Source: a virus
Virus record (IMG/VR): IMGVR_UViG_3300015371_000013
Location: 1-64,000 of that record
Reading direction: 5' to 3' (one strand)
Length of the DNA stretch: 64,000 bases
Below the pieces are notes generated by a model. That model did not search any database, was not told the origin of the DNA, and saw only the letters and a program-made list of their open reading frames with translations. The translations under genes were made by a program, and so were the position numbers. Below, piece by piece: positions 1-64,000 of the stretch. How positions within the stretch are numbered: the stretch's first letter is position 1; every line of letters begins with the position of its first letter.

Positions 1-40
1 ATGTGGGAGGGGGGTCAGATTTTTTGACCCCTCCCCCCTA
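1..40. terminator. G/C-rich inverted repeat, probable terminator
   Basis: The two arms, GGGAGG-GGGTCA and TGACCCC-TCCC, form a strong hairpin around a loop of T residues. Read on the plus strand it is followed by CCCTTTTTTC, a usable T-tract. Read on the minus strand the tail lies outside the window. It follows the stop codon of the last gene here, so it may end the leftward operon, or both strands. Confidence 0.6.
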
Positions 41-52
41 CCCTTTTTTCTT

Positions 53-229
53 TCATCTTCTTTTAGTTCGTCGTTGTACTTCTCGCATCATGTGACGAAC
101 ACGTTCAGAAAAATTTTTTATTCGATCTCGTTCTCTATCGGTCATCGACCTGACATCAGTTTCTGTCCAACGAGGTCGACGGTATTGGTATTGTTTTGGT
201 TCCTCTTCTTCATCATCGTGTTCCGTCAG
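53..229 (-). CDS. Small charged protein, probable CTG start
   Basis: A 58-codon frame whose N-terminus is very acidic (EHDDEEEEP) and whose C-terminus is very basic, ending RRTKRR. The frame has no ATG, GTG or TTG before an internal Met at about residue 27, yet the upstream part reads like protein. A CTG at 227-229 follows GGGG with a 6-base gap, the same layout as the CTG proposed for the gene at 3440-4000. It lies 12 bases after the previous stop. Function unknown. The alternative is a start at the internal Met, giving a 32-residue basic peptide. Confidence 0.55.
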   Translation of the reverse strand: MTEHDDEEEEPKQYQYRRPRWTETDVRSMTDRERDRIKNFSERVRHMMREVQRRTKRR

Positions 230-241
230 TAGTTACCCCAT

Positions 242-544
242 CTACCTTTGACTTTGTTTAAGTAATGAAACTTCTCCTTCTTTAACTTTACGCAAAACAC
301 CAAGAACATTCTCTTTAACAATCTCGTCTATAGCTTCTTGGATGACTTGAAGTTGATCACCTTCAGGTAGATCGTCGGAGGTACGTGCTATCCTGGCTAG
401 GAGCCCAGGGGTATGGTACCCAGCAGATTGATCCCAAGCAAACCATTCATCCCACTGCGTCCATGGGTCGTATGGATTGTCTACTGTTGTCAGCATGTAC
501 TCAGGTGGATCAGGTAAGTCATGTGTGGTGTCGGTATCTGCCAC
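242..544 (-). CDS. Conserved phage protein next to RNA polymerase-like gene
   Basis: 100 residues, GTG start at 544 behind GGAGG. The central block with LTTVDNPYDPWTQWDEW and GYHTPGLLARIAR resembles a small conserved phage protein that I recall as a neighbour of DFDGD-type polymerase genes; that recollection is not verified here. The C-terminus is helical and charged. No catalytic motif is visible. Its place directly after the polymerase gene suggests co-expression and perhaps a partner role, which is inference. Confidence 0.75.
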   Translation of the reverse strand: MADTDTTHDLPDPPEYMLTTVDNPYDPWTQWDEWFAWDQSAGYHTPGLLARIARTSDDLPEGDQLQVIQEAIDEIVKENVLGVLRKVKEGEVSLLKQSQR

Positions 545-560
545 TATCGCTCACCTCCCA

Positions 561-3440
561 TCACTCAACACCTGACTTCAAGGTGGACATGGGAATGCCT
601 AGCGAACTTGAGATCTCAGCGTATGTAAAGCCTGATGACAACATCTGCTTAGCTCTAGCTGTTACAGCATCAGTCATCACAGGCCTCTCCCTAGGTGTGG
701 CTCTCCTACGAATGGCCTCTACATCAGTATACTTAAGGATGCTCTCCATCATCTCCTTAGAGATAGCTCCAGCTTGAATAGCATCCCATTGACGATCAGT
801 TAGACCTATACGATTCTTCTTTCCTCCTGCTCCAGTACGAAGTCGAGCTTCTTTAATCGCACTGTCTCTTACCTTCTTGAGCTCATCCTTCTCCATGTTA
901 GGATTAGCACTTCTTCTCTGTGCCACCATACGTCGGGCTACAGCCTGAGCCTGGCGTTCTAGAGGAGCATTCCTCTCAGCTACTCGAACAGCTGACTTTA
1001 GTTCTTCTACCTCTTTACTGTACACCTTCTTTGCCGACTTGGACATAGGGGTAAGCTTTACCCTTACCGCCTCTCTACGTGCCTCATTAGCCATAGCCTT
1101 AAGGCGATTAGAATGATCAGCGTAGTACTGTTCCTGTATGGTACCTCTACCCTTAGAGACTAGGCTATAAGCATTAGTTGTCTCAGCCAATCTCTCAGAC
1201 TTAAACCTAGCAGGCTCATCAGTTTTAACGTACCGCTTCTTACCCGTCTTAGGATCTACCTCAGCGACACGCTTACGTTCCCCAGTATCGACGTAAACCT
1301 TTCTACCTGTCTTTACATCGATGGTCCCTACTGAAAGCCGCTTTACTCCTGGCCCTGCCGGAGCATCCTTACGTTTAACCGGGTACGTCTCAGCCCCAGC
1401 TCTGGTAATCAGTGTAGCTGCACCACCAGGTAGACCGGTCTTAGGATTAACTCCTTGATACTTTCTCTTTAGTTCCAGAATTCCGTGATGTCTCTCGGAT
1501 GCCTTGTAGTCTAGATTATGTTTCTCAGAATCAATGACCACCATCGAATGACGTACAGCACGAGACAACTCTTCTCGAGTAGCACCCCTGAGAGTCATGT
1601 CAGAGATAAGGTTTGTAACCTTACCCATCTGCAAACCCTTTTGTTGTGGGGTAATAGAAGGGGTACCATCAGGATACTTCTTAGTTTTAGGTCCCAGAGG
1701 CACCTTGTATGACTGAGGATCAAACCCCTTCAAATTCTCCAAAGGCCGAGTAGACTCGATCTTACCCCTAGGATTCGGAATGACCACCACATGGTCGCCA
1801 TCGAAATCCGCACCCGACAAACGCTCTGCCACCTTGGGATGAATGGCTACGGCATCCGGAGCTCTTCCTCCTTTTCCGATACCGAAAAGCTTCTTAGCTT
1901 CTCGCGATCGATTGTTAACCGTCAACTGTGGAATCTCAAAGGTTCCCGCATGAGGAAACCGAATCAGAGCAACTCTCTCACCATCATGAAACGTAGGGGC
2001 AAAGATCTCGTGTGGTTTTACATGGTTAGAAGGAAGAAGGACTTTTGTTGCTTGCCGATCCATACTAGCTGCCGCAAGATGTACAGCAGCCGAATCAGTT
2101 TCGTCAGAGAAGGTTTCTAGAAGCTTTCTCTTAATGAGAGGATTAGTCAACGATTTGATTTCGTCGAATTCTTCTCTTCTTCGATCATGGGTAAAATCAA
2201 GCTGAGACTTGATCAACGCAGGAGACTGCTTAGACAACATCTGACTAGAGATCCGATTCGTCCAAGTATCCCAGTCACCCTCTTCAGTGAGAAGATTCAT
2301 CACTGATTTAGGTTTACCATCCTTACCCAGAATCTGTCCACCTTCTTTGATGACAGACCCGAAGGGAAGAGTCTTATCAACTTCTCCAGTTTCCTTATCC
2401 TTCTTGAGCGGCTTCATGGCGTCGAATTTGTTGCCCGTATTCGACTTATTGGTATTGAACTGAAGATCTATACCAGCAGGCAAATCGTCCTTATAGACAG
2501 CCATACCCTTCAAGAAGTGGGTGCCACCAACTGCAATTCGAACCTGAGCATAACGCGCCTTGCCAAGACTAACATCTTCCACACCCGGACGGACATAGAT
2601 AACGCCATCTGCATCAGCGCCACCATCTTCTTTGTATTTAACTCCTACTCGTTTGGGATCAATGTGAAGCGGGGGCTTAATCCCCATGTCTTGCCAGGTC
2701 TTACCACCATCCTCAGTTTTCTCAGCGATCAATCTAATGTTATCACGATTCGTCCAGGCTTGTTTCTGAGTAACCCCCGGCTTGACCAGCACCTTGTAGG
2801 TGGTCATCTCTCCGGTAGTAACTTGAGGAGCTTTGAAGGTATGGACACCATAACCCTCTTCCTTGAGCATAGAAAGAGCGGTATTGAATTTGTCCGGGCT
2901 GATACCAATTCGTGTATCGGGATTATCGCCAATAGGAAGATCGAGATGAACTTTTGATCCAACGTCAATGATATCCTTCTCTGCAACTTGCCGCTTAAGC
3001 ATATTCGCAGTTTGTTGAAGTTCATTCAGTCGTTCAAGGCGTCCAGGCTCAAGAAGTGAACGAACCGTAGATTCATTAATCTTCTTATCAGGAGACGACA
3101 TCTGATTAGCGATTGCCGTTGGGCCCATGCCTTTGTCGCGCAGACGCTGAGCTTCACGAATCTGATTCAAGGTTACCTCGGTAGAGGCCCGAGATGTCAT
3201 TGCTCGAATGTCTGCCGAAGTCATCTGATATTTCTTGATGACATTACCATCTTTATCCACAGGAGAATACGCCTTGGCGATCTCTGCTTCGGTCATCCCA
3301 TCGACCTTTTTGTGCTGCTCAACGATGTCTAGAAATGTCTTTGAGCGCTGAAGAGGATTCTGTCCCAAACCCCAGGGGTAACGACCCGATTTTCGGAGTA
3401 TTCCGTAGTGACTCAAATAGGTTTCTTCGTCCAAACGCAC
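561..3440 (-). CDS. YonO-like single-chain RNA polymerase
   Basis: 959 residues. Residues 545-549 are DFDGD, the metal-binding aspartate motif of the double-psi beta-barrel in multisubunit RNA polymerases and in single-chain relatives such as YonO of phage SPbeta and crAss-like phage enzymes. The lead-in, with FPHAGTFEIPQ and GADFDGDHVVVIPN, fits that fold. The length is close to YonO (about 900) and far below crAss-phage enzymes. Helix-turn-helix-like segments lie near residues 95-130 and at the extreme C-terminus (TYAEISSSLGIPMSTLK). GTG start at 3440 behind GGAGG; the upstream stop overlaps it as TAGTG. It probably transcribes a phage gene class from its own promoters. A DNA-binding protein without polymerase activity cannot be excluded. 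Confidence 0.78.
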   Translation of the reverse strand: MRLDEETYLSHYGILRKSGRYPWGLGQNPLQRSKTFLDIVEQHKKVDGMTEAEIAKAYSPVDKDGNVIKKYQMTSADIRAMTSRASTEVTLNQIREAQRLRDKGMGPTAIANQMSSPDKKINESTVRSLLEPGRLERLNELQQTANMLKRQVAEKDIIDVGSKVHLDLPIGDNPDTRIGISPDKFNTALSMLKEEGYGVHTFKAPQVTTGEMTTYKVLVKPGVTQKQAWTNRDNIRLIAEKTEDGGKTWQDMGIKPPLHIDPKRVGVKYKEDGGADADGVIYVRPGVEDVSLGKARYAQVRIAVGGTHFLKGMAVYKDDLPAGIDLQFNTNKSNTGNKFDAMKPLKKDKETGEVDKTLPFGSVIKEGGQILGKDGKPKSVMNLLTEEGDWDTWTNRISSQMLSKQSPALIKSQLDFTHDRRREEFDEIKSLTNPLIKRKLLETFSDETDSAAVHLAAASMDRQATKVLLPSNHVKPHEIFAPTFHDGERVALIRFPHAGTFEIPQLTVNNRSREAKKLFGIGKGGRAPDAVAIHPKVAERLSGADFDGDHVVVIPNPRGKIESTRPLENLKGFDPQSYKVPLGPKTKKYPDGTPSITPQQKGLQMGKVTNLISDMTLRGATREELSRAVRHSMVVIDSEKHNLDYKASERHHGILELKRKYQGVNPKTGLPGGAATLITRAGAETYPVKRKDAPAGPGVKRLSVGTIDVKTGRKVYVDTGERKRVAEVDPKTGKKRYVKTDEPARFKSERLAETTNAYSLVSKGRGTIQEQYYADHSNRLKAMANEARREAVRVKLTPMSKSAKKVYSKEVEELKSAVRVAERNAPLERQAQAVARRMVAQRRSANPNMEKDELKKVRDSAIKEARLRTGAGGKKNRIGLTDRQWDAIQAGAISKEMMESILKYTDVEAIRRRATPRERPVMTDAVTARAKQMLSSGFTYAEISSSLGIPMSTLKSGVE

Positions 3441-4000
3441 TACGGCACCTCCTCTCTGAGTCGATTGAGAATTCTATCGAAGTCCACAATTTTGTCCATA
3501 ATTCCTCTTATAAAATGTGGATCAGCATCATACAACAGTACTCTGCTGTCCTTGTACAAGCGAAGCTCGATGCCTCGCAGAGAAAACGGATCTATCTCGT
3601 ATTCGAGACAGAAGAGTGCAGCGTAAACTTCCAACTGATGCTCGGAAACACGTGTGACACCGGTTTTGAGATCGCTGATGCGAAGAAGTCTATACCGGTA
3701 AGCGATAGCGTCAACTGTGCCGAAAGAGTTCGGTGAGTAGAAGAGGACGACCTCGGGGGACATCTTGTACTGAATACACTGGTTGATGTACAATCCGACC
3801 GTAGTCGTTTCGTCATCTTGAACGATCCCTTCTTCGATACAGATAGCAGCGTAACGATGATGCTCCATACCCTCCAGGGCTGCTCTAAGCGCTTTGTATC
3901 GAAATCTTAGCTTCTCCTCGTCGTAGTTTATCCAGTGGTAAGAACTAGGACTGAGGAAGGCATGCTGCCCCTCGAGATGCGAATGCTTCTTGAAGCGCAG
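3440..4000 (-). CDS. Cas4/RecB-like PD-(D/E)XK exonuclease, probable CTG start
   Basis: 186 residues if started at CTG 3998-4000, which has a perfect AGGAGG six bases upstream. The first ATG (at 3868) would remove the segment AFLSPSSYHWINY, a typical N-terminal signature of phage RecB/Cas4-like nucleases. Downstream, GTVDAIAYRY, SDLKTG and HQLEVYAAL match the D, DxK and QL(E)xY motifs of this fold. Expected role: 5' end resection in recombination. It overlaps the preceding nuclease gene by 56 bases. No ATG, GTG or TTG exists between the upstream in-frame stop and the LSPSS motif, so the CTG start is strongly implied. Confidence 0.78.
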   Translation of the reverse strand: MRFKKHSHLEGQHAFLSPSSYHWINYDEEKLRFRYKALRAALEGMEHHRYAAICIEEGIVQDDETTTVGLYINQCIQYKMSPEVVLFYSPNSFGTVDAIAYRYRLLRISDLKTGVTRVSEHQLEVYAALFCLEYEIDPFSLRGIELRLYKDSRVLLYDADPHFIRGIMDKIVDFDRILNRLREEVP

Positions 4001-4262
4001 TGATTACCTCCTCTTCATTCTCTGGATAGATAAACGCAGCGAAAGACATGTTGTTCATCTGCTGGACATAAAAAGCTTGATTAGGTCGTTCGGCCGAATT
4101 TGCCGAAGCTTTGACCTCAAGCATAGCCCAACATGGACCATAGAACAGAGTAAGATCGAGGATTCCCTGCACATAGTTCGGATCGTTTTTAAGGACTTCG
4201 CAGCCCGGGAATGTGCGCTTTAACTTACGAATGAGTTGACTTTGATACGCCGATTCAGTCAT
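3945..4262 (-). CDS. VRR-NUC-type endonuclease
   Basis: 105 residues. Motifs ESAYQSQLIRKLK, NDPNYVQGILDLTLFY and AMLEVKAS give the E, D and ExK residues of a small PD-(D/E)XK nuclease of the VRR-NUC type, often a Holliday-junction or branched-DNA nuclease in phages. I chose the ATG at 4262 because it overlaps the stop of the upstream 27-codon gene as ATGA; an in-frame ATG at 4292 has no ribosome site. Next in the operon are the Cas4-like nuclease and the RNA polymerase-like gene. Confidence 0.8.
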   Translation of the reverse strand: MTESAYQSQLIRKLKRTFPGCEVLKNDPNYVQGILDLTLFYGPCWAMLEVKASANSAERPNQAFYVQQMNNMSFAAFIYPENEEEVITALQEAFASRGAACLPQS

Positions 4263-4342
4263 GGATCCGGATCCTCGTTTCTGAAGATCCATACCGGAAA
4301 AGTGAGATGAAGAACCAGGTACTCAATCAGTCTTTTTACCAC
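4259..4342 (-). CDS. 27-residue peptide coupled to nuclease gene
   Basis: GTG start at 4342 with AAAGGGG seven bases upstream; stop TGA overlaps the next ATG. The peptide begins with a short hydrophobic stretch (LIEYLVLHLTFPVWIF) and ends acidic. It may be a membrane micropeptide, or a leader peptide that couples translation to the nuclease gene. No family recognised. Confidence 0.5.
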   Translation of the reverse strand: MVKRLIEYLVLHLTFPVWIFRNEDPDP

Positions 4343-4359
4343 GAATCCCCTTTCAAATA

Positions 4360-4440
4360 GCGAAAAAAGAGAAACCAATTTCGGATATTGTATCCCTCTT
4401 CTATCATATGCTGCGATTTACACGCGTTCCAGTATCTGAA
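4360..4440 (-). promoter_or_regulatory. Leader with CAGATACTGGAA site and T-tract
   Basis: An AT-rich stretch between the HNH gene and the nuclease operon. Reading leftward it holds CAGATACTGGAA (4427-4438), a possible -10 TATGAT, a small GGATA/TATCC hairpin, and TCTCTTTTTT just before the ribosome site. The same 12-mer recurs in the origin-like region and at 37.58 kb, so a shared binding protein is likely. Probably the promoter and attenuating leader of the left operon. Confidence 0.45.
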
Positions 4441-4466
4441 AAAAAATACGGGCATTCTGATCAATC

Positions 4467-5027
4467 TCAACGCATTTCTACCAGTTCAAAGTACTGATAA
4501 GTAGGCCATGCTGGGGTTCGATTGAGAACTGACAACACCACTTCTCGTTCCAACAGTCCGTAACGACAAGCGGCTGACAAAGAATTTGGAAACTTCTCGC
4601 CATCGCCTATCGAACGAATAGGTACCTTGAGTGGATTGTTGTAGCGATCGCCATGAAACTGACGTTTATAAAGAATAGCATACCAACGAGGACGCCACAT
4701 AAGATTGTCTACATGACAATTCTTGGGATCACCGTCCAACTGGATAGGTGTATCAAATACGTCGGAAGGCGGAGGAAGAAAAGCTCGAGCTACCAAGCGT
4801 GGTAGAGACCGAATACACTGTTGCCAATCTCGCATAAGTCCGACGTAGGGTACTCCATACTGATTGATTCTCGGAATCAACAAACGCCCGGTTGAATTTC
4901 TCGATACTTGCCCCAGCGCGTTTACGCTGTATCCGGGAAAGCCTTCTACAGGAACCCAACCATCATCGCTCTTTCTGGTGGCGAACTCGACGTCTTGCGA
5001 GGTTTCTTCAACCCACTGCTTAGTCAT
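4467..5027 (-). CDS. NUMOD4/HNH-family protein, HNH core degenerate
   Basis: 186 residues. WVPVEGFPGYSVNALGQVSR is a NUMOD4 module, followed by RSLPRLVARAFLPPP and TPIQLDGDPKNCHVDNLMW, the HNH_3-like region. The usual first catalytic histidine (H before xDGD) is a glutamine here, so cleavage activity is doubtful. Such proteins often persist in actinophages as free-standing homing endonucleases or DNA-binding relics. It overlaps the upstream 62-codon gene by 8 bases. Confidence 0.75.
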   Translation of the reverse strand: MTKQWVEETSQDVEFATRKSDDGWVPVEGFPGYSVNALGQVSRNSTGRLLIPRINQYGVPYVGLMRDWQQCIRSLPRLVARAFLPPPSDVFDTPIQLDGDPKNCHVDNLMWRPRWYAILYKRQFHGDRYNNPLKVPIRSIGDGEKFPNSLSAACRYGLLEREVVLSVLNRTPAWPTYQYFELVEMR

Positions 5028-5208
5028 CGAACTTTTCTTTACTAGTCTTCCATCCCTTTCTACGCATAGTTTCCATAGCCTCTTCGAGATCTAGAACTAA
5101 AAGAGCTCCTCCATAACCATCAAGATGATTTAGATTTCCCACATCAAAAAGCTCTTTGACTAGACCTGCTACAAACTCACGATTATGTCTCAGTTCTTCT
5201 TCAGTCAT
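5020..5208 (-). CDS. Small hypothetical protein
   Basis: 62 residues, start ATG directly after the previous stop (TAGATG), so translation is probably coupled. Mostly helical, with an acidic N-terminal half and lysine-rich C-terminus (MRRKGWKTSKEKFDD). No family recognised. Confidence 0.65.
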   Translation of the reverse strand: MTEEELRHNREFVAGLVKELFDVGNLNHLDGYGGALLVLDLEEAMETMRRKGWKTSKEKFDD

Positions 5209-5424
5209 CTAGGCATCCGTCTTGCCCGACTCCGGGTACCTTTTCTTCAGCTCCACATCCACTCGTTCCACCGAATCGACCATACCAATGAGATGCGCAT
5301 CCGTCACAATGGCATCTGTCCAGATCGTGATTACCCACGAATATACGCCCGCCGCTGTGCGGCGCAACTCAATTGATCCACGACCAGGAACCGGATCTCG
5401 GTAAGGCTTGACCGTCTCGTTCAT
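5209..5424 (-). CDS. Small hypothetical protein
   Basis: 71 residues; ATG overlaps the stop of the upstream 57-codon gene as ATGA. The order of short beta-strand-like segments (SIELRRTAAGVYSWVITIW) and a C-terminal helix suggests a small alpha/beta domain. Function unknown. Confidence 0.65.
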   Translation of the reverse strand: MNETVKPYRDPVPGRGSIELRRTAAGVYSWVITIWTDAIVTDAHLIGMVDSVERVDVELKKRYPESGKTDA

Positions 5425-5594
5425 ATCGTCTCCCTACCTTCGGGGGTCAACAAGACTGATTTCAGACCCTCGCATCGGAATTGCCAACCTTGACCAACCA
5501 CATGTAGCTCAATCGGATTACCAGTATTTATCGCAACAGTAAACCATTCTTGCAGCTCACGAGCTTCACTTTCTAAAAGTGTTGTCAATTTCAT
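5421..5594 (-). CDS. 57-residue hypothetical protein
   Basis: A frame of 57 codons with AAGGAG eight bases before its ATG and an ATGA overlap with the next gene. It contains ELHVVGQGWQFRCEGLKS, a likely beta hairpin. It fills the gap between its neighbours exactly, which is the main support. Function unknown. Confidence 0.7.
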   Translation of the reverse strand: MKLTTLLESEARELQEWFTVAINTGNPIELHVVGQGWQFRCEGLKSVLLTPEGRETI

Positions 5595-5606
5595 CGATTC
5601 GACTCC

Positions 5607-5834
5607 TTAATCCTCGGTCGACAACGCCTTGAGGTAGTGCCTCCCAAACTTCAAAACCACTTTGTTATGGGTCTCTACCACAATCTCCGCCAACTCTGAA
5701 GTCTCCATCGTCCCGATCATAGGGTCTTGATGATGTGGTTTTGTGATGTCATTGGACAAAAGGGCATAGATATTACGTCCCAGTTTGTAATCAGTACGCC
5801 ACAGACGCTCTCCAGGGTTATTCAGGGGGGCCAT
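5607..5834 (-). CDS. Small hypothetical protein, first gene left of the AT-rich region
   Basis: 75 residues from the ATG at 5834, chosen because AAAGGAG lies 10 bases upstream; an in-frame upstream start would reach into the AT-rich repeat region. Contains NIYALLSNDITKPHHQD and a C-terminal helical half. No family recognised. Confidence 0.65.
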   Translation of the reverse strand: MAPLNNPGERLWRTDYKLGRNIYALLSNDITKPHHQDPMIGTMETSELAEIVVETHNKVVLKFGRHYLKALSTED

Positions 5835-6379
5835 GCCTATAGATCTCCTTTGGTAAAATTTTCCTGATCCAATAAAAATGTTAGACAAGGGCTTTTTCAA
5901 AGTCAGACCTGCAAATCTTGGCAATCTTGGCAAAAAGGCCAAATAGATACTGGGATTTCTCGCAAATTGCGGGATTTTTTAGCGATTTTTCTTGCCAAGA
6001 TTTTCGAGGTAAAAAGTTTTTTTATAATCGCGTTTCAATATCTGAGCCAATATCTGTTTGTTTGCACATTCTATATACTTGCACGCGCCCGCGTAAAGAA
6101 AATAGGAATTAAAGGCAAGCATAAAAGACGTGTATCAGATACTGAAATCGAAAATAAAAAAAACTTTTTTGTCGAAAAATCTTGGCATGGCAATTTCATC
6201 CCTCAAACCCTTACACAGAGCCAAAAAACTTGCCAAAATCAATCTTGGCAAAATCTTGGCAATTTTGGCAAATATTCTTTAAAAACCCGCAAATTGCGGA
6301 CTTTTCCAGTATCTGAATCGATTTTGGCATCGAAAATTAACGAGTCCAATATCTGAATTTTGGCCCAATATTCCATCAA
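5835..6379. other. AT-rich repeat region, candidate replication origin
   Basis: About 545 bases without a convincing gene, clearly more AT-rich than its surroundings. It contains many copies of CTTGGCAA or its complement (near 5915-5935, 5990, 6180, 6230-6270), two copies of the palindrome CGCAAATTGCG (near 5960 and 6289), and five CAGATAYTG-type sites in both orientations (near 5945, 6037, 6050, 6138, 6307, 6349). Long A/T runs sit between them. Iterons plus palindromes plus AT-rich DNA fit a replication origin or a complex operator. The strand-biased AATAT motif starts just to its right. Confidence 0.6.
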
Positions 6380-6565
6380 TTAGGGCCTCCTTTCGTCCAG
6401 CGTCTTCTCCCAGCATGGTTTACACATCAAAACATCCACACTTTCAACCTTAGCCAGCCCTGAGTCCGCTGGGAAATCGCTAAATCTCAGCTTACCCACC
6501 CCTTTTCCGGTGCAGATACCCGGGGAGTTGGGATGATTGACCACACACAGGCAATAACAACTCAT
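6380..6565 (-). CDS. Small cysteine-rich protein
   Basis: 61 residues starting MSCYCLC and containing a second pair, CKPCW, near the C-terminus, so a single zinc site is plausible. ATG overlaps the preceding stop as ATGA. It is the last gene before the AT-rich origin-like region. Function unknown. Confidence 0.65.
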   Translation of the reverse strand: MSCYCLCVVNHPNSPGICTGKGVGKLRFSDFPADSGLAKVESVDVLMCKPCWEKTLDERRP

Positions 6566-6786
6566 CGTTTCCGCTTAGACCCCCTGAGACGGACCAATTC
6601 CTCGCGATAGAGTCCCGTAACCAGCTCTTGGGCTCTGACCAAACGCGGAAAGTATCCTACCCGGCGTGAAAGCGAGCGTTTCTCGGAAAACAGCTTCACC
6701 GCCCCGATGAGATGCTCTTCCGCCCCCTTCAGATGCTCGGTCAGTTGCTCATCCACCGACGGCAATTTTTTTTGCGACTTAGACAT
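6562..6786 (-). CDS. Small basic helical protein
   Basis: 74 residues from the ATG at 6786 (AAAGG nine bases upstream). Entirely helix-forming and basic at both ends (MSKSQKK..., ...RLRGSKRKR), suggesting nucleic-acid contact. No family recognised. Confidence 0.6.
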   Translation of the reverse strand: MSKSQKKLPSVDEQLTEHLKGAEEHLIGAVKLFSEKRSLSRRVGYFPRLVRAQELVTGLYREELVRLRGSKRKR

Positions 6787-6888
6787 CAACTAGTACCTTT
6801 CCCTTAGTTTTCTCTCAATTCGCCTCTAAGGGGCCTTTACGTGGCTCTCAGAGGCCCTCTAGAGTCTGTCCAGAACCTACCAAGGCGC

Positions 6889-8145
6889 TCATCTCCCTCT
6901 CTGATATGAGAATTCCACGAATTCCTCGTCGGTCATCTCGAAATGCTTGGTCTGAAAGCTCTGTTTGCTCATCAGCGATCTCCAAATCGCCCAGTCGATC
7001 GCCGCCTGGGAGCGCAGTGTATAATAGTAAAGATGTTTGAACGGAGAATTGATGCGATCGGTACGCCCGTGAGCCTGCTCCCAGAACTTATACGAGTAGG
7101 TCAGACTCCAAAAACACGTGGCGTTGGTCTCCGTACAATTCCAACCCTCGGCTCCCGCCGCATACTGAACCACATAGATCCACTTCTCACTGTTGGGCAG
7201 CTCCTCGTGTTTGTGGCCGTTCCACTCGGCGTAGGCCCGCTCTTCCGACTCCCTCAAGGTTCTAAGAATGGCCAGCTCGTAATCAAAGTTGTAAAAGATG
7301 ATGAGCCGATCGTGCTTGTCGAGCAGCTCCCATACCGCCCTAAGGCGTGACGGATCCGTATTGGCCACCTTGCGCATCTGGTGAAAGAGATCAGAGATGT
7401 CACGGATGGGTTTATCCTCGAAGATGTTCCAGCGTCCGTGAGAGATCCGAGCCATGGTGATCTCATCAAACTCACACCACACGTTGACCGAGTGTCGGAT
7501 CTTCTCGGTAGGATAGGGCATGTGGATGAGGATCTGGTTCTTGTAGCGGACCAGACGATTTACGTTGACATATCTCTCCACCTTAAAATATTTGACAAAC
7601 GGCGCTTGAATCACATGTTCGGCTTTGAACTCGGATCGGTTCTTATAGAACCCGTTGGCGATGAACACGGGAATATAGTCCATCCACGAGTCTCCCGGAG
7701 TGGCCGAGAGCATGATCCAGCGGTTGTGTTTGGCGATCTTTAAAAACGCCTTGACCCACTTGCCCTTGCCCACCAGGCGCTGCTCGTCGAAGATGAAGAA
7801 CTGATCCGTTACGTCTTTGTATTTGTCGATCATGTTCCAGGAGTCGACGGTGATGATCCCGTCGGGGGCCCAATCAACCGGGAGCATGTGCTTATCGCGA
7901 ATTTCTTCTTCACTGGGTACGCGAGGGATTCCGAATTTAACCGCCTCGCCGATCCAATCCAGAGAATCGCGCTTCTTGGCGGTGGTGATGACGTAGAGAT
8001 CTTCATGATCTCGGGTGAGAAGATGATAGGCCAACCCCACCCGGGATTTGCCGGAGCCCACACCGCCCCAGAGAATATTCCCATCGCTTAACTTTCCCAG
8101 GGCTACTTTTTGATGATCCCTCAAGAGGGCAGATACATCTTGCAT
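6889..8145 (-). CDS. SNF2-type superfamily 2 DNA helicase
   Basis: 418 residues. Walker A GGVGSGKS at 27-34, Walker B variant FDEQR near 119-123, motif III LSATP at 146-150, and C-terminal motifs with GAEGWNC and EQAHGRTDR near 330-370. This is the SNF2-like layout common in phage replication modules. Excellent ribosome site AGGAGG before the ATG. Likely role: DNA remodelling or unwinding during replication or recombination. It sits between small genes and the origin-like region. Confidence 0.88.
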   Translation of the reverse strand: MQDVSALLRDHQKVALGKLSDGNILWGGVGSGKSRVGLAYHLLTRDHEDLYVITTAKKRDSLDWIGEAVKFGIPRVPSEEEIRDKHMLPVDWAPDGIITVDSWNMIDKYKDVTDQFFIFDEQRLVGKGKWVKAFLKIAKHNRWIMLSATPGDSWMDYIPVFIANGFYKNRSEFKAEHVIQAPFVKYFKVERYVNVNRLVRYKNQILIHMPYPTEKIRHSVNVWCEFDEITMARISHGRWNIFEDKPIRDISDLFHQMRKVANTDPSRLRAVWELLDKHDRLIIFYNFDYELAILRTLRESEERAYAEWNGHKHEELPNSEKWIYVVQYAAGAEGWNCTETNATCFWSLTYSYKFWEQAHGRTDRINSPFKHLYYYTLRSQAAIDWAIWRSLMSKQSFQTKHFEMTDEEFVEFSYQRGR

Positions 8146-8190
8146 ACCGTCACCTCCTTTCTAAGCTTTCCTTAGCTTGTCTACGCCTGC

Positions 8191-8328
8191 TTATAAAATG
8201 TTTTCTTCTATTCGTCGTGTTTTATCTCGACGCTTTGCCCATTGCAAAAGAAAAAATCCCAATACCCGTATGTAGAACGACAATAAGTATCGCCAACGAT
8301 ATTTCCATGCTTTGTCTGAATACGGTAT
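8191..8328 (-). CDS. Possible small membrane protein with no standard start
   Basis: The frame continues directly after the TAG that ends the zinc-finger gene at 8332. It reads KAWKYRWRYLLSFYIRV and then LGFFLLQWAKRRDKTRR, a convincing basic membrane peptide, but has no ATG or GTG. It would need ATA at 8326-8328 (AAAGGA upstream), or read-through of the TAG. A competing frame gives a 28-residue hydrophobic peptide starting at an ATG near 8309. Only one is likely real. Confidence 0.35.
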   Translation of the reverse strand: MPYSDKAWKYRWRYLLSFYIRVLGFFLLQWAKRRDKTRRIEENIL

Positions 8329-8331
8329 GAT

Positions 8332-8472
8332 CTAATCCTTTCCTTTCTCTATCTGTCCCGTGCCGTTACACGCCCTGCAAGTTCGCTCCTCCATTCTATT
8401 CCCTGGATTAAGACCGAACGGACTAGGATTGACCAGAATAACGCCAGTACCCTTGCACTTAGGGCAGGTCAC
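8332..8472 (-). CDS. DnaJ-type zinc-finger peptide
   Basis: 46 residues, GTG start overlapping the previous stop as GTGA. Two CxxCxGxG knuckles, CPKCKGTG and CRACNGTG, make a single DnaJ-like zinc site, as in many phage small proteins. Possible roles are protein-protein contact or stabilising a replication protein; no partner can be named. An open frame for a membrane segment follows its TAG. Confidence 0.7.
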   Translation of the reverse strand: MTCPKCKGTGVILVNPSPFGLNPGNRMEERTCRACNGTGQIEKGKD

Positions 8473-8687
8473 GTAATCACCGACACCTTTCTCGGGTCTT
8501 CGTTTAGAATCCGGCGCACCTCAGCCTCGACCTCTCGCTTACTCCCGGAAAAATCTCCCGTTAAAAACAGCATGTCCTGACCGCGAGAGCCGTAGAGCAC
8601 ACAATGCTTCGAGTTGGAGGAGACTACGATCTCCTTCGGGTTTTCCAGCAACACATCGAACATGTCCTGCAGAGTACAGTGACGCAT
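8469..8687 (-). CDS. Small hypothetical protein
   Basis: 72 residues. Alternating strands and helices (KEIVVSSNSKHCVLYG, DMLFLTGDFSGSKREVEAEVRRI) suggest a compact alpha/beta fold. A terminator hairpin lies directly upstream of its ribosome site and no separate promoter is seen between them, so expression would depend on read-through. Confidence 0.65.
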   Translation of the reverse strand: MRHCTLQDMFDVLLENPKEIVVSSNSKHCVLYGSRGQDMLFLTGDFSGSKREVEAEVRRILNEDPRKVSVIT

Positions 8688-8708
8688 AGGCCACCTTCTT
8701 TCTCAAAA

Positions 8709-8738
8709 TAAAAAAGAGAAGCCGTGATGGCTCCTCTT
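8709..8738 (-). terminator. Intrinsic terminator in front of a gene
   Basis: Leftward hairpin AGAGGAGCC/GGCTTCTCT followed by TTTTTT. It follows the stop of the 80-residue gene and lies only about 20 bases upstream of the next start, with no intervening promoter. Confidence 0.75.
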
Positions 8739-8743
8739 CTAAC

Positions 8744-8986
8744 TTATGATTCCTGCTTGGGAGGATCATTGAGCATGATCAAGTCAAACTCGTCGAACTC
8801 AACCTCCTTCTCCTTGAGCAATATGGCCAGGTACTTTATCTGGTTTTCCAGCATGTCTCTCTCAGAGCCGATGACCAGTAGGACACGGGCGATCTGATTG
8901 TACTTGCGGCGTTGCGGATAGTAGCCTAGGCCATAGGCGGCGGCGAGGGCGGTGAGGGCGGTAGCGATTTTGAATCTTTTGGGCAT
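8744..8986 (-). CDS. Small membrane protein
   Basis: 80 residues from the ATG at 8986 (AAAGGA upstream). An ATG at 9016 overlaps the promoter -10 box and cannot be the start. One membrane segment near the N-terminus (FKIATALTALAAAYGLGYY), then a helical cytoplasmic-type tail rich in E and D. Driven by its own CGCG-N14-TATAAT promoter. Function unknown. Confidence 0.7.
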   Translation of the reverse strand: MPKRFKIATALTALAAAYGLGYYPQRRKYNQIARVLLVIGSERDMLENQIKYLAILLKEKEVEFDEFDLIMLNDPPKQES

Positions 8987-9014
8987 ACTTATGTTTCCTT
9001 TCGGTAGGATTTTC

Positions 9015-9037
9015 ATTATATGCCCTGTTTATGACGC
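9015..9037 (-). promoter_or_regulatory. Cassette promoter 1
   Basis: CGCG at 9034-9037, 14 bases, TATAAT at 9015-9020. The T-tract of the preceding terminator runs into the CGCG element. Drives the 80-residue membrane protein gene. Confidence 0.75.
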
Positions 9038-9064
9038 GAAAAACGAAAGTCTCAGAATGAGACT
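9038..9064 (-). terminator. Cassette terminator
   Basis: AGTCTCA-TTC-TGAGACT hairpin followed by TTTCGTTTTT, directly abutting cassette promoter 1. Confidence 0.75.
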
Positions 9065-9084
9065 CCCGTTTTGATACTACTTGT

Positions 9085-9333
9085 CTAAGACGGTCCAATC
9101 ATGAGCTGGACGCCGTCGGGACGAGTGATCATGGCGGGCAGGCCCGTGGTGAGGATGTCATTGACGATGTGGTCGGGAATATGCAACGTGGTGGCCGGGT
9201 TGCTGAAATTGGCTCCGAGGAGTTTCAGCGTGGCAACACAGGCTGCGGTTCCGACAACACTGCCGAACATCACCCCTTGGGCTCGCGGGTCATGAACGAA
9301 CTCGTTGAAACGGGTCTTGAGCTTGTCCTTCAT
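9085..9333 (-). CDS. Small membrane protein
   Basis: 82 residues. Hydrophobic segment GVMFGSVVGTAACVATLKLLG in the first half, then a polar tail. Own promoter upstream and terminator downstream, so a stand-alone cassette. Function unknown. Confidence 0.7.
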   Translation of the reverse strand: MKDKLKTRFNEFVHDPRAQGVMFGSVVGTAACVATLKLLGANFSNPATTLHIPDHIVNDILTTGLPAMITRPDGVQLMIGPS

Positions 9334-9359
9334 GGTCCTCCTTGGGATAGTAGGTTTTC

Positions 9360-9383
9360 GTTATAGGAGGAGAAATAACCGCG
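9360..9383 (-). promoter_or_regulatory. Cassette promoter 2
   Basis: CGCG at 9380-9383, 14 bases, TATAAC at 9360-9365. It lies right after the stop of the DUF3310 gene with no terminator between. Confidence 0.7.
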
Positions 9384-9389
9384 AACGAT

Positions 9390-9605
9390 TCATGGGCCTC
9401 TTTCGATAAGCTCGATTTCACGCTGTAAATACCACGCCGCTTTTCTAAGATCGGTGAGCGTATGATCTTTCTTACTCGCTCGAGAAATGTATTTGACCGT
9501 ATTTCCGAGATGGAAACCGAGTCCCCACGCTTCGATCACCTTGATAGTTTCATAAGGATCGTCGGCCCCTCCATAATGAGCGGGATGGTCTACCTGCTCG
9601 GCCAT
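9390..9605 (-). CDS. DUF3310 family protein
   Basis: 71 residues. VDHPAHYGG, YETIKVIEAWGLGFHLGN and VKYISRASKK...DLRKAAWYLQREI follow the DUF3310 pattern seen in many phages, where it is sometimes annotated as a nucleotide-metabolism-linked small protein. AAAGGA upstream of the ATG. Biochemical role is not established. Confidence 0.85.
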   Translation of the reverse strand: MAEQVDHPAHYGGADDPYETIKVIEAWGLGFHLGNTVKYISRASKKDHTLTDLRKAAWYLQREIELIERGP

Positions 9606-9815
9606 CTAATTCCTTTCTACAGGTTTACACACTCGATTACAGTTCAGACAAACGAAGAATTCTCCGGTGGTCTCGATCACCCGCATCAAGGCGGTCTGAC
9701 AACAATCGCTTGATCGAAACGCCGATCGATAATAACTGGTCCGCTCGTTACCCTGAGGAAGATGTTCTAGATGTCCACCGTGTTTTATGATCTCAGGATC
9801 GGGAAGCGAAGGCAT
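9606..9815 (-). CDS. Small zinc-binding-type protein
   Basis: 69 residues. Cysteines SSDCCQTALMR and CLNCNRVC suggest one zinc ribbon at the C-terminal half. Start directly follows the previous stop (TAGATG). Function unknown. Confidence 0.6.
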   Translation of the reverse strand: MPSLPDPEIIKHGGHLEHLPQGNERTSYYRSAFRSSDCCQTALMRVIETTGEFFVCLNCNRVCKPVERN

Positions 9816-10019
9816 CTAGTTACGATTACGAATATCGGCCATTATCGAAGCGATTATGAATCGATTACGATCTACTTCTGCCTGTTGACGATCCAGTTGC
9901 AGTTGAACATGCTGATTCCTCGGTGCCGCGCCTCGAGCGTGGTTAATCTGAGCCTGGACCTCGTCCAAGTTTTCTATCTCGTCGGTAAGATGAAATAACG
10001 TGGTAAGAGGATCAGTCAC
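9816..10019 (-). CDS. Small helical protein
   Basis: 67 residues from a GTG at 10019 that overlaps the preceding stop as GTGA. Long amphipathic helix with many Q, N and R, compatible with a coiled coil. No family recognised. Confidence 0.6.
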   Translation of the reverse strand: MTDPLTTLFHLTDEIENLDEVQAQINHARGAAPRNQHVQLQLDRQQAEVDRNRFIIASIMADIRNRN

Positions 10020-10201
10020 AATCGCCAACTCTTAAGCGCTTTGTCAACTGCGTGTTTGTGCTTGTTGGTAATAAGCACGGGACGGATCTCCGTTAGCACT
10101 CTGCGTAGAATGCGATTCTCTCTCCGCGCTAGTTCCAATTGATGATGAAGTCTATCGCGCTCCTCGATGCCCCGATTCGGGCTTCCAAATCCCTGGCTCA
10201 T
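10016..10201 (-). CDS. Small coiled-coil protein
   Basis: 61 residues; ATGA overlap with the previous gene and AAGGAG upstream. ERDRLHHQLELARRENRILR is a clear basic coiled coil. Function unknown. Confidence 0.6.
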   Translation of the reverse strand: MSQGFGSPNRGIEERDRLHHQLELARRENRILRRVLTEIRPVLITNKHKHAVDKALKSWRL

Positions 10202-10491
10202 CCTTGGATCTCCTTGTCAGTCCTTTCTTGGTTTAGAGTTTCATCCATCTCTTTCGCTTTATTTAGCAGAGCCTCCGGAATATCGAATCCCCCTTCCCTT
10301 ACATCCCTGACTACATCCTCATAAGTTTGGGCGTAATGAATGATCACTCGGTTCATTCTCATTCCCGGCGGAGTGATCGGCTTGAGATCGAGATTAAGAG
10401 GCATCCCCGCTTTCAAACGACGGAGGTTTTCTTCGTTGATGCCAATGATTCCAATAGGGCCTTGATTGGTCTGAAACGCGAATTGGATCAT
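10198..10491 (-). CDS. Hypothetical protein
   Basis: 97 residues with an N-terminal beta-type region (IQFAFQTNQGPIGIIGI) and a C-terminal acidic helix. ATGA overlaps at the start. Neighbour of a cysteine-containing protein of unknown role. Confidence 0.65.
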   Translation of the reverse strand: MIQFAFQTNQGPIGIIGINEENLRRLKAGMPLNLDLKPITPPGMRMNRVIIHYAQTYEDVVRDVREGGFDIPEALLNKAKEMDETLNQERTDKEIQG

Positions 10492-10895
10492 GATCCTTCA
10501 CATCCACGTCGAAAAGTCTTCAGCTCAGGATCCCACTGATACCAGCAGTAGAAATTCTCGAGGGGTTGCGACTCAAAGGTCTCGTCGAACATGGTATTTC
10601 GACCACAGTGGACGCAGAGACCTCTACGATCCAGACATGCTCGGCACAGCGCAAAAATGGCGGTAAGGGGATCCAGTCCGCAACCCGCCTGATGAGCGTT
10701 GATCTTGCCTCGTCCCGAAGGTTTACCTTTGATGATTGAAAATCCTGCTACCGCAACCCAGACAATCGGCTTTTGCTCGTCGTCGTATCTCAGCTGGATT
10801 TCGCGAGCCCCGTTACGACGGATAAGATCGATGCCCCCCATGTAACGCGGATCTTCAACTACCGATCTTAAATCGTTGGTCTCAAATATCGGCAT
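10488..10895 (-). CDS. Hypothetical protein with central zinc-type cysteines
   Basis: 135 residues; GAGGAG before the ATG. Near residues 83-98 it has CRACLDRRGLCVHCGR, two CxxC pairs that could hold one zinc ion. The N-terminal half is beta-rich. No family recognised. Confidence 0.65.
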   Translation of the reverse strand: MPIFETNDLRSVVEDPRYMGGIDLIRRNGAREIQLRYDDEQKPIVWVAVAGFSIIKGKPSGRGKINAHQAGCGLDPLTAIFALCRACLDRRGLCVHCGRNTMFDETFESQPLENFYCWYQWDPELKTFRRGCEGS

Positions 10896-11073
10896 GTTCT
10901 CCTCAAGTGAAGTGGTGTTGGCGCCAAGGGCGCCGTGTCTTGCCCGAGTGAAGTTTTATCCACGCCGAAGGCGTCCGCGAATTGAGCAAATTCAAAGAAC
11001 CCGGTTGCCAAACCCTTCCCGAGCTCCGGTTCCCCGGCCATACGAGAGTCACTCGCGTCTGGAGGGAATCATC

Positions 11074-11622
11074 TCAGCAGTTAGGCCACGCGTCGTACGT
11101 CACGCGACTGGCCACGAGATCCTGCTCAGCTTCCGAAGCCGAGCCATAGGATCCGGAACTTCCTCCGTGCGCTACCCAGGTTCGATAATCGAACTGGTAC
11201 TTACCCCAATATAGTCCGTTGGACGAGACGACCTGACTGTTACCAGACGACTCGCAATGTGGATTGACCATCGAATTCGACGATCCATTGGAGTAGGTCC
11301 GAGGATTCGACCCTCCCACCGCGCTTGCGGAGGATATCGTAGCGGTCGCACCACCGTAGACCTGCTCATACAACCCGTCAACACACCCCTGACCCGCGTC
11401 ATTGGAAAGGATGCCATCAGAACAAATCCCTCCGCCCCCACTTGAGGATCCTCCTCCGGATCCGTAAACCTGTTCGTAGAGGCCATCTGAGCAACCCTGA
11501 CCCGCGTCGTTGGAGAGAACTCCGTCGTGGCAAATCGGTGAGTCCGCCGCGGCCATCGCCGGGAGGACCATAGCCACTGCCGCCATGAATATGAGGGCAG
11601 TCATGGTCTTAGCCAAACGCAT
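11074..11622 (-). CDS. Secreted Rpf-like transglycosylase domain protein
   Basis: 182 residues from the ATG at 11622 (GAGGA upstream). Residues 2-25 form a signal peptide ending PAMAAADS. Two tandem 25-residue repeats (CxDGxLSNDAGQGCxDGLYEQ) and a Gly/Ser linker precede a C-terminal domain with CESSGNSQVV, GLYWGKYQFDYRTW and YDAWPNC, matching the lysozyme-like fold of resuscitation-promoting factors, with the catalytic Glu in CESSG. Such enzymes cut peptidoglycan and typify actinobacteria. Here it could aid lysis or wake host cells. A terminator sits immediately upstream of its ribosome site, as with several genes in this genome. A longer TTG start at 11694 is less likely. Confidence 0.82.
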   Translation of the reverse strand: MRLAKTMTALIFMAAVAMVLPAMAAADSPICHDGVLSNDAGQGCSDGLYEQVYGSGGGSSSGGGGICSDGILSNDAGQGCVDGLYEQVYGGATATISSASAVGGSNPRTYSNGSSNSMVNPHCESSGNSQVVSSNGLYWGKYQFDYRTWVAHGGSSGSYGSASEAEQDLVASRVTYDAWPNC

Positions 11623-11717
11623 AATTAATTGTCCTCGGCCATCTCTCCGATGTCTAATTGCTTTCTCAGCCCATCGGCCATGACCGGTGGACAACCTCCT
11701 TTGTTTGTGAGATTACA

Positions 11718-11759
11718 AAAAAGGGGCGCTCTAGCCCCGGGTCGAAGTAGAACGCCCCT
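11718..11759 (-). terminator. Strong terminator directly upstream of the Rpf-like gene
   Basis: Arms GGGGCGTTCTA and TAGAGCGCCCC, loop rich in G and C, then TTTTTT. No promoter is visible between it and the Rpf-like gene, so it may be an attenuator. Confidence 0.8.
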
Positions 11760-11968
11760 GCCATCAATATATGTGAACCGTGTGGGAAAATTTTGAATTA
11801 AAGCGTAGGCCCTTTAGTGCTTCCAGCCCATGGCTACCTCCTTTCCTAAAGGGTTACAATATAATGAGGTTCGGTAGAGGGAGATACAGCCCATCCTCTT
11901 TCCTTCGGGATCCTTGAGGGGACACTCAAGAATCGCGCCTACCGCATTACCGGCTATTCGACCTCATC

Positions 11969-12050
11969 TTTGGAGTAGGAGGGGTGAGCAGCCAGCTCGC
12001 TCATGTCCTCCCAGCGATCAACGTGGCTGGGTTTCTTCGCTTACTCCAAA
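11969..12050 (-). ncRNA. Candidate three-way-junction RNA
   Basis: A perfect 9-bp closing stem (TTTGGAGTA/TACTCCAAA at 12042-12050 and 11969-11977) encloses two hairpins, CCCAGC/GCTGGG (12010-12031) and TGAGC/GCTCA (11985-12003). The surrounding interval 11623-12092 has no convincing gene longer than 26 codons, though tiny frames (MGWKH with a perfect ribosome site near 11830) occur. It does not match the c-di-AMP riboswitch consensus that often precedes rpf genes. Confidence 0.5.
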
Positions 12051-12092
12051 TTTTGCGGGTGTCTCTCCATCATCCCGCGACAGTCTACATCA

Positions 12093-12284
12093 TCAGATTG
12101 GACGTGCCATCTGAGTCCCTTCGACCTTGATCATCCTCGGATTCTCTGTCCCGTACAGATGATTAGCGGTTCGAAGTCCCATCTCGTTTGCCTTCTTCTT
12201 CACTTGCCATCGATTTATCTCACCGCGGTCATCGAGATTCTTCCGTACCCAGATCATGAGACGAGTGGATATACTTTCATGCAT
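12093..12284 (-). CDS. Small basic protein
   Basis: 63 residues from the ATG at 12284, with AAAGGAG five bases upstream. Contains INRWQVKKKANEMGLRTANH, which could be a helix-turn-helix, and then a short basic tail. Function unknown. Confidence 0.6.
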   Translation of the reverse strand: MHESISTRLMIWVRKNLDDRGEINRWQVKKKANEMGLRTANHLYGTENPRMIKVEGTQMARPI

Positions 12285-12311
12285 TATGTCTCCTTTCATC
12301 ACGCGATCCGA

Positions 12312-12494
12312 CTAAGACCGGCGGGTGGGGTCCTGACCTGTTCTCCTAACCCATTTTAGGTTAGAAACATCAATCAGAAACCCCACCCTATCCCTACGCC
12401 GCACGGTTCGCAGGGAATCTTTAAGTTTGCGAGCGATTGCCTGGTCAGAGGATAACCTAAGGATGGATGTCGACACCCTTTCGATTTTACGCAA
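12312..12494 (-). CDS. Doubtful small basic protein
   Basis: Frame of 60 codons with a weak TTG start. The core (QAIARKLKDSLRTVRRRDRV) is basic and helical and its stop sits just before the next ribosome site. A plus-strand frame over 12462-12618 competes. The wider interval 12303-12620 also holds a CGGCCG inverted repeat and nothing else I can support. Confidence 0.3.
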   Translation of the reverse strand: MRKIERVSTSILRLSSDQAIARKLKDSLRTVRRRDRVGFLIDVSNLKWVRRTGQDPTRRS

Positions 12495-12620
12495 GGAATT
12501 ACAACCCCTGACCAAGTTGATAGCAACGGGTCGACGGCCGGAGTGGCTCGGCCGGGCCCTTTGGCTCTCCCCGTCGCTCCTCTATCTGCTGCGCAGACGG
12601 CCACTAACCGGAGTTTAGAC

Positions 12621-12983
12621 CTACCGTCTCAACATCGAGACGACTTCAGTTCTTTGCCGCTGCGACAATCCCCCGATGGTTTTGAAAGGGGAAATACGGC
12701 ATTGCTGCAGGACTTTGTTGACCTTGATCCGCCCGTATTTGGGGCAAGCCATCATCGCATCAAAGAGCTTCATGGACTCGACCCACTCCGGCGGTTCGAG
12801 GAGAATATCGTGGATCGACTTACGTCGGGACTTCAGATCACGCTTCAGATTGGCTCTCAGAGAGCGGATGCGATTGGCCTCATTCAAGGCTGCCCGGCGT
12901 TGGATCAAAGATCGATCGGGTATCTTTCTTTCTACCTGTTCGGGTTTCCTTTGTTTCTGGGATTTATCCTGGGTGATCGTCAT
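12621..12983 (-). CDS. Actinobacterial-type integration host factor (mIHF-like)
   Basis: 120 residues. RRAALNEANRIRSLRANLKRDL and a C-terminal helix-two-turn-helix region (GRIKVNKVLQQCRISPFKTIGGLSQRQRTEVVSMLRR) follow the mIHF pattern of actinobacteria, a DNA-bending nucleoid protein unrelated in fold to HU/IHF. A phage copy probably assists replication, packaging or recombination. Located next to the SSB-like gene and downstream of the polymerase in the same transcription direction. Confidence 0.82.
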   Translation of the reverse strand: MTITQDKSQKQRKPEQVERKIPDRSLIQRRAALNEANRIRSLRANLKRDLKSRRKSIHDILLEPPEWVESMKLFDAMMACPKYGRIKVNKVLQQCRISPFKTIGGLSQRQRTEVVSMLRR

Positions 12984-12987
12984 CTAC

Positions 12988-13317
12988 TTAGGCTGCCCTT
13001 TCAGTCCTCTCGGGGTCTTCGGATGTTTCCTGGGGCTGTACCTCATCGAATGAGTCGTGGAAGGCCTTGTTGGTGTAGACCTTGTATCCCCGCTCGGTAT
13101 AGAGCAGCCAATCTCCGACAAATGCCTTCGTCTGGCGGGGGTTCTTGGGGTTGTGGACCCGGACCCGAATGAACTTCTTTGTACCCTTTCCCGGTACCTC
13201 GTCTTCTTGCACCTCGCCTTGGCACCAGTCCACCACCTCGTCGAAATTGGCGTTGGTGATTCTTACCGCATCGACGTAGAGGGGCTTCCTGATGAACTTG
13301 GTTGTGGTAACACGCAT
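12988..13317 (-). CDS. Conserved phage hypothetical protein
   Basis: 109 residues from the ATG at 13317 (an alternative ATG at 13341 overlaps an ATTGTA/TACAAT inverted repeat that may be a promoter). TTTKFIRKPLYVDAVRIT and TKAFVGDWLLYTERGY resemble the short beta-rich phage proteins also present at 14285-15090 (KYRKKP...EATQW). Role unknown. Confidence 0.7.
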   Translation of the reverse strand: MRVTTTKFIRKPLYVDAVRITNANFDEVVDWCQGEVQEDEVPGKGTKKFIRVRVHNPKNPRQTKAFVGDWLLYTERGYKVYTNKAFHDSFDEVQPQETSEDPERTERAA

Positions 13318-13398
13318 AGGTACGACTCGGTGTCCTTCCATTGTATAGCGACTTTACAATGCCCGACAGTGGACTACCTTCGTTGTACTCTCCTTATC

Positions 13399-13602
13399 CT
13401 ACTGAGGATCTTGCCTGCGATACTTCTTCTTGATCTTCTCTTGTCGCTTTTCTTCAGCGCGTTCCATATACTCTTTGCGCACGCGACGAAATTTAACTTC
13501 GTCGGGGTTTGCCATAGCATGGGTATGCCCCAAGTAGTAACCATAGGCAAATATGCTGGTCATCACTGCCCCCTTACGAAGAAGTATCAGGGTTTTCCTC
13601 AC
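13399..13602 (-). CDS. Small membrane-anchored protein
   Basis: 67 residues, GTG start overlapping the SSB-like gene stop as GTGA. Short hydrophobic N-terminal stretch (AVMTSIFAYGYYLGHT), then a highly charged K/R/E helix. Function unknown. Confidence 0.65.
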   Translation of the reverse strand: MRKTLILLRKGAVMTSIFAYGYYLGHTHAMANPDEVKFRRVRKEYMERAEEKRQEKIKKKYRRQDPQ

Positions 13603-14060
13603 TGCTGATCCATTTCGGCGTACTTACGTTCGAGAGCGTCCTCCTCAATGGTCACGTACATGGACTGGACGTAGGCCGTAATCCCGCTACGACCACCTTT
13701 CTCCCAAGGATAAGGCCGAACGATGAGGTCGACATTGACAATATCAGCCCAATCGAGGGTCTCCACCGTGTCCTCGGTGAGCGTGGTCTTACCCCGATCG
13801 GTGACCAAAGTGATCTTCGGAGGGCGACCTACGTCGTAGCGAACCTTGACCGGCAGCCAAGGGGTGGGGGTCTCTTCCTCATCCCGAGGGTCGAGAACCT
13901 TGACATTCCAACCGTCAGCGGCCATAGCCTCGGCAATATCCTCCGGAAGCACGACTCCGAAGTTCTTGGCTCCCTCCTGGTTGAAGGGGCCTCCTCTTCC
14001 GGTGAAATTACGGAAGATAAGACGAACACCTTCCATCACCACCGAATCATTGGCGGGCAT
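13599..14060 (-). CDS. Single-stranded DNA-binding protein-like
   Basis: 153 residues. VMEGVRLIFRNFTGRGG, KNFGVVLPEDIAEAMAADGW, VKVRYDVGRPPKITLVT and an acidic tail (DALERKYAEMD) match a family widely annotated as phage ssDNA-binding protein with an OB-type fold. The acidic C-terminus fits SSB partner recruitment. Lies two kilobases downstream of the polymerase. Confidence 0.75.
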   Translation of the reverse strand: MPANDSVVMEGVRLIFRNFTGRGGPFNQEGAKNFGVVLPEDIAEAMAADGWNVKVLDPRDEEETPTPWLPVKVRYDVGRPPKITLVTDRGKTTLTEDTVETLDWADIVNVDLIVRPYPWEKGGRSGITAYVQSMYVTIEEDALERKYAEMDQQ

Positions 14061-14078
14061 TATACTCTCCTCTCACCA

Positions 14079-14288
14079 TCACTTTGCCTGTAGTTGTACA
14101 AGCATAGAATATGCCTGCACCTTGGCCAATAGCAGAGGAATCATCACCCAGTTGCCATTGGTATCCCGAAATTTTTCAGGAGTGGTGCCACTTCTCTTGG
14201 CCATCTCCTCTACTTCTTTGATCTGAACGTCGATCTGTCTCAACATCCGGATCGTGTCTCGGCGCAGAATATCGTCATTGATGATCAT
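14079..14288 (-). CDS. Small helical protein
   Basis: 69 residues, ATGA overlap with the upstream gene. Helical, with heptad-like spacing in the first half (DTIRMLRQIDVQIKEVEEMA). No family recognised. Confidence 0.6.
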   Translation of the reverse strand: MIINDDILRRDTIRMLRQIDVQIKEVEEMAKRSGTTPEKFRDTNGNWVMIPLLLAKVQAYSMLVQLQAK

Positions 14289-14653
14289 GTCTCTACCTTG
14301 GGTGGGGGATGAGCTACTGGTTCATAAGGCTCATACTGGGCTTCAAAATCGGCCGCGCTGAGCCGGTAATACCTTCCTTTCTGATCGGTGACAATATAGT
14401 CTCCAGGACAGACGATCTCTTCCCCGTTCACTCCCTCCAACAAGCCATGCTTCTGCATGATGTTGCCGCAGTCAGGACAGAATCGTCCTCCGGGGATGTT
14501 GAGCGATCGAAAATATAGAACCACCTTACCCTCGGTTAGACTCGGGGAGCCCTCAGCGCGCTTAACTGGTTGCGTGTCGTCCAGAGGGTGATCACCGTTC
14601 TTAAACCACTGGGTGGCCTCAGTGAGTACTGGCTTTTTACGATACTTAGTCAT
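14285..14653 (-). CDS. Phage zinc-ribbon protein, copy B
   Basis: 122 residues. KYRKKPVLTEATQWFKNGDHP, one CPDCG knuckle, NGEEIVCPGDYIVTD and a C-terminal strand. It is the second of two adjacent, clearly homologous genes; only the middle and tail lengths differ. Family is common in actinophages but has no assigned role. Confidence 0.75.
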   Translation of the reverse strand: MTKYRKKPVLTEATQWFKNGDHPLDDTQPVKRAEGSPSLTEGKVVLYFRSLNIPGGRFCPDCGNIMQKHGLLEGVNGEEIVCPGDYIVTDQKGRYYRLSAADFEAQYEPYEPVAHPPPKVET

Positions 14654-15090
14654 GGCTGTGCATGTTGACGATATCGGCGTATCAGACGCTTCTCGACACT
14701 CGAAAGCGGTTTCTCACCGGGACGAGGTGGAGGAGCATAGATTTCGTATTTAGATTCAAATTCTCCCCTACTGAGTCGGTAATAAAGCCCGTTTCGATCG
14801 GTGACAATATAGTCTCCGGGGCAGATGATCTCTTCCCCGTTGACCCCGTCCAAGAAGCCGTGATTTTTCATGAGATTGCCACACTCAGGACAATATCGAT
14901 TCCCCGCGGTATTGAGCGCGTCCATCGACTCCATCGCATCCAGCGAGCGGAAATGTTGCACCACCTTTCCCTCGCTTAACTTTGGGGGTCCTCCCAAATG
15001 CTCTACGAGCCTTGACTCATCTTGGGGATGATCTCCGTTTTTAAACCATTGAGTGGCCTCGGTCAACGCGGTCTTCTTGCGATACTTCAC
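14650..15090 (-). CDS. Phage zinc-ribbon protein, copy A
   Basis: 146 residues from GTG at 15090 (GGAGG three bases upstream, GTGA overlap). Same order as copy B: KYRKKTALTEATQWFKNGDHP, CPECG, NGEEIICPGDYIVTD, plus an extra basic C-terminal tail (VEKRLIRRYRQH). Tandem duplication with divergence. Confidence 0.75.
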   Translation of the reverse strand: MKYRKKTALTEATQWFKNGDHPQDESRLVEHLGGPPKLSEGKVVQHFRSLDAMESMDALNTAGNRYCPECGNLMKNHGFLDGVNGEEIICPGDYIVTDRNGLYYRLSRGEFESKYEIYAPPPRPGEKPLSSVEKRLIRRYRQHAQP

Positions 15091-15341
15091 TCTCCTCCTC
15101 TCCCCAAAGCATGTCCTACGGCCAGACCTTGCAGCCAACCTGTCGAGTAGACCACGGTTTTACTGGTTTCCTGATCCAATCTCTCTCTGTGAGCGTAGGC
15201 ATTGGCAAAGGCGTAGTTCACCAGCTTCTCTGAAGGTCCCAGACCGAGTTCGTCGAGCATTCCCCACCCGATGGGGTTTTTCTGCTTCGCTGCCTCTACT
15301 CGATCAAGAGCGGCGTTGATTTCGTCCTCGCTATAGGGCAT
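15087..15341 (-). CDS. Small hypothetical protein
   Basis: 84 residues, helical N-terminus and a Gly-rich C-terminus (GWLQGLAVGHALGRGGE). Start and stop overlap both neighbours. Function unknown. Confidence 0.65.
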   Translation of the reverse strand: MPYSEDEINAALDRVEAAKQKNPIGWGMLDELGLGPSEKLVNYAFANAYAHRERLDQETSKTVVYSTGWLQGLAVGHALGRGGE

Positions 15342-15688
15342 TAAACGCTTTCATCTTTCTCGCGATAGAGAATCGGCTGATATGACGGATCGATAGCCAA
15401 TCCGTGGTTTTTCGCTTCCCGGATCAGATCCTCTACCTCATACATCTTGCTGTCCGGCGTAGCCCCCAACCAGGCCACGATTTGATCGTCCTTGGGAAGC
15501 ACTAGATTATGAACCTGCAGATAGAAACTCTGAAGCGGCTGATCCCACCCGAACACCCACTTCATGGTTGCTTTCCGATTTACGACAACATGCCTCGACA
15601 CTGAGTCCTTTCTTCTCTTAACTTGGAGTACCGGATTCGACTTCGCCTCCGGATCGATGAGAATATGAATGTTGGTGATACCCATCAT
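15341..15688 (-). CDS. Hypothetical protein following the polymerase
   Basis: 115 residues; the ATG overlaps the polymerase stop as ATGA, so it is translationally coupled to it. Beta-rich N-terminal half, helical centre (EVEDLIREAKNHGL). A polymerase-associated role is possible by context only. Confidence 0.65.
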   Translation of the reverse strand: MMGITNIHILIDPEAKSNPVLQVKRRKDSVSRHVVVNRKATMKWVFGWDQPLQSFYLQVHNLVLPKDDQIVAWLGATPDSKMYEVEDLIREAKNHGLAIDPSYQPILYREKDESV

Positions 15689-18600
15689 GACACGAACTTT
15701 CTAAAGGAACCAAATCCTTCGATAGCTGTGACAGCAGCATCTTTGAGCTTCTCGAAATATGACATGTCGATCTGCAAATCGTCTCCGGCTTCGATAGCCG
15801 CCTCAGATTCCATCCACAAATGACCCTTGGTTCCACTCACCGCGTAGTACTTGTCTTCAAAGCATCGATAGAGAGCTCCGCCGCCCTCTTTTACGGGTAC
15901 AAACAGCCCAGTCCTGCCCACATGCTTTAATTGTCCATCGGAGGCGCTTAGAACCCCGTTTACGGGCGTCTCAGAGCCTGTGTAGAGATACATGGTTCCC
16001 TTCTGGACGCTGCGCGCCTCGCAATAATCGTCGAAGGTTGTTCCTTCTTTTGAAAATAGGGTCTTGAACACGTAGGGATGCTGGAATTGAGCTCCCACTG
16101 CCTCCCAGTTGTACTTCGGGTATCCCTCTTCCCAGGGGACGGTCTGAATCCCGGCAATATAAACCGCATCGTTGACCAGACAGAAGCGATCGACAGTTTC
16201 CTCATGCTCGAATTCGTACCCATAAAGTGAGCCGAAGGTTTTCACCGCGCCGATGACATCAAGGTTGGCGTTCGGGATTTTCACCGAGTCGGTCTTGATA
16301 TGGATGACCTGATAGCCCTCGTCTTGGAGAAACTGCTTTAAGTCGATCATGAACAGCGCGCCACGCTTGGCTACGATGTTGTCTTTGTTGCGAACATCTC
16401 GGAATGGATTGTCGAACTTGGCAGACGTGAGACCATACACAATATTGAGAGCGATACGCAAGGCGTAGGCCAAGTCGGTGCCATGGCGTCCTGCCGTATC
16501 GTCCTCGGCGCCTTCCAAGAATTTGGCGAGTCGTCCATCGAGAAGAAACCGAGCTTTCTCGTAGTCCTCTTGCTTGATCGCCACGCGCGCTTCGGTGAGC
16601 GCAGCGTAATTCTTGGTGTAAGGGCCAAATAAGTTTAGAATTTTGATGGTCGTAGGATGCATGCTGACCACATCCAACACTGCCACGTTCTCATAGATTC
16701 CGGGTTCGGCGTAGACGTAGCCTCCCTCTCCCGGTTCCTCTCCCTTGTAATAGCTCTTGCCGAGCTCGAACTTGTAACCAGGAAACTGCTCGGAGAGATC
16801 TGTGTAGACGAACTTTTTGTGAGCCGTCTTTACATCTTTGCCAAATATGATTCGAGCGGTATGATTCTGAGTGGTGTCATTGACCGTCAATCCGGACAGC
16901 TCAGCCAGAATCTGTCGGGCCAGATAATCACCCCTACGAGCCTCGAATACGGCTTCGGTGGCCTTTACGTCATTGACACAGTACTCCACTACTCTTCCCC
17001 AGTTCGTCTCGTCTACCGGTTTATCCCAGGGAAGGTCTAACTCCATGTGAAGAATGCCGAGATCGATCTCGAATTTCTTCAAGGATTTCTTCTCGGTGGA
17101 GAAGTCCCAAATATCAGCGTAGGAGAGATTGTAAGCCTGGGCGAAGGTGGCTGCGCGGTTTCCCTCGATGATCTTGACAGTCAGACGATACAACTCTTCG
17201 TTGCTGGCACCCATAGCCGCAGCGTAGAGAATATGATTGTCAAAGCGGCGATTGTAGAACCCCACCAATTTGAACTTGAACAGTTCTGCCACATCATGCG
17301 GCTTGGGGTTGATCATTCTTGCCACGTCGGGTGATCCCTGAAACTTCCAGCACACCACGAAGAGGTTAGGATATACCTCGACATCAAAAAAGACAAGACG
17401 ATCATCAGTCACTTCCACTGATCTCTCAGCGGTGAATCTTTCTTCCTTGCTCTCTTCCGTCTCTTCCGAGGCCCACTTCATGTCCTTGACGATTCGCAAA
17501 CAGGCGGCAGCTTGATTAGACGAGTTGTTGGCAAACGCCATGATCTTGCTACGTAGATCAGTCACATCATACTTCATGCCTGATTCGTAGGCATCATCGA
17601 GAATCTTCTTGATGAAATCTATTGACGGCTTGGTGCCGGGATGAATCTCCTTGCGGAGATTTCGATTAATAAGTTCTCGCAGTCCTTGTTCGCTTTGAAT
17701 CGTCTTGGCCTTAAGCATCGTTTCCTTTCTCTCCCGCAGCGGCAAGCCTGAACTGATCTTTGCCACTGGTACCCGATTACAACGGGACAACTTCCGTCTT
17801 AGAGAGGCATCGCCCGAGTAGGTCTTAACTTCGACTCCCTCAGCGAACACAGGAGACAGTTCCGACACATCTCCGGTGTAAATATAGTGCAGGTGGATTC
17901 CCGAACCAGAACGGCTGATCTCGGCATAAGTGGCAGGCCACTGAGAGGCCGCTTCCAGATTTCGCTCTAGAGCCTTACGACCGTTTTGACCCTTGAGATC
18001 GAAATCGATCACCACGTGATTTTCCGGGATCTTTACGTAATGAATTTTACGCGTATCAATATCTGAGAGCTTGGTTTCCACATTGGCCCACCGTTTGGTA
18101 GGCATGCCCTCAGAATTGGCCAATTGCGCCGGGCAATCAGCGTAGAAATCATCAAGCAGGGACACCTTCTCTTCTAGGACCAGAGAAAATACGGTTCGAT
18201 CGTCGGTCGGGGCCTTGAACTTGTCAGCCGTAAACCCTCGGTACACACTGCGAACCAGCTCGCCATCGATTTCGACCCGGTCCTTGAACTCCTCAAAGTA
18301 ATTTCGCAGTTCTTCACGCATCTTGTACTGCGGAAGAGGCCGGTTGATCCCGCTTTCCTCACAGTAGGTCTTATACAGAAAATATGCTTGCTTTAAGGTA
18401 GTGTAATCCTGGCTCTTGAAGACGTCGTAATGGGCTTCGATGAAGTTAAAGAAGACGTCGGTCTGCAACATCATCTCCATCGGGCGATAGGTATTGTAGT
18501 AATTCTTACCCATGGACAAATAAACAGAAAGACAATGGTGAGCGATAGCGCCCAGCTCAAAGCCGATCTGGGTCATGAGCGTCTGATAACGCTTGGCCCC

Positions 18601-19509
18601 GAACTTGATACCCGTAGGATGCACATCGATCAAGCGGCGGATAATGCCCGACTTGGCGTCAGAAATTCTCACCGGCTGGTTCGAGCCCAGGAACAACATG
18701 GCATCGATCCGGGAAGAATATGCGGGCTTGTACTTCTCGTTCATCGTCATCTGCTCATGAGCGATGATCGAATTAAGCCGAGCGTTTTCCTCGATGCGGC
18801 TCAGATCGCCATCGTGCTGAATCGCCACCAGCGGATTGGACTTGAACACTTCGGTGGCAAAGGCCGAATTGGAAGACCCCAGGGCTTTACCATCAAAGCT
18901 CGTGCAATATCCCTCGAACAGCATGTTGATGATGTTCATCACCGTCGACTTCCCGGTGCCAGGAGGCCCATAGAAGACGATGAACTTCTGGATCTTCTTG
19001 GAATCACCAGCAATAATCGAACCGATCGCCCATTCGATCTTGGCTCGTTCATCTGGCGAATAAAGCGTGGACATGAGTTCATCCCACGCGGAAATATCCC
19101 CCTCGCCGATGGCATAGGGAAGCATCTTGCTGACATAATCTGATTTCTTTATCTCCGCATTGGCGAAGGTCAGATTACGATCCAGCGGTTTACTGTTATC
19201 GGAAATATGGGCCATGAACTTTCGAAATTGAGCCCAGGAGTTGGAATGGAACGATCGCATGAATTTTACGAGATAACGCTGCCCGGTCTCCCGCTGCAGT
19301 TTTTCCTTCTCCTGGGCCAGAACTTCATCGACGAGCCGTTGCACGTCGTATTCGTCTCTCGACCACAGATTCTTTTCGGGATCCCAGATGGCATAGAATC
19401 GTCCACCCTGGACCATCAGATCCTCGGAGCGCCCAACCACAAAGTCAGGATATAGCTCCAACTGCTTGTCCTTTGCTTCCCTCGCAAGGATCTGAATGAA
19501 GTCCATCAC
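15685..19509 (-). CDS. Helicase-primase-DNA polymerase fusion
   Basis: 1274 residues with three replication modules. 150-310: D5-type SF3 helicase with Walker A GPPGTGKS (181-188), a QHDGD Walker B-like strand (about 227-231) and sensor FLGSNQP. 450-600: archaeo-eukaryotic primase with IDFDLKG (501-507) and RSGSGIHLHYIY (533-544). 700-1274: family B polymerase with exonuclease FFDVEVYPN (707-715), FYNRRFDN, YCVND, then motif A VLDVVSMHPTTI (944-955), motif B ALRIALNIVYG (near 1016-1026) and motif C IKTDSV (1071-1076). All catalytic residues expected for exonuclease and polymerase are present. Usual primase-helicase order is reversed. I see no stop or frameshift between modules. It could prime, unwind and copy from one polypeptide. 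Confidence 0.88.
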   Translation of the reverse strand: MMDFIQILAREAKDKQLELYPDFVVGRSEDLMVQGGRFYAIWDPEKNLWSRDEYDVQRLVDEVLAQEKEKLQRETGQRYLVKFMRSFHSNSWAQFRKFMAHISDNSKPLDRNLTFANAEIKKSDYVSKMLPYAIGEGDISAWDELMSTLYSPDERAKIEWAIGSIIAGDSKKIQKFIVFYGPPGTGKSTVMNIINMLFEGYCTSFDGKALGSSNSAFATEVFKSNPLVAIQHDGDLSRIEENARLNSIIAHEQMTMNEKYKPAYSSRIDAMLFLGSNQPVRISDAKSGIIRRLIDVHPTGIKFGAKRYQTLMTQIGFELGAIAHHCLSVYLSMGKNYYNTYRPMEMMLQTDVFFNFIEAHYDVFKSQDYTTLKQAYFLYKTYCEESGINRPLPQYKMREELRNYFEEFKDRVEIDGELVRSVYRGFTADKFKAPTDDRTVFSLVLEEKVSLLDDFYADCPAQLANSEGMPTKRWANVETKLSDIDTRKIHYVKIPENHVVIDFDLKGQNGRKALERNLEAASQWPATYAEISRSGSGIHLHYIYTGDVSELSPVFAEGVEVKTYSGDASLRRKLSRCNRVPVAKISSGLPLRERKETMLKAKTIQSEQGLRELINRNLRKEIHPGTKPSIDFIKKILDDAYESGMKYDVTDLRSKIMAFANNSSNQAAACLRIVKDMKWASEETEESKEERFTAERSVEVTDDRLVFFDVEVYPNLFVVCWKFQGSPDVARMINPKPHDVAELFKFKLVGFYNRRFDNHILYAAAMGASNEELYRLTVKIIEGNRAATFAQAYNLSYADIWDFSTEKKSLKKFEIDLGILHMELDLPWDKPVDETNWGRVVEYCVNDVKATEAVFEARRGDYLARQILAELSGLTVNDTTQNHTARIIFGKDVKTAHKKFVYTDLSEQFPGYKFELGKSYYKGEEPGEGGYVYAEPGIYENVAVLDVVSMHPTTIKILNLFGPYTKNYAALTEARVAIKQEDYEKARFLLDGRLAKFLEGAEDDTAGRHGTDLAYALRIALNIVYGLTSAKFDNPFRDVRNKDNIVAKRGALFMIDLKQFLQDEGYQVIHIKTDSVKIPNANLDVIGAVKTFGSLYGYEFEHEETVDRFCLVNDAVYIAGIQTVPWEEGYPKYNWEAVGAQFQHPYVFKTLFSKEGTTFDDYCEARSVQKGTMYLYTGSETPVNGVLSASDGQLKHVGRTGLFVPVKEGGGALYRCFEDKYYAVSGTKGHLWMESEAAIEAGDDLQIDMSYFEKLKDAAVTAIEGFGSFRKFVS

Positions 19510-19524
19510 TCTCCTTTCTGTTTA

Positions 19525-19665
19525 TTACTCGTCGTCGGGTTTCAGTGGCTCATAACTGAATCCGCGGTTCTCTTCGCGATGGATTCCCCACCACGCTATG
19601 AGAAAGCAGACTACGGCAATCAATAACACAGCCACTGCCGCGTATAACAAAGTGTCTTTACTCAT
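19525..19665 (-). CDS. 46-residue membrane protein
   Basis: ATG at 19665 overlaps the previous gene by 8 bases. One membrane helix (YAAVAVLLIAVVCFLIAWW) followed by a short charged tail. Sits directly in front of the polymerase. Function unknown. Confidence 0.65.
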   Translation of the reverse strand: MSKDTLLYAAVAVLLIAVVCFLIAWWGIHREENRGFSYEPLKPDDE

Positions 19666-19861
19666 GGACCTCCGGTACATCGTCGCTGTAATATCTAAAT
19701 CCCACTGTGGTTTCGGCGTGAGTACTTTCGGCTAGGTTACAGTGTTTGCACAACGACCACCATTCGCCCTTGGGCTCGAACGGATGATCGGTAGTAATAG
19801 AAGGAGTTTGATCGTGTAAGACTTCCTTAGGTCTTGCTTTTCGTGAATCTTCAATTGCCAT
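19658..19861 (-). CDS. Small zinc-binding-type protein
   Basis: 67 residues from the ATG at 19861 (GGAG seven bases upstream). WWSLCKHCNLAESTHAE carries C, C and H that could bind one zinc ion. Overlaps both neighbours. Function unknown. Confidence 0.65.
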   Translation of the reverse strand: MAIEDSRKARPKEVLHDQTPSITTDHPFEPKGEWWSLCKHCNLAESTHAETTVGFRYYSDDVPEVHE

Positions 19862-20408
19862 GTCGATGCTCCGGGTGAAGTTCTTCAATGAATGAATTCA
19901 TCTGATACCAGAGTTCGATACGAGTCTGATCGTCATCTGGCCAGGCCAAGGGGAAAAATCCACCTGTGCCGTCAGGCAAATATGTTCTCTCCATGGCAAC
20001 CTGCATGATTTCCCCGGCTTTACGCTGCTTGGGTCTGGTAAATGGGTCTGATAGTCGGTTTAGCTCCAGGTTGGTCAAGAGCTCCCATGCCCAACCCGAC
20101 GGTCGTCCTCCGGCGGCAAACCCCAATCGACGGGAAAGCCCGATCAGAACTTCCAGGAAAGACCCTGGACCCAGTTTCTCCATGTCACGATGACGAACCT
20201 GAAACTCGCGAGAAAATTCTGTCCGCAATTCCAGGCCGTCGGCAACTCGGTTGTCATCCAAGGGAACACTCCAAATAAATGGAGTATCAAACATGAAGTT
20301 GAGAAGTCCCCAATAGGTTTTTCCCTGACTTCCAGACTTATCATTGAGTTGGGGTTCCAACCAATGAAGGTATTCTTCTCTTACCTCCTCAATCGTCCTC
20401 CTGCTCAT
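19851..20408 (-). CDS. Conserved phage protein of unknown function
   Basis: 185 residues. KTYWGLLNFMFDTPFIW, VPLDDNRVADGLELR and WAWELLTNLELNRLSDPF resemble a recurrent actinophage family that I know only as hypothetical. Aromatic-rich and probably globular. Upstream gene is a membrane protein. Confidence 0.7.
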   Translation of the reverse strand: MSRRTIEEVREEYLHWLEPQLNDKSGSQGKTYWGLLNFMFDTPFIWSVPLDDNRVADGLELRTEFSREFQVRHRDMEKLGPGSFLEVLIGLSRRLGFAAGGRPSGWAWELLTNLELNRLSDPFTRPKQRKAGEIMQVAMERTYLPDGTGGFFPLAWPDDDQTRIELWYQMNSFIEELHPEHRHGN

Positions 20409-21282
20409 CTCTTTCCTTCATTCGCATCCTTTCCAGATTTCGGTAAGCTGGCGAATCGTGAGTGAATCCGTGAACCTCCTCGGCGAATTTGTTCGGAGAT
20501 CTGATCACCTCATAGATGATCTCCACCTTGTCGTTACGAACATAGACGATGACAGGATCTCCTGAGCCATGACCGAAACGGAGCAGGTTGCCTTCGCCTA
20601 TCAACTCAGCACGATCGGTGTGGCCGATGACCTCATCGCGATCATTGCAGAGAACATCATCGCCTTCGTAATAGGTCACCGTGACCATGTCATAGCCTTC
20701 AGAAGCGTCGTCATACTTCTCGTCGACATGAATGACGTAGGGAATCTCCGGGGACCGGCTCTTGCGTTCCTCATGCCAGTCCCACTCAAATTCCTCTTCG
20801 ATCCCATCCTGGACGAATATGTTCTGAACTTCTGTGCTTTTGATCTCTGGCTCAACCCGAGGCGGCTGATCAGAGGGGTCATCGCTTTCGACCACTCGAG
20901 TCGGGGGCGGAACCGCCATGGGAGGCGGGGTTTCCTTCTCAGTTGGAGAATATCCCCGCTCTTTGACGATCTCCCCGACCGGACGTTTGGCTTCCTTGGC
21001 CTCAAGCGCCCGCGCCTTCTCCTGATAGTGGCGCCGCATCTCAGAAATCTCGTCGTCGGAAATCTTGGAGTACTTTGTCTCCGCTCGCGAATATGCGAAC
21101 TTGTAAGCTACGAAGGCTCCCGTAGCCGCTCCTAGAAACCATCCTCCCACTGCGTAACTGATCTTGGCCCGATTGAGCGCTCGAATCGCCTGCTCGGCTA
21201 GTTCAGCCTGATCCGAGACTTCGCCCGCCACGTCAGCGGCAACGTTGATGACAGTCTCAGCGGCTTTATCCGCAGCACTCAT
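20389..21282 (-). CDS. Membrane-anchored protein with acidic C-terminal domain
   Basis: 297 residues. A membrane segment near 45-65 (VGGWFLGAATGAFVAYKFAY), a proline-rich linker near 115-150 (TPPPMAVPPPT), then a beta-rich acidic domain containing SGDPVIVYVRNDKVEIIYEV. Overlaps both neighbours. Probably forms a set with the two DUF6353-like proteins and the gene at 22594. Confidence 0.65.
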   Translation of the reverse strand: MSAADKAAETVINVAADVAGEVSDQAELAEQAIRALNRAKISYAVGGWFLGAATGAFVAYKFAYSRAETKYSKISDDEISEMRRHYQEKARALEAKEAKRPVGEIVKERGYSPTEKETPPPMAVPPPTRVVESDDPSDQPPRVEPEIKSTEVQNIFVQDGIEEEFEWDWHEERKSRSPEIPYVIHVDEKYDDASEGYDMVTVTYYEGDDVLCNDRDEVIGHTDRAELIGEGNLLRFGHGSGDPVIVYVRNDKVEIIYEVIRSPNKFAEEVHGFTHDSPAYRNLERMRMKERDEQEDD

Positions 21283-22241
21283 AGATCTCCCCGCGCCTTT
21301 CGCTTGTCAATCAGATCCCAGATGGGGCCATCGACATTGAAGTCGAGAAGAATGGATCCCTCTCGACCGTTCATACCTCTGAAGAAATCGCTGCCATGTC
21401 CGTTCTCATCCCAACAACCGAAATCCACCCAGTTATCACCAGCGTGTTTCTCGTTATGTGGATCCCATACCCAGCCCACGATGGCTCCGGCTGAGGTATG
21501 TGACAATCCGATCATGGAATATACTTCATTGAGGAACAGATGGCCTCGGGAATGAAGCATGTCATTGGCCCAATTCTGCTGATCTCGCAACCACTTCCAA
21601 TTTCCGTAATCGAATGCTGGAGACTGGAAGTTAGGATTCTCCTCGTCGAACCAACGAGCATAGCCCGAGGGCTCGCCCGGCTCCACAATGACGGTATCGA
21701 CCGCCTTGCCGGTCTCCTCGTCGATGATGGTAACTTCCTCGGCCCCATATCGGAGCTCGCGATCGGTCTGTTCGCCATAGCGGTCGACCACTCGCTGTCG
21801 GTACATTCTGAAGGCATGGTCTACCGCGACATAGGCTGCCGTCAAAGCTGCGTTGCGATCCTTTAGGATTTGGTGAGACTTGGTCAAACAGACCAGTCCA
21901 ACCCCTCCGAGAATAACCGAGGGAGCATAGAGCTTGGCGATCTTGACTAGTCCCTTGGCCTTGATGATGCGGAGATCCTCTTCCATCTCTGCTTCGCTGT
22001 ACGTCGTACCTTCTCGAGCCTGGCCAGAGTCGACGTAAGCCTTGGCCTCGGCAGCCTTCTTCTTATTGGTTTCAATTTCGTCGAACACTTCTTCGAGTTG
22101 AAGGGTGGCTCGACAGGCCAGGACAGTGGAGCCCACCATGCTGACCACACCAGCGCCGAGCAAGATCGTCGGCGAATTCTTGCGAGCAACTAATACTTGC
22201 TCAGCGACCTTGCGACTGATCGCATGGGGGATGAATTTCAT
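21279..22241 (-). CDS. DUF6353-like membrane protein, copy 1
   Basis: 320 residues. Two hydrophobic segments (ILLGAGVVSMVGSTVLACRA near 25-45; YAPSVILGGVGLVCLT near 105-120), a helical middle with AALTAAYVAVDHAFRMYR, then a domain with LFLNEVYSMIGLSHTSAGAIVGW. A second, diverged copy is at 27542. The layout fits the phage DUF6353 family, of unknown role. AAGGAG before the ATG. Confidence 0.7.
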   Translation of the reverse strand: MKFIPHAISRKVAEQVLVARKNSPTILLGAGVVSMVGSTVLACRATLQLEEVFDEIETNKKKAAEAKAYVDSGQAREGTTYSEAEMEEDLRIIKAKGLVKIAKLYAPSVILGGVGLVCLTKSHQILKDRNAALTAAYVAVDHAFRMYRQRVVDRYGEQTDRELRYGAEEVTIIDEETGKAVDTVIVEPGEPSGYARWFDEENPNFQSPAFDYGNWKWLRDQQNWANDMLHSRGHLFLNEVYSMIGLSHTSAGAIVGWVWDPHNEKHAGDNWVDFGCWDENGHGSDFFRGMNGREGSILLDFNVDGPIWDLIDKRKARGDL

Positions 22242-22250
22242 CTAAGCTCC

Positions 22251-22418
22251 TTATTGGGATTCTTGGTCTTCTTGGCCGATCTCTGAATTTTTCAGCAGAG
22301 AGTTACAGTTCAAGCATTGTGAGCGATACTTACCCACTCGAGAATATCCCTTGGTGCTACCACATTCGGTGCAGGGAAAGGGACGTGATTGGGGTTCTGG
22401 TTCTTGATTATCAGGCAT
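22251..22418 (-). CDS. 55-residue zinc-ribbon protein
   Basis: ATG overlaps the upstream stop (TGATG). CTECGSTKGYS and CLNCN supply a four-cysteine zinc ribbon. Shares the words KGYS with its neighbour. Function unknown. Confidence 0.65.
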   Translation of the reverse strand: MPDNQEPEPQSRPFPCTECGSTKGYSRVGKYRSQCLNCNSLLKNSEIGQEDQESQ

Positions 22419-22591
22419 CAGTTCTTCTCCGCCAGATGTAAGTGAAGGACACAGTAGATCGGATCAGAATATCCCTTGGGTTTGTCTTCTACGGAAACAA
22501 TGTTCGGACATCCTGGAGCATCACAGTTACGAAACTCGTGTTTGACCACTGGCTTGCGACTTGTATACACCTTCTCTCTTGGTTGTTTCAT
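22418..22591 (-). CDS. 57-residue zinc-binding-type protein
   Basis: CDAPGCPN, then C and two histidines (YCVLHLH) suggest one zinc site. Stop overlaps the next start. No strong ribosome site. Function unknown. Confidence 0.6.
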   Translation of the reverse strand: MKQPREKVYTSRKPVVKHEFRNCDAPGCPNIVSVEDKPKGYSDPIYCVLHLHLAEKN

Positions 22592-22593
22592 GC

Positions 22594-23244
22594 TTATAGA
22601 GATTGTGGTTCAGGAAGATCTAGCAAATATCCTTTTCCGCCTTTCATAGGTCGGACCTGAGCCCCAGGAAGAGAAGTCCATCCCCACTTGTGATCGGTGT
22701 GATCACTACGAATACCAACCATGTCGTAGAGCTCAGACACCTTTACCACGCCAAACCGAGAAAGAAATTCGAACATCTGATCGAGCACTTCAGTGGCTTC
22801 GGCTCGTGAGGAAATAACAATCTCGTCAAAGTCATGTCGAACTCTGGCCTGACGAGACAGCATACGAGTTCCTGAAGAAGTTGGCGGTCGAGTCGTACTG
22901 TAGGATTGATAATTCGTACGAGGAGGGTTGTCAGAATATACCGACTGATTGCCGTAGCGTCGTGAACGTCGTCCCTCGCCATAGATCCACCGATCGAAAC
23001 CGCCTTGGATTGCGTTGTAGACCACATCCCGAATCTCCGGAATGACAATTTCGGTCAAAGCGAAATCGACTGCGCTTCGAGGGTCTCCGGCGATGAAGAT
23101 TTCTTTAAAACGTCGTCCAACCCCTTTTCTCCGCCGATCGGCCTCGGCAGAGGTGATGCGCTCGATCCTATCCGGCCCCACATCTTGTGGAGGCCCTTCG
23201 GATCGTGCTCGTGCCTTGGCACTGTTGGCGGGAAACTCTTGCAT
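22594..23244 (-). CDS. Hypothetical protein, possible internal domain pair
   Basis: 216 residues from the ATG at 23244 (AAGG six bases upstream). N-terminal half is basic and helical, the middle is Ser/Tyr/Pro-rich and likely disordered, and the C-terminal part (FDEIVISSRAEATEVLDQMF, YDMVGIRSDHTDHKWGWTS) is globular and shares a style with the DUF6353-like tails. A terminator lies directly upstream with no promoter between. Confidence 0.65.
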   Translation of the reverse strand: MQEFPANSAKARARSEGPPQDVGPDRIERITSAEADRRRKGVGRRFKEIFIAGDPRSAVDFALTEIVIPEIRDVVYNAIQGGFDRWIYGEGRRSRRYGNQSVYSDNPPRTNYQSYSTTRPPTSSGTRMLSRQARVRHDFDEIVISSRAEATEVLDQMFEFLSRFGVVKVSELYDMVGIRSDHTDHKWGWTSLPGAQVRPMKGGKGYLLDLPEPQSL

Positions 23245-23268
23245 GTACATCCTTGGTTGAGGTGAAAG

Positions 23269-23296
23269 AAAAAAGAGAGTCCGTGATGGACCCTCT
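23269..23296 (-). terminator. Terminator between two small-gene cassettes
   Basis: GAGGGTCC/GGACTCTC hairpin with loop ATCAC, then TTTTTT. Ends the 53-residue gene and precedes the gene at 23244. Confidence 0.8.
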
Positions 23297-23305
23297 TTAG
23301 AGGTA

Positions 23306-23467
23306 CTACTTGCCAGCGTCCTTCATGGCGCGTCTAGCGACTTCCTGCTTCCAGGCCGCCGAGTTGATGAGCTTGCTTGCGGCGCCGAGCAGTGCAGCTG
23401 CGACTCCGAGAGCAAGAATGGGATTCTCTTCGGCCTGTTCCTTCAGGTTGTGGATAAACTTGTCCAT
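23306..23467 (-). CDS. 53-residue membrane protein
   Basis: Start ATG at 23467 with GGAGG upstream; a longer frame would cross the promoter. One membrane segment (NPILALGVAAALLGAASKLI). Stand-alone cassette with its own promoter and terminator. Confidence 0.7.
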   Translation of the reverse strand: MDKFIHNLKEQAEENPILALGVAAALLGAASKLINSAAWKQEVARRAMKDAGK

Positions 23468-23495
23468 GGATTCCTCCTGGATAGGGTAGCTTTTC

Positions 23496-23519
23496 ATTAT
23501 AGGAGGGGTTTTTCCCGCG
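23496..23519 (-). promoter_or_regulatory. Cassette promoter 3
   Basis: CGCG 23516-23519, 14 bases, TATAAT 23496-23501. Drives the 53-residue membrane protein. Confidence 0.75.
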
Positions 23520-23532
23520 ATCTCACCCGGAC

Positions 23533-23633
23533 AAAAAAGAAAGCCTGTGCGAGAATGAACTCTAAGGTTACTCACAGGTGTCTATCGCATTATTTCTCCA
23601 AAGCCTTGGATCGGCGGGCAATAGCACTCTTTC
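23533..23633 (-). ncRNA. Gene-less RNA cassette D
   Basis: A promoter at 23634 is followed by about 100 bases with no gene, then TTTTTT. The 5' end GAAAG..GTGC can pair with the 3' end GCAC..CTTTC (23539-23550 with 23624-23633), and an alternative hairpin CCTGTGAG/CTCGCACAGG occupies the 3' half. A two-codon frame (ATG CGA TAG) with a GGAG site lies inside. Either a small RNA or the relic of a lost gene. Confidence 0.5.
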
Positions 23634-23657
23634 ATTAAAGGCTATGTTTTTCACGCG
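23634..23657 (-). promoter_or_regulatory. Cassette promoter 4
   Basis: CGCG 23654-23657, 14 bases, TTTAAT 23634-23639 (one mismatch in the -10). Drives RNA cassette D. Confidence 0.65.
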
Positions 23658-23665
23658 AATTACAC

Positions 23666-23698
23666 AAAAAAGAGAACCTGCGTTTTAGACAGATTCTC
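23666..23698 (-). terminator. Cassette terminator
   Basis: GAGAATCTG/CAGGTTCTC hairpin then TTTTTT, ending the 93-residue gene just before cassette promoter 4. Confidence 0.8.
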
Positions 23699-23706
23699 CT
23701 TTGAGA

Positions 23707-23988
23707 TTACTTCTCCTGCTTGTCGTTCTTCTTAGCTTGGCGATTGTTCCACTTCTCGGTGAGGAAGTCGGCGGTCTTGTCGACGGCGATATCGGTGAGA
23801 CTGCCGCAGGCGTTACTTACGCCCCAGCCAACGATACCCGCTCCGATCTTGACGATCATGGCGTCCTTCTCGAAATTGGTGTTGTTGGCTGTGGTGTTGG
23901 TAACAACTTCGGCCGTCTTGATAGCGACGATCGACCTAGCGACCCACTTCGCAATGTTGCGAGCGGTGAAATCAGTAGGATCCAGCAT
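23707..23988 (-). CDS. Small membrane protein
   Basis: 93 residues from the ATG at 23988 (AGGAG seven bases upstream). Likely amphipathic N-terminal half and a central segment MIVKIGAGIVGWGVSNACG, then a basic tail rich in K, Q and N. Own promoter at 24020. Confidence 0.7.
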   Translation of the reverse strand: MLDPTDFTARNIAKWVARSIVAIKTAEVVTNTTANNTNFEKDAMIVKIGAGIVGWGVSNACGSLTDIAVDKTADFLTEKWNNRQAKKNDKQEK

Positions 23989-24019
23989 AGAATTACTCCT
24001 AGTTTGGGGTTTGGTTCTC

Positions 24020-24043
24020 ATTATAGGCGATGAAATATACGCG
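24020..24043 (-). promoter_or_regulatory. Cassette promoter 5
   Basis: CGCG 24040-24043, 14 bases, TATAAT 24020-24025. The CGCG overlaps the 3' arm of the structured RNA at 24041-24118. Confidence 0.75.
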
Positions 24044-24118
24044 AGCCACGCGCTAACCCGTCCCACTGCTCGCACTCTACTGGCGCCGCCACTGGAGATA
24101 AGCCGGTCTTTCGTAGAG
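24041..24118 (-). ncRNA. Structured RNA element, copy 1 of 2
   Basis: Leftward RNA with stem CTCTAC/GTAGAG (24113-24118 with 24075-24080) and, one base further on, stem GCGAGC/GCTCGC (24068-24073 with 24041-24046). Shares order, spacing and words with the element at 25056-25156, where the second stem keeps pairing through different bases. Located between the gene at 24126 and the promoter at 24020. No T-tract follows, so it is not a plain terminator. Confidence 0.5.
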
Positions 24119-24125
24119 CTAAAAC

Positions 24126-24353
24126 TTAGAACAACTCAAGCTGGTCATCTTGATCATCTTGATCTTCTCGAATATCCCGTTCGAGTTCTTCAGGAGTCTC
24201 AGGTTTAGGCTTCTGACTATCTCTGATAAACCTGAGATAAACCGCTGTGATTCGATCTCTCGGCCAATTGGCGACCTTTTCTTGCCAGGCCAGGCCGGGA
24301 TACATCTTGGATACGTAATTTCGACGATCACGATCTTCTTTGTCTTGACTCAT
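24126..24353 (-). CDS. Small acidic-tailed protein
   Basis: 75 residues. Basic N-terminal half (DRDRRNYVSKMYPGL, WQEKVANWPRDRITAVYLR), very acidic C-terminus (DQDDQDDQLELF). Function unknown. Confidence 0.65.
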   Translation of the reverse strand: MSQDKEDRDRRNYVSKMYPGLAWQEKVANWPRDRITAVYLRFIRDSQKPKPETPEELERDIREDQDDQDDQLELF

Positions 24354-24356
24354 AAT

Positions 24357-24464
24357 CTATCGCCAGGACCATAGAATGGCAAAGAATATAAGGCACAGCC
24401 CCACCAGCATGATGGCCAGTACCTCACCTGGGCCCAGGCAGAGTCCAAGCCATTTGCAGAGCAT
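24357..24464 (-). CDS. 35-residue membrane peptide
   Basis: ATG at 24464 with AAAGGA seven bases upstream. Nearly all of it is hydrophobic (GEVLAIMLVGLCLIFFAILW). Overlaps the end of an upstream 49-codon frame in another phase. Confidence 0.6.
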   Translation of the reverse strand: MLCKWLGLCLGPGEVLAIMLVGLCLIFFAILWSWR

Positions 24465-24573
24465 GGATTTGTCCTTTGAAATCGAGATTCTGAGCTGCCT
24501 CCATTGCCGTGCGGGATGAGCACCATGGCAATTGGCACTCCCTGCTGTTCTTCACAGCCAGGTCGCAGATCAT
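24424..24573 (-). CDS. 49-residue cysteine-containing protein
   Basis: Frame with ECQLPWCSSRTAMEA and LDFKGQIHALQMAW, protein-like in composition with two cysteines. The ribosome site is poor (CAGGGG touches the ATG) and it overlaps the membrane peptide gene by 41 bases. Moderate support only. Confidence 0.4.
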   Translation of the reverse strand: MICDLAVKNSRECQLPWCSSRTAMEAAQNLDFKGQIHALQMAWTLPGPR

Positions 24574-24663
24574 CCCCTGCCCGTGGCGCCTACGTCTGGA
24601 GGGCGTACGGGTGGAGGAATGACCCCACTCAGAGTCTTTCTGAGTGGTCTTTTCCTAGAGGAT

Positions 24664-24755
24664 ATGGGGTACAAGGACGCAACTGCTTCTATCGCTGTTG
24701 TCTTTTATAGGCTAGCACTCTATGGGCTGCCGTCCTTGCCTTGCGCTTACCCCAT
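24664..24755 (-). ncRNA. Long-stem structured RNA
   Basis: ATGGGGTA/TACCCCAT (24748-24755 with 24664-24671) is continued by CAAGGAC/GTCCTTG (24732-24738 with 24672-24678) with a 9-base bulge on one side, then an inner branched region. Interval 24574-24770 has no convincing gene. A separate hairpin CCACTCAG/CTGAGTGG lies just downstream near 24630. Confidence 0.5.
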
Positions 24756-24770
24756 CTCCCTAGGAGAGCT

Positions 24771-24986
24771 TTAACCCACCACGCTGATCTGGCGGATCAC
24801 GAACGCGTTCGAGGCACTTCCATGCGCGGAGAGTTCCAACCTATCTCCCCGAGGCGTGATCCTCAATCGGGCTTGTGGGTTACTTCTGCTCTCCACGAAC
24901 ACTTCTCCGCTGGGATTCGTGTATACCACCACGTCCCGGCTTTCGAAGTGAATCGGAAACTGCTCGGTTCCGATGTGAGAGGCCAT
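24771..24986 (-). CDS. Small beta-rich protein
   Basis: 71 residues; AGGAGG before the ATG. Strand-forming segments (RDVVVYTNPSGEVFVESRS, ARLRITPRGDRLEL). Preceded by an AAGCC/GGCTT hairpin and the structured element at 25056. Function unknown. Confidence 0.65.
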   Translation of the reverse strand: MASHIGTEQFPIHFESRDVVVYTNPSGEVFVESRSNPQARLRITPRGDRLELSAHGSASNAFVIRQISVVG

Positions 24987-25055
24987 GCATCCTCCTACTG
25001 TGGTTTAAGCCACCACATGGGCTTGACTACCTTTTGAAGCCATAGTTTTAAATAT

Positions 25056-25156
25056 GCAAGCCACGGGTCCGAACTATCCTACCCTGCCTGCTCTCTACCG
25101 GCGCCTGACTATTGAACGAACGAAGCCAAGAATTCAATAGTCGGTATTTTGTAGAG
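25056..25156 (-). ncRNA. Structured RNA element, copy 2 of 2
   Basis: CTCTAC/GTAGAG (25151-25156 with 25093-25098), inside it a perfect 10-bp hairpin GACTATTGAA/TTCAATAGTC (25107-25142), and then GCAGGC/GCTTGC (25086-25091 with 25056-25061). Compared with copy 1 the last stem has changed G:C to A:U and A:U to G:U while pairing is kept. A degenerate cassette promoter (25182-25205, TATAAT replaced by CATAAC) and the usual leader CAAACTAGAGG lie just upstream, but no start codon follows. The rest of 25157-25325 holds nothing I can support. Confidence 0.55.
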
Positions 25157-25325
25157 CGTCTTACCTCTAGTTTGGGTTTTGGTTATGCGTCAAATATGAC
25201 CGTGAGACCGTATAGTTTGCTGGCTCCCGGTGTTCGACGACGAATATGAGGTCAATCAAATCCGGTTACTTAGCCTATTATTTGGTCGTTGCACGGACCC
25301 CTTAACAGGTACCAGCTTTAAAGAT

Positions 25326-25961
25326 TTAGGCCAGCTTGAAACGACCGGCAGCTAGACCGGTCTGAAGATCGGATGAATCCATCTCTACGACTTCGGCCTG
25401 GGTGAGAGTGACCGGATTATTAGAAGTGGCTGAGGCAATCTTTTTATCTCGATCAGCCTTCGTCTCGGCTATAGATCTCTGAGCAACCGCCGGTCGGGGA
25501 CCCATAGGTGTCTGAGCTCCATCAGCTTGAGCCTTCTCTGCCTGGGCTCGAATATCACCGGCAATCTTCTCAAGGTTGCTGGGAACCACACCGTTCATGA
25601 ATTCGGCGGCAGCTCCGGCGTCCGTACACAGCTCGAAGAGCAGCTGGGAAAAGGCTTCGGTAGAGGCAAATTCTTCCCAGATGACCGATGACTTGCGGAA
25701 GCTGTCTCCGTCTTTTCTGCCATAGGCTCGACGAATAATATCCTTGATCTCGGTCATGATGGCTTTGCCATCTTCAGAATCGACGATACGCTGAAGCTTG
25801 GCCTGCATACCCGTAAGCGTCTCGCCATCTTTGACGTATTTCACGCCGTGTTCTTCCATCTCCATCTCGACCAGATCAGCCTTGGAAATATGAAAGTAGT
25901 GTTCCTCCGTCACCTCCTCTTCGGTGAACGGGTTCTCGTAGGTGATGGTCTTCTTGAGCAA
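25326..25961 (-). CDS. Conserved phage protein, chaperone-like
   Basis: 211 residues, TTG start behind AAAGGAG. TITYENPFTEEEVTEEHYFH, IWEEFASTEAFSQLLFELCTD and EFMNGVVPSNL resemble tail assembly chaperone-type proteins of some actinophages, but the gene is far from the tail module, where a different chaperone candidate (49702-50244) exists. C-terminal third is Ala/Gln-rich. Function is therefore uncertain. Confidence 0.65.
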   Translation of the reverse strand: MLKKTITYENPFTEEEVTEEHYFHISKADLVEMEMEEHGVKYVKDGETLTGMQAKLQRIVDSEDGKAIMTEIKDIIRRAYGRKDGDSFRKSSVIWEEFASTEAFSQLLFELCTDAGAAAEFMNGVVPSNLEKIAGDIRAQAEKAQADGAQTPMGPRPAVAQRSIAETKADRDKKIASATSNNPVTLTQAEVVEMDSSDLQTGLAAGRFKLA

Positions 25962-26022
25962 CGCGCTCCTTTCAACAAGGGAGCCTCCGTGCTCTGGATA
26001 ATTGCGTCCTTTCGAAATATAA

Positions 26023-26093
26023 GGCCATAGCCGGTCGCTGGGATTGCGCCAACTTGTTACATAGCGGTAGCGAACCGTACCGGCATTATGGCC
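26023..26093 (-). ncRNA. Closed-stem RNA in the gap before 25961
   Basis: GGCCATA/TATGGCC (26087-26093 with 26023-26029) continued by GCCGGT/ACCGGC (26079-26084 with 26030-26035), with a further CGCT/AGCG stem inside. Followed by TTATATTT. It starts right after the stop of the 30-residue gene, so it may be a long-armed terminator or a leader RNA for the 211-residue gene. Confidence 0.5.
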
Positions 26094-26099
26094 CAGGGG

Positions 26100-26192
26100 T
26101 TACTTGTTCAGCAGCTTCGGCTTGCGCTCAAACCACCATGCGAGTCCGAAGGCACCGAGGGTGGTAGCGAGGATGATGAAAAACGGCTTCAT
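26100..26192 (-). CDS. 30-residue membrane peptide
   Basis: ATG overlaps the upstream stop (ATGCCATGA). FFIILATTLGAFGLAWWFERKPK is a single membrane helix with a basic end. Function unknown. Confidence 0.6.
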   Translation of the reverse strand: MKPFFIILATTLGAFGLAWWFERKPKLLNK

Positions 26193-26332
26193 GGCATCGA
26201 CGGGGACGGCTCAGGGGTTGATGGCGATGACGAAGGCGGTGACGGCTTCTCAGGCGCGCTCTTGCCCAGAAAATCGTCGATGATGTCACTGAGCATGTAG
26301 CCAACGGCTACTCCGAGCAGGAACTTGGTCAT
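26189..26332 (-). CDS. 47-residue membrane protein with Ser/Pro tail
   Basis: ATGA overlap with the upstream gene. Hydrophobic N-terminus (FLLGVAVGYMLSDIIDDFLG) and a tail made almost only of P, S and E. Function unknown. Confidence 0.6.
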   Translation of the reverse strand: MTKFLLGVAVGYMLSDIIDDFLGKSAPEKPSPPSSSPSTPEPSPSMP

Positions 26333-26580
26333 CGATTTCCCCCATTGGGATCGACCGTTTGGGCGGCCTTGGCCGCTGCCGTCGCTGCCTCGGCCCGCAG
26401 GGTCTTGCTGCCAAAGCGGTTGAGCGTGAACAGGAGGCCTACTCCGACCACCAAGCCTCCCAGCGCGCTCTGCTTGAAGACCTTCTTGCCGTGCTCGGTG
26501 ATGATGAGACGCGCGATCTCGTCCTCTCCCAGCGGTGTGGTGAAACCCTCACCAGTCTTAAGGGTCTTGAAACCCAACAA
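26329..26580 (-). CDS. Small membrane protein
   Basis: 83 residues, TTG start with GGAG upstream. One membrane segment (GGLVVGVGLLFTLNRFG), Ala-rich tail. Next in line are two more membrane peptides. Confidence 0.6.
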   Translation of the reverse strand: MLGFKTLKTGEGFTTPLGEDEIARLIITEHGKKVFKQSALGGLVVGVGLLFTLNRFGSKTLRAEAATAAAKAAQTVDPNGGNR

Positions 26581-26618
26581 TGTACTCTCCTTTGTTTTAT
26601 ATGACGATGTTCAGACGG

Positions 26619-26876
26619 TCAGGACTTGACGCAACCGGCTCTGAAACGGAGCACGCCGACGACGAACATGCTCGCGCCCAGCCCCATGAAGGTGGTCCCC
26701 CACGCCAGGTTTTCTTTGGCGAGCATCTCGGGCGTCTTGTTGATGGTGGTTCGGTTGATCACCGGGGGCTTGACGGCCGCCTTCTCGAGCAGCTCGTTGT
26801 ACCTCTCGACTGCGATCTTGACGGTACCGTCGCTTGCCGTCTTGATGGTCTGGACGTTCTCACTGGATTCGGCCAT
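26619..26876 (-). CDS. Small membrane protein
   Basis: 85 residues from the ATG at 26876 (AAGGAG upstream). Polar N-terminal two-thirds, then a membrane segment FMGLGASMFVVGVLRF near the end. Confidence 0.65.
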   Translation of the reverse strand: MAESSENVQTIKTASDGTVKIAVERYNELLEKAAVKPPVINRTTINKTPEMLAKENLAWGTTFMGLGASMFVVGVLRFRAGCVKS

Positions 26877-27024
26877 TGTACTCTCCTTGTTGTTATGAAT
26901 ATAAATCAACGGAGCCCCCGATCCAGTACCGGGCCCTTAGGCAGACCGGCTACTGAACCGAGGGCTGTGATCCGTCGAGGCCGGTTCCCATCCGACCATC
27001 CCTCCTGAGGGATACTTGAAATAT

Positions 27025-27121
27025 GTGGTCCGCGCTGAGGGAGAGGCATCAAAGTCCTTATGCCGACCACTCTCGATAGCCTCTTGCCTATTACCGTTGA
27101 TTAGATAATAGGTCTATCGAG
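27025..27121 (-). ncRNA. Two-domain structured RNA
   Basis: First domain: CTCGATAG/CTATCGAG with inner CCTATTA/TAATAGG (27072-27121). Second domain: GTGGTC/GACCAC (27065-27070 with 27025-27030) enclosing GGCAT/ATGCC. Tail ATATTTC. It lies between a 31-codon gene and the gene at 26876; the interval 26877-27024 is G/C-rich with further inverted repeats but no gene I can support. Confidence 0.45.
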
Positions 27122-27134
27122 TACTACTTCAGAA

Positions 27135-27230
27135 CTACTTCTGCTTGGCCCACTTCTCCATCATCTGGAGCAAGGCGTCGGCCAGACGTTGCTTTCGATT
27201 CCTCTTACGACGAAGAAATGGGATGCGCAT
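27135..27230 (-). CDS. 31-residue basic peptide
   Basis: ATG with AAGGAG eight bases upstream. FLRRKRNRKQRLADALLQMM is strongly basic and helical, so nucleic-acid or membrane-surface binding is possible. Confidence 0.6.
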   Translation of the reverse strand: MRIPFLRRKRNRKQRLADALLQMMEKWAKQK

Positions 27231-27242
27231 CTTGGGGTCTCC

Positions 27243-27512
27243 TTATTCTGGATCAAGAAAATATGACTGACTTAACGAGAGGGATGGATCGCCGTATTCA
27301 TTAGTGATCACAAACTGCGCTTCGTCGAATTTCTTTAAGATCCGATTTCGTTTCTGACTATTCCGCATTCGACGTCTATACAACGACGATCGTTTAGGAT
27401 AGTCCTGTGTTACTTGATGATTCTCTGCTATTTCCATCGGCCGAGAAACTTCAGACCGACCCCTCCGATGATGCCACTGGCGATGAGCATAAATATGCTG
27501 ATACCAGGGCAT
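27243..27512 (-). CDS. Small basic protein
   Basis: 89 residues from the ATG at 27512; an in-frame ATG at 27437 is an alternative. Rich in R, H and K (YKRSS-like and RRRMRNSQKRNRILKK segments). No strong ribosome site for either start. A 20-codon hydrophobic frame overlaps it in another phase. Confidence 0.5.
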   Translation of the reverse strand: MPWYQHIYAHRQWHHRRGRSEVSRPMEIAENHQVTQDYPKRSSLYRRRMRNSQKRNRILKKFDEAQFVITNEYGDPSLSLSQSYFLDPE

Positions 27513-27541
27513 CAACCGGAGCTCGGGTGCTTCAAGTCGAT

Positions 27542-28351
27542 CTAGTAGTGCTTTGGGATGTAGTCCGGCTTGGGGAGTACCTGGAAGTCGATTGACAGAC
27601 AAGGTCTTCCGTCTGGAGATGTAACCGTATCGTACTTGAGCTCCAGAAGCTCATCGGTGTTCCACCCCATATCGTCGGTCCATGAGGTGGCGGGCATTCC
27701 GAGACGCTCGTAGAAGGCGGTAGCATTGACCCAACCTCGATCGTTGAGGATCTCGGCGTTGGTGTCGTTGACTGCCTTCTTGATCTTCTCCATGGTGCTA
27801 TGGAAATATCGTCCGGTCGGCTCATCAAAACAGAGAACCTCTCCCTCGACCACGACGATTTTCTGATAGCCGTCGGTTCGATTCACCCGATCCTGAGAAA
27901 TCTCCGCCTCGATGGATTGCTTCTTCGGACCGGTGAGCTTCTCGGAGACCTTCTCCTTGTACTCCGAGAGATTGCGTTCAGCCAGACCATAGGCCGCCGC
28001 CAAAGCTGCCGCTTTCTGAGCCGACATGCGATGGGAGAATATGATGGCACTGATCGTGAGACCTCCGGTGACGACAGGAGGCACGAACTGCGGCCAGACC
28101 AGCTTGATCTTCTGAGACGGGCTGAGTCCCATGGTGGCATTGCTTTCACCATCGATGACGTCGGTCACGCCTTCGGGATGAATATGCTCGAGCTCCTTCT
28201 CGCGGATGATCTCCGCGGCTTTAAAGCCAGCTCGGCCGGTGAGGACTGCGGTGGCAACTGTGCCAACAACACCTCCCGCGGTGAGCAGAACGGTCGCGTT
28301 CTCAGAAACGAACTGGGCGCCCTTCTGCTTTACTGCATCAAGAAACTGCAC
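27542..28351 (-). CDS. DUF6353-like membrane protein, copy 2
   Basis: 269 residues from GTG at 28351; an upstream in-frame ATG overlaps the promoter -10. Hydrophobic segments ATVLLTAGGVVGTVATAVLT and FVPPVVTGGLTISAIIFSH, the helical AAALAAAYGLAERNLSEYKE, and a C-terminal domain with GWVNATAFYERLGMPATSW parallel copy 1 at 21279. Expressed from promoter 6 through an attenuator-like leader. Confidence 0.7.
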   Translation of the reverse strand: MQFLDAVKQKGAQFVSENATVLLTAGGVVGTVATAVLTGRAGFKAAEIIREKELEHIHPEGVTDVIDGESNATMGLSPSQKIKLVWPQFVPPVVTGGLTISAIIFSHRMSAQKAAALAAAYGLAERNLSEYKEKVSEKLTGPKKQSIEAEISQDRVNRTDGYQKIVVVEGEVLCFDEPTGRYFHSTMEKIKKAVNDTNAEILNDRGWVNATAFYERLGMPATSWTDDMGWNTDELLELKYDTVTSPDGRPCLSIDFQVLPKPDYIPKHY

Positions 28352-28383
28352 TCTCCTAGGCCTTTCTCGAACTTGGGTGGACG

Positions 28384-28421
28384 AAAAGAAAAAGAGATTC
28401 CGAATCAACGGATCTCTCTTC
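28384..28421 (-). promoter_or_regulatory. Leader attenuator between promoter 6 and its gene
   Basis: AGAGATCCG/CGGAATCTCT hairpin at the very 5' end of the transcript followed by TTTTTCTTTT, upstream of the ribosome site. Transcription would have to read through it. Confidence 0.65.
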
Positions 28422-28445
28422 ATTATAGGGGATGTTTTTCCCGCG
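28422..28445 (-). promoter_or_regulatory. Cassette promoter 6
   Basis: CGCG 28442-28445, 14 bases, TATAAT 28422-28427. Begins right after the stop of the gene at 28451. Confidence 0.75.
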
Positions 28446-28450
28446 AATTT

Positions 28451-28636
28451 TCAGCGGTCGTTCTTCCGATGGATTTCGAGCCTCTCGCCAGGCTTGAATC
28501 GGCATCGCCCTAATTTTCCCTCCAAGGTGGTAAGGCCTATCTCACTGGGGGTAACCCATCTCACAGACACCACGTCGGTGACTGCGAAAACGACCTCCTC
28601 GGTTTCCTCATCGACAAATATGAGTTCGAAGGTCAT
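28451..28636 (-). CDS. Small beta-rich protein
   Basis: 61 residues from the ATG at 28636, which overlaps the previous stop as ATGA. FELIFVDEETEEVVFAVTDV and KPGERLEIHRK suggest a small beta barrel. Function unknown. Confidence 0.6.
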   Translation of the reverse strand: MTFELIFVDEETEEVVFAVTDVVSVRWVTPSEIGLTTLEGKLGRCRFKPGERLEIHRKNDR

Positions 28637-28722
28637 CGAGACTTTCCGCGAAGAATGGCGGCGAGAGCCAGTAGTTTCTGAGCTTGGTCCTCGCATGACT
28701 GAGCAATCTGATCAGCGGTCAT
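28633..28722 (-). CDS. 29-residue peptide
   Basis: ATG at 28722 with GGGAG eight bases upstream; stop overlaps the next start and start overlaps the previous stop. Helical (DQAQKLLALAAILRGKSR). The chain of overlaps is the main support. Confidence 0.5.
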   Translation of the reverse strand: MTADQIAQSCEDQAQKLLALAAILRGKSR

Positions 28723-28883
28723 CGTCGCATCTCCCGGCAGAATATCCAGATGAGCCAGAGCCCCCCTGTGACAACTGTCAACATGACGTCGAACACAAAG
28801 GAAAAGAAGCCATAGCGCTTTCGCGGCTCTCCGAAGTAGACATGGCGAGAATATGTCTGATTGTCACGAAAGAACTCACGCAT
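28719..28883 (-). CDS. Membrane protein with TGGLW motif
   Basis: 54 residues from the ATG at 28883 (overlaps previous stop). Polar N-terminus then FVFDVMLTVVTGGLWLIWIF, a hydrophobic pair separated by TGG, resembling small actinobacterial membrane proteins and superinfection-immunity-type peptides. The latter role is speculative. Confidence 0.6.
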   Translation of the reverse strand: MREFFRDNQTYSRHVYFGEPRKRYGFFSFVFDVMLTVVTGGLWLIWIFCREMRR

Positions 28884-29178
28884 TGTCGTCACGCTCATTG
28901 TACTTGTTCTGGATCTCAATCAGCTTGGCCGACATGCTGTCGAGAATAACTTGATCGAACTCGCTGAGCTCGATACGATTATCATCCACGATTTGCAAAA
29001 GCCGATTGCGCTGTCTGATCGTCTCTTCGAGAGCGGTAGCCAGATCCTCTCGATGTTCAATTACGATATCAATGCTTTTGAGCAGTCGCTTGACCTGAAC
29101 TATCGATACAATGTTGGTGGCGAAGAGACCAGCAATGATGGCGTAAAAGTAAATATCACTATTGAGAAATTTACGCAT
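28876..29178 (-). CDS. Membrane protein with coiled coil
   Basis: 100 residues. N-terminal membrane helix (YFYAIIAGLFATNIVSIVQV), then a long coiled coil of E, Q and R. ATGCGTAA overlap with the previous gene. Spanin- or holin-like topology but no specific match. Confidence 0.65.
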   Translation of the reverse strand: MRKFLNSDIYFYAIIAGLFATNIVSIVQVKRLLKSIDIVIEHREDLATALEETIRQRNRLLQIVDDNRIELSEFDQVILDSMSAKLIEIQNKYNERDDNA

Positions 29179-29329
29179 CCCGCTTTATCCCCTTGGCTGT
29201 GGGGTGAAACTTTAAAGCGCGCCTCTCGGCGAGTTCTCGGGTGACGGCCCGGACTTTGACGGTTCGAGTCATCCCGTTCTCATACTCCACGGTGACGTGA
29301 TACAAGCGCTTCGACTTCTTGGTCTGCAC
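29171..29329 (-). CDS. 52-residue basic protein
   Basis: GTG start, weak AGAG site. YHVTVEYENGMTRTVKVRAV is a beta hairpin, followed by a basic helix. Stop overlaps the next start. Confidence 0.55.
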   Translation of the reverse strand: MQTKKSKRLYHVTVEYENGMTRTVKVRAVTRELAERRALKFHPTAKGIKRDA

Positions 29330-29361
29330 GGCAGGCTCTTTCTGTTGAGGGTAAATATGAC

Positions 29362-29568
29362 TTACGGAAGAAGATCTCTCAGAGCAGCGTAAGCTTCTCG
29401 TTGATTTGGAGTGAGCGAGAACTCAGCATACTCATTTGCGAGTTCTTTGATTTCCTGACGTTCTTCGGGGGTGAACTGTTCACGCAAAGTGCTCGCCATG
29501 CGACGAGCATCGTTGTGAATCGTCATGATCACTGTGTAATGGATGAGAGCTTTGTCTCGTGACTTCAT
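29362..29568 (-). CDS. Small helical protein
   Basis: 68 residues from the ATG at 29568 (GAAAGGA upstream, just after the leader RNA T-tract). EQFTPEERQEIKELANEYAEF and a C-terminal helix. Expression should depend on leader RNA A. Confidence 0.65.
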   Translation of the reverse strand: MKSRDKALIHYTVIMTIHNDARRMASTLREQFTPEERQEIKELANEYAEFSLTPNQREAYAALRDLLP

Positions 29569-29584
29569 CAGATTCCTTTCTGAG

Positions 29585-29664
29585 AAAAAAGAGAGAGAAG
29601 GGAATCTATCCAATTCAATGGCGTATTCCTTTGCAAGCCAACAGTCAGTTGGCTCTTCTCTCTC
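29585..29664 (-). ncRNA. Closed-stem leader RNA A
   Basis: GAGAGAGAAG/CTTCTCTCTC (29655-29664 with 29591-29600) pairs the transcript 5' end to the base just before TTTTTT (29585-29590). Inside are hairpins AGCCAAC/GTTGGCT (29636-29654) and GGAAT/ATTCC (29601-29629). Placed between promoter 7 and the ribosome site, so it is a natural attenuator. Confidence 0.65.
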
Positions 29665-29688
29665 ACTATACGGCGTGTTTTCCCCGCG
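29665..29688 (-). promoter_or_regulatory. Cassette promoter 7
   Basis: CGCG 29685-29688, 14 bases, TATAGT 29665-29670. Followed directly by RNA A. Confidence 0.75.
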
Positions 29689-29691
29689 TGA

Positions 29692-30072
29692 CTATGCGGT
29701 CACTACATCCGGCTTCCTGGCCACCCAGGTCGAGCTGATGAGATAGAGCCCAGCCAGGGTCGACAAGAACAGACCCCAACCCGGCTGAACCAGATCGTTG
29801 ACTCCCGCCTCACTGAGATGGAACCAGACATAGGCCACTTGAGACAGGACTACGAGACCGACGAAGATCGAGACGATCCTCATGTAGAGACCGGAGACGG
29901 CGGACGCGATGACGAGTCCGATGCCTGTGAATATGGCGACCGCCACCTCGGTGAAGTTCATCGGCCCGGCGCTGATGACTCCGAGAAAGCTGATCCAGGG
30001 GCCAAGGGCACCAAAGATAAGCGCGATAGCGCCAATGGTGAGCGCGGTGGGACGGTTGAGCTTGGTAGTCAT
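29692..30072 (-). CDS. Four-helix membrane protein
   Basis: 126 residues from the ATG at 30072 (AAAGGAG upstream). Four membrane segments, starting ALTIGAIALIFGALGPWISF and ending WGLFLSTLAGLYLISSTWVA. Small integral membrane protein of unknown role, possibly affecting the host envelope. Confidence 0.7.
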   Translation of the reverse strand: MTTKLNRPTALTIGAIALIFGALGPWISFLGVISAGPMNFTEVAVAIFTGIGLVIASAVSGLYMRIVSIFVGLVVLSQVAYVWFHLSEAGVNDLVQPGWGLFLSTLAGLYLISSTWVARKPDVVTA

Positions 30073-30097
30073 GATGACTCCTTTATGGATTGTGGAT

Positions 30098-30185
30098 AAA
30101 AAAGAGAGACCCATCTCCTCCTGCTGTCGTAGCATGGCTTCGTTGGCAGGTCGCGTAGCATAGCTTCGCTGTGGAGATAGGTCTC
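30098..30185 (-). ncRNA. Closed-stem RNA B2
   Basis: GAGACCTATCTCC/GGAGATGGGTCTC (30173-30185 with 30106-30118), 13 bp with one G:U, then TCTTTTTT. Inside are two near-identical mini-hairpins, CGAAGCTATGCTACG and CGAAGCCATGCTACG. Sits between RNA B and the gene at 30072. Confidence 0.6.
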
Positions 30186-30195
30186 AAAATATAAA

Positions 30196-30314
30196 GAAAC
30201 CCCAGCACATTGCTCTACCTGGGCGCAATGCACTAGATAGAGTTAGGTGGGCACTCGAGGTACTTTTTACACCGTAGCCTGAGCGCAATGCATCAGACTA
30301 ACTGCTGGGGTTTC
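30196..30314 (-). ncRNA. Closed-stem RNA B with own promoter
   Basis: GAAACCCCAGCA/TGCTGGGGTTTC (30303-30314 with 30196-30207) is a perfect 12-bp stem joining both ends, followed by TTTATATTTT. Inside: GTTAG/CTAAC, CTCTATCT/AGGTAGAG (8 bp with one G:U), and the repeated word TGCATTGCGC, one copy of which could pair with CAATG near the 3' end to form a pseudoknot. Longest internal frame is 8 codons. Promoter 8 lies immediately upstream. Confidence 0.7.
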
Positions 30315-30338
30315 ATTATACCACGGGTTTTCTACGCG
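30315..30338 (-). promoter_or_regulatory. Cassette promoter 8
   Basis: CGCG 30335-30338, 14 bases, TATAAT 30315-30320. The stop codon of the gene at 30332 lies inside it. Confidence 0.75.
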
Positions 30339-30739
30339 AATACGGAATTCGGCAAAGCCGCAAACCGTTCTTGTAACCCGTGAATATCCTGAGCAATCTC
30401 ACGAGCGTTTTTGCCAACAACGGCTGCAGCTCGATTGATGCTCGGATAAGGTTCGCCAGTCAGCTTGTCCAAAACAGGAATTGGCTCACGACAAGCTCTT
30501 TTTACGAGGGCTATCTGGGTGATCTTGGGCTTCCAGATAATCAACGCCGTATTCTTTGCTTTCTGCTGTATCTCAAGCGGCAAACCGTTGAGACGAAGTA
30601 GAATGGTGGTCGCAGTGACAGAAGAGCCCACCGCGAGACATCCTGCGCCGACGAGATACACCTTCTTGTTCTCCTGCAGATGCTGCTTAACCCGCTCGAT
30701 CTTGGTACGATCGTCCTGCTTTTCTCCTTCCTGACTCAT
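30332..30739 (-). CDS. Membrane-anchored protein with NUMOD1-like end, copy 1
   Basis: 135 residues, GGAAGG before the ATG. RVKQHLQENKKVYLVGAGCL opens into a membrane segment; the C-terminal region DKLTGEPYPSINRAAAVVGKNAREI resembles NUMOD1, a small DNA-binding helix module normally found in homing nucleases. Shares its N-terminus (KQHLxxNKKVYLVGAGCL) with the gene at 34325. A DNA-binding module on a membrane anchor is unusual. Confidence 0.6.
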   Translation of the reverse strand: MSQEGEKQDDRTKIERVKQHLQENKKVYLVGAGCLAVGSSVTATTILLRLNGLPLEIQQKAKNTALIIWKPKITQIALVKRACREPIPVLDKLTGEPYPSINRAAAVVGKNAREIAQDIHGLQERFAALPNSVFA

Positions 30740-30900
30740 AGTCCCTTCCTTGGGTTGAACACTGATTTACAAATATGAGCGATGGTGACAGCGGTGATGA
30801 TCTTTATCACTGCGTCCGTCGTCTTGTCAATCACTCGTTCCACGTCTTCGGTGGGGATGTTGATGTTGATGTTTACATCATCTTCGATCTTGTGCTTCAC
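30736..30900 (-). CDS. 54-residue protein
   Basis: GTG start with AAGGAG upstream; stop overlaps the next ATG. Acidic beta/helix N-terminus (DDVNININ), then hydrophobic helix VIKIIITA-type segment. Downstream of leader RNA F. Confidence 0.6.
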   Translation of the reverse strand: MKHKIEDDVNININIPTEDVERVIDKTTDAVIKIITAVTIAHICKSVFNPRKGL

Positions 30901-30922
30901 GACTCTCCTTGTCGCCCGAGGG

Positions 30923-30984
30923 AAAAAATGAAAGAGATCACAATTTCGAATATGCGATTACAGGAGCCTTTCTCCTTCTCTTTC
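30923..30984 (-). ncRNA. Closed-stem leader RNA F
   Basis: TGAAAGAGA/TCTCTTTCA (30977-30985 with 30929-30937; one base lies in the promoter -10) followed by TTTTTT (30923-30928). Inside are AGGAG/CTCCT and TCGCA/TGTGA hairpins. Same architecture as RNA A, placed between promoter 9 and the GTG start. Confidence 0.6.
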
Positions 30985-31008
30985 ATTATAGGGGCGGTTT
31001 TTCACGCG
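30985..31008 (-). promoter_or_regulatory. Cassette promoter 9
   Basis: CGCG 31005-31008, 14 bases, TATAAT 30985-30990. Starts immediately after the stop of the gene at 31011. Confidence 0.75.
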
Positions 31009-31010
31009 AA

Positions 31011-31373
31011 TTATTCACCCTCAATATCTGCTTTGATATCCGGCAATTCCTTCGGGCGTTCTCGTCTTTCTGAGGTGACGATCACGGTTATGGTGGGCAA
31101 TTCCCACCGGCGTTCGGCCAGAGGATCGATCTGCATCTGGCGAAGATCCTCAGGCGTTAAAGAGAACTCGTATACTTCAGGCGTGATGACCTTGTCTCTG
31201 TCGGCCAGCACCGAGTTGAACTTCATCGCCTTGTAGGTAACCGCCGATCCAACCATGGCTCCAAATATCCCGGTGGCGGCGTAAGGATGATCGGTAGCGA
31301 ATCTGATCGAACGAGACAGCAGAAGCAACCAGTTTATCTGGTTCATCTGCTCTTTCATCTGATCTTGCTCCAT
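31011..31373 (-). CDS. Small membrane protein
   Basis: 120 residues, AAGGAGG eight bases before the ATG. Hydrophobic part PYAATGIFGAMVGSAVTY near 30-48, then a polar domain with WELPTITVIVTSERRERPKE. Function unknown. Confidence 0.65.
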   Translation of the reverse strand: MEQDQMKEQMNQINWLLLLSRSIRFATDHPYAATGIFGAMVGSAVTYKAMKFNSVLADRDKVITPEVYEFSLTPEDLRQMQIDPLAERRWELPTITVIVTSERRERPKELPDIKADIEGE

Positions 31374-31994
31374 CTAGCCAACCTCCTTGCTGGCCTGTAT
31401 CGAAGCGCTTACACCAATGATTCTGCAGAGAAGATTGATCGAATCGTGAGAATGCAGCGGCTCGTAATGCGGATTGAGCTTGTCTTGCTTTACCAGATCA
31501 ACGATGCCCTGAATATCCGTACGCCATTGAGAAGACGTATAGTAATCGGCCAGCCCGCGATCCGTACGCTTAAGCGTGTCAAGGAACTTATCCTCGGCAA
31601 TCTCCTTAATACGATTTGCCCATTCCGAGGTAATTTCCATAGTCGCCCCTGTGCCCTTCTGAACGAAGGGCGAATTGTCGACGTACTGCATAGCGTCGTT
31701 GTAGATTCGAGCAACCACGATCTCCTTGAGGGCATCCTGACCATAGATCAGGACAGCATAACCCAAGGGCAGATTCCAGATCTTCTCCGGACGACCATGA
31801 TGAACGCCCTGAGTGAGGCAGTTGTAGCCCCACTCGATTTCCTTCTGAGACTTCTGAGGACCCTTTACCTTGATGAACTTCACCATATTCTCAGCCTCGT
31901 ATTCCGAGACATCAAGTTCTTTGGCGATTTCACTGATAGAACGGTCTTCGCCTATCATCTGACGAGTTCGAGCTAGTTTCTCTTGGGTGTTCAT
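31374..31994 (-). CDS. HTH-containing protein
   Basis: 206 residues, GGAG before the ATG. MIGEDRSISEIAKELDVSEYEAENMVKF near 12-40 is a helix-turn-helix of the sigma-region-4/Trp-repressor style. The remainder is helical without a known signature. A regulator of the small-gene array is possible but unproven. Confidence 0.65.
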   Translation of the reverse strand: MNTQEKLARTRQMIGEDRSISEIAKELDVSEYEAENMVKFIKVKGPQKSQKEIEWGYNCLTQGVHHGRPEKIWNLPLGYAVLIYGQDALKEIVVARIYNDAMQYVDNSPFVQKGTGATMEITSEWANRIKEIAEDKFLDTLKRTDRGLADYYTSSQWRTDIQGIVDLVKQDKLNPHYEPLHSHDSINLLCRIIGVSASIQASKEVG

Positions 31995-32103
31995 TACTCT
32001 CCTCTATACGCTTGATCTTTTGCTCCCAGAATGTCCAGTCCCGCCACCGCTGTTCTAGCAAATATAGCCGTTCTGGAGTCAACCACGGAGCAATCAACTT
32101 CAT
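31930..32103 (-). CDS. 57-residue protein overlapping an HTH gene
   Basis: ATGA overlap with the previous gene and GGAG upstream. WLTPERLYLLEQRWRDWTFW is protein-like; the last third overlaps the start of the HTH gene by 65 bases in another phase and is low-complexity, as expected of an overlap. Confidence 0.55.
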   Translation of the reverse strand: MKLIAPWLTPERLYLLEQRWRDWTFWEQKIKRIEESNEHPRETSSNSSDDRRRPFYQ

Positions 32104-32342
32104 TGATCTCCAAGTCCGGTATCGCGCAGAATTTTTCGCGAGATTTCCTTCGGATCAGTCAACCCTTGCCATTCTGTTCCTTCGCGGATGGCAAACAGGA
32201 CGTCAATCACGGCCAGATTGTATCCGACAAACTTAGCCTGATCCTCCGGAGAAATCTCTAGGTCGCCAGGCACAGGCTCAGCAATCTGCATGAAAGTATC
32301 TTGAAGCTCTTTGAGTCGAGCTTTTTCGGTTTCGGTGATCAT
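32100..32342 (-). CDS. Small helical protein
   Basis: 80 residues, AGGAGA before the ATG. Acidic helical N-terminus, central YNLAVIDVLFAIREGT. Function unknown. Confidence 0.65.
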   Translation of the reverse strand: MITETEKARLKELQDTFMQIAEPVPGDLEISPEDQAKFVGYNLAVIDVLFAIREGTEWQGLTDPKEISRKILRDTGLGDQ

Positions 32343-32362
32343 TGCTCTCCTAAATATAGTGA

Positions 32363-32548
32363 TTAATCGTCGATAACCAGAGGGTCAAACCATCGACCAT
32401 CTAGATCATGACGAAACCCTGCCTCAAGCATACGTTGTTCGATAATCTCCGGATGCTCGGCCTCCATGTGCCGCACCTCTTCGTGCGTATTGTTGGCAAC
32501 TGCTCCACAATATGGGCAATGCCTCACACAATAAGGTCCGGAGCTCAT
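32363..32548 (-). CDS. Zinc-finger protein
   Basis: 61 residues from the ATG at 32548 (ATGA overlap). CRHCPYCG-type pair, then HEEVRHMEAEH completes a C2H2-like finger. Probably binds nucleic acid. Confidence 0.65.
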   Translation of the reverse strand: MSSGPYCVRHCPYCGAVANNTHEEVRHMEAEHPEIIEQRMLEAGFRHDLDGRWFDPLVIDD

Positions 32549-33021
32549 GGGGTAATCCTCGTCATACACAGACTGATTCCACTCTGGGTACTCATGTAGC
32601 GCGCATCAGGCCAGATTCCCTTGCGATGAAGATCCAGCCGGTCGGCGTCCCAACAGGTGGCGATAGTGGGATTGATCGCTCTTTGACCAGAGCTATGCTC
32701 CACACAGGCCTCGAACAGTAGTTCTATTTGCTCATCGAAAATATAGCGATGGAGATGCTCTTGCGTCTTGTAGAAGCGTTCCCACAATCGATACCCTCGA
32801 TTTCCATGATCAGGATCTTTACCATCGTTTACCCGCATGGAGTCGTGAAATAAAGCGTACAACGCCACAACTTCCATGTCGGCGCCGGTTTCATACCCGT
32901 TTAGCATCTGAGCGTTCTGCCAGACCCTAAACCAATGGTCAAGACCATGGAGTCGACTCTGGAGAACGTTCAGGGTTATAGACTCGCCCAAGACAAAGGG
33001 AACGCAATGACTGGCGAGCAT
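32545..33021 (-). CDS. HD-domain phosphohydrolase-like protein
   Basis: 158 residues. RLHGLDHWFRVW, ALFHDSMR, EHSSG and CWDADRLDLHR supply the H...HD...H...D residues of the HD superfamily. Such enzymes cut phosphomonoesters or phosphodiesters of nucleotides, and a signalling or nucleotide-pool role is likely. Substrate cannot be read from sequence. Confidence 0.78.
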   Translation of the reverse strand: MLASHCVPFVLGESITLNVLQSRLHGLDHWFRVWQNAQMLNGYETGADMEVVALYALFHDSMRVNDGKDPDHGNRGYRLWERFYKTQEHLHRYIFDEQIELLFEACVEHSSGQRAINPTIATCWDADRLDLHRKGIWPDARYMSTQSGISLCMTRITP

Positions 33022-33047
33022 GGTTACTCCTGCGGGTTGGCCGTTGA

Positions 33048-33320
33048 TTATAAACTTTCCTTTGCTTTCTTGCGCTTTCGTCTCTTGTAGGCACGATCCA
33101 CGGTTCGTCTAGCGCAGATATCGCTACAGTACTGTGCATCGTTTCGAGGCTTTCTTGTTTTCGAGAGAGGCTCTTGGAATAGAAATTCCTTTTGACAGGT
33201 TTCGTCAGCACATCGCTTGATCTCGACATCAAGTAAAGTCAAGATCGCATCTGTGAGAGTGCTGGTTTGAGTATAGGAAAGGGCAGTCTGAACTACTACG
33301 TCGGGTACATCTTGGTTCAT
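33048..33320 (-). CDS. CGNR-type zinc-finger protein
   Basis: 90 residues from the ATG at 33320 (TGATG overlap). CADETCQKEF and YCSDICARRTVDRAYKRRKRK match the CGNR-like C-terminal zinc finger common in actinobacteria and their phages, probably nucleic-acid binding. Confidence 0.7.
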   Translation of the reverse strand: MNQDVPDVVVQTALSYTQTSTLTDAILTLLDVEIKRCADETCQKEFLFQEPLSKTRKPRNDAQYCSDICARRTVDRAYKRRKRKKAKESL

Positions 33321-33529
33321 CACGACTGCAAATATGCGATGTCGCGAGCCTGCTTGAGATCGCGAGCCTGCTCGATGGTCAGACCAAGAAGCTCGGTCTT
33401 GGTGAAGCTCAGCTCGTCGCTGAACCACGGGAAGACAAACTTCTCAGAGCCGTCTTCCATAGTGGCGATGGCCTCCTTGTCACCGTAGCGGTGATTGGAG
33501 TCTTGAAAGATTACTGACTTGATGCGCAT
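33320..33529 (-). CDS. Small hypothetical protein
   Basis: 69 residues. IKSVIFQDSNHRYGDKEAIAT, an aromatic middle and a helical tail (TIEQARDLKQARDIAYLQS). GGAG before the ATG. Function unknown. Confidence 0.65.
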   Translation of the reverse strand: MRIKSVIFQDSNHRYGDKEAIATMEDGSEKFVFPWFSDELSFTKTELLGLTIEQARDLKQARDIAYLQS

Positions 33530-33536
33530 AACTCTC

Positions 33537-33872
33537 CTAGTTTGGGTTGCCGAACAGTTCTTCCAGACGTGTAGCCAGATACTCCTGTCGAACTTCGTGA
33601 TGAACGTCTTTCAACTCTTCAAGAATATCGTGAGCAATCTGCTGATACTCCTGGCTGCTCGTAGTCTCGACGGGGAACCAGCGGTTAAGCTTCGGGTAAG
33701 GCCCTTCGCTTCTAAGGGCGTTTTCCCGCTTGAGTCGTCCGAGCATGGTGGTGATCTGGAGTGGCGGGCCCTCGAAAGAAATCCCAGCAATGATCTCAGA
33801 TCGAGCGGCTCCAGGATTGGCACGGACATATTCTATGATTTGATGTGTAAGAGTGTTGTTGGTTTGTGACAC
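33537..33872 (-). CDS. Winged-helix DNA-binding protein
   Basis: 111 residues, GTG start. THQIIEYVRANPGAARSEI, LQITTMLGRLKRENALR and PYPKLNRWFPVE give the three helices and wing of a MarR/IclR-like domain, with a helical C-terminal extension. Candidate regulator of the cassette promoters. Confidence 0.7.
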   Translation of the reverse strand: MSQTNNTLTHQIIEYVRANPGAARSEIIAGISFEGPPLQITTMLGRLKRENALRSEGPYPKLNRWFPVETTSSQEYQQIAHDILEELKDVHHEVRQEYLATRLEELFGNPN

Positions 33873-33898
33873 AAAGTCTCTCAGGTTGTGGGGTCTCA

Positions 33899-33929
33899 GA
33901 AAAAATGAGAACCCACGAATGGATTCTCA
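33899..33929 (-). terminator. Cassette terminator
   Basis: GAGAATCCA/TGGGTTCTC hairpin with TTCG loop then ATTTTTT. Follows the 68-residue membrane gene. Confidence 0.8.
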
Positions 33930-33937
33930 TTGAAATA

Positions 33938-34144
33938 CTACGACTTGTTGAGCTTGGCGGTCTCGAGGTTGAGCTTGGCGGTCTCGAGCTGCATCTGGTT
34001 CACCTTGAGGCCTGCGTACACGGACGCGCCGGTCAGAGCCACGGGAATGACGATCCACGCGGTCATGATGGCGGCATCCTTGATGCGCTGCTTCTTGGTG
34101 GGCTTGGGCGGCTCGACGACCTTGGGGGTCTCGGGCTCGGACAT
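33938..34144 (-). CDS. Small membrane protein with tandem repeat tail
   Basis: 68 residues from the ATG at 34144 (AAGGAG upstream). Proline/lysine N-terminus, membrane segment AAIMTAWIVIPVALTGASVY, and a C-terminal direct repeat (LETAKLN twice). Own promoter 10. Confidence 0.7.
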   Translation of the reverse strand: MSEPETPKVVEPPKPTKKQRIKDAAIMTAWIVIPVALTGASVYAGLKVNQMQLETAKLNLETAKLNKS

Positions 34145-34169
34145 GCAACACTCCTTTTGTAGTGGTTTC

Positions 34170-34193
34170 ATTATGAACTGTGAAATATCCGCG
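34170..34193 (-). promoter_or_regulatory. Cassette promoter 10
   Basis: CGCG 34190-34193, 14 bases, CATAAT 34170-34175. The T-tract of RNA C overlaps its upstream edge. Confidence 0.75.
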
Positions 34194-34298
34194 AAAGAAA
34201 AGAGAGAGCCACCTACCAACGACTTATAGAAGTTGGGATCCGACCCCCTTAAAGGGGATCTCGTCAAGGCGACTTAGAGAAGCCTAGATGACTCTCTC
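34194..34298 (-). ncRNA. Gene-less RNA cassette C (four-way junction)
   Basis: GAGAGAGTCATCTA/TAGGTGGCTCTCTC (34285-34298 with 34202-34215) is a 14-bp stem with G:U pairs joining both RNA ends. Inside: GGC/GCC, GATCCCC/GGGGGTC and CCAAC/GTTGG hairpins. TTTTCTTT (34194-34201) ends it and merges with promoter 10. Its own promoter 11 abuts the 5' end. No frame longer than about ten codons. A stand-alone small RNA gene is the simplest reading. Confidence 0.7.
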
Positions 34299-34322
34299 AC
34301 TATAAAGCGTGAATATGGCGCG
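34299..34322 (-). promoter_or_regulatory. Cassette promoter 11
   Basis: CGCG 34319-34322, 14 bases, TATAGT 34299-34304. Drives RNA C. Confidence 0.75.
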
Positions 34323-34324
34323 AA

Positions 34325-34705
34325 TTATATGGTGATACGTTCGAAGTGCAACCCATTCGCATGCGGGTATTTACCGTTCAGATGCTGTGAAAGGTTAGTT
34401 TCCGAGATGCCCTTCGCCAAAGCGGCCTCTGCTTGGCTGCTCCACTTCTCCAGAGTTTCGAGACATCGTACTGGATTAGCCGGGTAATTGCGCTGGTTCA
34501 AATACTTGATGACCACGTCGACATTCTTTGACTTATTGACTATCAGACCAATGTTGTCAGTACCATTGAACGTCTGAATTACATTGGGGCTTGACACCCC
34601 GCGCAGCAAATATCCCGCGGTAAGACATCCTGCACCAACCAAGTAAACCTTCTTGTTGTCCTTCAAATGCTGCTTGATCTTCTGATAACGCGTAGACTCT
34701 TCCAT
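34325..34705 (-). CDS. Membrane-anchored protein with NUMOD1-like end, copy 2
   Basis: 126 residues, AAAGGA before the ATG. KIKQHLKDNKKVYLVGAGCL matches copy 1 at 30332; the C-terminal SSQAEAALAKGISETNLSQHLNG is a helix-turn-helix-like NUMOD1 relative. A terminator sits directly upstream without a promoter. Confidence 0.6.
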   Translation of the reverse strand: MEESTRYQKIKQHLKDNKKVYLVGAGCLTAGYLLRGVSSPNVIQTFNGTDNIGLIVNKSKNVDVVIKYLNQRNYPANPVRCLETLEKWSSQAEAALAKGISETNLSQHLNGKYPHANGLHFERITI

Positions 34706-34728
34706 GATTTCCTTTAGTTCGTTTGAAT

Positions 34729-34757
34729 AAAAAAGGAAAGCCCCTTTTCGGGGCTCG
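34729..34757 (-). terminator. Terminator directly upstream of 34325-34705
   Basis: AGCCCC-GAAA-GGGGCT hairpin followed by TTCCTTTTTT, then the ribosome site of the next gene about 15 bases later. Confidence 0.8.
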
Positions 34758-34760
34758 CCT

Positions 34761-34922
34761 TTAGGCGTAGATCTGAACGACGCCGGGGACGAGGGTGGTC
34801 TCAGCCAGCTTGGCCTGGGACTTGGTGATCATTCGCTCGTACTTGTACACCGCACGGATAGTGCGGAGAACGTTGACGTTTGCGTTGATCTCGGTCTTAA
34901 CGGCCTTGATGGGATGGAACAT
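34761..34922 (-). CDS. 53-residue helical protein
   Basis: AAAGGAG before the ATG. AVKTEINANVNVLRTIRAVY and ERMITKSQAKLAETT are helical. Own promoter 12. Function unknown. Confidence 0.65.
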   Translation of the reverse strand: MFHPIKAVKTEINANVNVLRTIRAVYKYERMITKSQAKLAETTLVPGVVQIYA

Positions 34923-34951
34923 AATGGTCTCCTTTGGTGGTTTAGGTCTTC

Positions 34952-34975
34952 ATTATGTACCATGTTTTTCACGCG
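34952..34975 (-). promoter_or_regulatory. Cassette promoter 12
   Basis: CGCG 34972-34975, 14 bases, CATAAT 34952-34957. Confidence 0.75.
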
Positions 34976-35003
34976 AAAAAGGAAAGCCCGTGCGGACTCT
35001 CCT
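34976..35003 (-). terminator. Cassette terminator
   Basis: GGAGAGTCCG/CGGGCTTTCC hairpin then TTTTT, fused to promoter 12. Same stem recurs at 36009. Confidence 0.8.
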
Positions 35004-35009
35004 TAGAAA

Positions 35010-35207
35010 TTACTTCACCTGGTTGGAAGCTGCCTTGAGGGTTTCGAGGACGATCCTCTTGTCGAGCATCTTGTACGAGATGAATGAGTTGGCGACTGCG
35101 GTAGCACAGTAGATGGAAAAGCATCCGAGTACTAGCTTTTGGCTGCCAGTCATCATCATGATACGAGACCTCCTAAGAGGCTCACGGGTTTCGTTTGACT
35201 CGGGCAT
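35010..35207 (-). CDS. Small membrane protein
   Basis: 65 residues, AGGAGA before the ATG. Polar N-terminus (ESNETREPLRRSR), then KLVLGCFSIYCATAVANSFI. Own promoter 13. Confidence 0.65.
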   Translation of the reverse strand: MPESNETREPLRRSRIMMMTGSQKLVLGCFSIYCATAVANSFISYKMLDKRIVLETLKAASNQVK

Positions 35208-35234
35208 AACTCTCCTAGAGTTGATAGTGGTTTC

Positions 35235-35258
35235 ATTATAGCCTGTGAAAAGTATGCG
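35235..35258 (-). promoter_or_regulatory. Cassette promoter 13
   Basis: CGCA (one mismatch) 35255-35258, 14 bases, TATAAT 35235-35240. Confidence 0.7.
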
Positions 35259-35291
35259 AAAAACTGAAAGCCCGGGTTAGGGGCTCTCAGT
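35259..35291 (-). terminator. Cassette terminator
   Basis: CTGAGAGCCC/GGGCTTTCAG hairpin then TTTTT next to promoter 13. Confidence 0.8.
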
Positions 35292-35295
35292 TTGA

Positions 35296-35433
35296 TTAGC
35301 TGCTCTTCTTCGAAAGCAGATGATCGGCGATGACGATTGAACTCGTTGCCAGCGTAAGCCACGCACTGGCCCGAGTGGCCCGATGGGCGTGGGGGGCGGT
35401 GACGTGGATGACGGCGGCGAGCTTGTTCTTCAT
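35296..35433 (-). CDS. 45-residue protein
   Basis: AAGGAG before the ATG. His/Ala-rich helix (AVIHVTAPHAHRATRASAW) followed by a hydrophobic stretch LTLATSSIVIADHLL. Other frames here are longer but have no ribosome site and cross the promoter. Confidence 0.6.
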   Translation of the reverse strand: MKNKLAAVIHVTAPHAHRATRASAWLTLATSSIVIADHLLSKKSS

Positions 35434-35468
35434 GGCAAATCTCCTTCTGATAAGAGGGTTTACTTTTC

Positions 35469-35492
35469 ATTAGAAGCTATGAAATATCCGCG
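35469..35492 (-). promoter_or_regulatory. Cassette promoter 14
   Basis: CGCG 35489-35492, 14 bases, TCTAAT 35469-35474 (one mismatch). Confidence 0.65.
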
Positions 35493-35521
35493 AAAAACCT
35501 AGAGACCGGGTTAGGGTCTCA
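35493..35521 (-). terminator. Cassette terminator
   Basis: CCT-GAGACC/GGTCTC-AGG hairpin with one bulge then TTTTT next to promoter 14. Confidence 0.75.
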
Positions 35522-35531
35522 GGGTTTTGAA

Positions 35532-35723
35532 CTAGAACTTACGGGCGATGATGACTTGGGAGTTCGGCTCGAGTGCGGCCAGAGCATCGACATGTTCCTG
35601 GATGCGGCGCTGACGCTCCTGCTCTTCCCCAGCTGCAGCGAATGCAGTGAGGGTGAACAGAGCGGCGCCACCCAGGGCCTTGCCGGTGTTGCGGGCGTAC
35701 TTCTTGGCGGTTTCCTTGGTCAT
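35532..35723 (-). CDS. Small membrane protein
   Basis: 63 residues. Basic N-terminus, membrane segment ALGGAALFTLTAFAAAG, then a charged helix. Own promoter 15 and terminator. Confidence 0.7.
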   Translation of the reverse strand: MTKETAKKYARNTGKALGGAALFTLTAFAAAGEEQERQRRIQEHVDALAALEPNSQVIIARKF

Positions 35724-35756
35724 GGTTTTTCTCCTTTTGAGTTTGATTTAGTTCTC

Positions 35757-35780
35757 ATTATAAGACATGAAAATTACGCG
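35757..35780 (-). promoter_or_regulatory. Cassette promoter 15
   Basis: CGCG 35777-35780, 14 bases, TATAAT 35757-35762. Confidence 0.75.
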
Positions 35781-35816
35781 AAAAAAGAAAGAAAGAGAAT
35801 CCGATGCGGACTCCCT
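35781..35816 (-). terminator. Cassette terminator
   Basis: GAG-TCCG/CGGA-TT-CTC hairpin, then a long pyrimidine tract TTTCTTTCTTTTTT. Confidence 0.7.
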
Positions 35817-35823
35817 TCTTGAT

Positions 35824-35955
35824 TTAGACCTGCGAGGTGTACTGGTGACCAACGTCTTGTAGACTGGCGTACACGTCCATTGCAAATATGCTTCCCATCG
35901 CGAGGATGGTGAGCAGGATTACAACGAACATGAGGCGTCCGAGGGACAGGGTCAT
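35824..35955 (-). CDS. 43-residue membrane protein
   Basis: ATG at 35955 with AAGGAG upstream, positioned correctly behind promoter 16. Membrane helix LMFVVILLTILAMGSIFAM then a short polar tail. A longer frame in another phase overlaps the promoter and is rejected. Confidence 0.65.
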   Translation of the reverse strand: MTLSLGRLMFVVILLTILAMGSIFAMDVYASLQDVGHQYTSQV

Positions 35956-35984
35956 GAGGTATCTCCTTGTTTAGGTTTGGTTTC

Positions 35985-36008
35985 ATTATACTCCATGAAA
36001 TATGCGCG
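35985..36008 (-). promoter_or_regulatory. Cassette promoter 16
   Basis: CGCG 36005-36008, 14 bases, TATAAT 35985-35990. Confidence 0.75.
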
Positions 36009-36034
36009 AAAAAGGAAAGCCCGTGCGGACTCTC
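36009..36034 (-). terminator. Cassette terminator
   Basis: GGAGAGTCCG/CGGGCTTTCC then TTTTT, nearly identical to the terminator at 34976. Confidence 0.8.
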
Positions 36035-36043
36035 CTGTTGAGG

Positions 36044-36262
36044 TTACTTCTTGGGGTTAATGTTCTCGACAGCGCGCCTGGCGGAAGTGAGAGCGATCTG
36101 CTCCTCGAGGTACATGATGCGGGCATTGACCTTGTTGGTGTGGCTCTCGCTAGCGGCAGGGCTAGCGGAAAGCTGCCAACGAGTCATTTCGGCATTCAGG
36201 TACTCGAGGATGGCATCAAGCTTCTCAACTTCTGTAATAGGCTTACGGGTCTTGAAAAACAT
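36044..36262 (-). CDS. Small helical protein
   Basis: 72 residues, AAGGAG before the ATG. EKLDAILEYLNAEMTRW and NKVNARIMYLEEQIAL form two helices. Function unknown. Confidence 0.65.
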   Translation of the reverse strand: MFFKTRKPITEVEKLDAILEYLNAEMTRWQLSASPAASESHTNKVNARIMYLEEQIALTSARRAVENINPKK

Positions 36263-36285
36263 GTTGACTCCTTGATAGTGGTTTC

Positions 36286-36309
36286 ACTATAATCCATGAA
36301 ATATGCGCG
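36286..36309 (-). promoter_or_regulatory. Cassette promoter 17
   Basis: CGCG 36306-36309, 14 bases, TATAGT 36286-36291. Confidence 0.75.
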
Positions 36310-36336
36310 AAAAAGGAAAGCCTGGGTAGGCTCTCC
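36310..36336 (-). terminator. Cassette terminator
   Basis: GGAGAGCCT/AGGCTTTCC with ACCC loop then TTTTT. Confidence 0.8.
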
Positions 36337-36343
36337 TGTGAAA

Positions 36344-36520
36344 CTAATTGTTCTGCTGGGAAACGTCGGCTTCGAACTTGCGCTTATTTCGGCGGTCCAG
36401 ATAGTTGACGAATCCGATACCCACGACGATCAGAGTAGCGTTGAGGGCAACGTACTGAACGGGGTGACTACGAATCCAGTCGTACTGGACCTCCTGAGAC
36501 TTGCGGTAAAGCTTGAACAT
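36344..36520 (-). CDS. Small membrane protein
   Basis: 58 residues from the ATG at 36520 (GGAGA upstream). VQYVALNATLIVVGIGFVNY is a membrane helix followed by a basic stretch DRRNKRKFE. Confidence 0.65.
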   Translation of the reverse strand: MFKLYRKSQEVQYDWIRSHPVQYVALNATLIVVGIGFVNYLDRRNKRKFEADVSQQNN

Positions 36521-36550
36521 TGGAGTTCTCCAGTGTAGAGGTTTGGTTTC

Positions 36551-36574
36551 ATTATAACCCATGAAATATGCGCG
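36551..36574 (-). promoter_or_regulatory. Cassette promoter 18
   Basis: CGCG 36571-36574, 14 bases, TATAAT 36551-36556. Confidence 0.75.
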
Positions 36575-36606
36575 TAAAAAAAGAGAAGCCGGGTTAGGAC
36601 TCCTCT
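36575..36606 (-). terminator. Cassette terminator
   Basis: AGAGGAGTC/GGCTTCTCT hairpin then TTTTTTT. Confidence 0.8.
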
Positions 36607-36614
36607 CTAACGAT

Positions 36615-36848
36615 CTAATCGATGGGAATCAGGTCGTAGTGAAATCGCGGAAAGCCGATACGTCTCATCTGGAAACGATAACGACCGGGCGGCACGGTGC
36701 GGAAATCTCCGTCCTGACACATGTTCATGAAAGTTCCGTGAAGAATCTTTTCTTTTTGTGTCGGGTCAGAGGTGACATAGGCAACGTGGGCCACATCGTC
36801 GTCGTTTATAGTGACGAGAATATAGGGTTTTGACGATTTTCGAAACAT
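36615..36848 (-). CDS. Small beta-rich protein
   Basis: 77 residues, GGAA before the ATG. PYILVTINDDDVAHVAYVTS and PGRYRFQMRRIGFPRFHYDL suggest an all-beta soluble domain. Own promoter 19. Confidence 0.65.
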   Translation of the reverse strand: MFRKSSKPYILVTINDDDVAHVAYVTSDPTQKEKILHGTFMNMCQDGDFRTVPPGRYRFQMRRIGFPRFHYDLIPID

Positions 36849-36871
36849 GATGTTCCTTTCGGGTAGGTGTC

Positions 36872-36895
36872 ATTATAAGCTGTGAAATGTTCGCG
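36872..36895 (-). promoter_or_regulatory. Cassette promoter 19
   Basis: CGCG 36892-36895 (as TCGCGA), 14 bases, TATAAT 36872-36877. Confidence 0.75.
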
Positions 36896-36930
36896 AAAAA
36901 AGAAAGTCCCGGATTGAGACTCTCTTTTTG
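36896..36930 (-). terminator. Cassette terminator
   Basis: AGAGTCTCAATCCGGGACTTTCT imperfect hairpin is longer than the usual stem; arms GAGTCTC and GGGACTTTC pair with G:U, then TTTTT. Confidence 0.65.
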
Positions 36931-36935
36931 ACTAC

Positions 36936-37184
36936 TTACACGACAGGACTCGCTTCGTTGAGGACGAAGATGTTGAGGCGATCAGAAGTCCACTTGAGAG
37001 CATCTCCTGGATTGTCCAGCAGCTTCTGGAGATTCTCAGGGCTGACCGAGAGGAACAGATCGCTGGTGTTGTTGGACATCAGGCGATGTGCTCCTACGGC
37101 TCCTGCAATAACTCCAGCACCGTAGACGATGACAGTGTGATGCTTCCGATAGAACTTCTTAGCACGTTGGTACTTGTCGTTCAC
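36936..37184 (-). CDS. Small membrane protein
   Basis: 82 residues from GTG at 37184 (AAAGGAG upstream). FYRKHHTVIVYGAGVIAGAV resembles the anchor of the NUMOD1-like pair at 30332 and 34325, but the tail (LSVSPENLQKLLDNPGDA) differs. Confidence 0.65.
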   Translation of the reverse strand: MNDKYQRAKKFYRKHHTVIVYGAGVIAGAVGAHRLMSNNTSDLFLSVSPENLQKLLDNPGDALKWTSDRLNIFVLNEASPVV

Positions 37185-37212
37185 GAAATACTCCTTTGAG
37201 TAGTAGGTTGTC

Positions 37213-37236
37213 ACTATACCCCATGAAATATGTGCG
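37213..37236 (-). promoter_or_regulatory. Cassette promoter 20
   Basis: CGCA 37233-37236 (one mismatch), 14 bases, TATAGT 37213-37218. Confidence 0.7.
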
Positions 37237-37273
37237 AAGACAAAAAGAGAAGCCGCGTTAGGGCTCCTCTCTT
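37237..37273 (-). terminator. Cassette terminator
   Basis: AGAGAGGAGCC/GGCTTCTCT arms then TTTTTGTC. Follows the 73-residue gene. Confidence 0.75.
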
Positions 37274-37278
37274 TGAGA

Positions 37279-37500
37279 CTACTTCACCATGTAGATGGCG
37301 TAGCCGTGTCCAACGACTTTGACACTCATCTCGAACAGGTCATCGTGGTCAATGATCCTGTGGTTTGTGGTATCGGTGGGGCCATCGATCTCGAAGACGA
37401 ACCAGGTATGTTCTTCTTCAATCTCGGGACGGACGCCACCGTTCAGAACCTGGATCAAATCCAGAGTGTTCTGTTCGATGGGAATGGCGTATGTGGACAC
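37279..37500 (-). CDS. Small beta-rich protein
   Basis: 73 residues from GTG at 37500 (AAAGGAGG upstream). TYAIPIEQNTLDLIQVLNGG and HTWFVFEIDGPTDT suggest a soluble alpha/beta domain. First cassette after the long promoter region at 37531. Confidence 0.65.
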   Translation of the reverse strand: MSTYAIPIEQNTLDLIQVLNGGVRPEIEEEHTWFVFEIDGPTDTTNHRIIDHDDLFEMSVKVVGHGYAIYMVK

Positions 37501-37530
37501 GAAAATCCTCCTTTGGTTAGGTGTGGTTTC

Positions 37531-37554
37531 ACTATAAACCATGAAATATACGCG
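37531..37554 (-). promoter_or_regulatory. Cassette promoter 21
   Basis: CGCG 37551-37554, 14 bases, TATAGT 37531-37536. Confidence 0.75.
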
Positions 37555-37576
37555 CCAGTATTTACAGTAAATGCGA

Positions 37577-37590
37577 GTCAGTATCTGGAC
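37577..37590 (-). promoter_or_regulatory. CAGATACTG site upstream of promoter 21
   Basis: The 9-mer also found at 4427 and in the origin-like region. It lies about 25 bases upstream of CGCG, with TTTACTGTAAA, a short palindrome, between. Good position for an activator or repressor. Confidence 0.45.
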
Positions 37591-37623
37591 TTTTCACCAA
37601 AATTACCCCCCGGGAATTTTTTG

Positions 37624-37670
37624 ATAGTGAAAAAAAGAGAGGCTGTGTTTTTCACACGAACCTCTCTCTT
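37624..37670 (-). terminator. Strong terminator at the end of the 116-residue gene
   Basis: AGAGAGGTTCGTGTG/CACAGCCTCTCT arms then TTTTTTT. Confidence 0.8.
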
Positions 37671-37695
37671 CGATAACTTATTTCAGGATTTGGCG

Positions 37696-38046
37696 TTACG
37701 ATCGAGGCTTCATCACGAAGCCAAGCGCGGATCTGCTTCTGATCACATGTTCGCGCTCGTAGCGGGCCAACCAGAGGATCCCGAAGATATTGGCGGCGAC
37801 GACAAGCACGGTGTCCGGGCTGATCTGCTTGCTGAATCCGAATCGTCGTTCATCCGCCAGTTCCTGCTCTTGTTTTTTCAGTTTGGCGGTCTGTTCGACT
37901 TCTTCGATCTTCAGTTTGTGCAGCTCGGAAATATGCTTGACAATCGATGCGTATTCCTCGGAGGTCTTCGCATGGTTTGGCAGCTCTTTGAGGGCGGCTT
38001 GGATCTCAGCATCGAGCTTGGTCTCGATTTGAGTCTTGATAAACAA
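37696..38046 (-). CDS. Coiled-coil protein with C-terminal membrane segment
   Basis: 116 residues, TTG start behind AAAGGAG. Long E/K/Q coiled coil (KHISELHKLKIEEVEQTAKL) followed by SPDTVLVVAANIFGILWLA and a basic end. Topology fits a spanin-like or tail-anchored phage protein. First cassette after the holin-like genes. Confidence 0.65.
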   Translation of the reverse strand: MFIKTQIETKLDAEIQAALKELPNHAKTSEEYASIVKHISELHKLKIEEVEQTAKLKKQEQELADERRFGFSKQISPDTVLVVAANIFGILWLARYEREHVIRSRSALGFVMKPRS

Positions 38047-38070
38047 TTACTCTCCTTTGATAGGGTTGTC

Positions 38071-38094
38071 ATTATAGGCTGTGTATCAGCCGCG
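38071..38094 (-). promoter_or_regulatory. Cassette promoter 22
   Basis: CGCG 38091-38094, 14 bases, TATAAT 38071-38076. Rightmost copy; nothing similar is seen among the structural genes. Confidence 0.75.
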
Positions 38095-38099
38095 AAACC

Positions 38100-38189
38100 C
38101 TATAACCCAGGTAGCCAGGCAATGAGGAAGATGGTCACCACCGCAAATATGCCGATGATGCAGATGACCAAGATCCCTAACCTATTCAC
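38100..38189 (-). CDS. 29-residue membrane peptide
   Basis: GTG start overlapping the end of the holin-like gene. ILVICIIGIFAVVTIFLIAW is a single membrane helix. A holin regulator is plausible from its position. Confidence 0.6.
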   Translation of the reverse strand: MNRLGILVICIIGIFAVVTIFLIAWLPGL

Positions 38190-38499
38190 GTACCACCTTG
38201 AACGTCACTTCGTCTTTCTTCTCAAGCAATTCTGGATCGTCGTTGAGTTCTAAAGAGAATATCTTCTTATCCCCTACCTCTTTTACAACAAGGTCTCCTC
38301 CTGTAGCATCCTTTTGGTATTTGCTGGAGGACAACTGCAAAAGCACTCCGATAAAGGTATCCACCGCTACAATGGTTCCCACGACTTGTTCCGCCGCCGG
38401 TAGGCCCCAAATCCCTGCCAAGGTGAAATATAACGTTCCCACCGCTGGGAGGGCAATCTGAGCCAGAAACTTGAGTCGATCATAAAGAGTATTGCTCAT
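38182..38499 (-). CDS. Holin-like membrane protein
   Basis: 105 residues from the ATG at 38499 (ATGA overlap). [20 protein letters not shown] and [19 protein letters not shown] form a two-helix pattern typical of r1t-type holins of actinophages. Located after the tail genes with two other small membrane proteins. Holin would time lysis. Confidence 0.75.
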
Positions 38500-38846
38500 T
38501 CCTTGAAACATACGTAGAGGGTCTCCTGGCCTCCTGGGTGATTGATGATGAGACGACCAAATACAAATCCGGCCGGACAAGTAGTACCCCCAGGTTCACC
38601 CTTAGGCCCCGCTGGACCCGGCTCGCCTTTCTCGCCTTTCTCGCCTTTCTCTCCTTTCTCTCCTTGTTCGCCTTTGGGACCCGGTGGCCCGGCTGGGCCT
38701 GGTGGTCCTGGCTCCCCATTTTTGATAGTGATGGTCCTTGTCGGCCCTTCATCGGTTTGGGATACAGCTTGGCTGGCGAAAAATCCTGCGGCCCCTGTGA
38801 GTGCCAGTCCGCTGGCGAGCATTAACGCTGTGATTCGGCTACTCAT
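38496..38846 (-). CDS. Membrane-anchored collagen-like protein
   Basis: 116 residues from the ATG at 38846. N-terminal hydrophobic segment ([20 protein letters not shown]), then about 15 Gly-X-Y triplets ([22 protein letters not shown]), then a small C-terminal domain with two cysteines. A secreted or membrane-tethered trimer is likely. Unusual between a holin and a coiled-coil membrane protein. Confidence 0.7.
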
Positions 38847-39069
38847 CAGCCTCTCCATACTTTAGTCGTAGTTCTCGGAGCTCCTTTGAGAGTTTCTCGG
38901 TAGTACGTTCTTCTTCCAGTAGTCGTTCGTGGCACTTACGACTGGCTTCTTCAGCTGCGTTCTTACGGGTTGAAATATGACTTAGGACGGCCATGGCAAT
39001 CCCCATAAGGGAGCAACCCGCCGCAATGATCCCGAATATTGTGGGTTCTGCGATTGCCAACACCATCAT
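38839..39069 (-). CDS. Membrane protein with coiled coil (holin/spanin-type)
   Basis: 76 residues. [20 protein letters not shown] then a charged coiled coil ([20 protein letters not shown]). Start and stop overlap both neighbours. Position after tail genes suggests a lysis-module member. Confidence 0.65.
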
Positions 39070-40281
39070 TCACGTTCCCGCCTCCGGGTTAATAACCGCG
39101 ATCGTTGGGTATTCCCGTTCTCCGCTCTTGTCTTGTGATCGAATATACTCAGTAACTCTAGACTTGGTAATCAGTCCAGTGATGCCCTTGAGCTCAATTA
39201 CGTCTCCCAGCCCGTAGTTCACTCCGTACTTGTAGTCGTTGTTAGGCGACGTCTGACCGTCGATGGCTCGAATATAATTGTGATTGGCCAGAGCGTCCTT
39301 GGCGTTTTGGTCAATAAAGGCTAGGATCTCGTCGGGACCGACAACATACTCTGTCCATCTTTGAAGAACCCCTCCATATATTGTAACTTTTCGACCCACC
39401 GGCTCACCCTCAGCATCGGTTACCATCACCCGTCTCGCAAACCCCTCGGGCTTGGGAAGCGTAGGTTCAGCGTATCGAGTATATAGCTTTCCCTTGTACC
39501 ACACATAGATGACGTTCTTGTAGTCCGCATTGGATCGAATCTCTTTGAGATCCGACAGTGAATCCATGTCAGGCACCAAGCGAACCAGAGGATATGCGCT
39601 GCCCGTGGTGTGATCCACGCCTTTATAAGTCTTGAACTTTAGGACATAGCCCTCATCGATGGTAGCCGAGTCCAAATATAACGAGAGCCCAACTCCCTCC
39701 TGCTGAGCCAGATGGACTATGCCGTCATACAACGGCCCGGTGGGAATCGTGAGTCGTTTGGCGGTTCCCGAAGTATCGGTATCACCCAGTTCAAGATGCT
39801 CGATCGTTTCATAAGGCCAGTCAAGGTTGACCACGTTCTGAAAATCAGTGTACCCGGTACCAGTCATGGGCACCGGATGAATAACCATCTTGTCGACTAC
39901 ATAAGATATGAATTCGCCCGGCTTCTTGGCGTTTGGTTGATCAAGCGTAAAGTCTACAATCTTTGGAGAATTTTCGTCACTGGGATTGTAGTCAGGATTC
40001 TTAAACCATACAAGCCGATTATTGAGAAATTCTATCAGCGACGAGCCTAGAATCGTCATCAGCCGTTCCTCAATCGACTGAGTATGCAAATACATGACCT
40101 CTTTGGTCCCCCGCAAGGCCAGAAACGTACCTGGAGTCAACTTTTCGATGTTACTTGGCGTAGCAGGCACCACCAGTTGTACATCTCCTGCTGAATAATA
40201 TCGTTCTGTCCAGATGGCGGAGACAAATTCGTCAATAACGTCCTTGGGGAGAAAGGTGTCGGTGAGAGTATAGAGATCCAC
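39070..40281 (-). CDS. ReqiPepy6 Gp37-like minor tail protein
   Basis: 403 residues from GTG at 40281, which overlaps the previous stop as TAGTG. VIDEFVSAIWTERYYSAGDV, LRGTKEVMYLHTQSIEERL and C-terminal GDVIELKGITGLITKSRVTEY fit the Gp37-like family that follows the distal tail protein in many actinophages. Probably part of the baseplate or tail tip. Confidence 0.8.
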   Translation of the reverse strand: MDLYTLTDTFLPKDVIDEFVSAIWTERYYSAGDVQLVVPATPSNIEKLTPGTFLALRGTKEVMYLHTQSIEERLMTILGSSLIEFLNNRLVWFKNPDYNPSDENSPKIVDFTLDQPNAKKPGEFISYVVDKMVIHPVPMTGTGYTDFQNVVNLDWPYETIEHLELGDTDTSGTAKRLTIPTGPLYDGIVHLAQQEGVGLSLYLDSATIDEGYVLKFKTYKGVDHTTGSAYPLVRLVPDMDSLSDLKEIRSNADYKNVIYVWYKGKLYTRYAEPTLPKPEGFARRVMVTDAEGEPVGRKVTIYGGVLQRWTEYVVGPDEILAFIDQNAKDALANHNYIRAIDGQTSPNNDYKYGVNYGLGDVIELKGITGLITKSRVTEYIRSQDKSGEREYPTIAVINPEAGT

Positions 40282-41129
40282 TACAACCCACCGAACCGGT
40301 TGTAATAGGCCATGACCCAATTTTGCCCCGTCTCAGCTGCTGCTACCGACAGCAGATTAGTCCCCGGACGAATCTCGGGCCACACCGAATCCGCCGTCAT
40401 CTTCGACAATACGTTCGTGACCGCGCCATCCTCTCGAGATACTACCTGGGCCCGCTTTTCGTTTCTCACGGAGCTGAGCTTGAAATATCTCGTCGCATCG
40501 ACCAATACGCCTTCCACCTCAAAGTGTTGAGGATCTTCGGGAGCCTTGGTCTGGATAGTAATATCCCCGGTATAGGTCGGCTTGGCCACTGATCCATCGA
40601 CTCGAAGCTCAAATCCGGTGGATACAGTTCCGACATACTCAAACTCCAACTCAGAGGTGCCATCGTCGACCACGCCTTCATAGAGAGTAGCATCGATGTC
40701 GATGAAATCCGGACGATGACACAGGATGGAGATTTGGATCTCCGGGTCCTCTGAGAATATGTTCGGCTCGAAACTCTCGACCACGCCTTCGATGTCGACC
40801 GTAGGCAAGTCTTCACTGAAGAACCGAAGTTTGGTCCACGCCTCGGGAAGAAAATATGCATACAACTGATGACGAAGATTGGTCATGGTCTGATCGACCC
40901 AGTTCGGGTTTAACCCAAGATTTAAGACGATGTTTCGTTTACCGATAGAGCTGCCTTGAAACAGTTCTCCACGTCCCGAGGCGAAGGCGGTAGAGGCCAG
41001 TTCGGCCTTGACCGGTCCCAATCCGTCGATCGTACGAAGTTGCACTGGGTCATCGTTCGGCATGAAACCGCCCAGCGGGAGCTCTGGCGCGGACGGATTC
41101 GAGCTAAACACTTCCAACCTTCTTAGCAC
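40281..41129 (-). CDS. Distal tail (Dit-like) protein
   Basis: 282 residues, GTG start behind AAAGGAGG. PLGGFMPNDDPVQLRTIDGLGPVKAEL-type opening (split here) and GRGELFQGSSIGKRNIVLNL match phage tail-tip proteins encoded right after the tape measure. C-terminal half is beta-rich. Confidence 0.75.
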   Translation of the reverse strand: MLRRLEVFSSNPSAPELPLGGFMPNDDPVQLRTIDGLGPVKAELASTAFASGRGELFQGSSIGKRNIVLNLGLNPNWVDQTMTNLRHQLYAYFLPEAWTKLRFFSEDLPTVDIEGVVESFEPNIFSEDPEIQISILCHRPDFIDIDATLYEGVVDDGTSELEFEYVGTVSTGFELRVDGSVAKPTYTGDITIQTKAPEDPQHFEVEGVLVDATRYFKLSSVRNEKRAQVVSREDGAVTNVLSKMTADSVWPEIRPGTNLLSVAAAETGQNWVMAYYNRFGGL

Positions 41130-41362
41130 GCTCAGACCTCCTTTCGGAATATGAGTACCTCAGCCAGGCCCCGCAAGGCGATTTCCCACACATTCCTCGA
41201 GGGAGTATGTAGTCCTCACGAGACCTGGCCAAGCTTCCTCAGCCGGGCCCTGGATGACGCGAAGGCAGAGTCGCGGGCGGGCGCAACCCTACCTTTTCCA
41301 GGACCCGGCCAAGTTGATGGCGCGGAGCCCAGAGCTTTGACACCCTGGGCCCCGCGTACGGG
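41130..41362 (-). other. G/C-rich, strongly folded gap between tape measure and Dit genes
   Basis: 233 bases without a gene. A 12-bp hairpin CGCGGGGCCCAG/CTGGGCTCCGCG lies right after the tape-measure stop, and GCCAGG/CCTGGC spans about 41155-41235. CCTCAGCC(A/G)GGCCC occurs twice. Clearly more G/C-rich than the neighbouring genes. It may be a terminator-like brake or a processed RNA. Confidence 0.45.
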
Positions 41363-44300
41363 CTAGGACACAAGCCCCAGCGCCGACTTGACTTGCGCCA
41401 GTTGATTCTTGGTTTGACGGTAGATCTCCACATCCGACAACTTCTCCGGAGAGTAGTTGTTCTGCGTGTATTCGAAGGTGGGACCCGCTTGGCCACCTTG
41501 GGTGGTTGCAGTCGTTTCCACCCTCGCCTTCTCGGCAGATATAGTGGCTGCTTGCCCAAATGAAGCAGCTGCGGTTATCGGAGTAACGTTGGTGAGACCG
41601 TCTAGATTCTTTGCTTCTCTTTGAACCTTGGAGAGATCGAGCACCGGAGTGATGACCGGATCAACCTCGATGTCATCGGTGATAGCGCTGGATATGGCTG
41701 ACAGGGTGTCTTTGCCGAGCTGTGCGGCCGCAACAGCCGCATCCGAGGAATCCAGCCCTCGAGCCAGACCCTGAGATATGAACTTGCCGATCTCGGCAAA
41801 CACCTCGGACGGCGACTTGATCTTCAGTTGCCGCTTGATGGAACGCACCATCATGTCGGCAAGATTGTCCATCTCCTTCTGAAGATCGGCTCGCTTCGCC
41901 TTCAGACCGTCGACCAGACCCTGAGCTGCTTGAATACCTGCCGCGTAAAGTTCCTTCACGGCTTGGTTTGAGATATTTGTGGCCTGAGCCAACATCTCAG
42001 AATTCAGCTTGTTGATCTCGTCGACCCCACTCTTACCCGAGGCGAGAAGTTGCTCGGCAAATTCTTGCCCAGATGTGCCCTTCTCCAAGAGCTTCTTGTA
42101 GGTTGTATCGTCCAACCCAAGATCTCGTAGCCTTTGCAGAGTCTCATTGTACTTTATAGTGGCGTTAATCTGTTCTTGCAGGGCCTTCTTGTACAAGGCA
42201 ACCTGGTCGATCCTCCGCCGAGCCTCTGCCTTCTTTCGAATTTCGTCGAGCTTCTCTTGACGCGCTGTTTCAGTAAGCTCGGCTTCAGCTACTGCGTCGT
42301 CTACAAGACGATCAATATCCGGCGTACCTGAATACTGATCAAACCTGGACTTACCGTAAGACTCGGCTTCCCCCTTCAGCCTGTCTAGCTCCTGCTGAGC
42401 TGCTTCCAGCTTCTTGGTGACCTTCTCGTAGTCCTTAGAGAGTCCTATGAGTTCCTGCTTCTCTTCTTTGAGCCCTCGATTGAGAACTCGACGAGCCTCG
42501 GACAATTTGTTAAGATTTGCTGTATTCTGACGAATCGAGGCCTGAAGCTCTGCGATCAGTTTCGGATCGCGCTCTTCACCTCGCTTTTTCAGTTCTTCCT
42601 CGAGCTGCTCCTTGTCGGACTTGACTTGGTCTCGAGTCGTCTTGATATCCTGGTTAAGCCGATCTCTCAAACTGGCGAAGGCACTACGAATATCGGACGC
42701 AGATCCGTGAATTCCTTGAGCAAACCCTCTTCCCACTTCTTTGCCGATCTCACGCATGACCTCGGAGGGCGAGTGAACTCCGAGAATATCCTTGATCTGC
42801 TTGATCATTCCCACGGCCGACTGCTCGCCTGACTTTTGAACCATCTTAGCGTTGTCATCGACGCCCTTGGCAAAGCCCTGCATGGTGAACTTGCCGATCT
42901 CCATGAACACCGAGGAGGGTGAATGAATGCCAAGAATCTTCTTGGCCCAGCCCGGAAGCTTTCCGAACACGGCATCGAGAACTCTCTTCAAAAGTCCGCT
43001 GAGCTTTCCGAACTGATCGACAAGCCCGTCAATGATGGCGTCAGCCACTCCGGCCCCTGCCGAGAACAAATCGTCGAAATTATCCCGAATAGATTTCTCA
43101 AGACCGTTGAGGAACCTGATGATGGCCCTGAACCCGACATTGGCCAGCCCTGAGAGACCATCGGCAATGCCGTTCAGGAACTTGCGTGCGACTTCAAGTC
43201 CCTTCTGAACCAGTCTCGGAATTGCATCCCCGATACCATCCATGAACTTGAGAATAAGATTGGTACCAGCGGCGATAATCCTGGGGACCTGAGTCGCAAT
43301 CGAATTGATGAACTTGATGACCAGATTGGCCCCGGAGGCAACAATCTTCGGAATATGCGACGCCACCGAATTGATATAGAGGGTGATCATCTTGGCCACA
43401 AGGGCAATGATCCGTGGAATCTGAACCGCGACCCCGGCCAGGAACTTGAACAGCAGATTGCCGCCCGCTTGCGTGATCTTGGGCATCTGCATGGCCAAAG
43501 CGTTGAGGAACTTGGTAACGATCTCCCCTACCTTGGTCACCACTTGACCAATATTCTGAGATATACCGTTGAGCAGGCCCAACAACAATTTCATACCTGC
43601 TGCTTGGATCTTTGGCACATTCTCTATCAGCACCTGGAGAATGGAATTCACCAGGACCCCGATACCGATGGCCAGCTTGGGCGCGTTCTCAGTGACAAAT
43701 TTGATAATGAAATCAAGCATCTTCCCCAAGGCTTCAAGCACCTTGGGTGACAGCTTGGTCAACTCTTCGACAATGCTCAGCAAACCCTTGACAAAGGTGA
43801 TGACCAGTGTCGGTATTGCCGCGACGAAGGCAGTCAAAGCCGTGACCATGACGGCTATGCCTTTTCCACCTTCTCCGGCCAACAGAGAAAGCGCCTTGGC
43901 GAATATGAACACCGCCGTGGCGGTTAGGAGAAATACCCCAGCCAACGGCAATAGGGCTACGCCCAGAGACACCAACCCAGGTCCGGCCAGCAGACCCGCT
44001 ACCGCTAGCGTACCCAGAGCCAAAGCCACCGCGGCCAATCCCTTAAATATGGTTCCCCAATCCAAGGTCCCCAAGAAAGCCAGAGTAGGAGCCAGCAGAG
44101 CTAGTGCCACCGAAGCCGCCAGCAAGGCTACTGAACCGGCGAGAGTACCTGTCATGGCCGTGAGACCCACGGCAAGAATAACCAGCGCCCCGGCCATGGC
44201 GACCAATCCCTTGACCAAGGTGTCTACGCCCAGATTACCGAGAATTCCGATCGCCTTGGCGAGAACCACCATGGCTCCTGAAACGATGAGCACCCCAGCC

Positions 44301-47278
44301 GCGGTTAGGGCAATGTTGGGAGGAACCAGCCACATGGCGACGCCAATACCGGCAATGGCTGCCGTCATAGCGCCCAAGCCTTGGACCAGCTTGAGAATAT
44401 CCATCTCCCCGAAGGCTCTGACCGCCGCGGCAATCGCTGACAGGCCAACCCCCAAAATAACCAGACCGGCTGCCGTGATAGGCAAAGTCGGAGGTATGAG
44501 GACCATGGCATTACCGATCAGAGCGATAGCACTGGCCATGCCGAGAAGACCCTTGACCAAGTCTTCCCAAGACATACTGGCAAATACTTTGACCGCTGCG
44601 GCAATCAGATTGATTCCGATAGCCAGCGGAATAAGCGCCAGGGCCACGGCCATGATCCGAGGTCCACCTACGAGATTCATGGATACGCCAATAGCGGCGA
44701 TGGAACCGGCGACACCTACCATACCCTTGGCAATGTCTTCCCAGCTCATGGTGGCAAATATCTTCATCGCTCCGGCCAAGATGGTGACCGCGATGGCCAG
44801 ACCAATCATGGATCCGGCGATAACCGGAAGCTGGAGAAGACCCAGCTTACCCATTCCGCCCATCATCAACTTCATAGCGCCCATCAATTCGCCCAGACCC
44901 ACGGCTACAGCGGTCATAGCCTTGGCCAACTTATCGCCATCGATGGTCGAGAGAATATAGACACCCGCTGACAAAGCCAGAATGGCGGCAGCGATGGTCA
45001 AGATGGTTTGGGCTTGGACCTTCTTCTGCATAGCTTCGAGATTTCCAGTAAGGCCTTTGAATACCCCACTGATAGAGTCGAGAGTTCCGGTGAGAGAGCC
45101 GATAACCCCCTTATCCCCCAACGCCTTTCTCAAAGTCAAGAGAAGGCCCGCCAGAAGTCCGGTTTGAAGAGCGTCCAACGCCTTTTCGAAGTCAAGATTC
45201 TGAAATACTTCGGCCAAAATATCGCCGAAGCCTTTGAGCTTGTCAACAAAGCTCGAGAAGAACGGTTCAAGAGCTTGCTTGGTCCTCTCAAATGCCCCCA
45301 CCAATTTGGCCCAAGCATCTTTGACTCTGATAACCAGCCGCTCCATCGGAGTGAGCACCTTGCCGAAGAGAAGCAATTCGTGATTGCGCTCACTCAACTT
45401 TGTCGTGTCTTCGCCACCGCCGAACAAGCCACCAATAGCCTGAGCCAGCTTGCCAATGAGCTCCAGCGGTACCTTGAGAACTGACTTTAACCCCTCGAAA
45501 AATCCCTTGAGCAAACCGCCCTTGGTAAGAGCAGTATCCACCGACACCAGAAAATCGCCGATACTGGCGATGAAGCCCAGGAATCCCCCGGAGCCCTTTC
45601 CAACTACCCCAAGAAGATCAAATATGACTCCGACAAATTCCTTGACAATGGTCCAACCGATGTGGACAATGGCGAAGAATCCGGCAAACGCGCGCTTAAT
45701 TTTGTCCGCTGTGTCTTTGCCAATAATCAGATTTCCCATCAACTCCCGGAAGGTCTTGGTTATCTCAGCCAAGTCCTTACCGGTTTGAGCCGGAAATATC
45801 TCTCGAAAGGCATCCTTGATTGGTTTCAGAACGGCGAGGATCGCCGCGAACATGTTCTTCAAGCCCATGAGGAGATCGGTACGACCTCCCAGTTCTTTCC
45901 AATCGCCAAGAACCTTGTTTCGGGCATCTGAAACCCTGCTTATGAACCCATTAACGACATTGCTGACCGTCGTGAACAGAGCTTTGGCTTCGTTGAAATC
46001 GCCGAATATGAGTTGAAACGTTTTCGACCAACCAGAGCCAATCGACTCCCGAGCCACATCAAAGACTTGAGGCAAAGTCTTGACTTCGGTAGCCGCCTTC
46101 TGAGCCGTAGTAGCCGTAGCCTGGATGGCCTTGATCTGCTCAGCGGAGAATCCTTGCGCGGCCAGTTGAGCATCGGTCATATCGCCTGTGAACTGACCCA
46201 GCGTCTTGGTAAGCACGTCTGAAGTCAACCAGGATTGCTCACCTGGCTTGGCCATGATCGAGTCTCGGAAAGACTTCCCGTTGACCGTAGCCTTACCCGT
46301 GGCCTTGTCGATCTTGACCGCGCCTTTCTCAAGCGCGCCCATATTCTCGGCCGTACGCATGAGCGACTGCTGGAATTTAGCGCCACCCATACCCGCGTTG
46401 ACCACCGAGTTCCAGTCCTGCAAACCCACTCGTCCCGAGGCAATGGCCTGAGACAGCTGATACATGGCGGTGGACGCCTGTTGCGAGCTAGCGCCCGACA
46501 ACGCAGCCAAGTTGGCGATACCCTTGATCGACTCGACCGATTTGGGAAGATCGACACCGGCAGCTGTGAAGGTGCCGATGTTCTTGGCCATCTGGCCAAA
46601 GTTGTAAATCGTCTTGTCCGAATATTGATTCAGCGCGCCCAGAGCTTTGTTGGTGGCGCCCAGACCCGAAACCTGTTGGCCCTCAGTATTGGCCATAATG
46701 GTCTGGATCGACTGAAGATTAGTCTGGTACTCCTCAAAGCCCTGTTTGGCCGGACCAAAGGCAAACGACTTGGCGAACGAAGCGCCCTTCGAAACCGCCT
46801 GAGAAGCGATGTTACCCAAAGCTACCGAAGCTGCGCCCTGAAGCACGCTGAACTTCTGGGTAACGTTGTCCAAAGCACTGGTCAGACCCTGAAGTGAGAT
46901 TCGACTCGACGCCTTCTCAATATCCGTGAAAGTCTGCCCAGCATTGAGCTGACCCATCTTGCCCTGCAGTTTGTCCACCGCTCGGGAGGGCCCTTCCAGA
47001 GTGACCTTGTTACCCGCCCGATCAATCTCGCCCAGACCTTGGGCCGCGCCTTCCCCCGAGTGGCCAAGCTTGGCTCGAAGCTTATCCAGCGCCGACATGG
47101 GACCTTGCAGGGTGACCTTGTTGGCCGATTTTTCGATGTTCTCCAGCCCACTGGTCCCACCGACGTTCTTGACCGCCGTATCCAGCTTGGTCAGCGTGGT
47201 CATGGTCTGAGCCACACGCTGCTCGAACACCTGGTTCTCAAACGCGATAGAGACAACGCGCTCATCAATACTTGGCAT
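41363..47278 (-). CDS. Tape measure protein
   Basis: 1971 residues from the ATG at 47278 (GGGAGG upstream). N-terminal region has short repeats (GPMSALDKLRAKLG, GPSRAVDKLQGKMG). Residues about 740-1240 hold many hydrophobic repeats of the type AIALIGNAM, the usual membrane-inserting part. The C-terminal third repeats (H/K)SPSxVxxEIGK three times, typical of tape measure C-termini. Sets tail length and ejection. Largest gene here and follows the tail-tube genes. Confidence 0.92.
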   Translation of the reverse strand: MPSIDERVVSIAFENQVFEQRVAQTMTTLTKLDTAVKNVGGTSGLENIEKSANKVTLQGPMSALDKLRAKLGHSGEGAAQGLGEIDRAGNKVTLEGPSRAVDKLQGKMGQLNAGQTFTDIEKASSRISLQGLTSALDNVTQKFSVLQGAASVALGNIASQAVSKGASFAKSFAFGPAKQGFEEYQTNLQSIQTIMANTEGQQVSGLGATNKALGALNQYSDKTIYNFGQMAKNIGTFTAAGVDLPKSVESIKGIANLAALSGASSQQASTAMYQLSQAIASGRVGLQDWNSVVNAGMGGAKFQQSLMRTAENMGALEKGAVKIDKATGKATVNGKSFRDSIMAKPGEQSWLTSDVLTKTLGQFTGDMTDAQLAAQGFSAEQIKAIQATATTAQKAATEVKTLPQVFDVARESIGSGWSKTFQLIFGDFNEAKALFTTVSNVVNGFISRVSDARNKVLGDWKELGGRTDLLMGLKNMFAAILAVLKPIKDAFREIFPAQTGKDLAEITKTFRELMGNLIIGKDTADKIKRAFAGFFAIVHIGWTIVKEFVGVIFDLLGVVGKGSGGFLGFIASIGDFLVSVDTALTKGGLLKGFFEGLKSVLKVPLELIGKLAQAIGGLFGGGEDTTKLSERNHELLLFGKVLTPMERLVIRVKDAWAKLVGAFERTKQALEPFFSSFVDKLKGFGDILAEVFQNLDFEKALDALQTGLLAGLLLTLRKALGDKGVIGSLTGTLDSISGVFKGLTGNLEAMQKKVQAQTILTIAAAILALSAGVYILSTIDGDKLAKAMTAVAVGLGELMGAMKLMMGGMGKLGLLQLPVIAGSMIGLAIAVTILAGAMKIFATMSWEDIAKGMVGVAGSIAAIGVSMNLVGGPRIMAVALALIPLAIGINLIAAAVKVFASMSWEDLVKGLLGMASAIALIGNAMVLIPPTLPITAAGLVILGVGLSAIAAAVRAFGEMDILKLVQGLGAMTAAIAGIGVAMWLVPPNIALTAAGVLIVSGAMVVLAKAIGILGNLGVDTLVKGLVAMAGALVILAVGLTAMTGTLAGSVALLAASVALALLAPTLAFLGTLDWGTIFKGLAAVALALGTLAVAGLLAGPGLVSLGVALLPLAGVFLLTATAVFIFAKALSLLAGEGGKGIAVMVTALTAFVAAIPTLVITFVKGLLSIVEELTKLSPKVLEALGKMLDFIIKFVTENAPKLAIGIGVLVNSILQVLIENVPKIQAAGMKLLLGLLNGISQNIGQVVTKVGEIVTKFLNALAMQMPKITQAGGNLLFKFLAGVAVQIPRIIALVAKMITLYINSVASHIPKIVASGANLVIKFINSIATQVPRIIAAGTNLILKFMDGIGDAIPRLVQKGLEVARKFLNGIADGLSGLANVGFRAIIRFLNGLEKSIRDNFDDLFSAGAGVADAIIDGLVDQFGKLSGLLKRVLDAVFGKLPGWAKKILGIHSPSSVFMEIGKFTMQGFAKGVDDNAKMVQKSGEQSAVGMIKQIKDILGVHSPSEVMREIGKEVGRGFAQGIHGSASDIRSAFASLRDRLNQDIKTTRDQVKSDKEQLEEELKKRGEERDPKLIAELQASIRQNTANLNKLSEARRVLNRGLKEEKQELIGLSKDYEKVTKKLEAAQQELDRLKGEAESYGKSRFDQYSGTPDIDRLVDDAVAEAELTETARQEKLDEIRKKAEARRRIDQVALYKKALQEQINATIKYNETLQRLRDLGLDDTTYKKLLEKGTSGQEFAEQLLASGKSGVDEINKLNSEMLAQATNISNQAVKELYAAGIQAAQGLVDGLKAKRADLQKEMDNLADMMVRSIKRQLKIKSPSEVFAEIGKFISQGLARGLDSSDAAVAAAQLGKDTLSAISSAITDDIEVDPVITPVLDLSKVQREAKNLDGLTNVTPITAAASFGQAATISAEKARVETTATTQGGQAGPTFEYTQNNYSPEKLSDVEIYRQTKNQLAQVKSALGLVS

Positions 47279-47658
47279 TACTTGGTCACCTCCCTCCACA
47301 TGTCGGCTATGATCTGGTCAAATATAGGCCGCATGGCCGGATTGATGTAATCTATGCCTGTGACGTATCCACCGGTACGGGTAGCATGGCCATACTGGAT
47401 GATCGCAGCAATAGAAATCCTTCCCGGGTCTTCCACGTGGGAGTTGTACCAGTGGATGGCGAAATATCCCTGACGATTGACGGTTTCGTAATACCATGCC
47501 GCTGCGGTTCCCCCACTTTCTACGGGGGTAGCCGCACTCAAAGCCGCTACGCCTATGGGTCCATACTTCTCCAAGACTTTGAACTGTTCCCGATTGACCA
47601 TACGCTGCAAAAATGCTTGCGACTTGGCAAAGGAGCCGCGGCTCGTCACCTTGATCAC
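47278..47658 (-). CDS. HK97 gp10-like tail component
   Basis: 126 residues, GTG start behind GGAGG. LSAATPVESGGTAAAWYYET and a C-terminal helix resemble gp10-type neck/tail-completion proteins. Its place next to the tape measure rather than the connectors is unusual. Confidence 0.6.
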   Translation of the reverse strand: MIKVTSRGSFAKSQAFLQRMVNREQFKVLEKYGPIGVAALSAATPVESGGTAAAWYYETVNRQGYFAIHWYNSHVEDPGRISIAAIIQYGHATRTGGYVTGIDYINPAMRPIFDQIIADMWREVTK

Positions 47659-47671
47659 GGCTCCTCCTCTC

Positions 47672-49054
47672 TCAGATAGGCTTGGTAAGACGCATCACCA
47701 CATGGCCGTTTGGATTATAACCTGCGGCCCTAGACCCATAGGGGTACTTTCTAAGCGCTCTTACTCCGCCGCCGCCTCCGGCTACATACTTCGACGTAGT
47801 TACGCTTGTAGATTCGCTTTGAAGTTCGCCTGTATTAATATTGTAGGTACGCTTTATACGAACCCAGTAGGACCAAATCTCTCCTCTTCCGTATACTGAA
47901 GTGTCAGCATAAGACATGGTTCCTCGTCCACCGCTGGTGGCATCTCGCGTCGGATCTACTCCCGTGGCAACAGCTCCGCCTCGGCCACCTCCGCCGCCTT
48001 TACCGATCCCATTGATCCAGGTGCCCTCTTTACCAGGATTGTAGTCGGTACTTCCTGCCGCTCCTCCTCCGGCTGGAAGTCGACCCCCAACGCCCCCATC
48101 TCCTCCAGAGCCATCGATCTTCTTTACTCCTCCCTCCCAAATAAAGGCAGGTTTTCCACCCCTACCTCCTGAAGCTAGACAAATATTCCCAGCAAACGAC
48201 GTAGAACCTCCGTCTTCTCCTGGCTGCGGCGGCATAAATTGAGGTAGCGGTTCCACGAAGCTATATTGCCATTTGGATACGATATGAGACACCTCTACCA
48301 ATCTTCTTGCGTAGCCGCTTCCGTAAAGCGTGTCCAAATCTCCAACTTTATCTTCCTTCGGCGGCATCCATAAACCGTTAGCCCGTTGCTGTCCAGGCGC
48401 CGCATCCTTCCCGGCCTTTCCTATAACGATGGGAGAAAAATCCGGAAGAATAGAAAGCTCTCCACTCACCACATGGGTTCCGCCGCCTCCGCCTCCGCCT
48501 CCGAGACCAAACCGCAAAGGTATGTAAGGAGATGCGGTATCAAGTTCTTCTTCAAGAATCGGATCTACTTTGTAGGTTATCGATTGGATGGGATTGCGAT
48601 TTGGATACAAACGGTCTGCCCAATGCACCCAATAATCAGTAGCCCCATAGGGAAACAGATCAGGCCTTCCCGGATACCAACCTGGAGTATCGATCATACG
48701 TCCGTTTTCATGCCACCAGATTCCGTTGTAGCTCTCAAACTGGGACCCAGACTCCCATATAAGAACATCTTGTTCTTTGTAGGCATCCCAAACATTGACA
48801 GGCATAGTAGGATTGGTCTGAGAATCCATCTCGATCCATTGTGGTCGTCCGGGGGACCCTCCACGACCCCCAGCCGCTCCCACACACCAGACTTCGAAAT
48901 GAGTAAACCCCAGATTGGTCCACCATTCCTTGTCAAATATGTCTCCATCCTCGAACTCGATAACCGTGGAAGGCAATTCTCCTAACAGGCTGGGATCGGG
49001 AAGCGCCAGAATAGGAATCGGATCGCCTTTTCCTCCTAACTCAATCCGGGTCAT
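47672..49054 (-). CDS. Glycine-rich adhesin-like tail protein
   Basis: 460 residues. Several glycine runs (GGGGGGGTHVVSG, GKGGGGGRGG, GGGGGVRAL) alternate with short strands, as in glycine-rich phage tail fibres. N-terminal third is a separate aromatic domain. Sits between the second tube-like protein and the gp10-like gene. Likely host contact. Confidence 0.65.
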   Translation of the reverse strand: MTRIELGGKGDPIPILALPDPSLLGELPSTVIEFEDGDIFDKEWWTNLGFTHFEVWCVGAAGGRGGSPGRPQWIEMDSQTNPTMPVNVWDAYKEQDVLIWESGSQFESYNGIWWHENGRMIDTPGWYPGRPDLFPYGATDYWVHWADRLYPNRNPIQSITYKVDPILEEELDTASPYIPLRFGLGGGGGGGGTHVVSGELSILPDFSPIVIGKAGKDAAPGQQRANGLWMPPKEDKVGDLDTLYGSGYARRLVEVSHIVSKWQYSFVEPLPQFMPPQPGEDGGSTSFAGNICLASGGRGGKPAFIWEGGVKKIDGSGGDGGVGGRLPAGGGAAGSTDYNPGKEGTWINGIGKGGGGGRGGAVATGVDPTRDATSGGRGTMSYADTSVYGRGEIWSYWVRIKRTYNINTGELQSESTSVTTSKYVAGGGGGVRALRKYPYGSRAAGYNPNGHVVMRLTKPI

Positions 49055-49689
49055 ACGTCCACCATGTTCAAGAGATCAACCAGAGAGGGAAGAGAGGGGT
49101 TCGTCGTAGAAGAACCATAGAGAAGCTTTTCAAGCGTATTAAGCATAGTGGAATCAATTCGGCGTGAATCCAGAGAAATATGGCTGGTAGGACGAATGCC
49201 GAACATTTGCGCAGGAGTTCCGGAGATCGTCCACTCAAAGGTCTGAGGATCTATCGATTCGGCATTGGTGCTGTAAGTGACGTCGCCTGGAATAGCCAAC
49301 AAGTTGTAGAGAATATGAACCTTGTAGGCGTGATCCAGACCTTCCAAATCGTTACCAACCAAAGTCCGGTAAGAAAGATTGAACAGCTTTGGAGAGCGTT
49401 GATCGTGAACGAAGACCCCCGGAACAAATTCCTGAGTCCCGCCCAGCTCATCCATCTCGTCCGGGTAGGTGAAGGCCGAGAGTTTTGCCGAATACGATCC
49501 CGGAACATGATGATCGAGAAACTTGACACCATCGATAAAATATGACTTGACCTCACGGCTGACTGTCTCGTTGACCGAGATCAATCCGTTCCAAGGTACG
49601 GCAATCCCATTGGGCGGATACAGGACGCCGCGATCGACGCCTGTCTCGTAGCGACGTTCACCCGCTTGGTCCCAGACCAGTGCAGTCAT
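49051..49689 (-). CDS. Second major-tail-protein-like protein
   Basis: 212 residues. TALVWDQAGERRYETGVDRG, YRTLVGNDLEGLDHAYKVH and the TSHISLDSRR strand align along their length with the major tail protein at 50393 (TVLQWDQVGERFYETGVDRG, YRTLVGNDSEGQEYGYKLH). It lacks that protein's C-terminal Ig-like domain. A tube initiator or terminator ring would be a reasonable role. Confidence 0.75.
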   Translation of the reverse strand: MTALVWDQAGERRYETGVDRGVLYPPNGIAVPWNGLISVNETVSREVKSYFIDGVKFLDHHVPGSYSAKLSAFTYPDEMDELGGTQEFVPGVFVHDQRSPKLFNLSYRTLVGNDLEGLDHAYKVHILYNLLAIPGDVTYSTNAESIDPQTFEWTISGTPAQMFGIRPTSHISLDSRRIDSTMLNTLEKLLYGSSTTNPSLPSLVDLLNMVDV

Positions 49690-49701
49690 ACGGCCTCCTT
49701 T

Positions 49702-50244
49702 CTATCCTCTTGTCCCCAACTGCGCTTTACGCTGGGCGTTGAGTTCTCGGTTACGAGCTGCAACCTCAGCCCGACTCATCTTCTTGGGCTTAGCCTGTTT
49801 GACATTGCAGATTCGGATGAGGGTGAATAAACGATTGAGATGCCAGGTTTCACATTCGAAGGGAATCTGAAACACGGTCATCCAGTAGTAAACCAACTCT
49901 GAGGTAATGACCTCACGTGATCGAGGCGCTCCCGGTTGATCTGAAAACCAAGTAGCCGTCATCTTACGCTCAATGTAGGCGTTAATAGTTTCCAGATTCT
50001 CTTTAGAAAGCCTCTGGAGAAAATCCCCCGGAGGATCTTGACCTAACACCATACAGCGAATGTAGGCCAGCGTCTCTTCCAGAGTTTTAGTGTCTTTGCC
50101 CAAAAACGGCTTTTCGAATTCCGACTCCCATTTTGAAAGAGAGACCAGAGAATGCTCCAGATCCAAGGTGATGTCGCCAATAGAAACGAATTGTTCTAGC
50201 TTTTCGTCGTAGGATTCAACCCCTGAAACTGTGATAGTGAGCAT
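49702..50244 (-). CDS. Tail assembly chaperone-like protein
   Basis: 180 residues between the two tube-like genes and upstream of the tape measure. LSKWESEFEKPFLGKDTKTL, FLQRLSKENLETINAYIERKM and WMTVFQIPFECETWHLNRL match proteins that hold this position in related phages. C-terminus is basic. No slippery-site product could be confirmed. Confidence 0.7.
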   Translation of the reverse strand: MLTITVSGVESYDEKLEQFVSIGDITLDLEHSLVSLSKWESEFEKPFLGKDTKTLEETLAYIRCMVLGQDPPGDFLQRLSKENLETINAYIERKMTATWFSDQPGAPRSREVITSELVYYWMTVFQIPFECETWHLNRLFTLIRICNVKQAKPKKMSRAEVAARNRELNAQRKAQLGTRG

Positions 50245-50392
50245 TCTCCGGTCCTCTCTTTAACTTTTTGGCGCGCGCGGTGGCCCGGTTACGAAATCTC
50301 CCACCGAATTACGAGCGATCCCGGAGAGTAAGAGGATCATAGTGCTCAACGGCGCCCCGCGACCCTTACCTGGGAGTCACGACCGCGCACTC

Positions 50393-51274
50393 CTAGTAGT
50401 CGAACGTCCAGGTGTCGTCGCCTTCGAGGTTGTAACCTGACTGGGCCACGGCCTGAACCTCGGCAGTCTGCCCAGCAGTAAGGGGAGGCTGGGCACCCGA
50501 AGGCTTGTTGACCCCATTGACCTTCCACTGGACCCCGGTGACGGCCGGGAGGGTCACGACATGGGTACCGGCGCTGTAGGTCGGCTGATTGGCTGCGGTA
50601 CCCAGATCGACGTCGACCACCCCGGCCCCGAAGATGGAAACGACCTCGTCAGGGCCGGGCAGCCGGGCATCGTCACCCACCGTTCCGAACAAAATGTCCT
50701 CGAGCGTCTGGAGATCAGTGGCATCCGACTTGGTGGAATCGACGGTGATGACTGACGTCGGCCTTCCGGTTCCGTAGGTGACAGGGGTAGTCGTAAACTC
50801 CCACGAAAATGCGATGGCCTCGGGCGAATCGTTGACTGTGGCGTAGGCCTTCTCTGACGGCGAGGCCTGCGCTCCGTAGATGAGATGCAGCTTGTAGCCG
50901 TACTCTTGGCCTTCGGAATCGTTGCCCACGAGGGTGCGATAGACCAAACCGAAGGGACGACGTCCCTGCTGACCGAAAGACACACCCGGAGCAGGCGCAT
51001 TCGTACCGTCGTTTTGTCCGAACTCGTCCGGATAGGTAAAGGCCTCGATCGTACCGCCGAACTCCTCGGCCGAGATGAGGTTCACGTAGATGATGTTGTC
51101 TGCGTACTGCTTGTTCGATTCGGCGCCCGACGGCGACTCGGTGACGGTTGTGAGACCGTTCCACGGGACGCCATCGACGTACTCACCGTTCGCGTCGAGT
51201 TGGTAAAGGACTCCGCGATCGACGCCCGTCTCGTAGAAACGCTCGCCGACCTGGTCCCACTGCAGGACTGTCAT
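50393..51274 (-). CDS. Major tail protein with Ig-like C-terminus
   Basis: 293 residues. Tube domain 1-200 with YRTLVGNDSEGQEYGYKLH; residues about 205-293 form an Ig-like decoration ending GYNLEGDDTWTFDY. The same kind of ending is on the major capsid protein. The 148-base gap downstream (50245-50392) is G/C-rich, with a GGAGT/ACTCC hairpin after the stop. Confidence 0.85.
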   Translation of the reverse strand: MTVLQWDQVGERFYETGVDRGVLYQLDANGEYVDGVPWNGLTTVTESPSGAESNKQYADNIIYVNLISAEEFGGTIEAFTYPDEFGQNDGTNAPAPGVSFGQQGRRPFGLVYRTLVGNDSEGQEYGYKLHLIYGAQASPSEKAYATVNDSPEAIAFSWEFTTTPVTYGTGRPTSVITVDSTKSDATDLQTLEDILFGTVGDDARLPGPDEVVSIFGAGVVDVDLGTAANQPTYSAGTHVVTLPAVTGVQWKVNGVNKPSGAQPPLTAGQTAEVQAVAQSGYNLEGDDTWTFDY

Positions 51275-51292
51275 TACTGAAGGGCTCCTTTT

Positions 51293-51592
51293 CTAAAAGA
51301 AGATGTTGAAGACGTAGTGGTTGAGATCGTCGGCTGCGAAAGCTCGTTCGAAACTTGAATATTGCAGCGCCTCGATCTGATCTGCGAGCTCGGTGTCGGG
51401 GTCTCGATCAACCACCGTAACCTGATACCGCTTGGCGTGTCGATACAGTCTGTTGTTCGCATGATCCGTCGAAGTTCCATCCCGTACATAGATGATGCAC
51501 GGATACTCCATATGGATACTCGCCGGAGGCTGAAAATATACGTTCTCGGTCACCTCTTGAAGAAGTGACTGAAGCTCAAGCCGTGGGGCCAT
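51293..51592 (-). CDS. Tail terminator/connector-like protein
   Basis: 99 residues from the ATG at 51592 (GGGAGG upstream). LELQSLLQEVTENVYFQPP, PCIIYVRDG and KRYQVTVVDRDPDTELADQI have the layout of tail terminator proteins placed just before the major tail gene. Confidence 0.7.
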   Translation of the reverse strand: MAPRLELQSLLQEVTENVYFQPPASIHMEYPCIIYVRDGTSTDHANNRLYRHAKRYQVTVVDRDPDTELADQIEALQYSSFERAFAADDLNHYVFNIFF

Positions 51593-51899
51593 TGTACACC
51601 TCCCCCAACTGGAGGATAAGACGGGGGAGTTGGACTTCGACATCATTTACAGTCCAAAGCTCCCCCGCCCATTCCACGTATCGAATGGCGAAGAAATTGC
51701 CACGCGCATAAGCGTTGGCCACGATACTGATCGAAATGCCGACAGAGACATCTTTGTTCAGATTCTCTTCTTGTCGGAGAATCCTCCTATTTTGAACAAT
51801 GTCGCCATAGTAGGTATACTCCACAATGTTATCGGCAAACACACCCGGCGATCCTTCAACAGATTCACCGAACCCGATCCGACCGTGAAACTTCGCCAT
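51576..51899 (-). CDS. Head-tail connector-like protein
   Basis: 107 residues, beta-rich (VSVGISISIVANAYARGNFF, ELWTVNDVEVQLPRLILQL). Position between capsid and tail terminator supports a head-completion role. Overlaps the next gene by 17 bases. Confidence 0.7.
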   Translation of the reverse strand: MAKFHGRIGFGESVEGSPGVFADNIVEYTYYGDIVQNRRILRQEENLNKDVSVGISISIVANAYARGNFFAIRYVEWAGELWTVNDVEVQLPRLILQLGEVYNGPTA

Positions 51900-51914
51900 G
51901 GTCAGATCAGCGAA

Positions 51915-53999
51915 CTAGGAGCCTGCCGTGCCGCGGAAGGTCCACTCGTCTTCGACATTGTTCTCGAAGAAGTATCCTGCGTTGGAGACAGCGTAGATCG
52001 TGAGGTCCACGCCTTCGTCGACGGTGTACGGCGAGCCCGATGCCGTCACAGCCGCGTTGGTATCGCCGCGACGGTAGGTGACACCGGTGGTGTCGACGAT
52101 CGAGAACGTCGAGTTGTCGGGGTCGAAGGTCGGCTCCTTGGGAGTGACCTTGGTGGCGCCCGCCGCAGCCTGCTTGATCACCAGGGCCGATCGGATCTTG
52201 GTGAGGGCTCCGGACGACCGGGCCTCGATCAGGTACTTGTACTGGTTGTAGTCGATGTCGAAGTCGTCGAAGAACGACACCTCGCCACCGCGATCGGCAC
52301 CGACCGTATAGTCCTGGAGGTTGACGATGATCCCGACCAGCTCGGGCTCGTCCTCCATGACCTCCACGGGCACGACCGAGGACACCCCCAGCTCGGAGGC
52401 CAGCTCGGACCCCGTCCGGTAGTAGCGACGTCCCTGGGAGTCACGGGCCAGGAGCATCTGGGTCATCACGGGCAGCGTGGTGTAGAACGTCGGCAGCCCG
52501 GAGCCCTTGTAGAAGCGCATGGACTCGAGAATCTTGTCCACGAGGTCCGTCTTGCGCAGGTCGCCATCGACGTCGACCATGATGGTGGCCGCATAGAGAT
52601 CGTCGTCGTTGAGGATCGAGCGAATGCCCGCCCCGTCCGTGGCCCCCTTGGGATCGCGGATCTTGTCCTCGTCGTCGACATCGCGACCGTCACCGATGAG
52701 AATGGCTCGCGCCAGCTCCTCGTCGAGCATGAGACGCATCTCGGCCTTCAGCCACAGCACGACGTCGAAGTCGGTGATGTCGATGATGTCGTCACGGTCG
52801 AGTCGTTGCTTCTTGTAGATCGTGCTCGGCGTGGTGACCCGCTTCATCAGGCCGAAGAACTCCTCCTTCTTCAGCGTGCCCTTGATGTATCCTCGGGCCC
52901 GGGCCTCGGCGTGGGTGATGTCCGCCGTGAGCGACTTGATCCGAGAGAACGGGCTCTTGCGCACGCCCGAGAGAACCGCTGCGACCCACTCGTTGCGACG
53001 CCTGTCGAACTCGGGGGTGTCGGTAATGGTTCGCGCATCCGGGAACAGGGTGTCGATGTTCTCGATGCCATGCTTGAAGGCGTAGTCCTCCACCGCCTCC
53101 TTCAGCGAGCCACGCTTGACGGCGTCCGCGGCGATGCCACGCATGGCGTCGTGGGAAAGCACGGTCCGGGGACCGCCATTGCCGTTGGAGGCGGCTTCGC
53201 TCGCCTTTTCGAAGACGTTGCGTCCGCTCATCTCGTTCTCGTCCTTGTCCTCGTGGGTGACGCCCTCCTCTTCGGAGGCGCTGGTTTCGGTGCTGGTTTC
53301 AGAAGTTGCGACACTCTCCAGAGCCGCGCCCACCATGTAGTGGACGACTTGCTGCTGATCTTCGGTCATCGACTCGTAGACATCCTGAACGGTCACATCG
53401 TCGTCATCCGACGAAGTCTCCGTCTCGGTCGTCTCGGTCGTCTCGGAGTTGTCGGCATGCTCGAGTTCGAGACCGGTGTAGATGATCGCTTCGTCAGAAA
53501 CGATGTCGACCTCTCCGTCAGCATGCGCGATCTCGATGTTGTCGATCAGAGCTCCGGGATTGGCTCCGGCCAGGACGAGTGAGAGCTCGCGAATGATCCC
53601 GTGAGAAACCTGCTTGGCCTTCTCGACGAGCGAATTAGCGAAGATCGACAGCGCGTTGATATCCTCGTGCTGCACCAACGTCTTCGCGTTCTTGCCCTGG
53701 GTTGTTTCGTTGAAGAACCCGTAGCAATATGTACCCTCGTTCTTGTGCTCGAGAACCGCGTGGCCCAGAACGTTTTCGGGTGAGTTGTGACCGTGCTGCC
53801 AAACCAGCGGAACCCGCTCGCCATCTTGGTGCTGAAAAGCGCCGCTGAGGATGGTTCGTCCGTCCGAGCACCTCAGGCCATACTTCGTAGCCCAGCCACT
53901 GAAATCAGGGACCGAGTGCATCAAGCTGTTCTCCGGCGAAGAGTCACCGAAGACCAGTCGGCGGGACTTTGCTCCCATTTTGACTGTTCCTTTCGTCAT
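51915..53999 (-). CDS. Prohead protease-major capsid fusion
   Basis: 694 residues. Residues 40-150 form an S78-type prohead protease: VPLVWQHGHNSPENVLGHA with the catalytic His and RELSLVLAGANPG with the Ser. An acidic Ser/Thr/Asp linker (178-235) could act as scaffold. From about 255 an HK97-fold capsid follows, with KHGIENIDTLFPDARTITD and LDRDDIIDITDFD. The final 80 residues are Ig-like, ending WTFRGTAGS. There is no internal stop or separate start, so one chain would be cut during maturation. Confidence 0.85.
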   Translation of the reverse strand: MTKGTVKMGAKSRRLVFGDSSPENSLMHSVPDFSGWATKYGLRCSDGRTILSGAFQHQDGERVPLVWQHGHNSPENVLGHAVLEHKNEGTYCYGFFNETTQGKNAKTLVQHEDINALSIFANSLVEKAKQVSHGIIRELSLVLAGANPGALIDNIEIAHADGEVDIVSDEAIIYTGLELEHADNSETTETTETETSSDDDDVTVQDVYESMTEDQQQVVHYMVGAALESVATSETSTETSASEEEGVTHEDKDENEMSGRNVFEKASEAASNGNGGPRTVLSHDAMRGIAADAVKRGSLKEAVEDYAFKHGIENIDTLFPDARTITDTPEFDRRRNEWVAAVLSGVRKSPFSRIKSLTADITHAEARARGYIKGTLKKEEFFGLMKRVTTPSTIYKKQRLDRDDIIDITDFDVVLWLKAEMRLMLDEELARAILIGDGRDVDDEDKIRDPKGATDGAGIRSILNDDDLYAATIMVDVDGDLRKTDLVDKILESMRFYKGSGLPTFYTTLPVMTQMLLARDSQGRRYYRTGSELASELGVSSVVPVEVMEDEPELVGIIVNLQDYTVGADRGGEVSFFDDFDIDYNQYKYLIEARSSGALTKIRSALVIKQAAAGATKVTPKEPTFDPDNSTFSIVDTTGVTYRRGDTNAAVTASGSPYTVDEGVDLTIYAVSNAGYFFENNVEDEWTFRGTAGS

Positions 54000-54015
54000 T
54001 TGGATCTTCGGCGCT

Positions 54016-54636
54016 CTAGAGCGCAGCTAGCTTTTGTTTGGCGACTGCGATTTGTCCTTTCATTTTGGTAGCCAAAGTCTTGAGTGAAGAGATCTTATGG
54101 GCTCTCTTCTTAGACTCTGCCTTATCCCCCTTGGACTTGTCGCCGTCCTTCTTATCTTTGGACTTCTCTGTCTGCTGTTTCTTGGCTCGATCTTTCTTGG
54201 CCTCACGGGCCTTTTCAGCCTTTTCGGCAGCGGTATCTGGTTTTTCTCGCTCTTTGGCTGCACGCTCCTTTTTGGCCGCCGACTTTCGGTCTTCACGAGC
54301 CTCTTCATGCTGCAATTCTCGAATCCGGGCTTCAATCTTTTGAAGTTTCCCCTCGAGAGATCGGATTTGAGTGGACAGTTCCTTGCGTTGCTTGGCTATG
54401 GCTTCCTTATGGATCTGGTCCATAGTCTTGCCGGTACGAGGATCGATCCTACCGACTTTAGCCCGGGCTCTACGCTGCTGGGCTCGATTCTCTGCCCGGG
54501 TATCGACATCGAAATCCTCGGCTCTGCCCTTACGACGACCTTTCAACTCTCGGGTTCTCAGATAATATTGATGAGCTTTGATCGGATCGTAAAGGGGACC
54601 GTGACGAAGCTCGAATTCAGTGGGAGTTCGCATCAT
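54016..54636 (-). CDS. Coiled-coil protein between portal and capsid (scaffold-like)
   Basis: 206 residues, ATGA overlap with the portal. RHGPLYDPIKAHQYYLRTRE and LKGRRKGRAEDFD open it, followed by long Lys/Glu/Ala coiled coil. Composition and place suggest scaffolding or head-maturation, with no catalytic motif. Confidence 0.65.
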   Translation of the reverse strand: MMRTPTEFELRHGPLYDPIKAHQYYLRTRELKGRRKGRAEDFDVDTRAENRAQQRRARAKVGRIDPRTGKTMDQIHKEAIAKQRKELSTQIRSLEGKLQKIEARIRELQHEEAREDRKSAAKKERAAKEREKPDTAAEKAEKAREAKKDRAKKQQTEKSKDKKDGDKSKGDKAESKKRAHKISSLKTLATKMKGQIAVAKQKLAAL

Positions 54637-55961
54637 TCACCCGCCAATGCTGCGTCGGCTTCGGCTCCCGTTGCCGCAAGCTCCTCGATCATGGCTTGGG
54701 CTGCTGGATCACCTTCATCAGTGATGTCTTCCGCCGTGGAATCAACGACCTCAACCCCCGTATCCCCCTGAGGCATGTTGGCATTGATCAACTTATCGGC
54801 CTTAGGCTCCTGAGACGGCTTCATCCCGATGGCCTGTCGGATCTCGTTGGACGAGGTGATCTCGTTTCGGGTGAACTTGTCGGCGATGTCAGCGATGCCA
54901 CCTTCGCCACCAATGGGCACGAACTTGAATGGATCTCGGAAGTACATGATCGACTGACCCTGAGTACGTGCCGTCTTGGTGAGAAAGACTCGGATCATCG
55001 ATTCCACGATTGAATCCAACAGAGGCTCGATGGTACGAGCGTAGTAGTTCAGCATGACCTTCTCATCAGCCGTGCCGTTCATAACCTCCGGAGTCAATCC
55101 CAGCTCACCGTACAGCTGGGTTTTAAGTTCTTGAATTTGCGGTAGGAGGTTGTTGTCTACGGCACGATTAAGTTGAACGATCTTCTCAGTACCATCAGTA
55201 TAGGCGATGCCATACTGACTTCCCTTGAGCTGAAACTCAATATCCTTTCGCCTTTGTTCGGCCTGCTGACGACGAGCTTCCGACTTGATGACATAAGGAA
55301 GCTGAATGATGAGGTCGAGCTTGCCCGAAGCCGACTGTTCATCCACGGTATCGAGAAGATTGAGCTTACGAATCAATCGTTGCAAGGTCGAATTCGGCTC
55401 ATTCATCACCGAATATAGAGGATTCTCGACGATGGCCACCGTCTTCTTGGGAAGTGTGATCTCTTCTCGAGTTCCCCGATTTTCATCGTACAGAGAAACT
55501 CGAACATGGTGAGGAAACCATGTCATGATGCGACCCACACGCATGGTCTTGATGTCGTAGCCCCCTGATTCCTCTGGAGACAAGGTGGTGTCTACGGGGA
55601 CAATGGCAGCCACACCTTCATCCAGGATGGTCATGGCGATGTCTTGACGAAATGCTCGACCCGCCTGATCGACATTGGCCTCCAAAGTCAAACAGTTGTC
55701 GAGACCACTTTCGATGTCTTCCAAATATCGGCGTTGCTCATCAGTACGGACATGCCTCATAGGCACCGAAGCCACATCGATACCAATCCGGGTATAAATC
55801 GAGGAGATGATCGATCGCTCATTCGAAAACCGAGGACGAATTCGATCGGGCCGTCCACCAAAATATGATCCGGACACGATCTCCATCGGGCGATCTCTCA
55901 CGCTGTCACTATCTGTGAACGCGTTCCAAGCGTGTCTCAGCCGGTCTCCGAGCTTTGCCAT
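54633..55961 (-). CDS. Portal protein
   Basis: 442 residues. MAKLGDRLRHAWNAFTDSDS, SSIYTRIGIDVASVPMRHV, a central VENPLYSVMNEPN and ELGLTPEVMNG fit HK97-type portals; the C-terminal tail is acidic. Followed by the scaffold-like and capsid genes. Confidence 0.85.
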   Translation of the reverse strand: MAKLGDRLRHAWNAFTDSDSVRDRPMEIVSGSYFGGRPDRIRPRFSNERSIISSIYTRIGIDVASVPMRHVRTDEQRRYLEDIESGLDNCLTLEANVDQAGRAFRQDIAMTILDEGVAAIVPVDTTLSPEESGGYDIKTMRVGRIMTWFPHHVRVSLYDENRGTREEITLPKKTVAIVENPLYSVMNEPNSTLQRLIRKLNLLDTVDEQSASGKLDLIIQLPYVIKSEARRQQAEQRRKDIEFQLKGSQYGIAYTDGTEKIVQLNRAVDNNLLPQIQELKTQLYGELGLTPEVMNGTADEKVMLNYYARTIEPLLDSIVESMIRVFLTKTARTQGQSIMYFRDPFKFVPIGGEGGIADIADKFTRNEITSSNEIRQAIGMKPSQEPKADKLINANMPQGDTGVEVVDSTAEDITDEGDPAAQAMIEELAATGAEADAALAGE

Positions 55962-55976
55962 ACATCACCTCCTCTC

Positions 55977-56207
55977 TCATCGTGGCCAGATTTGACCGAC
56001 GTTGGGCTCCAGGTACTTCCCTTCTACACTAACCGCGCCTTGCACCACATAGGGGGATTGCAGTTTATAAGCTGGAAAGGGCACCGCATTTTCGCCCTCG
56101 GTCAAGAACGCATAAGCTGTGGGTGGCACTGTAAATATAATCGATCTCGGAATAACCTGACCCGAAGTTATACCCAAAGGAGAAGTTACATTGGCTATGA
56201 TTGCCAT
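55977..56207 (-). CDS. Small virion-type protein, copy 2 of duplicated module
   Basis: 76 residues, TGATG overlap. Ends YLEPNVGQIWPR, identical in style to LEPNVGQIWPR of the 101-residue protein at 57203. Probably a partner of the 326-residue protein before it. Confidence 0.6.
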   Translation of the reverse strand: MAIIANVTSPLGITSGQVIPRSIIFTVPPTAYAFLTEGENAVPFPAYKLQSPYVVQGAVSVEGKYLEPNVGQIWPR

Positions 56208-57187
56208 CAGGCTGATACTCCGGTATCCCACATACGACCATCGGCAGCATTATAAGGAACCCACAACCGGCTTTGAAGCACGTAGCCATCACCGAAAGAA
56301 AATCCTACCGGAGGCACTGTGGTGTTGACTCGCATGCGCTTCACTTTTCCTACTGCCCAACCCATCGTAGGATACCCTCGCGAATCAGATGCTCCAAACG
56401 CTTGATAAAGAGTAATTCCTTGTTCTGCGACTAGACGTTGACCACCTTGAAGAGCATCATTTAGTTTGAGATCACCCTCGAAACCCAAAACTGGACCATT
56501 AACCGAAGTCAAACTAAGCATGTTCATCAAAGCACAGCCAAAATGACTGATTCCAGCCACGGCAGGATTACGAAGCATATGTCCTTGAGCAGAGCTCGGT
56601 GCTGCAGACCCATAACAATGAACCGGCATGGCGATGGGAAGAGTCATGATCGGAGTATAGGTGCCACAATGGAAAAACCCGTTGGAAGCCCCACTAAACG
56701 CCACGGCAAACCCATCATCAGCTACGATGATCCAATACTTGGTTGAGCTTCCACTAGGTGCCCATGAGTTAAAATACGGAGTACCCTGAGCAGATCCGTT
56801 AGGGACTGTGGTACTCAGAATATAAGTAGTAGCATCAGGAATACGACCTAGTGAATCGTATACTATCGCTCCAGTAGTAGCAGAAGCCGAACAGAACTTC
56901 GCCACCGTATGCGTCGCTAAGGTATAACTCTCACAAATAAAGAAACGAAGCGATCCGTCACCCAAGGTGCGCCCGATGACCACGAAATAATCAGAGGGTA
57001 ACCCCGACTGAGAAGCCAAGCACTTAAATACATACCAACGCACGAGACCGCTAGCCGGAGTAAACTCCTCGACTAGATCCCAGGCAGCGTGAACAATGAG
57101 ATCGTCACGAAGCTGCTCAACCATAGCCAATCCAACCGACCCCGCATCGGGCTGATTGATGGTACCGGTGGTAAACGCGAGTGCCAC
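56207..57187 (-). CDS. Putative fibre/decoration protein, copy 2
   Basis: 326 residues. TTGTINQPDAGSVGLAMVEQ, WYVFKCLASQSGLPSDYFVV and RTLGDGSLRFFICESYT align with the protein at 57508 over the whole length. Beta-rich, no enzymatic motif. Located between terminase and portal. Confidence 0.65.
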   Translation of the reverse strand: MALAFTTGTINQPDAGSVGLAMVEQLRDDLIVHAAWDLVEEFTPASGLVRWYVFKCLASQSGLPSDYFVVIGRTLGDGSLRFFICESYTLATHTVAKFCSASATTGAIVYDSLGRIPDATTYILSTTVPNGSAQGTPYFNSWAPSGSSTKYWIIVADDGFAVAFSGASNGFFHCGTYTPIMTLPIAMPVHCYGSAAPSSAQGHMLRNPAVAGISHFGCALMNMLSLTSVNGPVLGFEGDLKLNDALQGGQRLVAEQGITLYQAFGASDSRGYPTMGWAVGKVKRMRVNTTVPPVGFSFGDGYVLQSRLWVPYNAADGRMWDTGVSA

Positions 57188-57202
57188 TCTTTACCTCCTC
57201 TC

Positions 57203-57508
57203 TCAGCGGGGCCAGATTTGTCCGACGTTGGGTTCCAGAACGTCAAGCGTAGGACTAAGAATGCTATTAATAGATCGAGTAATTCCTGGACCAGGAAGAA
57301 CCCATCCTGGATCAGCTTCTAGAGTAGTGTCTATAAGAAATCCTCCTGCCATAGGAGCAGTCGGAAATCGATTCGTGATAGGGCCTGAAAGAAGATCGAT
57401 CGAAGTCAGAGTGGTCCGATCAATCAAATCCCCCGTAGGAATTGGAGGGAGGAATTCAAGCGTGGTTATAAGAGGAGTTACTTCAACTAGGTTGCCCTGA
57501 ACCGCCAT
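57203..57508 (-). CDS. Small virion-type protein, copy 1 of duplicated module
   Basis: 101 residues with beta-rich body and the C-terminal LEPNVGQIWPR shared with the 76-residue copy. Overlaps the preceding fibre-like gene. Confidence 0.6.
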   Translation of the reverse strand: MAVQGNLVEVTPLITTLEFLPPIPTGDLIDRTTLTSIDLLSGPITNRFPTAPMAGGFLIDTTLEADPGWVLPGPGITRSINSILSPTLDVLEPNVGQIWPR

Positions 57509-58479
57509 CAGGAAGCCGCCACTCCGGTGTCCCAGACCCGATAATCAGTAGGATGAAAAGGAACCCACAGCCGGTTCTGAAGCACGTAAGCATCTCCAAA
57601 AGCAAATCCAGGAGGAGTCTGGCCTCCACCCACCCTAAGACGCTTATGCTTCCCCAGAACATAGCCAAATCCTGGAATCCCAATCTGCGGTTGATACTGG
57701 AGAGTAACCATTCCAATCTCGGCGACCGCTCGTTGATTACCTTGCAGTTTGTCATTGTAATTCATATACGAGGCAAATCCGAGAATATTCTGAGTCGGCT
57801 GACTTGAACCTTGCCCTCCGGTGAACCCCAAAGCACCCCCAAACATATTGCTAACATTGGCTACCGCCGGATTACGACAGAAAATCCCAATACCGTCATA
57901 ACCCATAATCATGATAGGCAAGGTCATGGACAACTGGGTAAGGGGAATAAACGCCCCACCATGGACATATCCGTTGGACGCGCCATTGAAGGCTACTGAA
58001 AATCCGTCATTATCGACAATCAGCCACCACTTTGTTGACGTACCACTGGGAGTCCAGGTAGTGAAATTGGGGAAAGGACCTCCTCCAGTGTTAAACGGCC
58101 CAGTAGCCAACACAAAAGTATTTGGTACAGCCAATCGTCCTAGAGAATCATAATTGTAACTAGAAGTATAGTTTTGCCCGATGGAAAAATATGTCATGAT
58201 ATGGGCAGCCGCGGTATACTCTTCACAGATAGAAAAGCGAAGCGATCCGTCACCGAGGGTACGAGAAATAACCAAAAACCAATCAGCCGACATACCGGAT
58301 TGCGAAGCCAGACACTTGAACACATACCAACGCACGGTACCGCTAGCTGCGGTAAATTCCTCGACCAAATCCCAGGCTACGTGGGCAACGAGCTCATCTC
58401 GGATCTTCTCAACCATGGCCAATCCAACTGATCCCGCATCCGGTTGGTTGATGGTTCCGGTATTAAAGCTAATTGCCAT
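57508..58479 (-). CDS. Putative fibre/decoration protein, copy 1
   Basis: 323 residues from the ATG at 58479. NTGTINQPDAGSVGLAMVEK, WYVFKCLASQSGMSADWFLV and RTLGDGSLRFSICEEYT show homology to copy 2 at 56207. Confidence 0.65.
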   Translation of the reverse strand: MAISFNTGTINQPDAGSVGLAMVEKIRDELVAHVAWDLVEEFTAASGTVRWYVFKCLASQSGMSADWFLVISRTLGDGSLRFSICEEYTAAAHIMTYFSIGQNYTSSYNYDSLGRLAVPNTFVLATGPFNTGGGPFPNFTTWTPSGTSTKWWLIVDNDGFSVAFNGASNGYVHGGAFIPLTQLSMTLPIMIMGYDGIGIFCRNPAVANVSNMFGGALGFTGGQGSSQPTQNILGFASYMNYNDKLQGNQRAVAEIGMVTLQYQPQIGIPGFGYVLGKHKRLRVGGGQTPPGFAFGDAYVLQNRLWVPFHPTDYRVWDTGVAAS

Positions 58480-58480
58480 A

Positions 58481-58990
58481 TTACTCCGTCCTGAAGTAGT
58501 GGTAGGTGACGGAAATCGAATTTGCCGTGAGACCAAGATTTGTTACAGTGGAGTAAAAATTCGAATCGAACGCATCCTGAGAAGTCATGTCCACGGCAGG
58601 ACTAAGAATCAGCTCGAGCAGCCCTACGTAAGTCACTACCTCAAGCAGACGACCGTGATTACCCTGAGGCTTGATTCCGATGGATCGTGTAATATCGGCG
58701 TCACGTGTAGCACTGGTGGGATAGAGCCGTACCCGAGCTGGACGATTGGTGGCAATCTTGTACAACCTCACTGACGGATATAACTCAAGGGTGTCAGTTT
58801 CCGTCGAACCCGCGTTCAATACTGCAGTATTCTCGGTCTTAATCACCCGAGTAGAAAACCCACCACCAATCATGAGTGGTTCGCCCAACTCATTAAAAAG
58901 TTGTAGCTTCTCCGGCAAGAGATTGGGATCTTGGGGATCGCCCGACGTGAGGAGCATCTGACGAGTTCGCTGCTGGGTAACTCTGGCCAT
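58481..58990 (-). CDS. Beta-rich virion-type protein
   Basis: 169 residues. QMLLTSGDPQDPNLLPEKLQ, then strands with NRPARVRLYPTSATRDAD and LTANSISVTYHYF. Probably structural; located in the terminase-portal interval. Confidence 0.6.
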   Translation of the reverse strand: MARVTQQRTRQMLLTSGDPQDPNLLPEKLQLFNELGEPLMIGGGFSTRVIKTENTAVLNAGSTETDTLELYPSVRLYKIATNRPARVRLYPTSATRDADITRSIGIKPQGNHGRLLEVVTYVGLLELILSPAVDMTSQDAFDSNFYSTVTNLGLTANSISVTYHYFRTE

Positions 58991-59184
58991 CAGACCTCCT
59001 TCTTTAGTTTCGATATCGGCTGATCTCCAATGAGCTTTAAAACGTCTTCTGGTGATGCCCCTTCAATGAGAATGGGTGTAGTCGAGAATGGAAGCGTAGA
59101 ATATACCCAGTCACCCGCTTCTTCGTTCTTTCTCGCTGCGGCTTCCAACCTCTCGACCGCCTTCTTATCAGCCGGAGCGCTCAT
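58990..59184 (-). CDS. 64-residue protein
   Basis: Helical N-terminus (KKAVERLEAAARKNEEAGD) and short beta end. Overlaps both neighbours. Function unknown. Confidence 0.6.
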   Translation of the reverse strand: MSAPADKKAVERLEAAARKNEEAGDWVYSTLPFSTTPILIEGASPEDVLKLIGDQPISKLKKEV

Positions 59185-60629
59185 CTAACCCCTCCCATTT
59201 CATCAAATAGAGCTTTGGCCGCAGTTAGCTGTTTCGTCGTAAGTTTACTACGCATCTCAGGAGTAAAGTAATGTCCGGACAATTCCGCCAATGCCTCAGC
59301 CGGTTCTGTGGCTCCGTATGGACTCAATTTGCTCAACTCTTTAAAGCTCAAACCATGCTTTTTGAGAATGGCTTTGTGAGCGTTGTGTTTGCTCTTAGAC
59401 CATTTGAGCTGAGATCTGACCTGAGCTGTAATACTACTACCACTTCCTGAACCTGACATCATATCCCAGGCATCCGGAATCTCACCATGTGCCACAGCCA
59501 GCATATGACCCATTTCGTGATAGCCCAGAAACTTCTTTGTGAAGATTCCCGGTTGAAGTCGCTTCACATACTCGGCTTCACTAGGAGAATATCCATCAAA
59601 CAGATCGTTGTACATCAAACGAGCTTCACCCTTCTTGATTCCCATTACCGCAGCCGGTGACTTTCCAGCCAAAAGTCCTTCCATTCCCGGAACCTGCGAC
59701 ATGGGTACAACTTCGACTGCCAGATCCCTTACTGACGGATATCGCTTTCGCATGTCTTCGAACGTATCGATAAGTTCGGCATGATGCCGAGCTACCATCT
59801 CGTTGGCAAACCCAGTCTTTGGGCGAATATCAGCATAGCCTTTGCTAAGATCTACTACCAGATCTCCAGGCCGCTTGAGCTGAAAGGCTGGATTGTCTCG
59901 CCCTAAGCCTTTCAGCAGAACCTCAGGATTAGCTGGTTTCCGAGGGCCCAGACTGCTGATGTTAAATCCGGCTCCCCCACTTGAATACGCCTTGTACGCT
60001 ACGAATCCGACTACCGAAGCCGCTCCGATACCGAGAGCAATCTTTTGATTTCGAGTAAGACCCTTCCTCTTTCCACCCTGTTCTTGAGGTGGTAAAGTCG
60101 GATCTATTTTTTCCGAAGTCTGCGATGACGATTTAGTCGCAAGCTTGAGATTCGGCTTACCTACTGCCAATTCTGCAGCTCGTTGTCGTTTCTCGGATTC
60201 GTTTCGAGCCACGGCCTCCCGAGACGAAGTCTCCTCCTTCTTTTGGATTCCCCAGCGCATGCCTTTGACGCCGTGATGAGCCAAAGACTCCGGGGGCTCC
60301 TCATCCAGCTGTGAGTAATATCGTCTCAGCGCGTTGGCGGCTTTTTTCTTCTCTTCATCAGAGACCCCCTTGAGCCCGCCTCGAGCGCCTGCCAAAGCCG
60401 CAGCGGCAGCATGCACGCCGTTTCGATTCAGAGAGCCGTCTGGCGTCTTGACCGGTAACTTGCACTGACTCTTGGAGGTCGGTTCTCCATCGTGAATATG
60501 AACTAGACATGCCGCATGCCACTGCTCAAGCGTGTAGTCCGCTTTGGTCCAATTGCTCCACGGCGTCTCGGAAATATGGGCGAGTGCCTCTTCTGGGGAG
60601 GCAAACACTTGATTACCTCCCTGGTACAT
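59181..60629 (-). CDS. Head-associated protein with HExxH metallopeptidase motif
   Basis: 482 residues, AGGAGG before the ATG. 50-80: PVKTPDGSLNRNGVHAAAAAL. 116-128: LAHHGVKGMRWGI, a motif typical of phage capsid-maturation or MuF-type proteins. 197-214: hydrophobic segment. 371-375: HEMGH in a zinc-metallopeptidase context, followed by EPAEALAELSGH near 442-453 that could supply the third ligand. Likely packaged or head-associated protease or injected effector. Confidence 0.65.
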   Translation of the reverse strand: MYQGGNQVFASPEEALAHISETPWSNWTKADYTLEQWHAACLVHIHDGEPTSKSQCKLPVKTPDGSLNRNGVHAAAAALAGARGGLKGVSDEEKKKAANALRRYYSQLDEEPPESLAHHGVKGMRWGIQKKEETSSREAVARNESEKRQRAAELAVGKPNLKLATKSSSQTSEKIDPTLPPQEQGGKRKGLTRNQKIALGIGAASVVGFVAYKAYSSGGAGFNISSLGPRKPANPEVLLKGLGRDNPAFQLKRPGDLVVDLSKGYADIRPKTGFANEMVARHHAELIDTFEDMRKRYPSVRDLAVEVVPMSQVPGMEGLLAGKSPAAVMGIKKGEARLMYNDLFDGYSPSEAEYVKRLQPGIFTKKFLGYHEMGHMLAVAHGEIPDAWDMMSGSGSGSSITAQVRSQLKWSKSKHNAHKAILKKHGLSFKELSKLSPYGATEPAEALAELSGHYFTPEMRSKLTTKQLTAAKALFDEMGGVR

Positions 60630-60642
60630 TCAAGGCCTCCTT

Positions 60643-61620
60643 TTAGAGAGCGGAAAGATCGATCGGGTTCCCATCGTGATCAAACAACTTCAGTCGAACT
60701 TCCTCACGATCACCACGTTGACGGTGACCAAATATGTGAGCATAGCTGCCCGGAAGATCGATCAGATTTCCATCGGAATCAAACAACTTCAATCGAACTT
60801 TCTCACGATCTCCACGATGGCTACGACCAAATATGTGCGCATCGCTACCTGAAAGATCGATTCGATTTCCCTCACGATCAAATACCTTCAGTCGAACTTC
60901 TTCACGATCACCACAACGACGTCGACCAAATATGTGAGCATCGAATACGTAGCTTGGCTCGCCTCCTGGTGAAGAAACCTCAGGCACGCTGTTGAAAATG
61001 ACGTTTCCGTCAACTTCCAGATAATCCCATTTCACAACTGCTGAGCGAGGAGTTCCCTCTTCCCAGTCTCCCCAGTCATCAGGACTTTCCGAGTTGGCAT
61101 AGACATCAACTTCGATTTCGCCCTCAGTAATCAGAGTTCCGTTCCACGGAATACTACCTAATTCCGTAAAGACATCACCATCTTCAGAAACTTCCCAATA
61201 AAGAGTTCCCGACTCTACCCGAGCTCGCCACCACGGAGTAATCGCCGGATCAATGGCCGGATTCGGAGAAATCCCTACGTTTGTTTCACCAGCGACCATA
61301 CGCGCATCACAGATTGCTGTGCCCAGATACGAATACCAATCAAACTGTATCCAACGCCAATTGCTATTAATTTCACGATTACGTAGGAAAGCCACAACAT
61401 CCAGATCGTAGGCTCCATCTCCAGTAGGAGCGGGTAGTCTCACCGTGAACTGAAAATCTCCTGTAATCGGACACATCGGACTGATAGTACCCGCATACCA
61501 CTGATCAGGTGGATTATGAGTATCAACCGTCAACAGAATCCCCTCTGTAGGAGAGAACTCGACGATGGTGTCATCGCTTCCTTTCACCCAACCAGTTGGA
61601 TCAACAGGAATCTGTGGCAT
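60643..61620 (-). CDS. Lectin-like virion protein with triple AHIFG repeat
   Basis: 325 residues. Residues 1-230 are beta-rich with many Trp (WYAGTISPMCPITGDFQFTV), like a concanavalin-type sugar-binding domain. Residues about 230-325 are three 33-residue repeats of the pattern AHIFGxxxxGDREEVRLKLFD. One copy of the module opens the protein at 63283. Confidence 0.65.
   Translation of the reverse strand: MPQIPVDPTGWVKGSDDTIVEFSPTEGILLTVDTHNPPDQWYAGTISPMCPITGDFQFTVRLPAPTGDGAYDLDVVAFLRNREINSNWRWIQFDWYSYLGTAICDARMVAGETNVGISPNPAIDPAITPWWRARVESGTLYWEVSEDGDVFTELGSIPWNGTLITEGEIEVDVYANSESPDDWGDWEEGTPRSAVVKWDYLEVDGNVIFNSVPEVSSPGGEPSYVFDAHIFGRRRCGDREEVRLKVFDREGNRIDLSGSDAHIFGRSHRGDREKVRLKLFDSDGNLIDLPGSYAHIFGHRQRGDREEVRLKLFDHDGNPIDLSAL
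60650..60951 (-). repeat. Three tandem 99-bp coding repeats
   Basis: The word CACATATTTGG recurs at about 60726, 60825 and 60924, period 99 bp, inside the repeats of the lectin-like gene. Differences between units are mostly silent or conservative. Confidence 0.75.
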
Positions 61621-61637
61621 CTACTCGAAGACCTCCT

Positions 61638-63263
61638 TTATACGATGGCTCGATAACGAAGTACAGAACCCGTGTAAACCAGAGTAGGACTACCTGCTGT
61701 CTTGGTATTCTGTGCCCACCGGAATTTGAACAGACCGCCGTTGCCAACGTGATGAGCCAGACCTCGACATACTCGCTTTGCCGCCGCGGTTCCAAAGGTA
61801 GCACTTACACCACCCACGTCAGTAGTGGTAAGCGTTTGTGCCGCATCTGCAGTACTCAGACCAACCCACATGGTTGAGCCACGTGCAGTAGCATCCTCGG
61901 ACAGCTCACACTTAATATCAGGAGTCCCACTACCAGCAGGCGAAGCATAAAGCAAAAGCAGCTCGATTTCGTATGCCGTACCCGCCACCGTCTGAAACTG
62001 CAATTCGTTATCGTCTTGAAGGACGTTGTCGTTGTACGACTCGTCAACCGCTTTACGCACTACCGTCCAGCCAGCCGTATTAACGATCCACTGACTATCG
62101 TAGTCAGTATCCGATTTCTTGGAAAGAACTTGTCCAACCGTTCCCCCGGCGGCTACGCCAGGACCAGTAGCTCCCTGAGCACCGGTATCACCCTTAGGCC
62201 CTTGAGCACCGGTATCACCCTTCGCCCCCTGAGCACCGGTGTCACCCTTAGGGCCTTGAGGACCCTGCGGACCAGGGGATCCATCAACTCCTGGAGGTCC
62301 TTGGATAGCGCCTCCGTTGACCCACTGGTCGCCATCCCAAATCCACAGCGAATCGTCGGCCTCGACCAGGTAAGCGTCGCCGTTTTTCAGATTGCTAAAG
62401 GTCTGGGAACTAGGCAAGTCGGCCTCAGTCGGAACCGATCCCTTAAACGTTATGCCTGTGCCCGTCGCGCCCTGCAGACCTTGCGGTCCAGTCGGACCAG
62501 GATCACCCTTATCGCCCTTCGGCCCCGCCGGACCCGGTACCGTAGAATCAGCACCAGACGGACCAGGATCGCCTTGAGGCCCCTGAGGACCTTCCGGACC
62601 GGGCATCGTAGAGTCTTCTCCGGGAGGACCAGTTGGCCCCGGATCGCCCTTCAATCCCTGCGGCCCTTCCGGGCCCTGAGGACCAGGTACAGTCGAATCA
62701 GCACCAGGAGGACCTTCGGGACCAGTATCACCTTGAGCACCCGTAGGACCAGGAACGGTTGAGTCAGCCCCAGCAGGGCCAGGATCGCCTTGAGGCCCCG
62801 CAACTCCAGTGTCTCCCTTTGGCCCTGCCGGTCCTTGAATTCCGGCGGGACCGGCCAAGCCCGTATCACCAGTATCTCCCTTTGGACCTTGTTGACCCGG
62901 TTCCCCCATAGGTCCCTGAGGACCTTCGGGACCGGGCTCGCCTTGAAGTCCTTGCGGTCCTTGAGGACCTTCGACTCCTTGTTGACCTGGCTCGCCTGTG
63001 GGCCCCGGAGACCCGGTATCTCCCGTATCTCCCTTTGGACCTGGAGGGCCAGGCTCGCCCTTTGGGCCCTGAGGTCCTTCCGGACCTTCTGGACCCATCG
63101 GGCCTTGAATACCTTCGCCAATCGACTCGGAAGTCAGATCAACAAAGTTGTTCAAGTCGATGGGAGTCATATCTGGCTTGTACAGCGCCACTCGAATGTA
63201 TTCCTGGCCCTCACGTGGCTTTGCGTTAGGAATAACAATGGCTTGCATGGGTCCTGCTGGCAT
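61638..63263 (-). CDS. Collagen-like tail/receptor-binding protein
   Basis: 541 residues from the ATG at 63263 (GGAGG ten bases upstream). N-terminal anchor with [17 protein letters not shown], then about 250 residues of Gly-X-Y triplets ([16 protein letters not shown]...) in two blocks separated by [17 protein letters not shown], then a beta-rich head domain. Trimeric host-contact protein. Encoded between terminase and portal. Confidence 0.8.
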
Positions 63264-63282
63264 TACTCGAAGGCCTCCTGAT

Positions 63283-63864
63283 CTATAGAATTCCACTAGC
63301 AGGTATGAAAAATGCACTGGCAGAAGAAACCAGTACTTCGCCTTCGGTTCCAACTAAGAGTTCCGAAGATTGATCAGTGACCAGTCGCCAACTAAGCTTA
63401 GCTGTAATTGGAGAAACCGGGATACACGTATCGTATCCATCGATATAAATTTCTCCAGAACTTGATTCAGACGTTTGAGTAGTTTCGAGATTACCTGTCT
63501 CTTGTACAAATGGAGGATCCGGAGCATCTTCGATAATCATACTCAGTTGAAACAACGGAACAATTTCATCAGGACTTACCGGATTGGGTTCGGGACCAAA
63601 CATAAAAAACGCAATCTCACACGGACGAGCAGGAATTGTCAAACTCCCCCATTCTACCCAAGGAGTGACATGAAAATAAGGAGGTGATTGTTCTTCCCCA
63701 AACACTCCTTTACAACTTCCCGAAAGCGTAGCTTCAGAGCTCTGTACTGATAGACCCCCTCTACCATCTACGCCTAACGGATTACCCTCTTTGTCGAACA
63801 ACTTCATTCGAATTTCTTCTCGATCTCCAAATCTTCGGCGACCGAAAATATGAGCATTGAACAT
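63283..63864 (-). CDS. Virion protein with AHIFG module
   Basis: 193 residues, starts [20 protein letters not shown], the same module as the triple repeat at 60650, followed by a beta-rich domain with [24 protein letters not shown] overlap with the terminase gene. Confidence 0.65.
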
Positions 63865-64000
63865 TACTCGAAGGCCTCCTGGTTGGCTTTGAACGCGATG
63901 TAGGCATCCATCATAGCTGCTACATTGTCAATCTTCTCTTCTTGACGTTTCTTGAGCAGCTTGCGATTACCGTTGGTATCCTCCAGAGTAATAGCATTGC
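63864..64000 (-). CDS. C-terminal end of large terminase subunit (partial)
   Basis: The frame enters from beyond the window and ends at 63864. NRKLLKKRQEEKIDNVAAMM and DAYIAFK match the basic patch and final helix of phage large terminases (nuclease-domain end). Only about 45 residues are visible. Confidence 0.6.
   Translation of the reverse strand, partial: NAITLEDTNGNRKLLKKRQEEKIDNVAAMMDAYIAFKANQEAFE

Follow-up and report, generated by a model that had tools for sequence, protein, structure and literature searches.

The window analysed here comprises the first 64,000 bases of the 80,501-base virus record IMGVR_UViG_3300015371_000013. The majority of its longer open reading frames are on the minus strand. 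The record runs right to left relative to related phages, and both of its ends look like the cos-proximal ends of these phages. A tRNA scan and an Rfam scan of the window found nothing. Near the left end, a frame of 959 codons occupies the minus strand of a region whose plus strand is full of stops; its GTG start at 3440 overlaps the end of the upstream gene. The features of this end, together with one gene from the structural region, are as follows:

242-544, minus strand: small protein, last gene before cos (PHROG match, phrog_4303; small gene at the same place in relatives)
561-3440, minus strand: predicted single-chain two-barrel RNA polymerase (RNAP), 959 aa, GTG start (PHROG 4291, phage records, Foldseek)
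570-692, minus strand: C-terminal helix-turn-helix (HTH) domain, Sigma70_r4-like, residues ~917-957 (Pfam/PHROG matches and model)
1794-1808, minus strand: predicted catalytic DFDGD, residues 545-549 (invariant in 26 homologs)
3051-3335, minus strand: N-terminal HTH-like helices, residues ~36-57 and ~99-130 (Pfam HTH matches across members; helices in model)
3363-3440, minus strand: N-terminal L.HYG..R.SGRYPWG motif, residues 1-26, proposed virion tag (pLDDT <50 at residues 1-33)
3440-3868, minus strand: Cas4-like exonuclease (phrog_3953, E 2e-40; synteny)
3945-4292, minus strand: VRR-Nuc endonuclease (phrog_93, E 2.6e-12; synteny)
4386-4426, minus strand: candidate class 2 module promoter CGCGTGTAAATCGCAGCATATGATAGAAGAGGGATACAATA, divergent copy, upstream of VRR-Nuc/Cas4/RNAP (4 mismatches, ungapped scan)
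4467-5027, minus strand: HNH endonuclease with NUMOD4 (Pfam/PHROG)
59181-60629, minus strand: structural-gene-region protein with related tag LAHHGVKGMRWGIQK at 60278 (PHROG and motif scan)

PHROG 4291 matches residues 4-957 of the 561-3440 product with 1112.6 bits. By tblastn, homologs were found in 250 phage records (hosts Arthrobacter 95, Gordonia 55, Streptomyces 54, Lactococcus 13, and others), all below 60% identity and 249 of them with at least 80% coverage; IMG/VR held 31 loci with identities of up to 94%. In relatives the gene is usually the last large gene before cos, and the records label it 'HTH protein', 'hypothetical' or 'RdRP'. Two of the IMG/VR homologs (G021 and G004) carry one in-frame stop each (TGA and TAG, respectively), which may reflect recoding, a pseudogene or a sequencing error. 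Twenty-six homologs with 42-70% identity to the window protein were aligned, and ADFDGD (residues 544-549) was invariant in all of them. K311 and K343 were likewise invariant and K332 nearly so; these are candidate basic residues of the first barrel. HTH_23 matched 25 and Sigma70_r4_2 24 of the 26 members. For the window RNAP itself the HTH profile match was the C-terminal one, and the helices of the AlphaFold model fit both ends. The name HTH DNA-binding protein, frequent in GenBank, and the entry 'structural protein' for orf75 of Lactococcus phage 1706 would suit a protein that binds DNA or belongs to the virion and is no longer active as a polymerase. However, all 26 homologs keep the DxDxD triad, along with over 100 further invariant positions, and we find such a loss hardly credible.

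The AlphaFold model of the RNAP had a mean pLDDT of 78 and a pTM of 0.62, with residues 1-33 below 50. Searched against the PDB with Foldseek, the full model matched QDE-1 (E 1.7e-9, 985 columns), P74-26 gp62 (1.2e-6), RDR2 (1.8e-6) and Rpb1 (7e-4); a core-only model (residues 256-700) matched QDE-1 with E 2e-8 over 536 columns. In the core-only model the catalytic barrel, which was the one compared separately, agreed with the Pol IV largest subunit to 2.9-3.5 Å over about 110-120 columns. Global TM-scores were low (~0.3) because the AlphaFold model leaves it uncertain how the domains are arranged relative to each other. A PDB sequence search with the family profile gave HTH or chance matches only. 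Assignment as a single-chain two-barrel RNAP is well supported by the predicted fold; the product is very probably an RNAP, and it would be expected to synthesise RNA. A sequence-only reading of this DNA had proposed a single-chain RNAP of 959 residues in an actinophage, with DFDGD in a matching context, HTH-like ends and two nuclease neighbours. PHROG 4291, the homolog alignment and Foldseek bear this out, with the correction that the frame is on the minus strand. The structure prediction for a barrel pair that it had suggested as a check was run, and the alignments span the two-barrel QDE-1 in both the full and the core-only model, at the global TM of ~0.3 given above.

The best fold matches, QDE-1 and RDR2, are cellular RNA-dependent RNA polymerases (RdRPs) whose alignments cover the two-barrel core, but they are eukaryotic RNA-silencing enzymes and not phage transcriptases. 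Taken at face value, these nearest solved folds and the PHROG and RefSeq labels would make the protein an RdRP that copies phage or host RNA. Yet the labels appear to be based on homology only. The cellular-type RdRP family PF05183 matched 21 of the 26 members and, with E 0.018, stayed under the Pfam cut-off for the window protein itself. A palm domain of the RNA-virus RdRP type was found neither as fold nor as family match; the sole RdRP match was PF05183, and the folds were two-barrel. Moreover, the superfamily includes YonO, which is strictly DNA-dependent in vitro, and the terminal HTH domains and the linked DNA promoters described below point to a DNA template. We consider an RdRP most unlikely.

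YonO of SPbeta is a strict DNA-dependent RNAP in vitro and transcribes the SPbeta late genes as one operon; its promoter, and whether YonO alone recognizes it, were left open in 2017 (PMC5467207). When the sequence-only reading called the window protein YonO-like, this was right for the single chain with two barrels and wrong for membership in the YonO family. YonO itself is PHROG 8308 (1220 bits), which matched the window RNAP with E 0.013 and 14.9 bits (residues 460-614 against 472-618, the catalytic barrel), and an hhalign comparison of the window RNAP family with YonO gave no significant match. Both proteins are phage-encoded single chains with a DxDxD triad and a weak co-linear match at the catalytic barrel, but their sequence families differ; judged from these profiles, the window RNAP is a distant cousin of YonO outside YonO's sequence family. 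The non-virion RNAP of the Thermus phages P23-45 and P74-26 (gp64/gp62), which was not found in virions (PMC10770324), is also a single-chain two-barrel phage RNAP (Foldseek 1.2e-6 to 8f5m), although it is shorter (592 residues in the solved chain) and no sequence match to the window RNAP was found. P23-45 has in addition a two-barrel virion RNAP, gp96, which is delivered with the virion and transcribes pre-early genes (PMC10770324); unlike the window RNAP, a separate gene beside cos, gp96 is fused to the tape measure protein. The 1706 orf75, the ReqiPoco6 RNAP gene and Rima gp86 match PHROG 4291 over their full length and have in common with the window gene the right-end position beside a small gene and the N-terminal motif, although their records call them structural protein, RdRP or HTH protein.

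The two nucleases next to the RNAP are the Cas4-like exonuclease and VRR-Nuc, names that were taken from synteny with relatives, and the HNH gene precedes both. The order HNH, VRR-Nuc, Cas4-like exonuclease, RNAP, small protein, right end is kept in Rima, Conley, Scap1, Secretariat, Pippin15, Kardashian and ReqiPoco6, and the ReqiPoco6 record marks a 3' cos overhang at the right end. Mudcat and Paella have no HNH gene directly before VRR-Nuc. This conserved nuclease synteny beside cos would fit a role outside gene expression, in which the RNAP helps the Cas4-like, VRR-Nuc and HNH proteins to replicate or recombine the DNA or to process cos, for instance as a supplier of primers. In Lactococcus 1706, however, five genes (orf70-74) separate the exonuclease from the RNAP, and the phages already encode a DNA primase/polymerase and a helicase, so that such a role seems very unlikely to us. 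Once the ends are joined, the lysis and structural genes would follow the nuclease-RNAP module, which may be co-transcribed with them across cos.

The intergenic DNA of the small-gene arrays contains a repeated element, CGC-N8-CA-N5-TATAATGA (class 1), in the form TCGCR-N7-CA-N5-TATAATGA. Allowing up to 2 mismatches, 22 copies were counted in the window, every one of them on the RNAP strand, compared with 0.34 expected from shuffles:

9013-9039, minus strand: candidate class 1 promoter copy, 0 mismatches
9358-9384, minus strand: candidate class 1 promoter copy, 2 mismatches
23494-23520, minus strand: candidate class 1 promoter copy, 1 mismatch
23632-23658, minus strand: candidate class 1 promoter copy, 1 mismatch
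24018-24044, minus strand: candidate class 1 promoter copy, 0 mismatches
28420-28446, minus strand: candidate class 1 promoter copy, 0 mismatches
29663-29689, minus strand: candidate class 1 promoter copy, 2 mismatches
30313-30339, minus strand: candidate class 1 promoter copy, 1 mismatch
30983-31009, minus strand: candidate class 1 promoter copy, 1 mismatch
34168-34194, minus strand: candidate class 1 promoter copy, 1 mismatch
34297-34323, minus strand: candidate class 1 promoter copy, 1 mismatch
34950-34976, minus strand: candidate class 1 promoter copy, 1 mismatch
35233-35259, minus strand: candidate class 1 promoter copy, 0 mismatches
35467-35493, minus strand: candidate class 1 promoter copy, 1 mismatch
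35755-35781, minus strand: candidate class 1 promoter copy, 0 mismatches
35983-36009, minus strand: candidate class 1 promoter copy, 0 mismatches
36284-36310, minus strand: candidate class 1 promoter copy, 1 mismatch
36549-36575, minus strand: candidate class 1 promoter copy, 1 mismatch
36870-36896, minus strand: candidate class 1 promoter copy, 0 mismatches
37211-37237, minus strand: candidate class 1 promoter copy, 1 mismatch
37529-37555, minus strand: candidate class 1 promoter copy, 2 mismatches
38069-38095, minus strand: candidate class 1 promoter copy, 0 mismatches

A weight-matrix scan of the structural region found no class 1 copies. In 64 copies pooled from five phages, neither CGC nor the C of CA varied, and conservation extended to about 10 bases past TATAAT; as the pool was selected with the pattern, conservation at the pattern positions is partly by construction, but conservation outside it (A at 28, C at 30) is not. 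No -35 hexamer is visible in the pooled copies: across the 20 bases preceding TCGC, conservation stays at 53% or less at every position. CGC stands 15 nt before TATAAT, compared with the sigma-70 -35 spacing of 16-18 nt. Possibly the host RNAP together with a phage factor reads class 1, since the TATAAT of many copies matches the host -10 box perfectly.

Class 1 copies were found in Rima, Conley, Kardashian, Secretariat, Scap1, Paella, Pippin15, Mudcat and ReqiPoco6. With the weight matrix made from the five phages, copies in the other RNAP phages scanned were on the RNAP strand only, shuffles gave none, and some RNAP loci (L004, L014) had none. The -10 part is TATAAT in most actinophage copies, CTTTAT in Faecalibacterium phage oengus, and degenerate in Kardashian and in the related contig L028; within the Kardashian copies GAGACCCCTA varies less than the -10 does, and L028 and oengus have kept CGC and CA despite the altered -10. 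Lactococcus 1706, whose copies were first detected with the actinophage matrix, has 10 copies of its own variant (0.01 expected), and oengus has 13 copies with CTTTATGRA in place of TATAATGA and without TATAAT (0.66 expected); both patterns were written after viewing these genomes, so that the two expectations overstate the surprise. Variants with the same spacing, some of them without TATAAT, occur in RNAP phages of Actinobacteria and Firmicutes.

The link between the element and the RNAP gene was examined in IMG/VR contigs with an exact TCGC-N8-CA-N5-TATAATGANA, of which 50 records were taken in the order returned among the matches listed. The RNAP was present in 31 of these 50 and in 24 of the 26 of at least 40 kb, again among the matches listed, the records not being independent of phylogeny. 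With the spacing increased by 3 it was present in 1 of 28 records (1 of 12 at 40 kb or more). Fisher's test gave P 1.4e-7 without a size cut (31/50 listed against 1/28) and P 7e-7 at 40 kb or more, a cut chosen after the first counts were known. The +3 control was added because a control with CA shifted by 2 was poor; there the RNAP was still found in 14 of 50 records (13 of 21 large ones), since the outer elements TCGC and TATAATGA keep their distance. For the gut-variant pattern CTTTATGGA, 17 of 33 selected records formally had the RNAP and 13 were convincing; the other 4 matches were discounted as short, C-terminal HTH only and of E 2e-4 to 6e-4.

CGC-N8-CA-N5-TATAATGA is the best candidate for the promoter of this RNAP, and on present sequence evidence it is likely that the window RNAP recognizes it. 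The sequence-only reading had expected the enzyme to use promoters unlike CGCG-N14-TATAAT. This is probably wrong, as the extended element tracks the RNAP gene across phages and host phyla. The main alternative still standing is co-inheritance: the RNAP, and promoters that are read by the host, would simply have been passed on together within a single phage lineage.

Between HNH and VRR-Nuc, Rima, Kardashian, ReqiPoco6, Paella and others have a second element (class 2), ACA-N5-TATAATAGAAGGGATAGAATA or a variant of it. The exact ATAGAAGGGATAGAATA was found at 28 sites in IMG/VR: 20 of them precede an RNAP gene on the same strand by 888-978 bp, 2 are on records that end before the RNAP gene and 6 look unrelated. 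CGC, CA and their spacing are common to both classes. A division of labour is conceivable, in which class 1 is read by the host RNAP, alone or helped by a phage activator, and the phage RNAP serves only the class 2 module and the late genes across cos. This would resemble YonO with its single late operon in SPbeta (PMC5467207), and it would account for class 2 preceding the RNAP module, for TATAAT in most actinophage class 1 copies and for a structural region without class 1 copies. But the two classes agree in CGC, CA and spacing; oengus and L028 have kept CGC and CA with a CTTTAT and a degenerate -10, respectively; and no -35 is conserved in the pooled actinophage copies. We regard a purely late enzyme as rather unlikely.

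The RNAP region had also been described as the only part of the window without AATAT. This holds for the plus strand, where the first copy is at 5340, and fails for the minus strand, with copies at 3001, 3228 and 4385. The gap is not trivial, because at the window-wide rate about 13 plus-strand copies are expected before 5340 and none was observed. ATATT on the RNAP strand (AATAT on the plus strand of the window) was examined in the whole window and L033, Conley (L041/L042), Rima (L039/L040), Secretariat (L046) and ReqiPoco6 (L034/L038). It is strongly strand-biased: 187:31 in the phage's own sequence, 146:2 in Conley, 116:3 in Rima and 96:0 in the right half of Secretariat. The bias was not seen in 1706, the right half of Mudcat and L004. 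Copies avoid close spacing (in the right half of Conley 1 gap below 50 bp vs 23.5 expected). The RNAP gene is without ATATT on its coding strand in the window, Conley, Rima, ReqiPoco6 and Scap1, and the preceding genes have it. ATATT as an RNAP promoter was dropped, being about equally dense within and between genes and absent or unbiased in other RNAP phages.

The RNAP N-terminus reads L.HYG..R.SGRYPWGSG, and a tag L.HYG.KGMKWG is found on proteins encoded between the lysis, terminase and portal genes: one in the window (59181-60629), three in L033 (1926-4298), four each in Rima and Conley and seven in ReqiPoco6. PHROGs with this tag include one named virion structural protein. HYG...SGRYPWGSG and the KGMKWG tag are similar only, with a 4-residue insertion. 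A literature search for the KGMKWG tag found no paper. In Lactococcus 1706 the tag occurs in orf7 only and the related form in orf75 only; both were deposited as 'structural protein', which for orf75 is a database product name, and RefSeq now labels orf75 RdRP. Mass spectrometry was reportedly used in the 1706 work. The N-terminal tag and the 1706 labels are suggestive of packaging in the virion, to which we give about even chances. Two further observations concern the tag. The three copies in L033, of the form HYG/HFG.KGM[KR]WG, are in one 791-aa protein (1926-4298, minus strand), which may be a multi-domain virion cargo protein, and L028 has about nine stretches starting H[HY]GI[KL]GM[KR]WG.RR downstream of its RNAP gene (12610-20621).

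Our preferred interpretation is that the single-chain two-barrel DNA-dependent RNAP is the phage's own transcriptase. It would recognize the bipartite CGC-N8-CA-N5-TATAATGA, for which it probably uses the HTH domains at its own ends. The ~22 class 1 copies would drive the small genes and the replication genes, and class 2, with the same architecture and ending ATAGAAGGGATAGAATA, would drive the nuclease-RNAP module that reads towards cos. With the ends joined, transcription of the module could carry on into the structural genes. Since the N-terminal peptide of the RNAP resembles the tag on the terminase/portal-region proteins, a portion of the enzyme is probably packaged, and its injection would set early transcription going. 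For this explanation as a whole, with both promoter classes, read-through and packaging, we estimate a probability of about 0.6. A tentative extension, which we hold less probable than not, is that a phage lineage of Actinobacteria and Firmicutes has a separate, tag-targeted RNAP packaged in the virion that reads sigma-free promoters of the CGC-N8-CA-N5-TATAATG type via HTH domains and serves early and late genes, with the HYG.KGMKWG-type tag directing a set of cargo proteins to the head.

The RNAP assignment would correct the annotation in about 250 genomes, and the RNAP with its promoter classes would help to define early and late genes in the phages that carry it. Promoter choice by YonO-type enzymes is the question that the 2017 study left open (PMC5467207). 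A large family in cultivated phages with two candidate promoter classes of fixed geometry makes sigma-free recognition by a minimal two-barrel RNAP testable.
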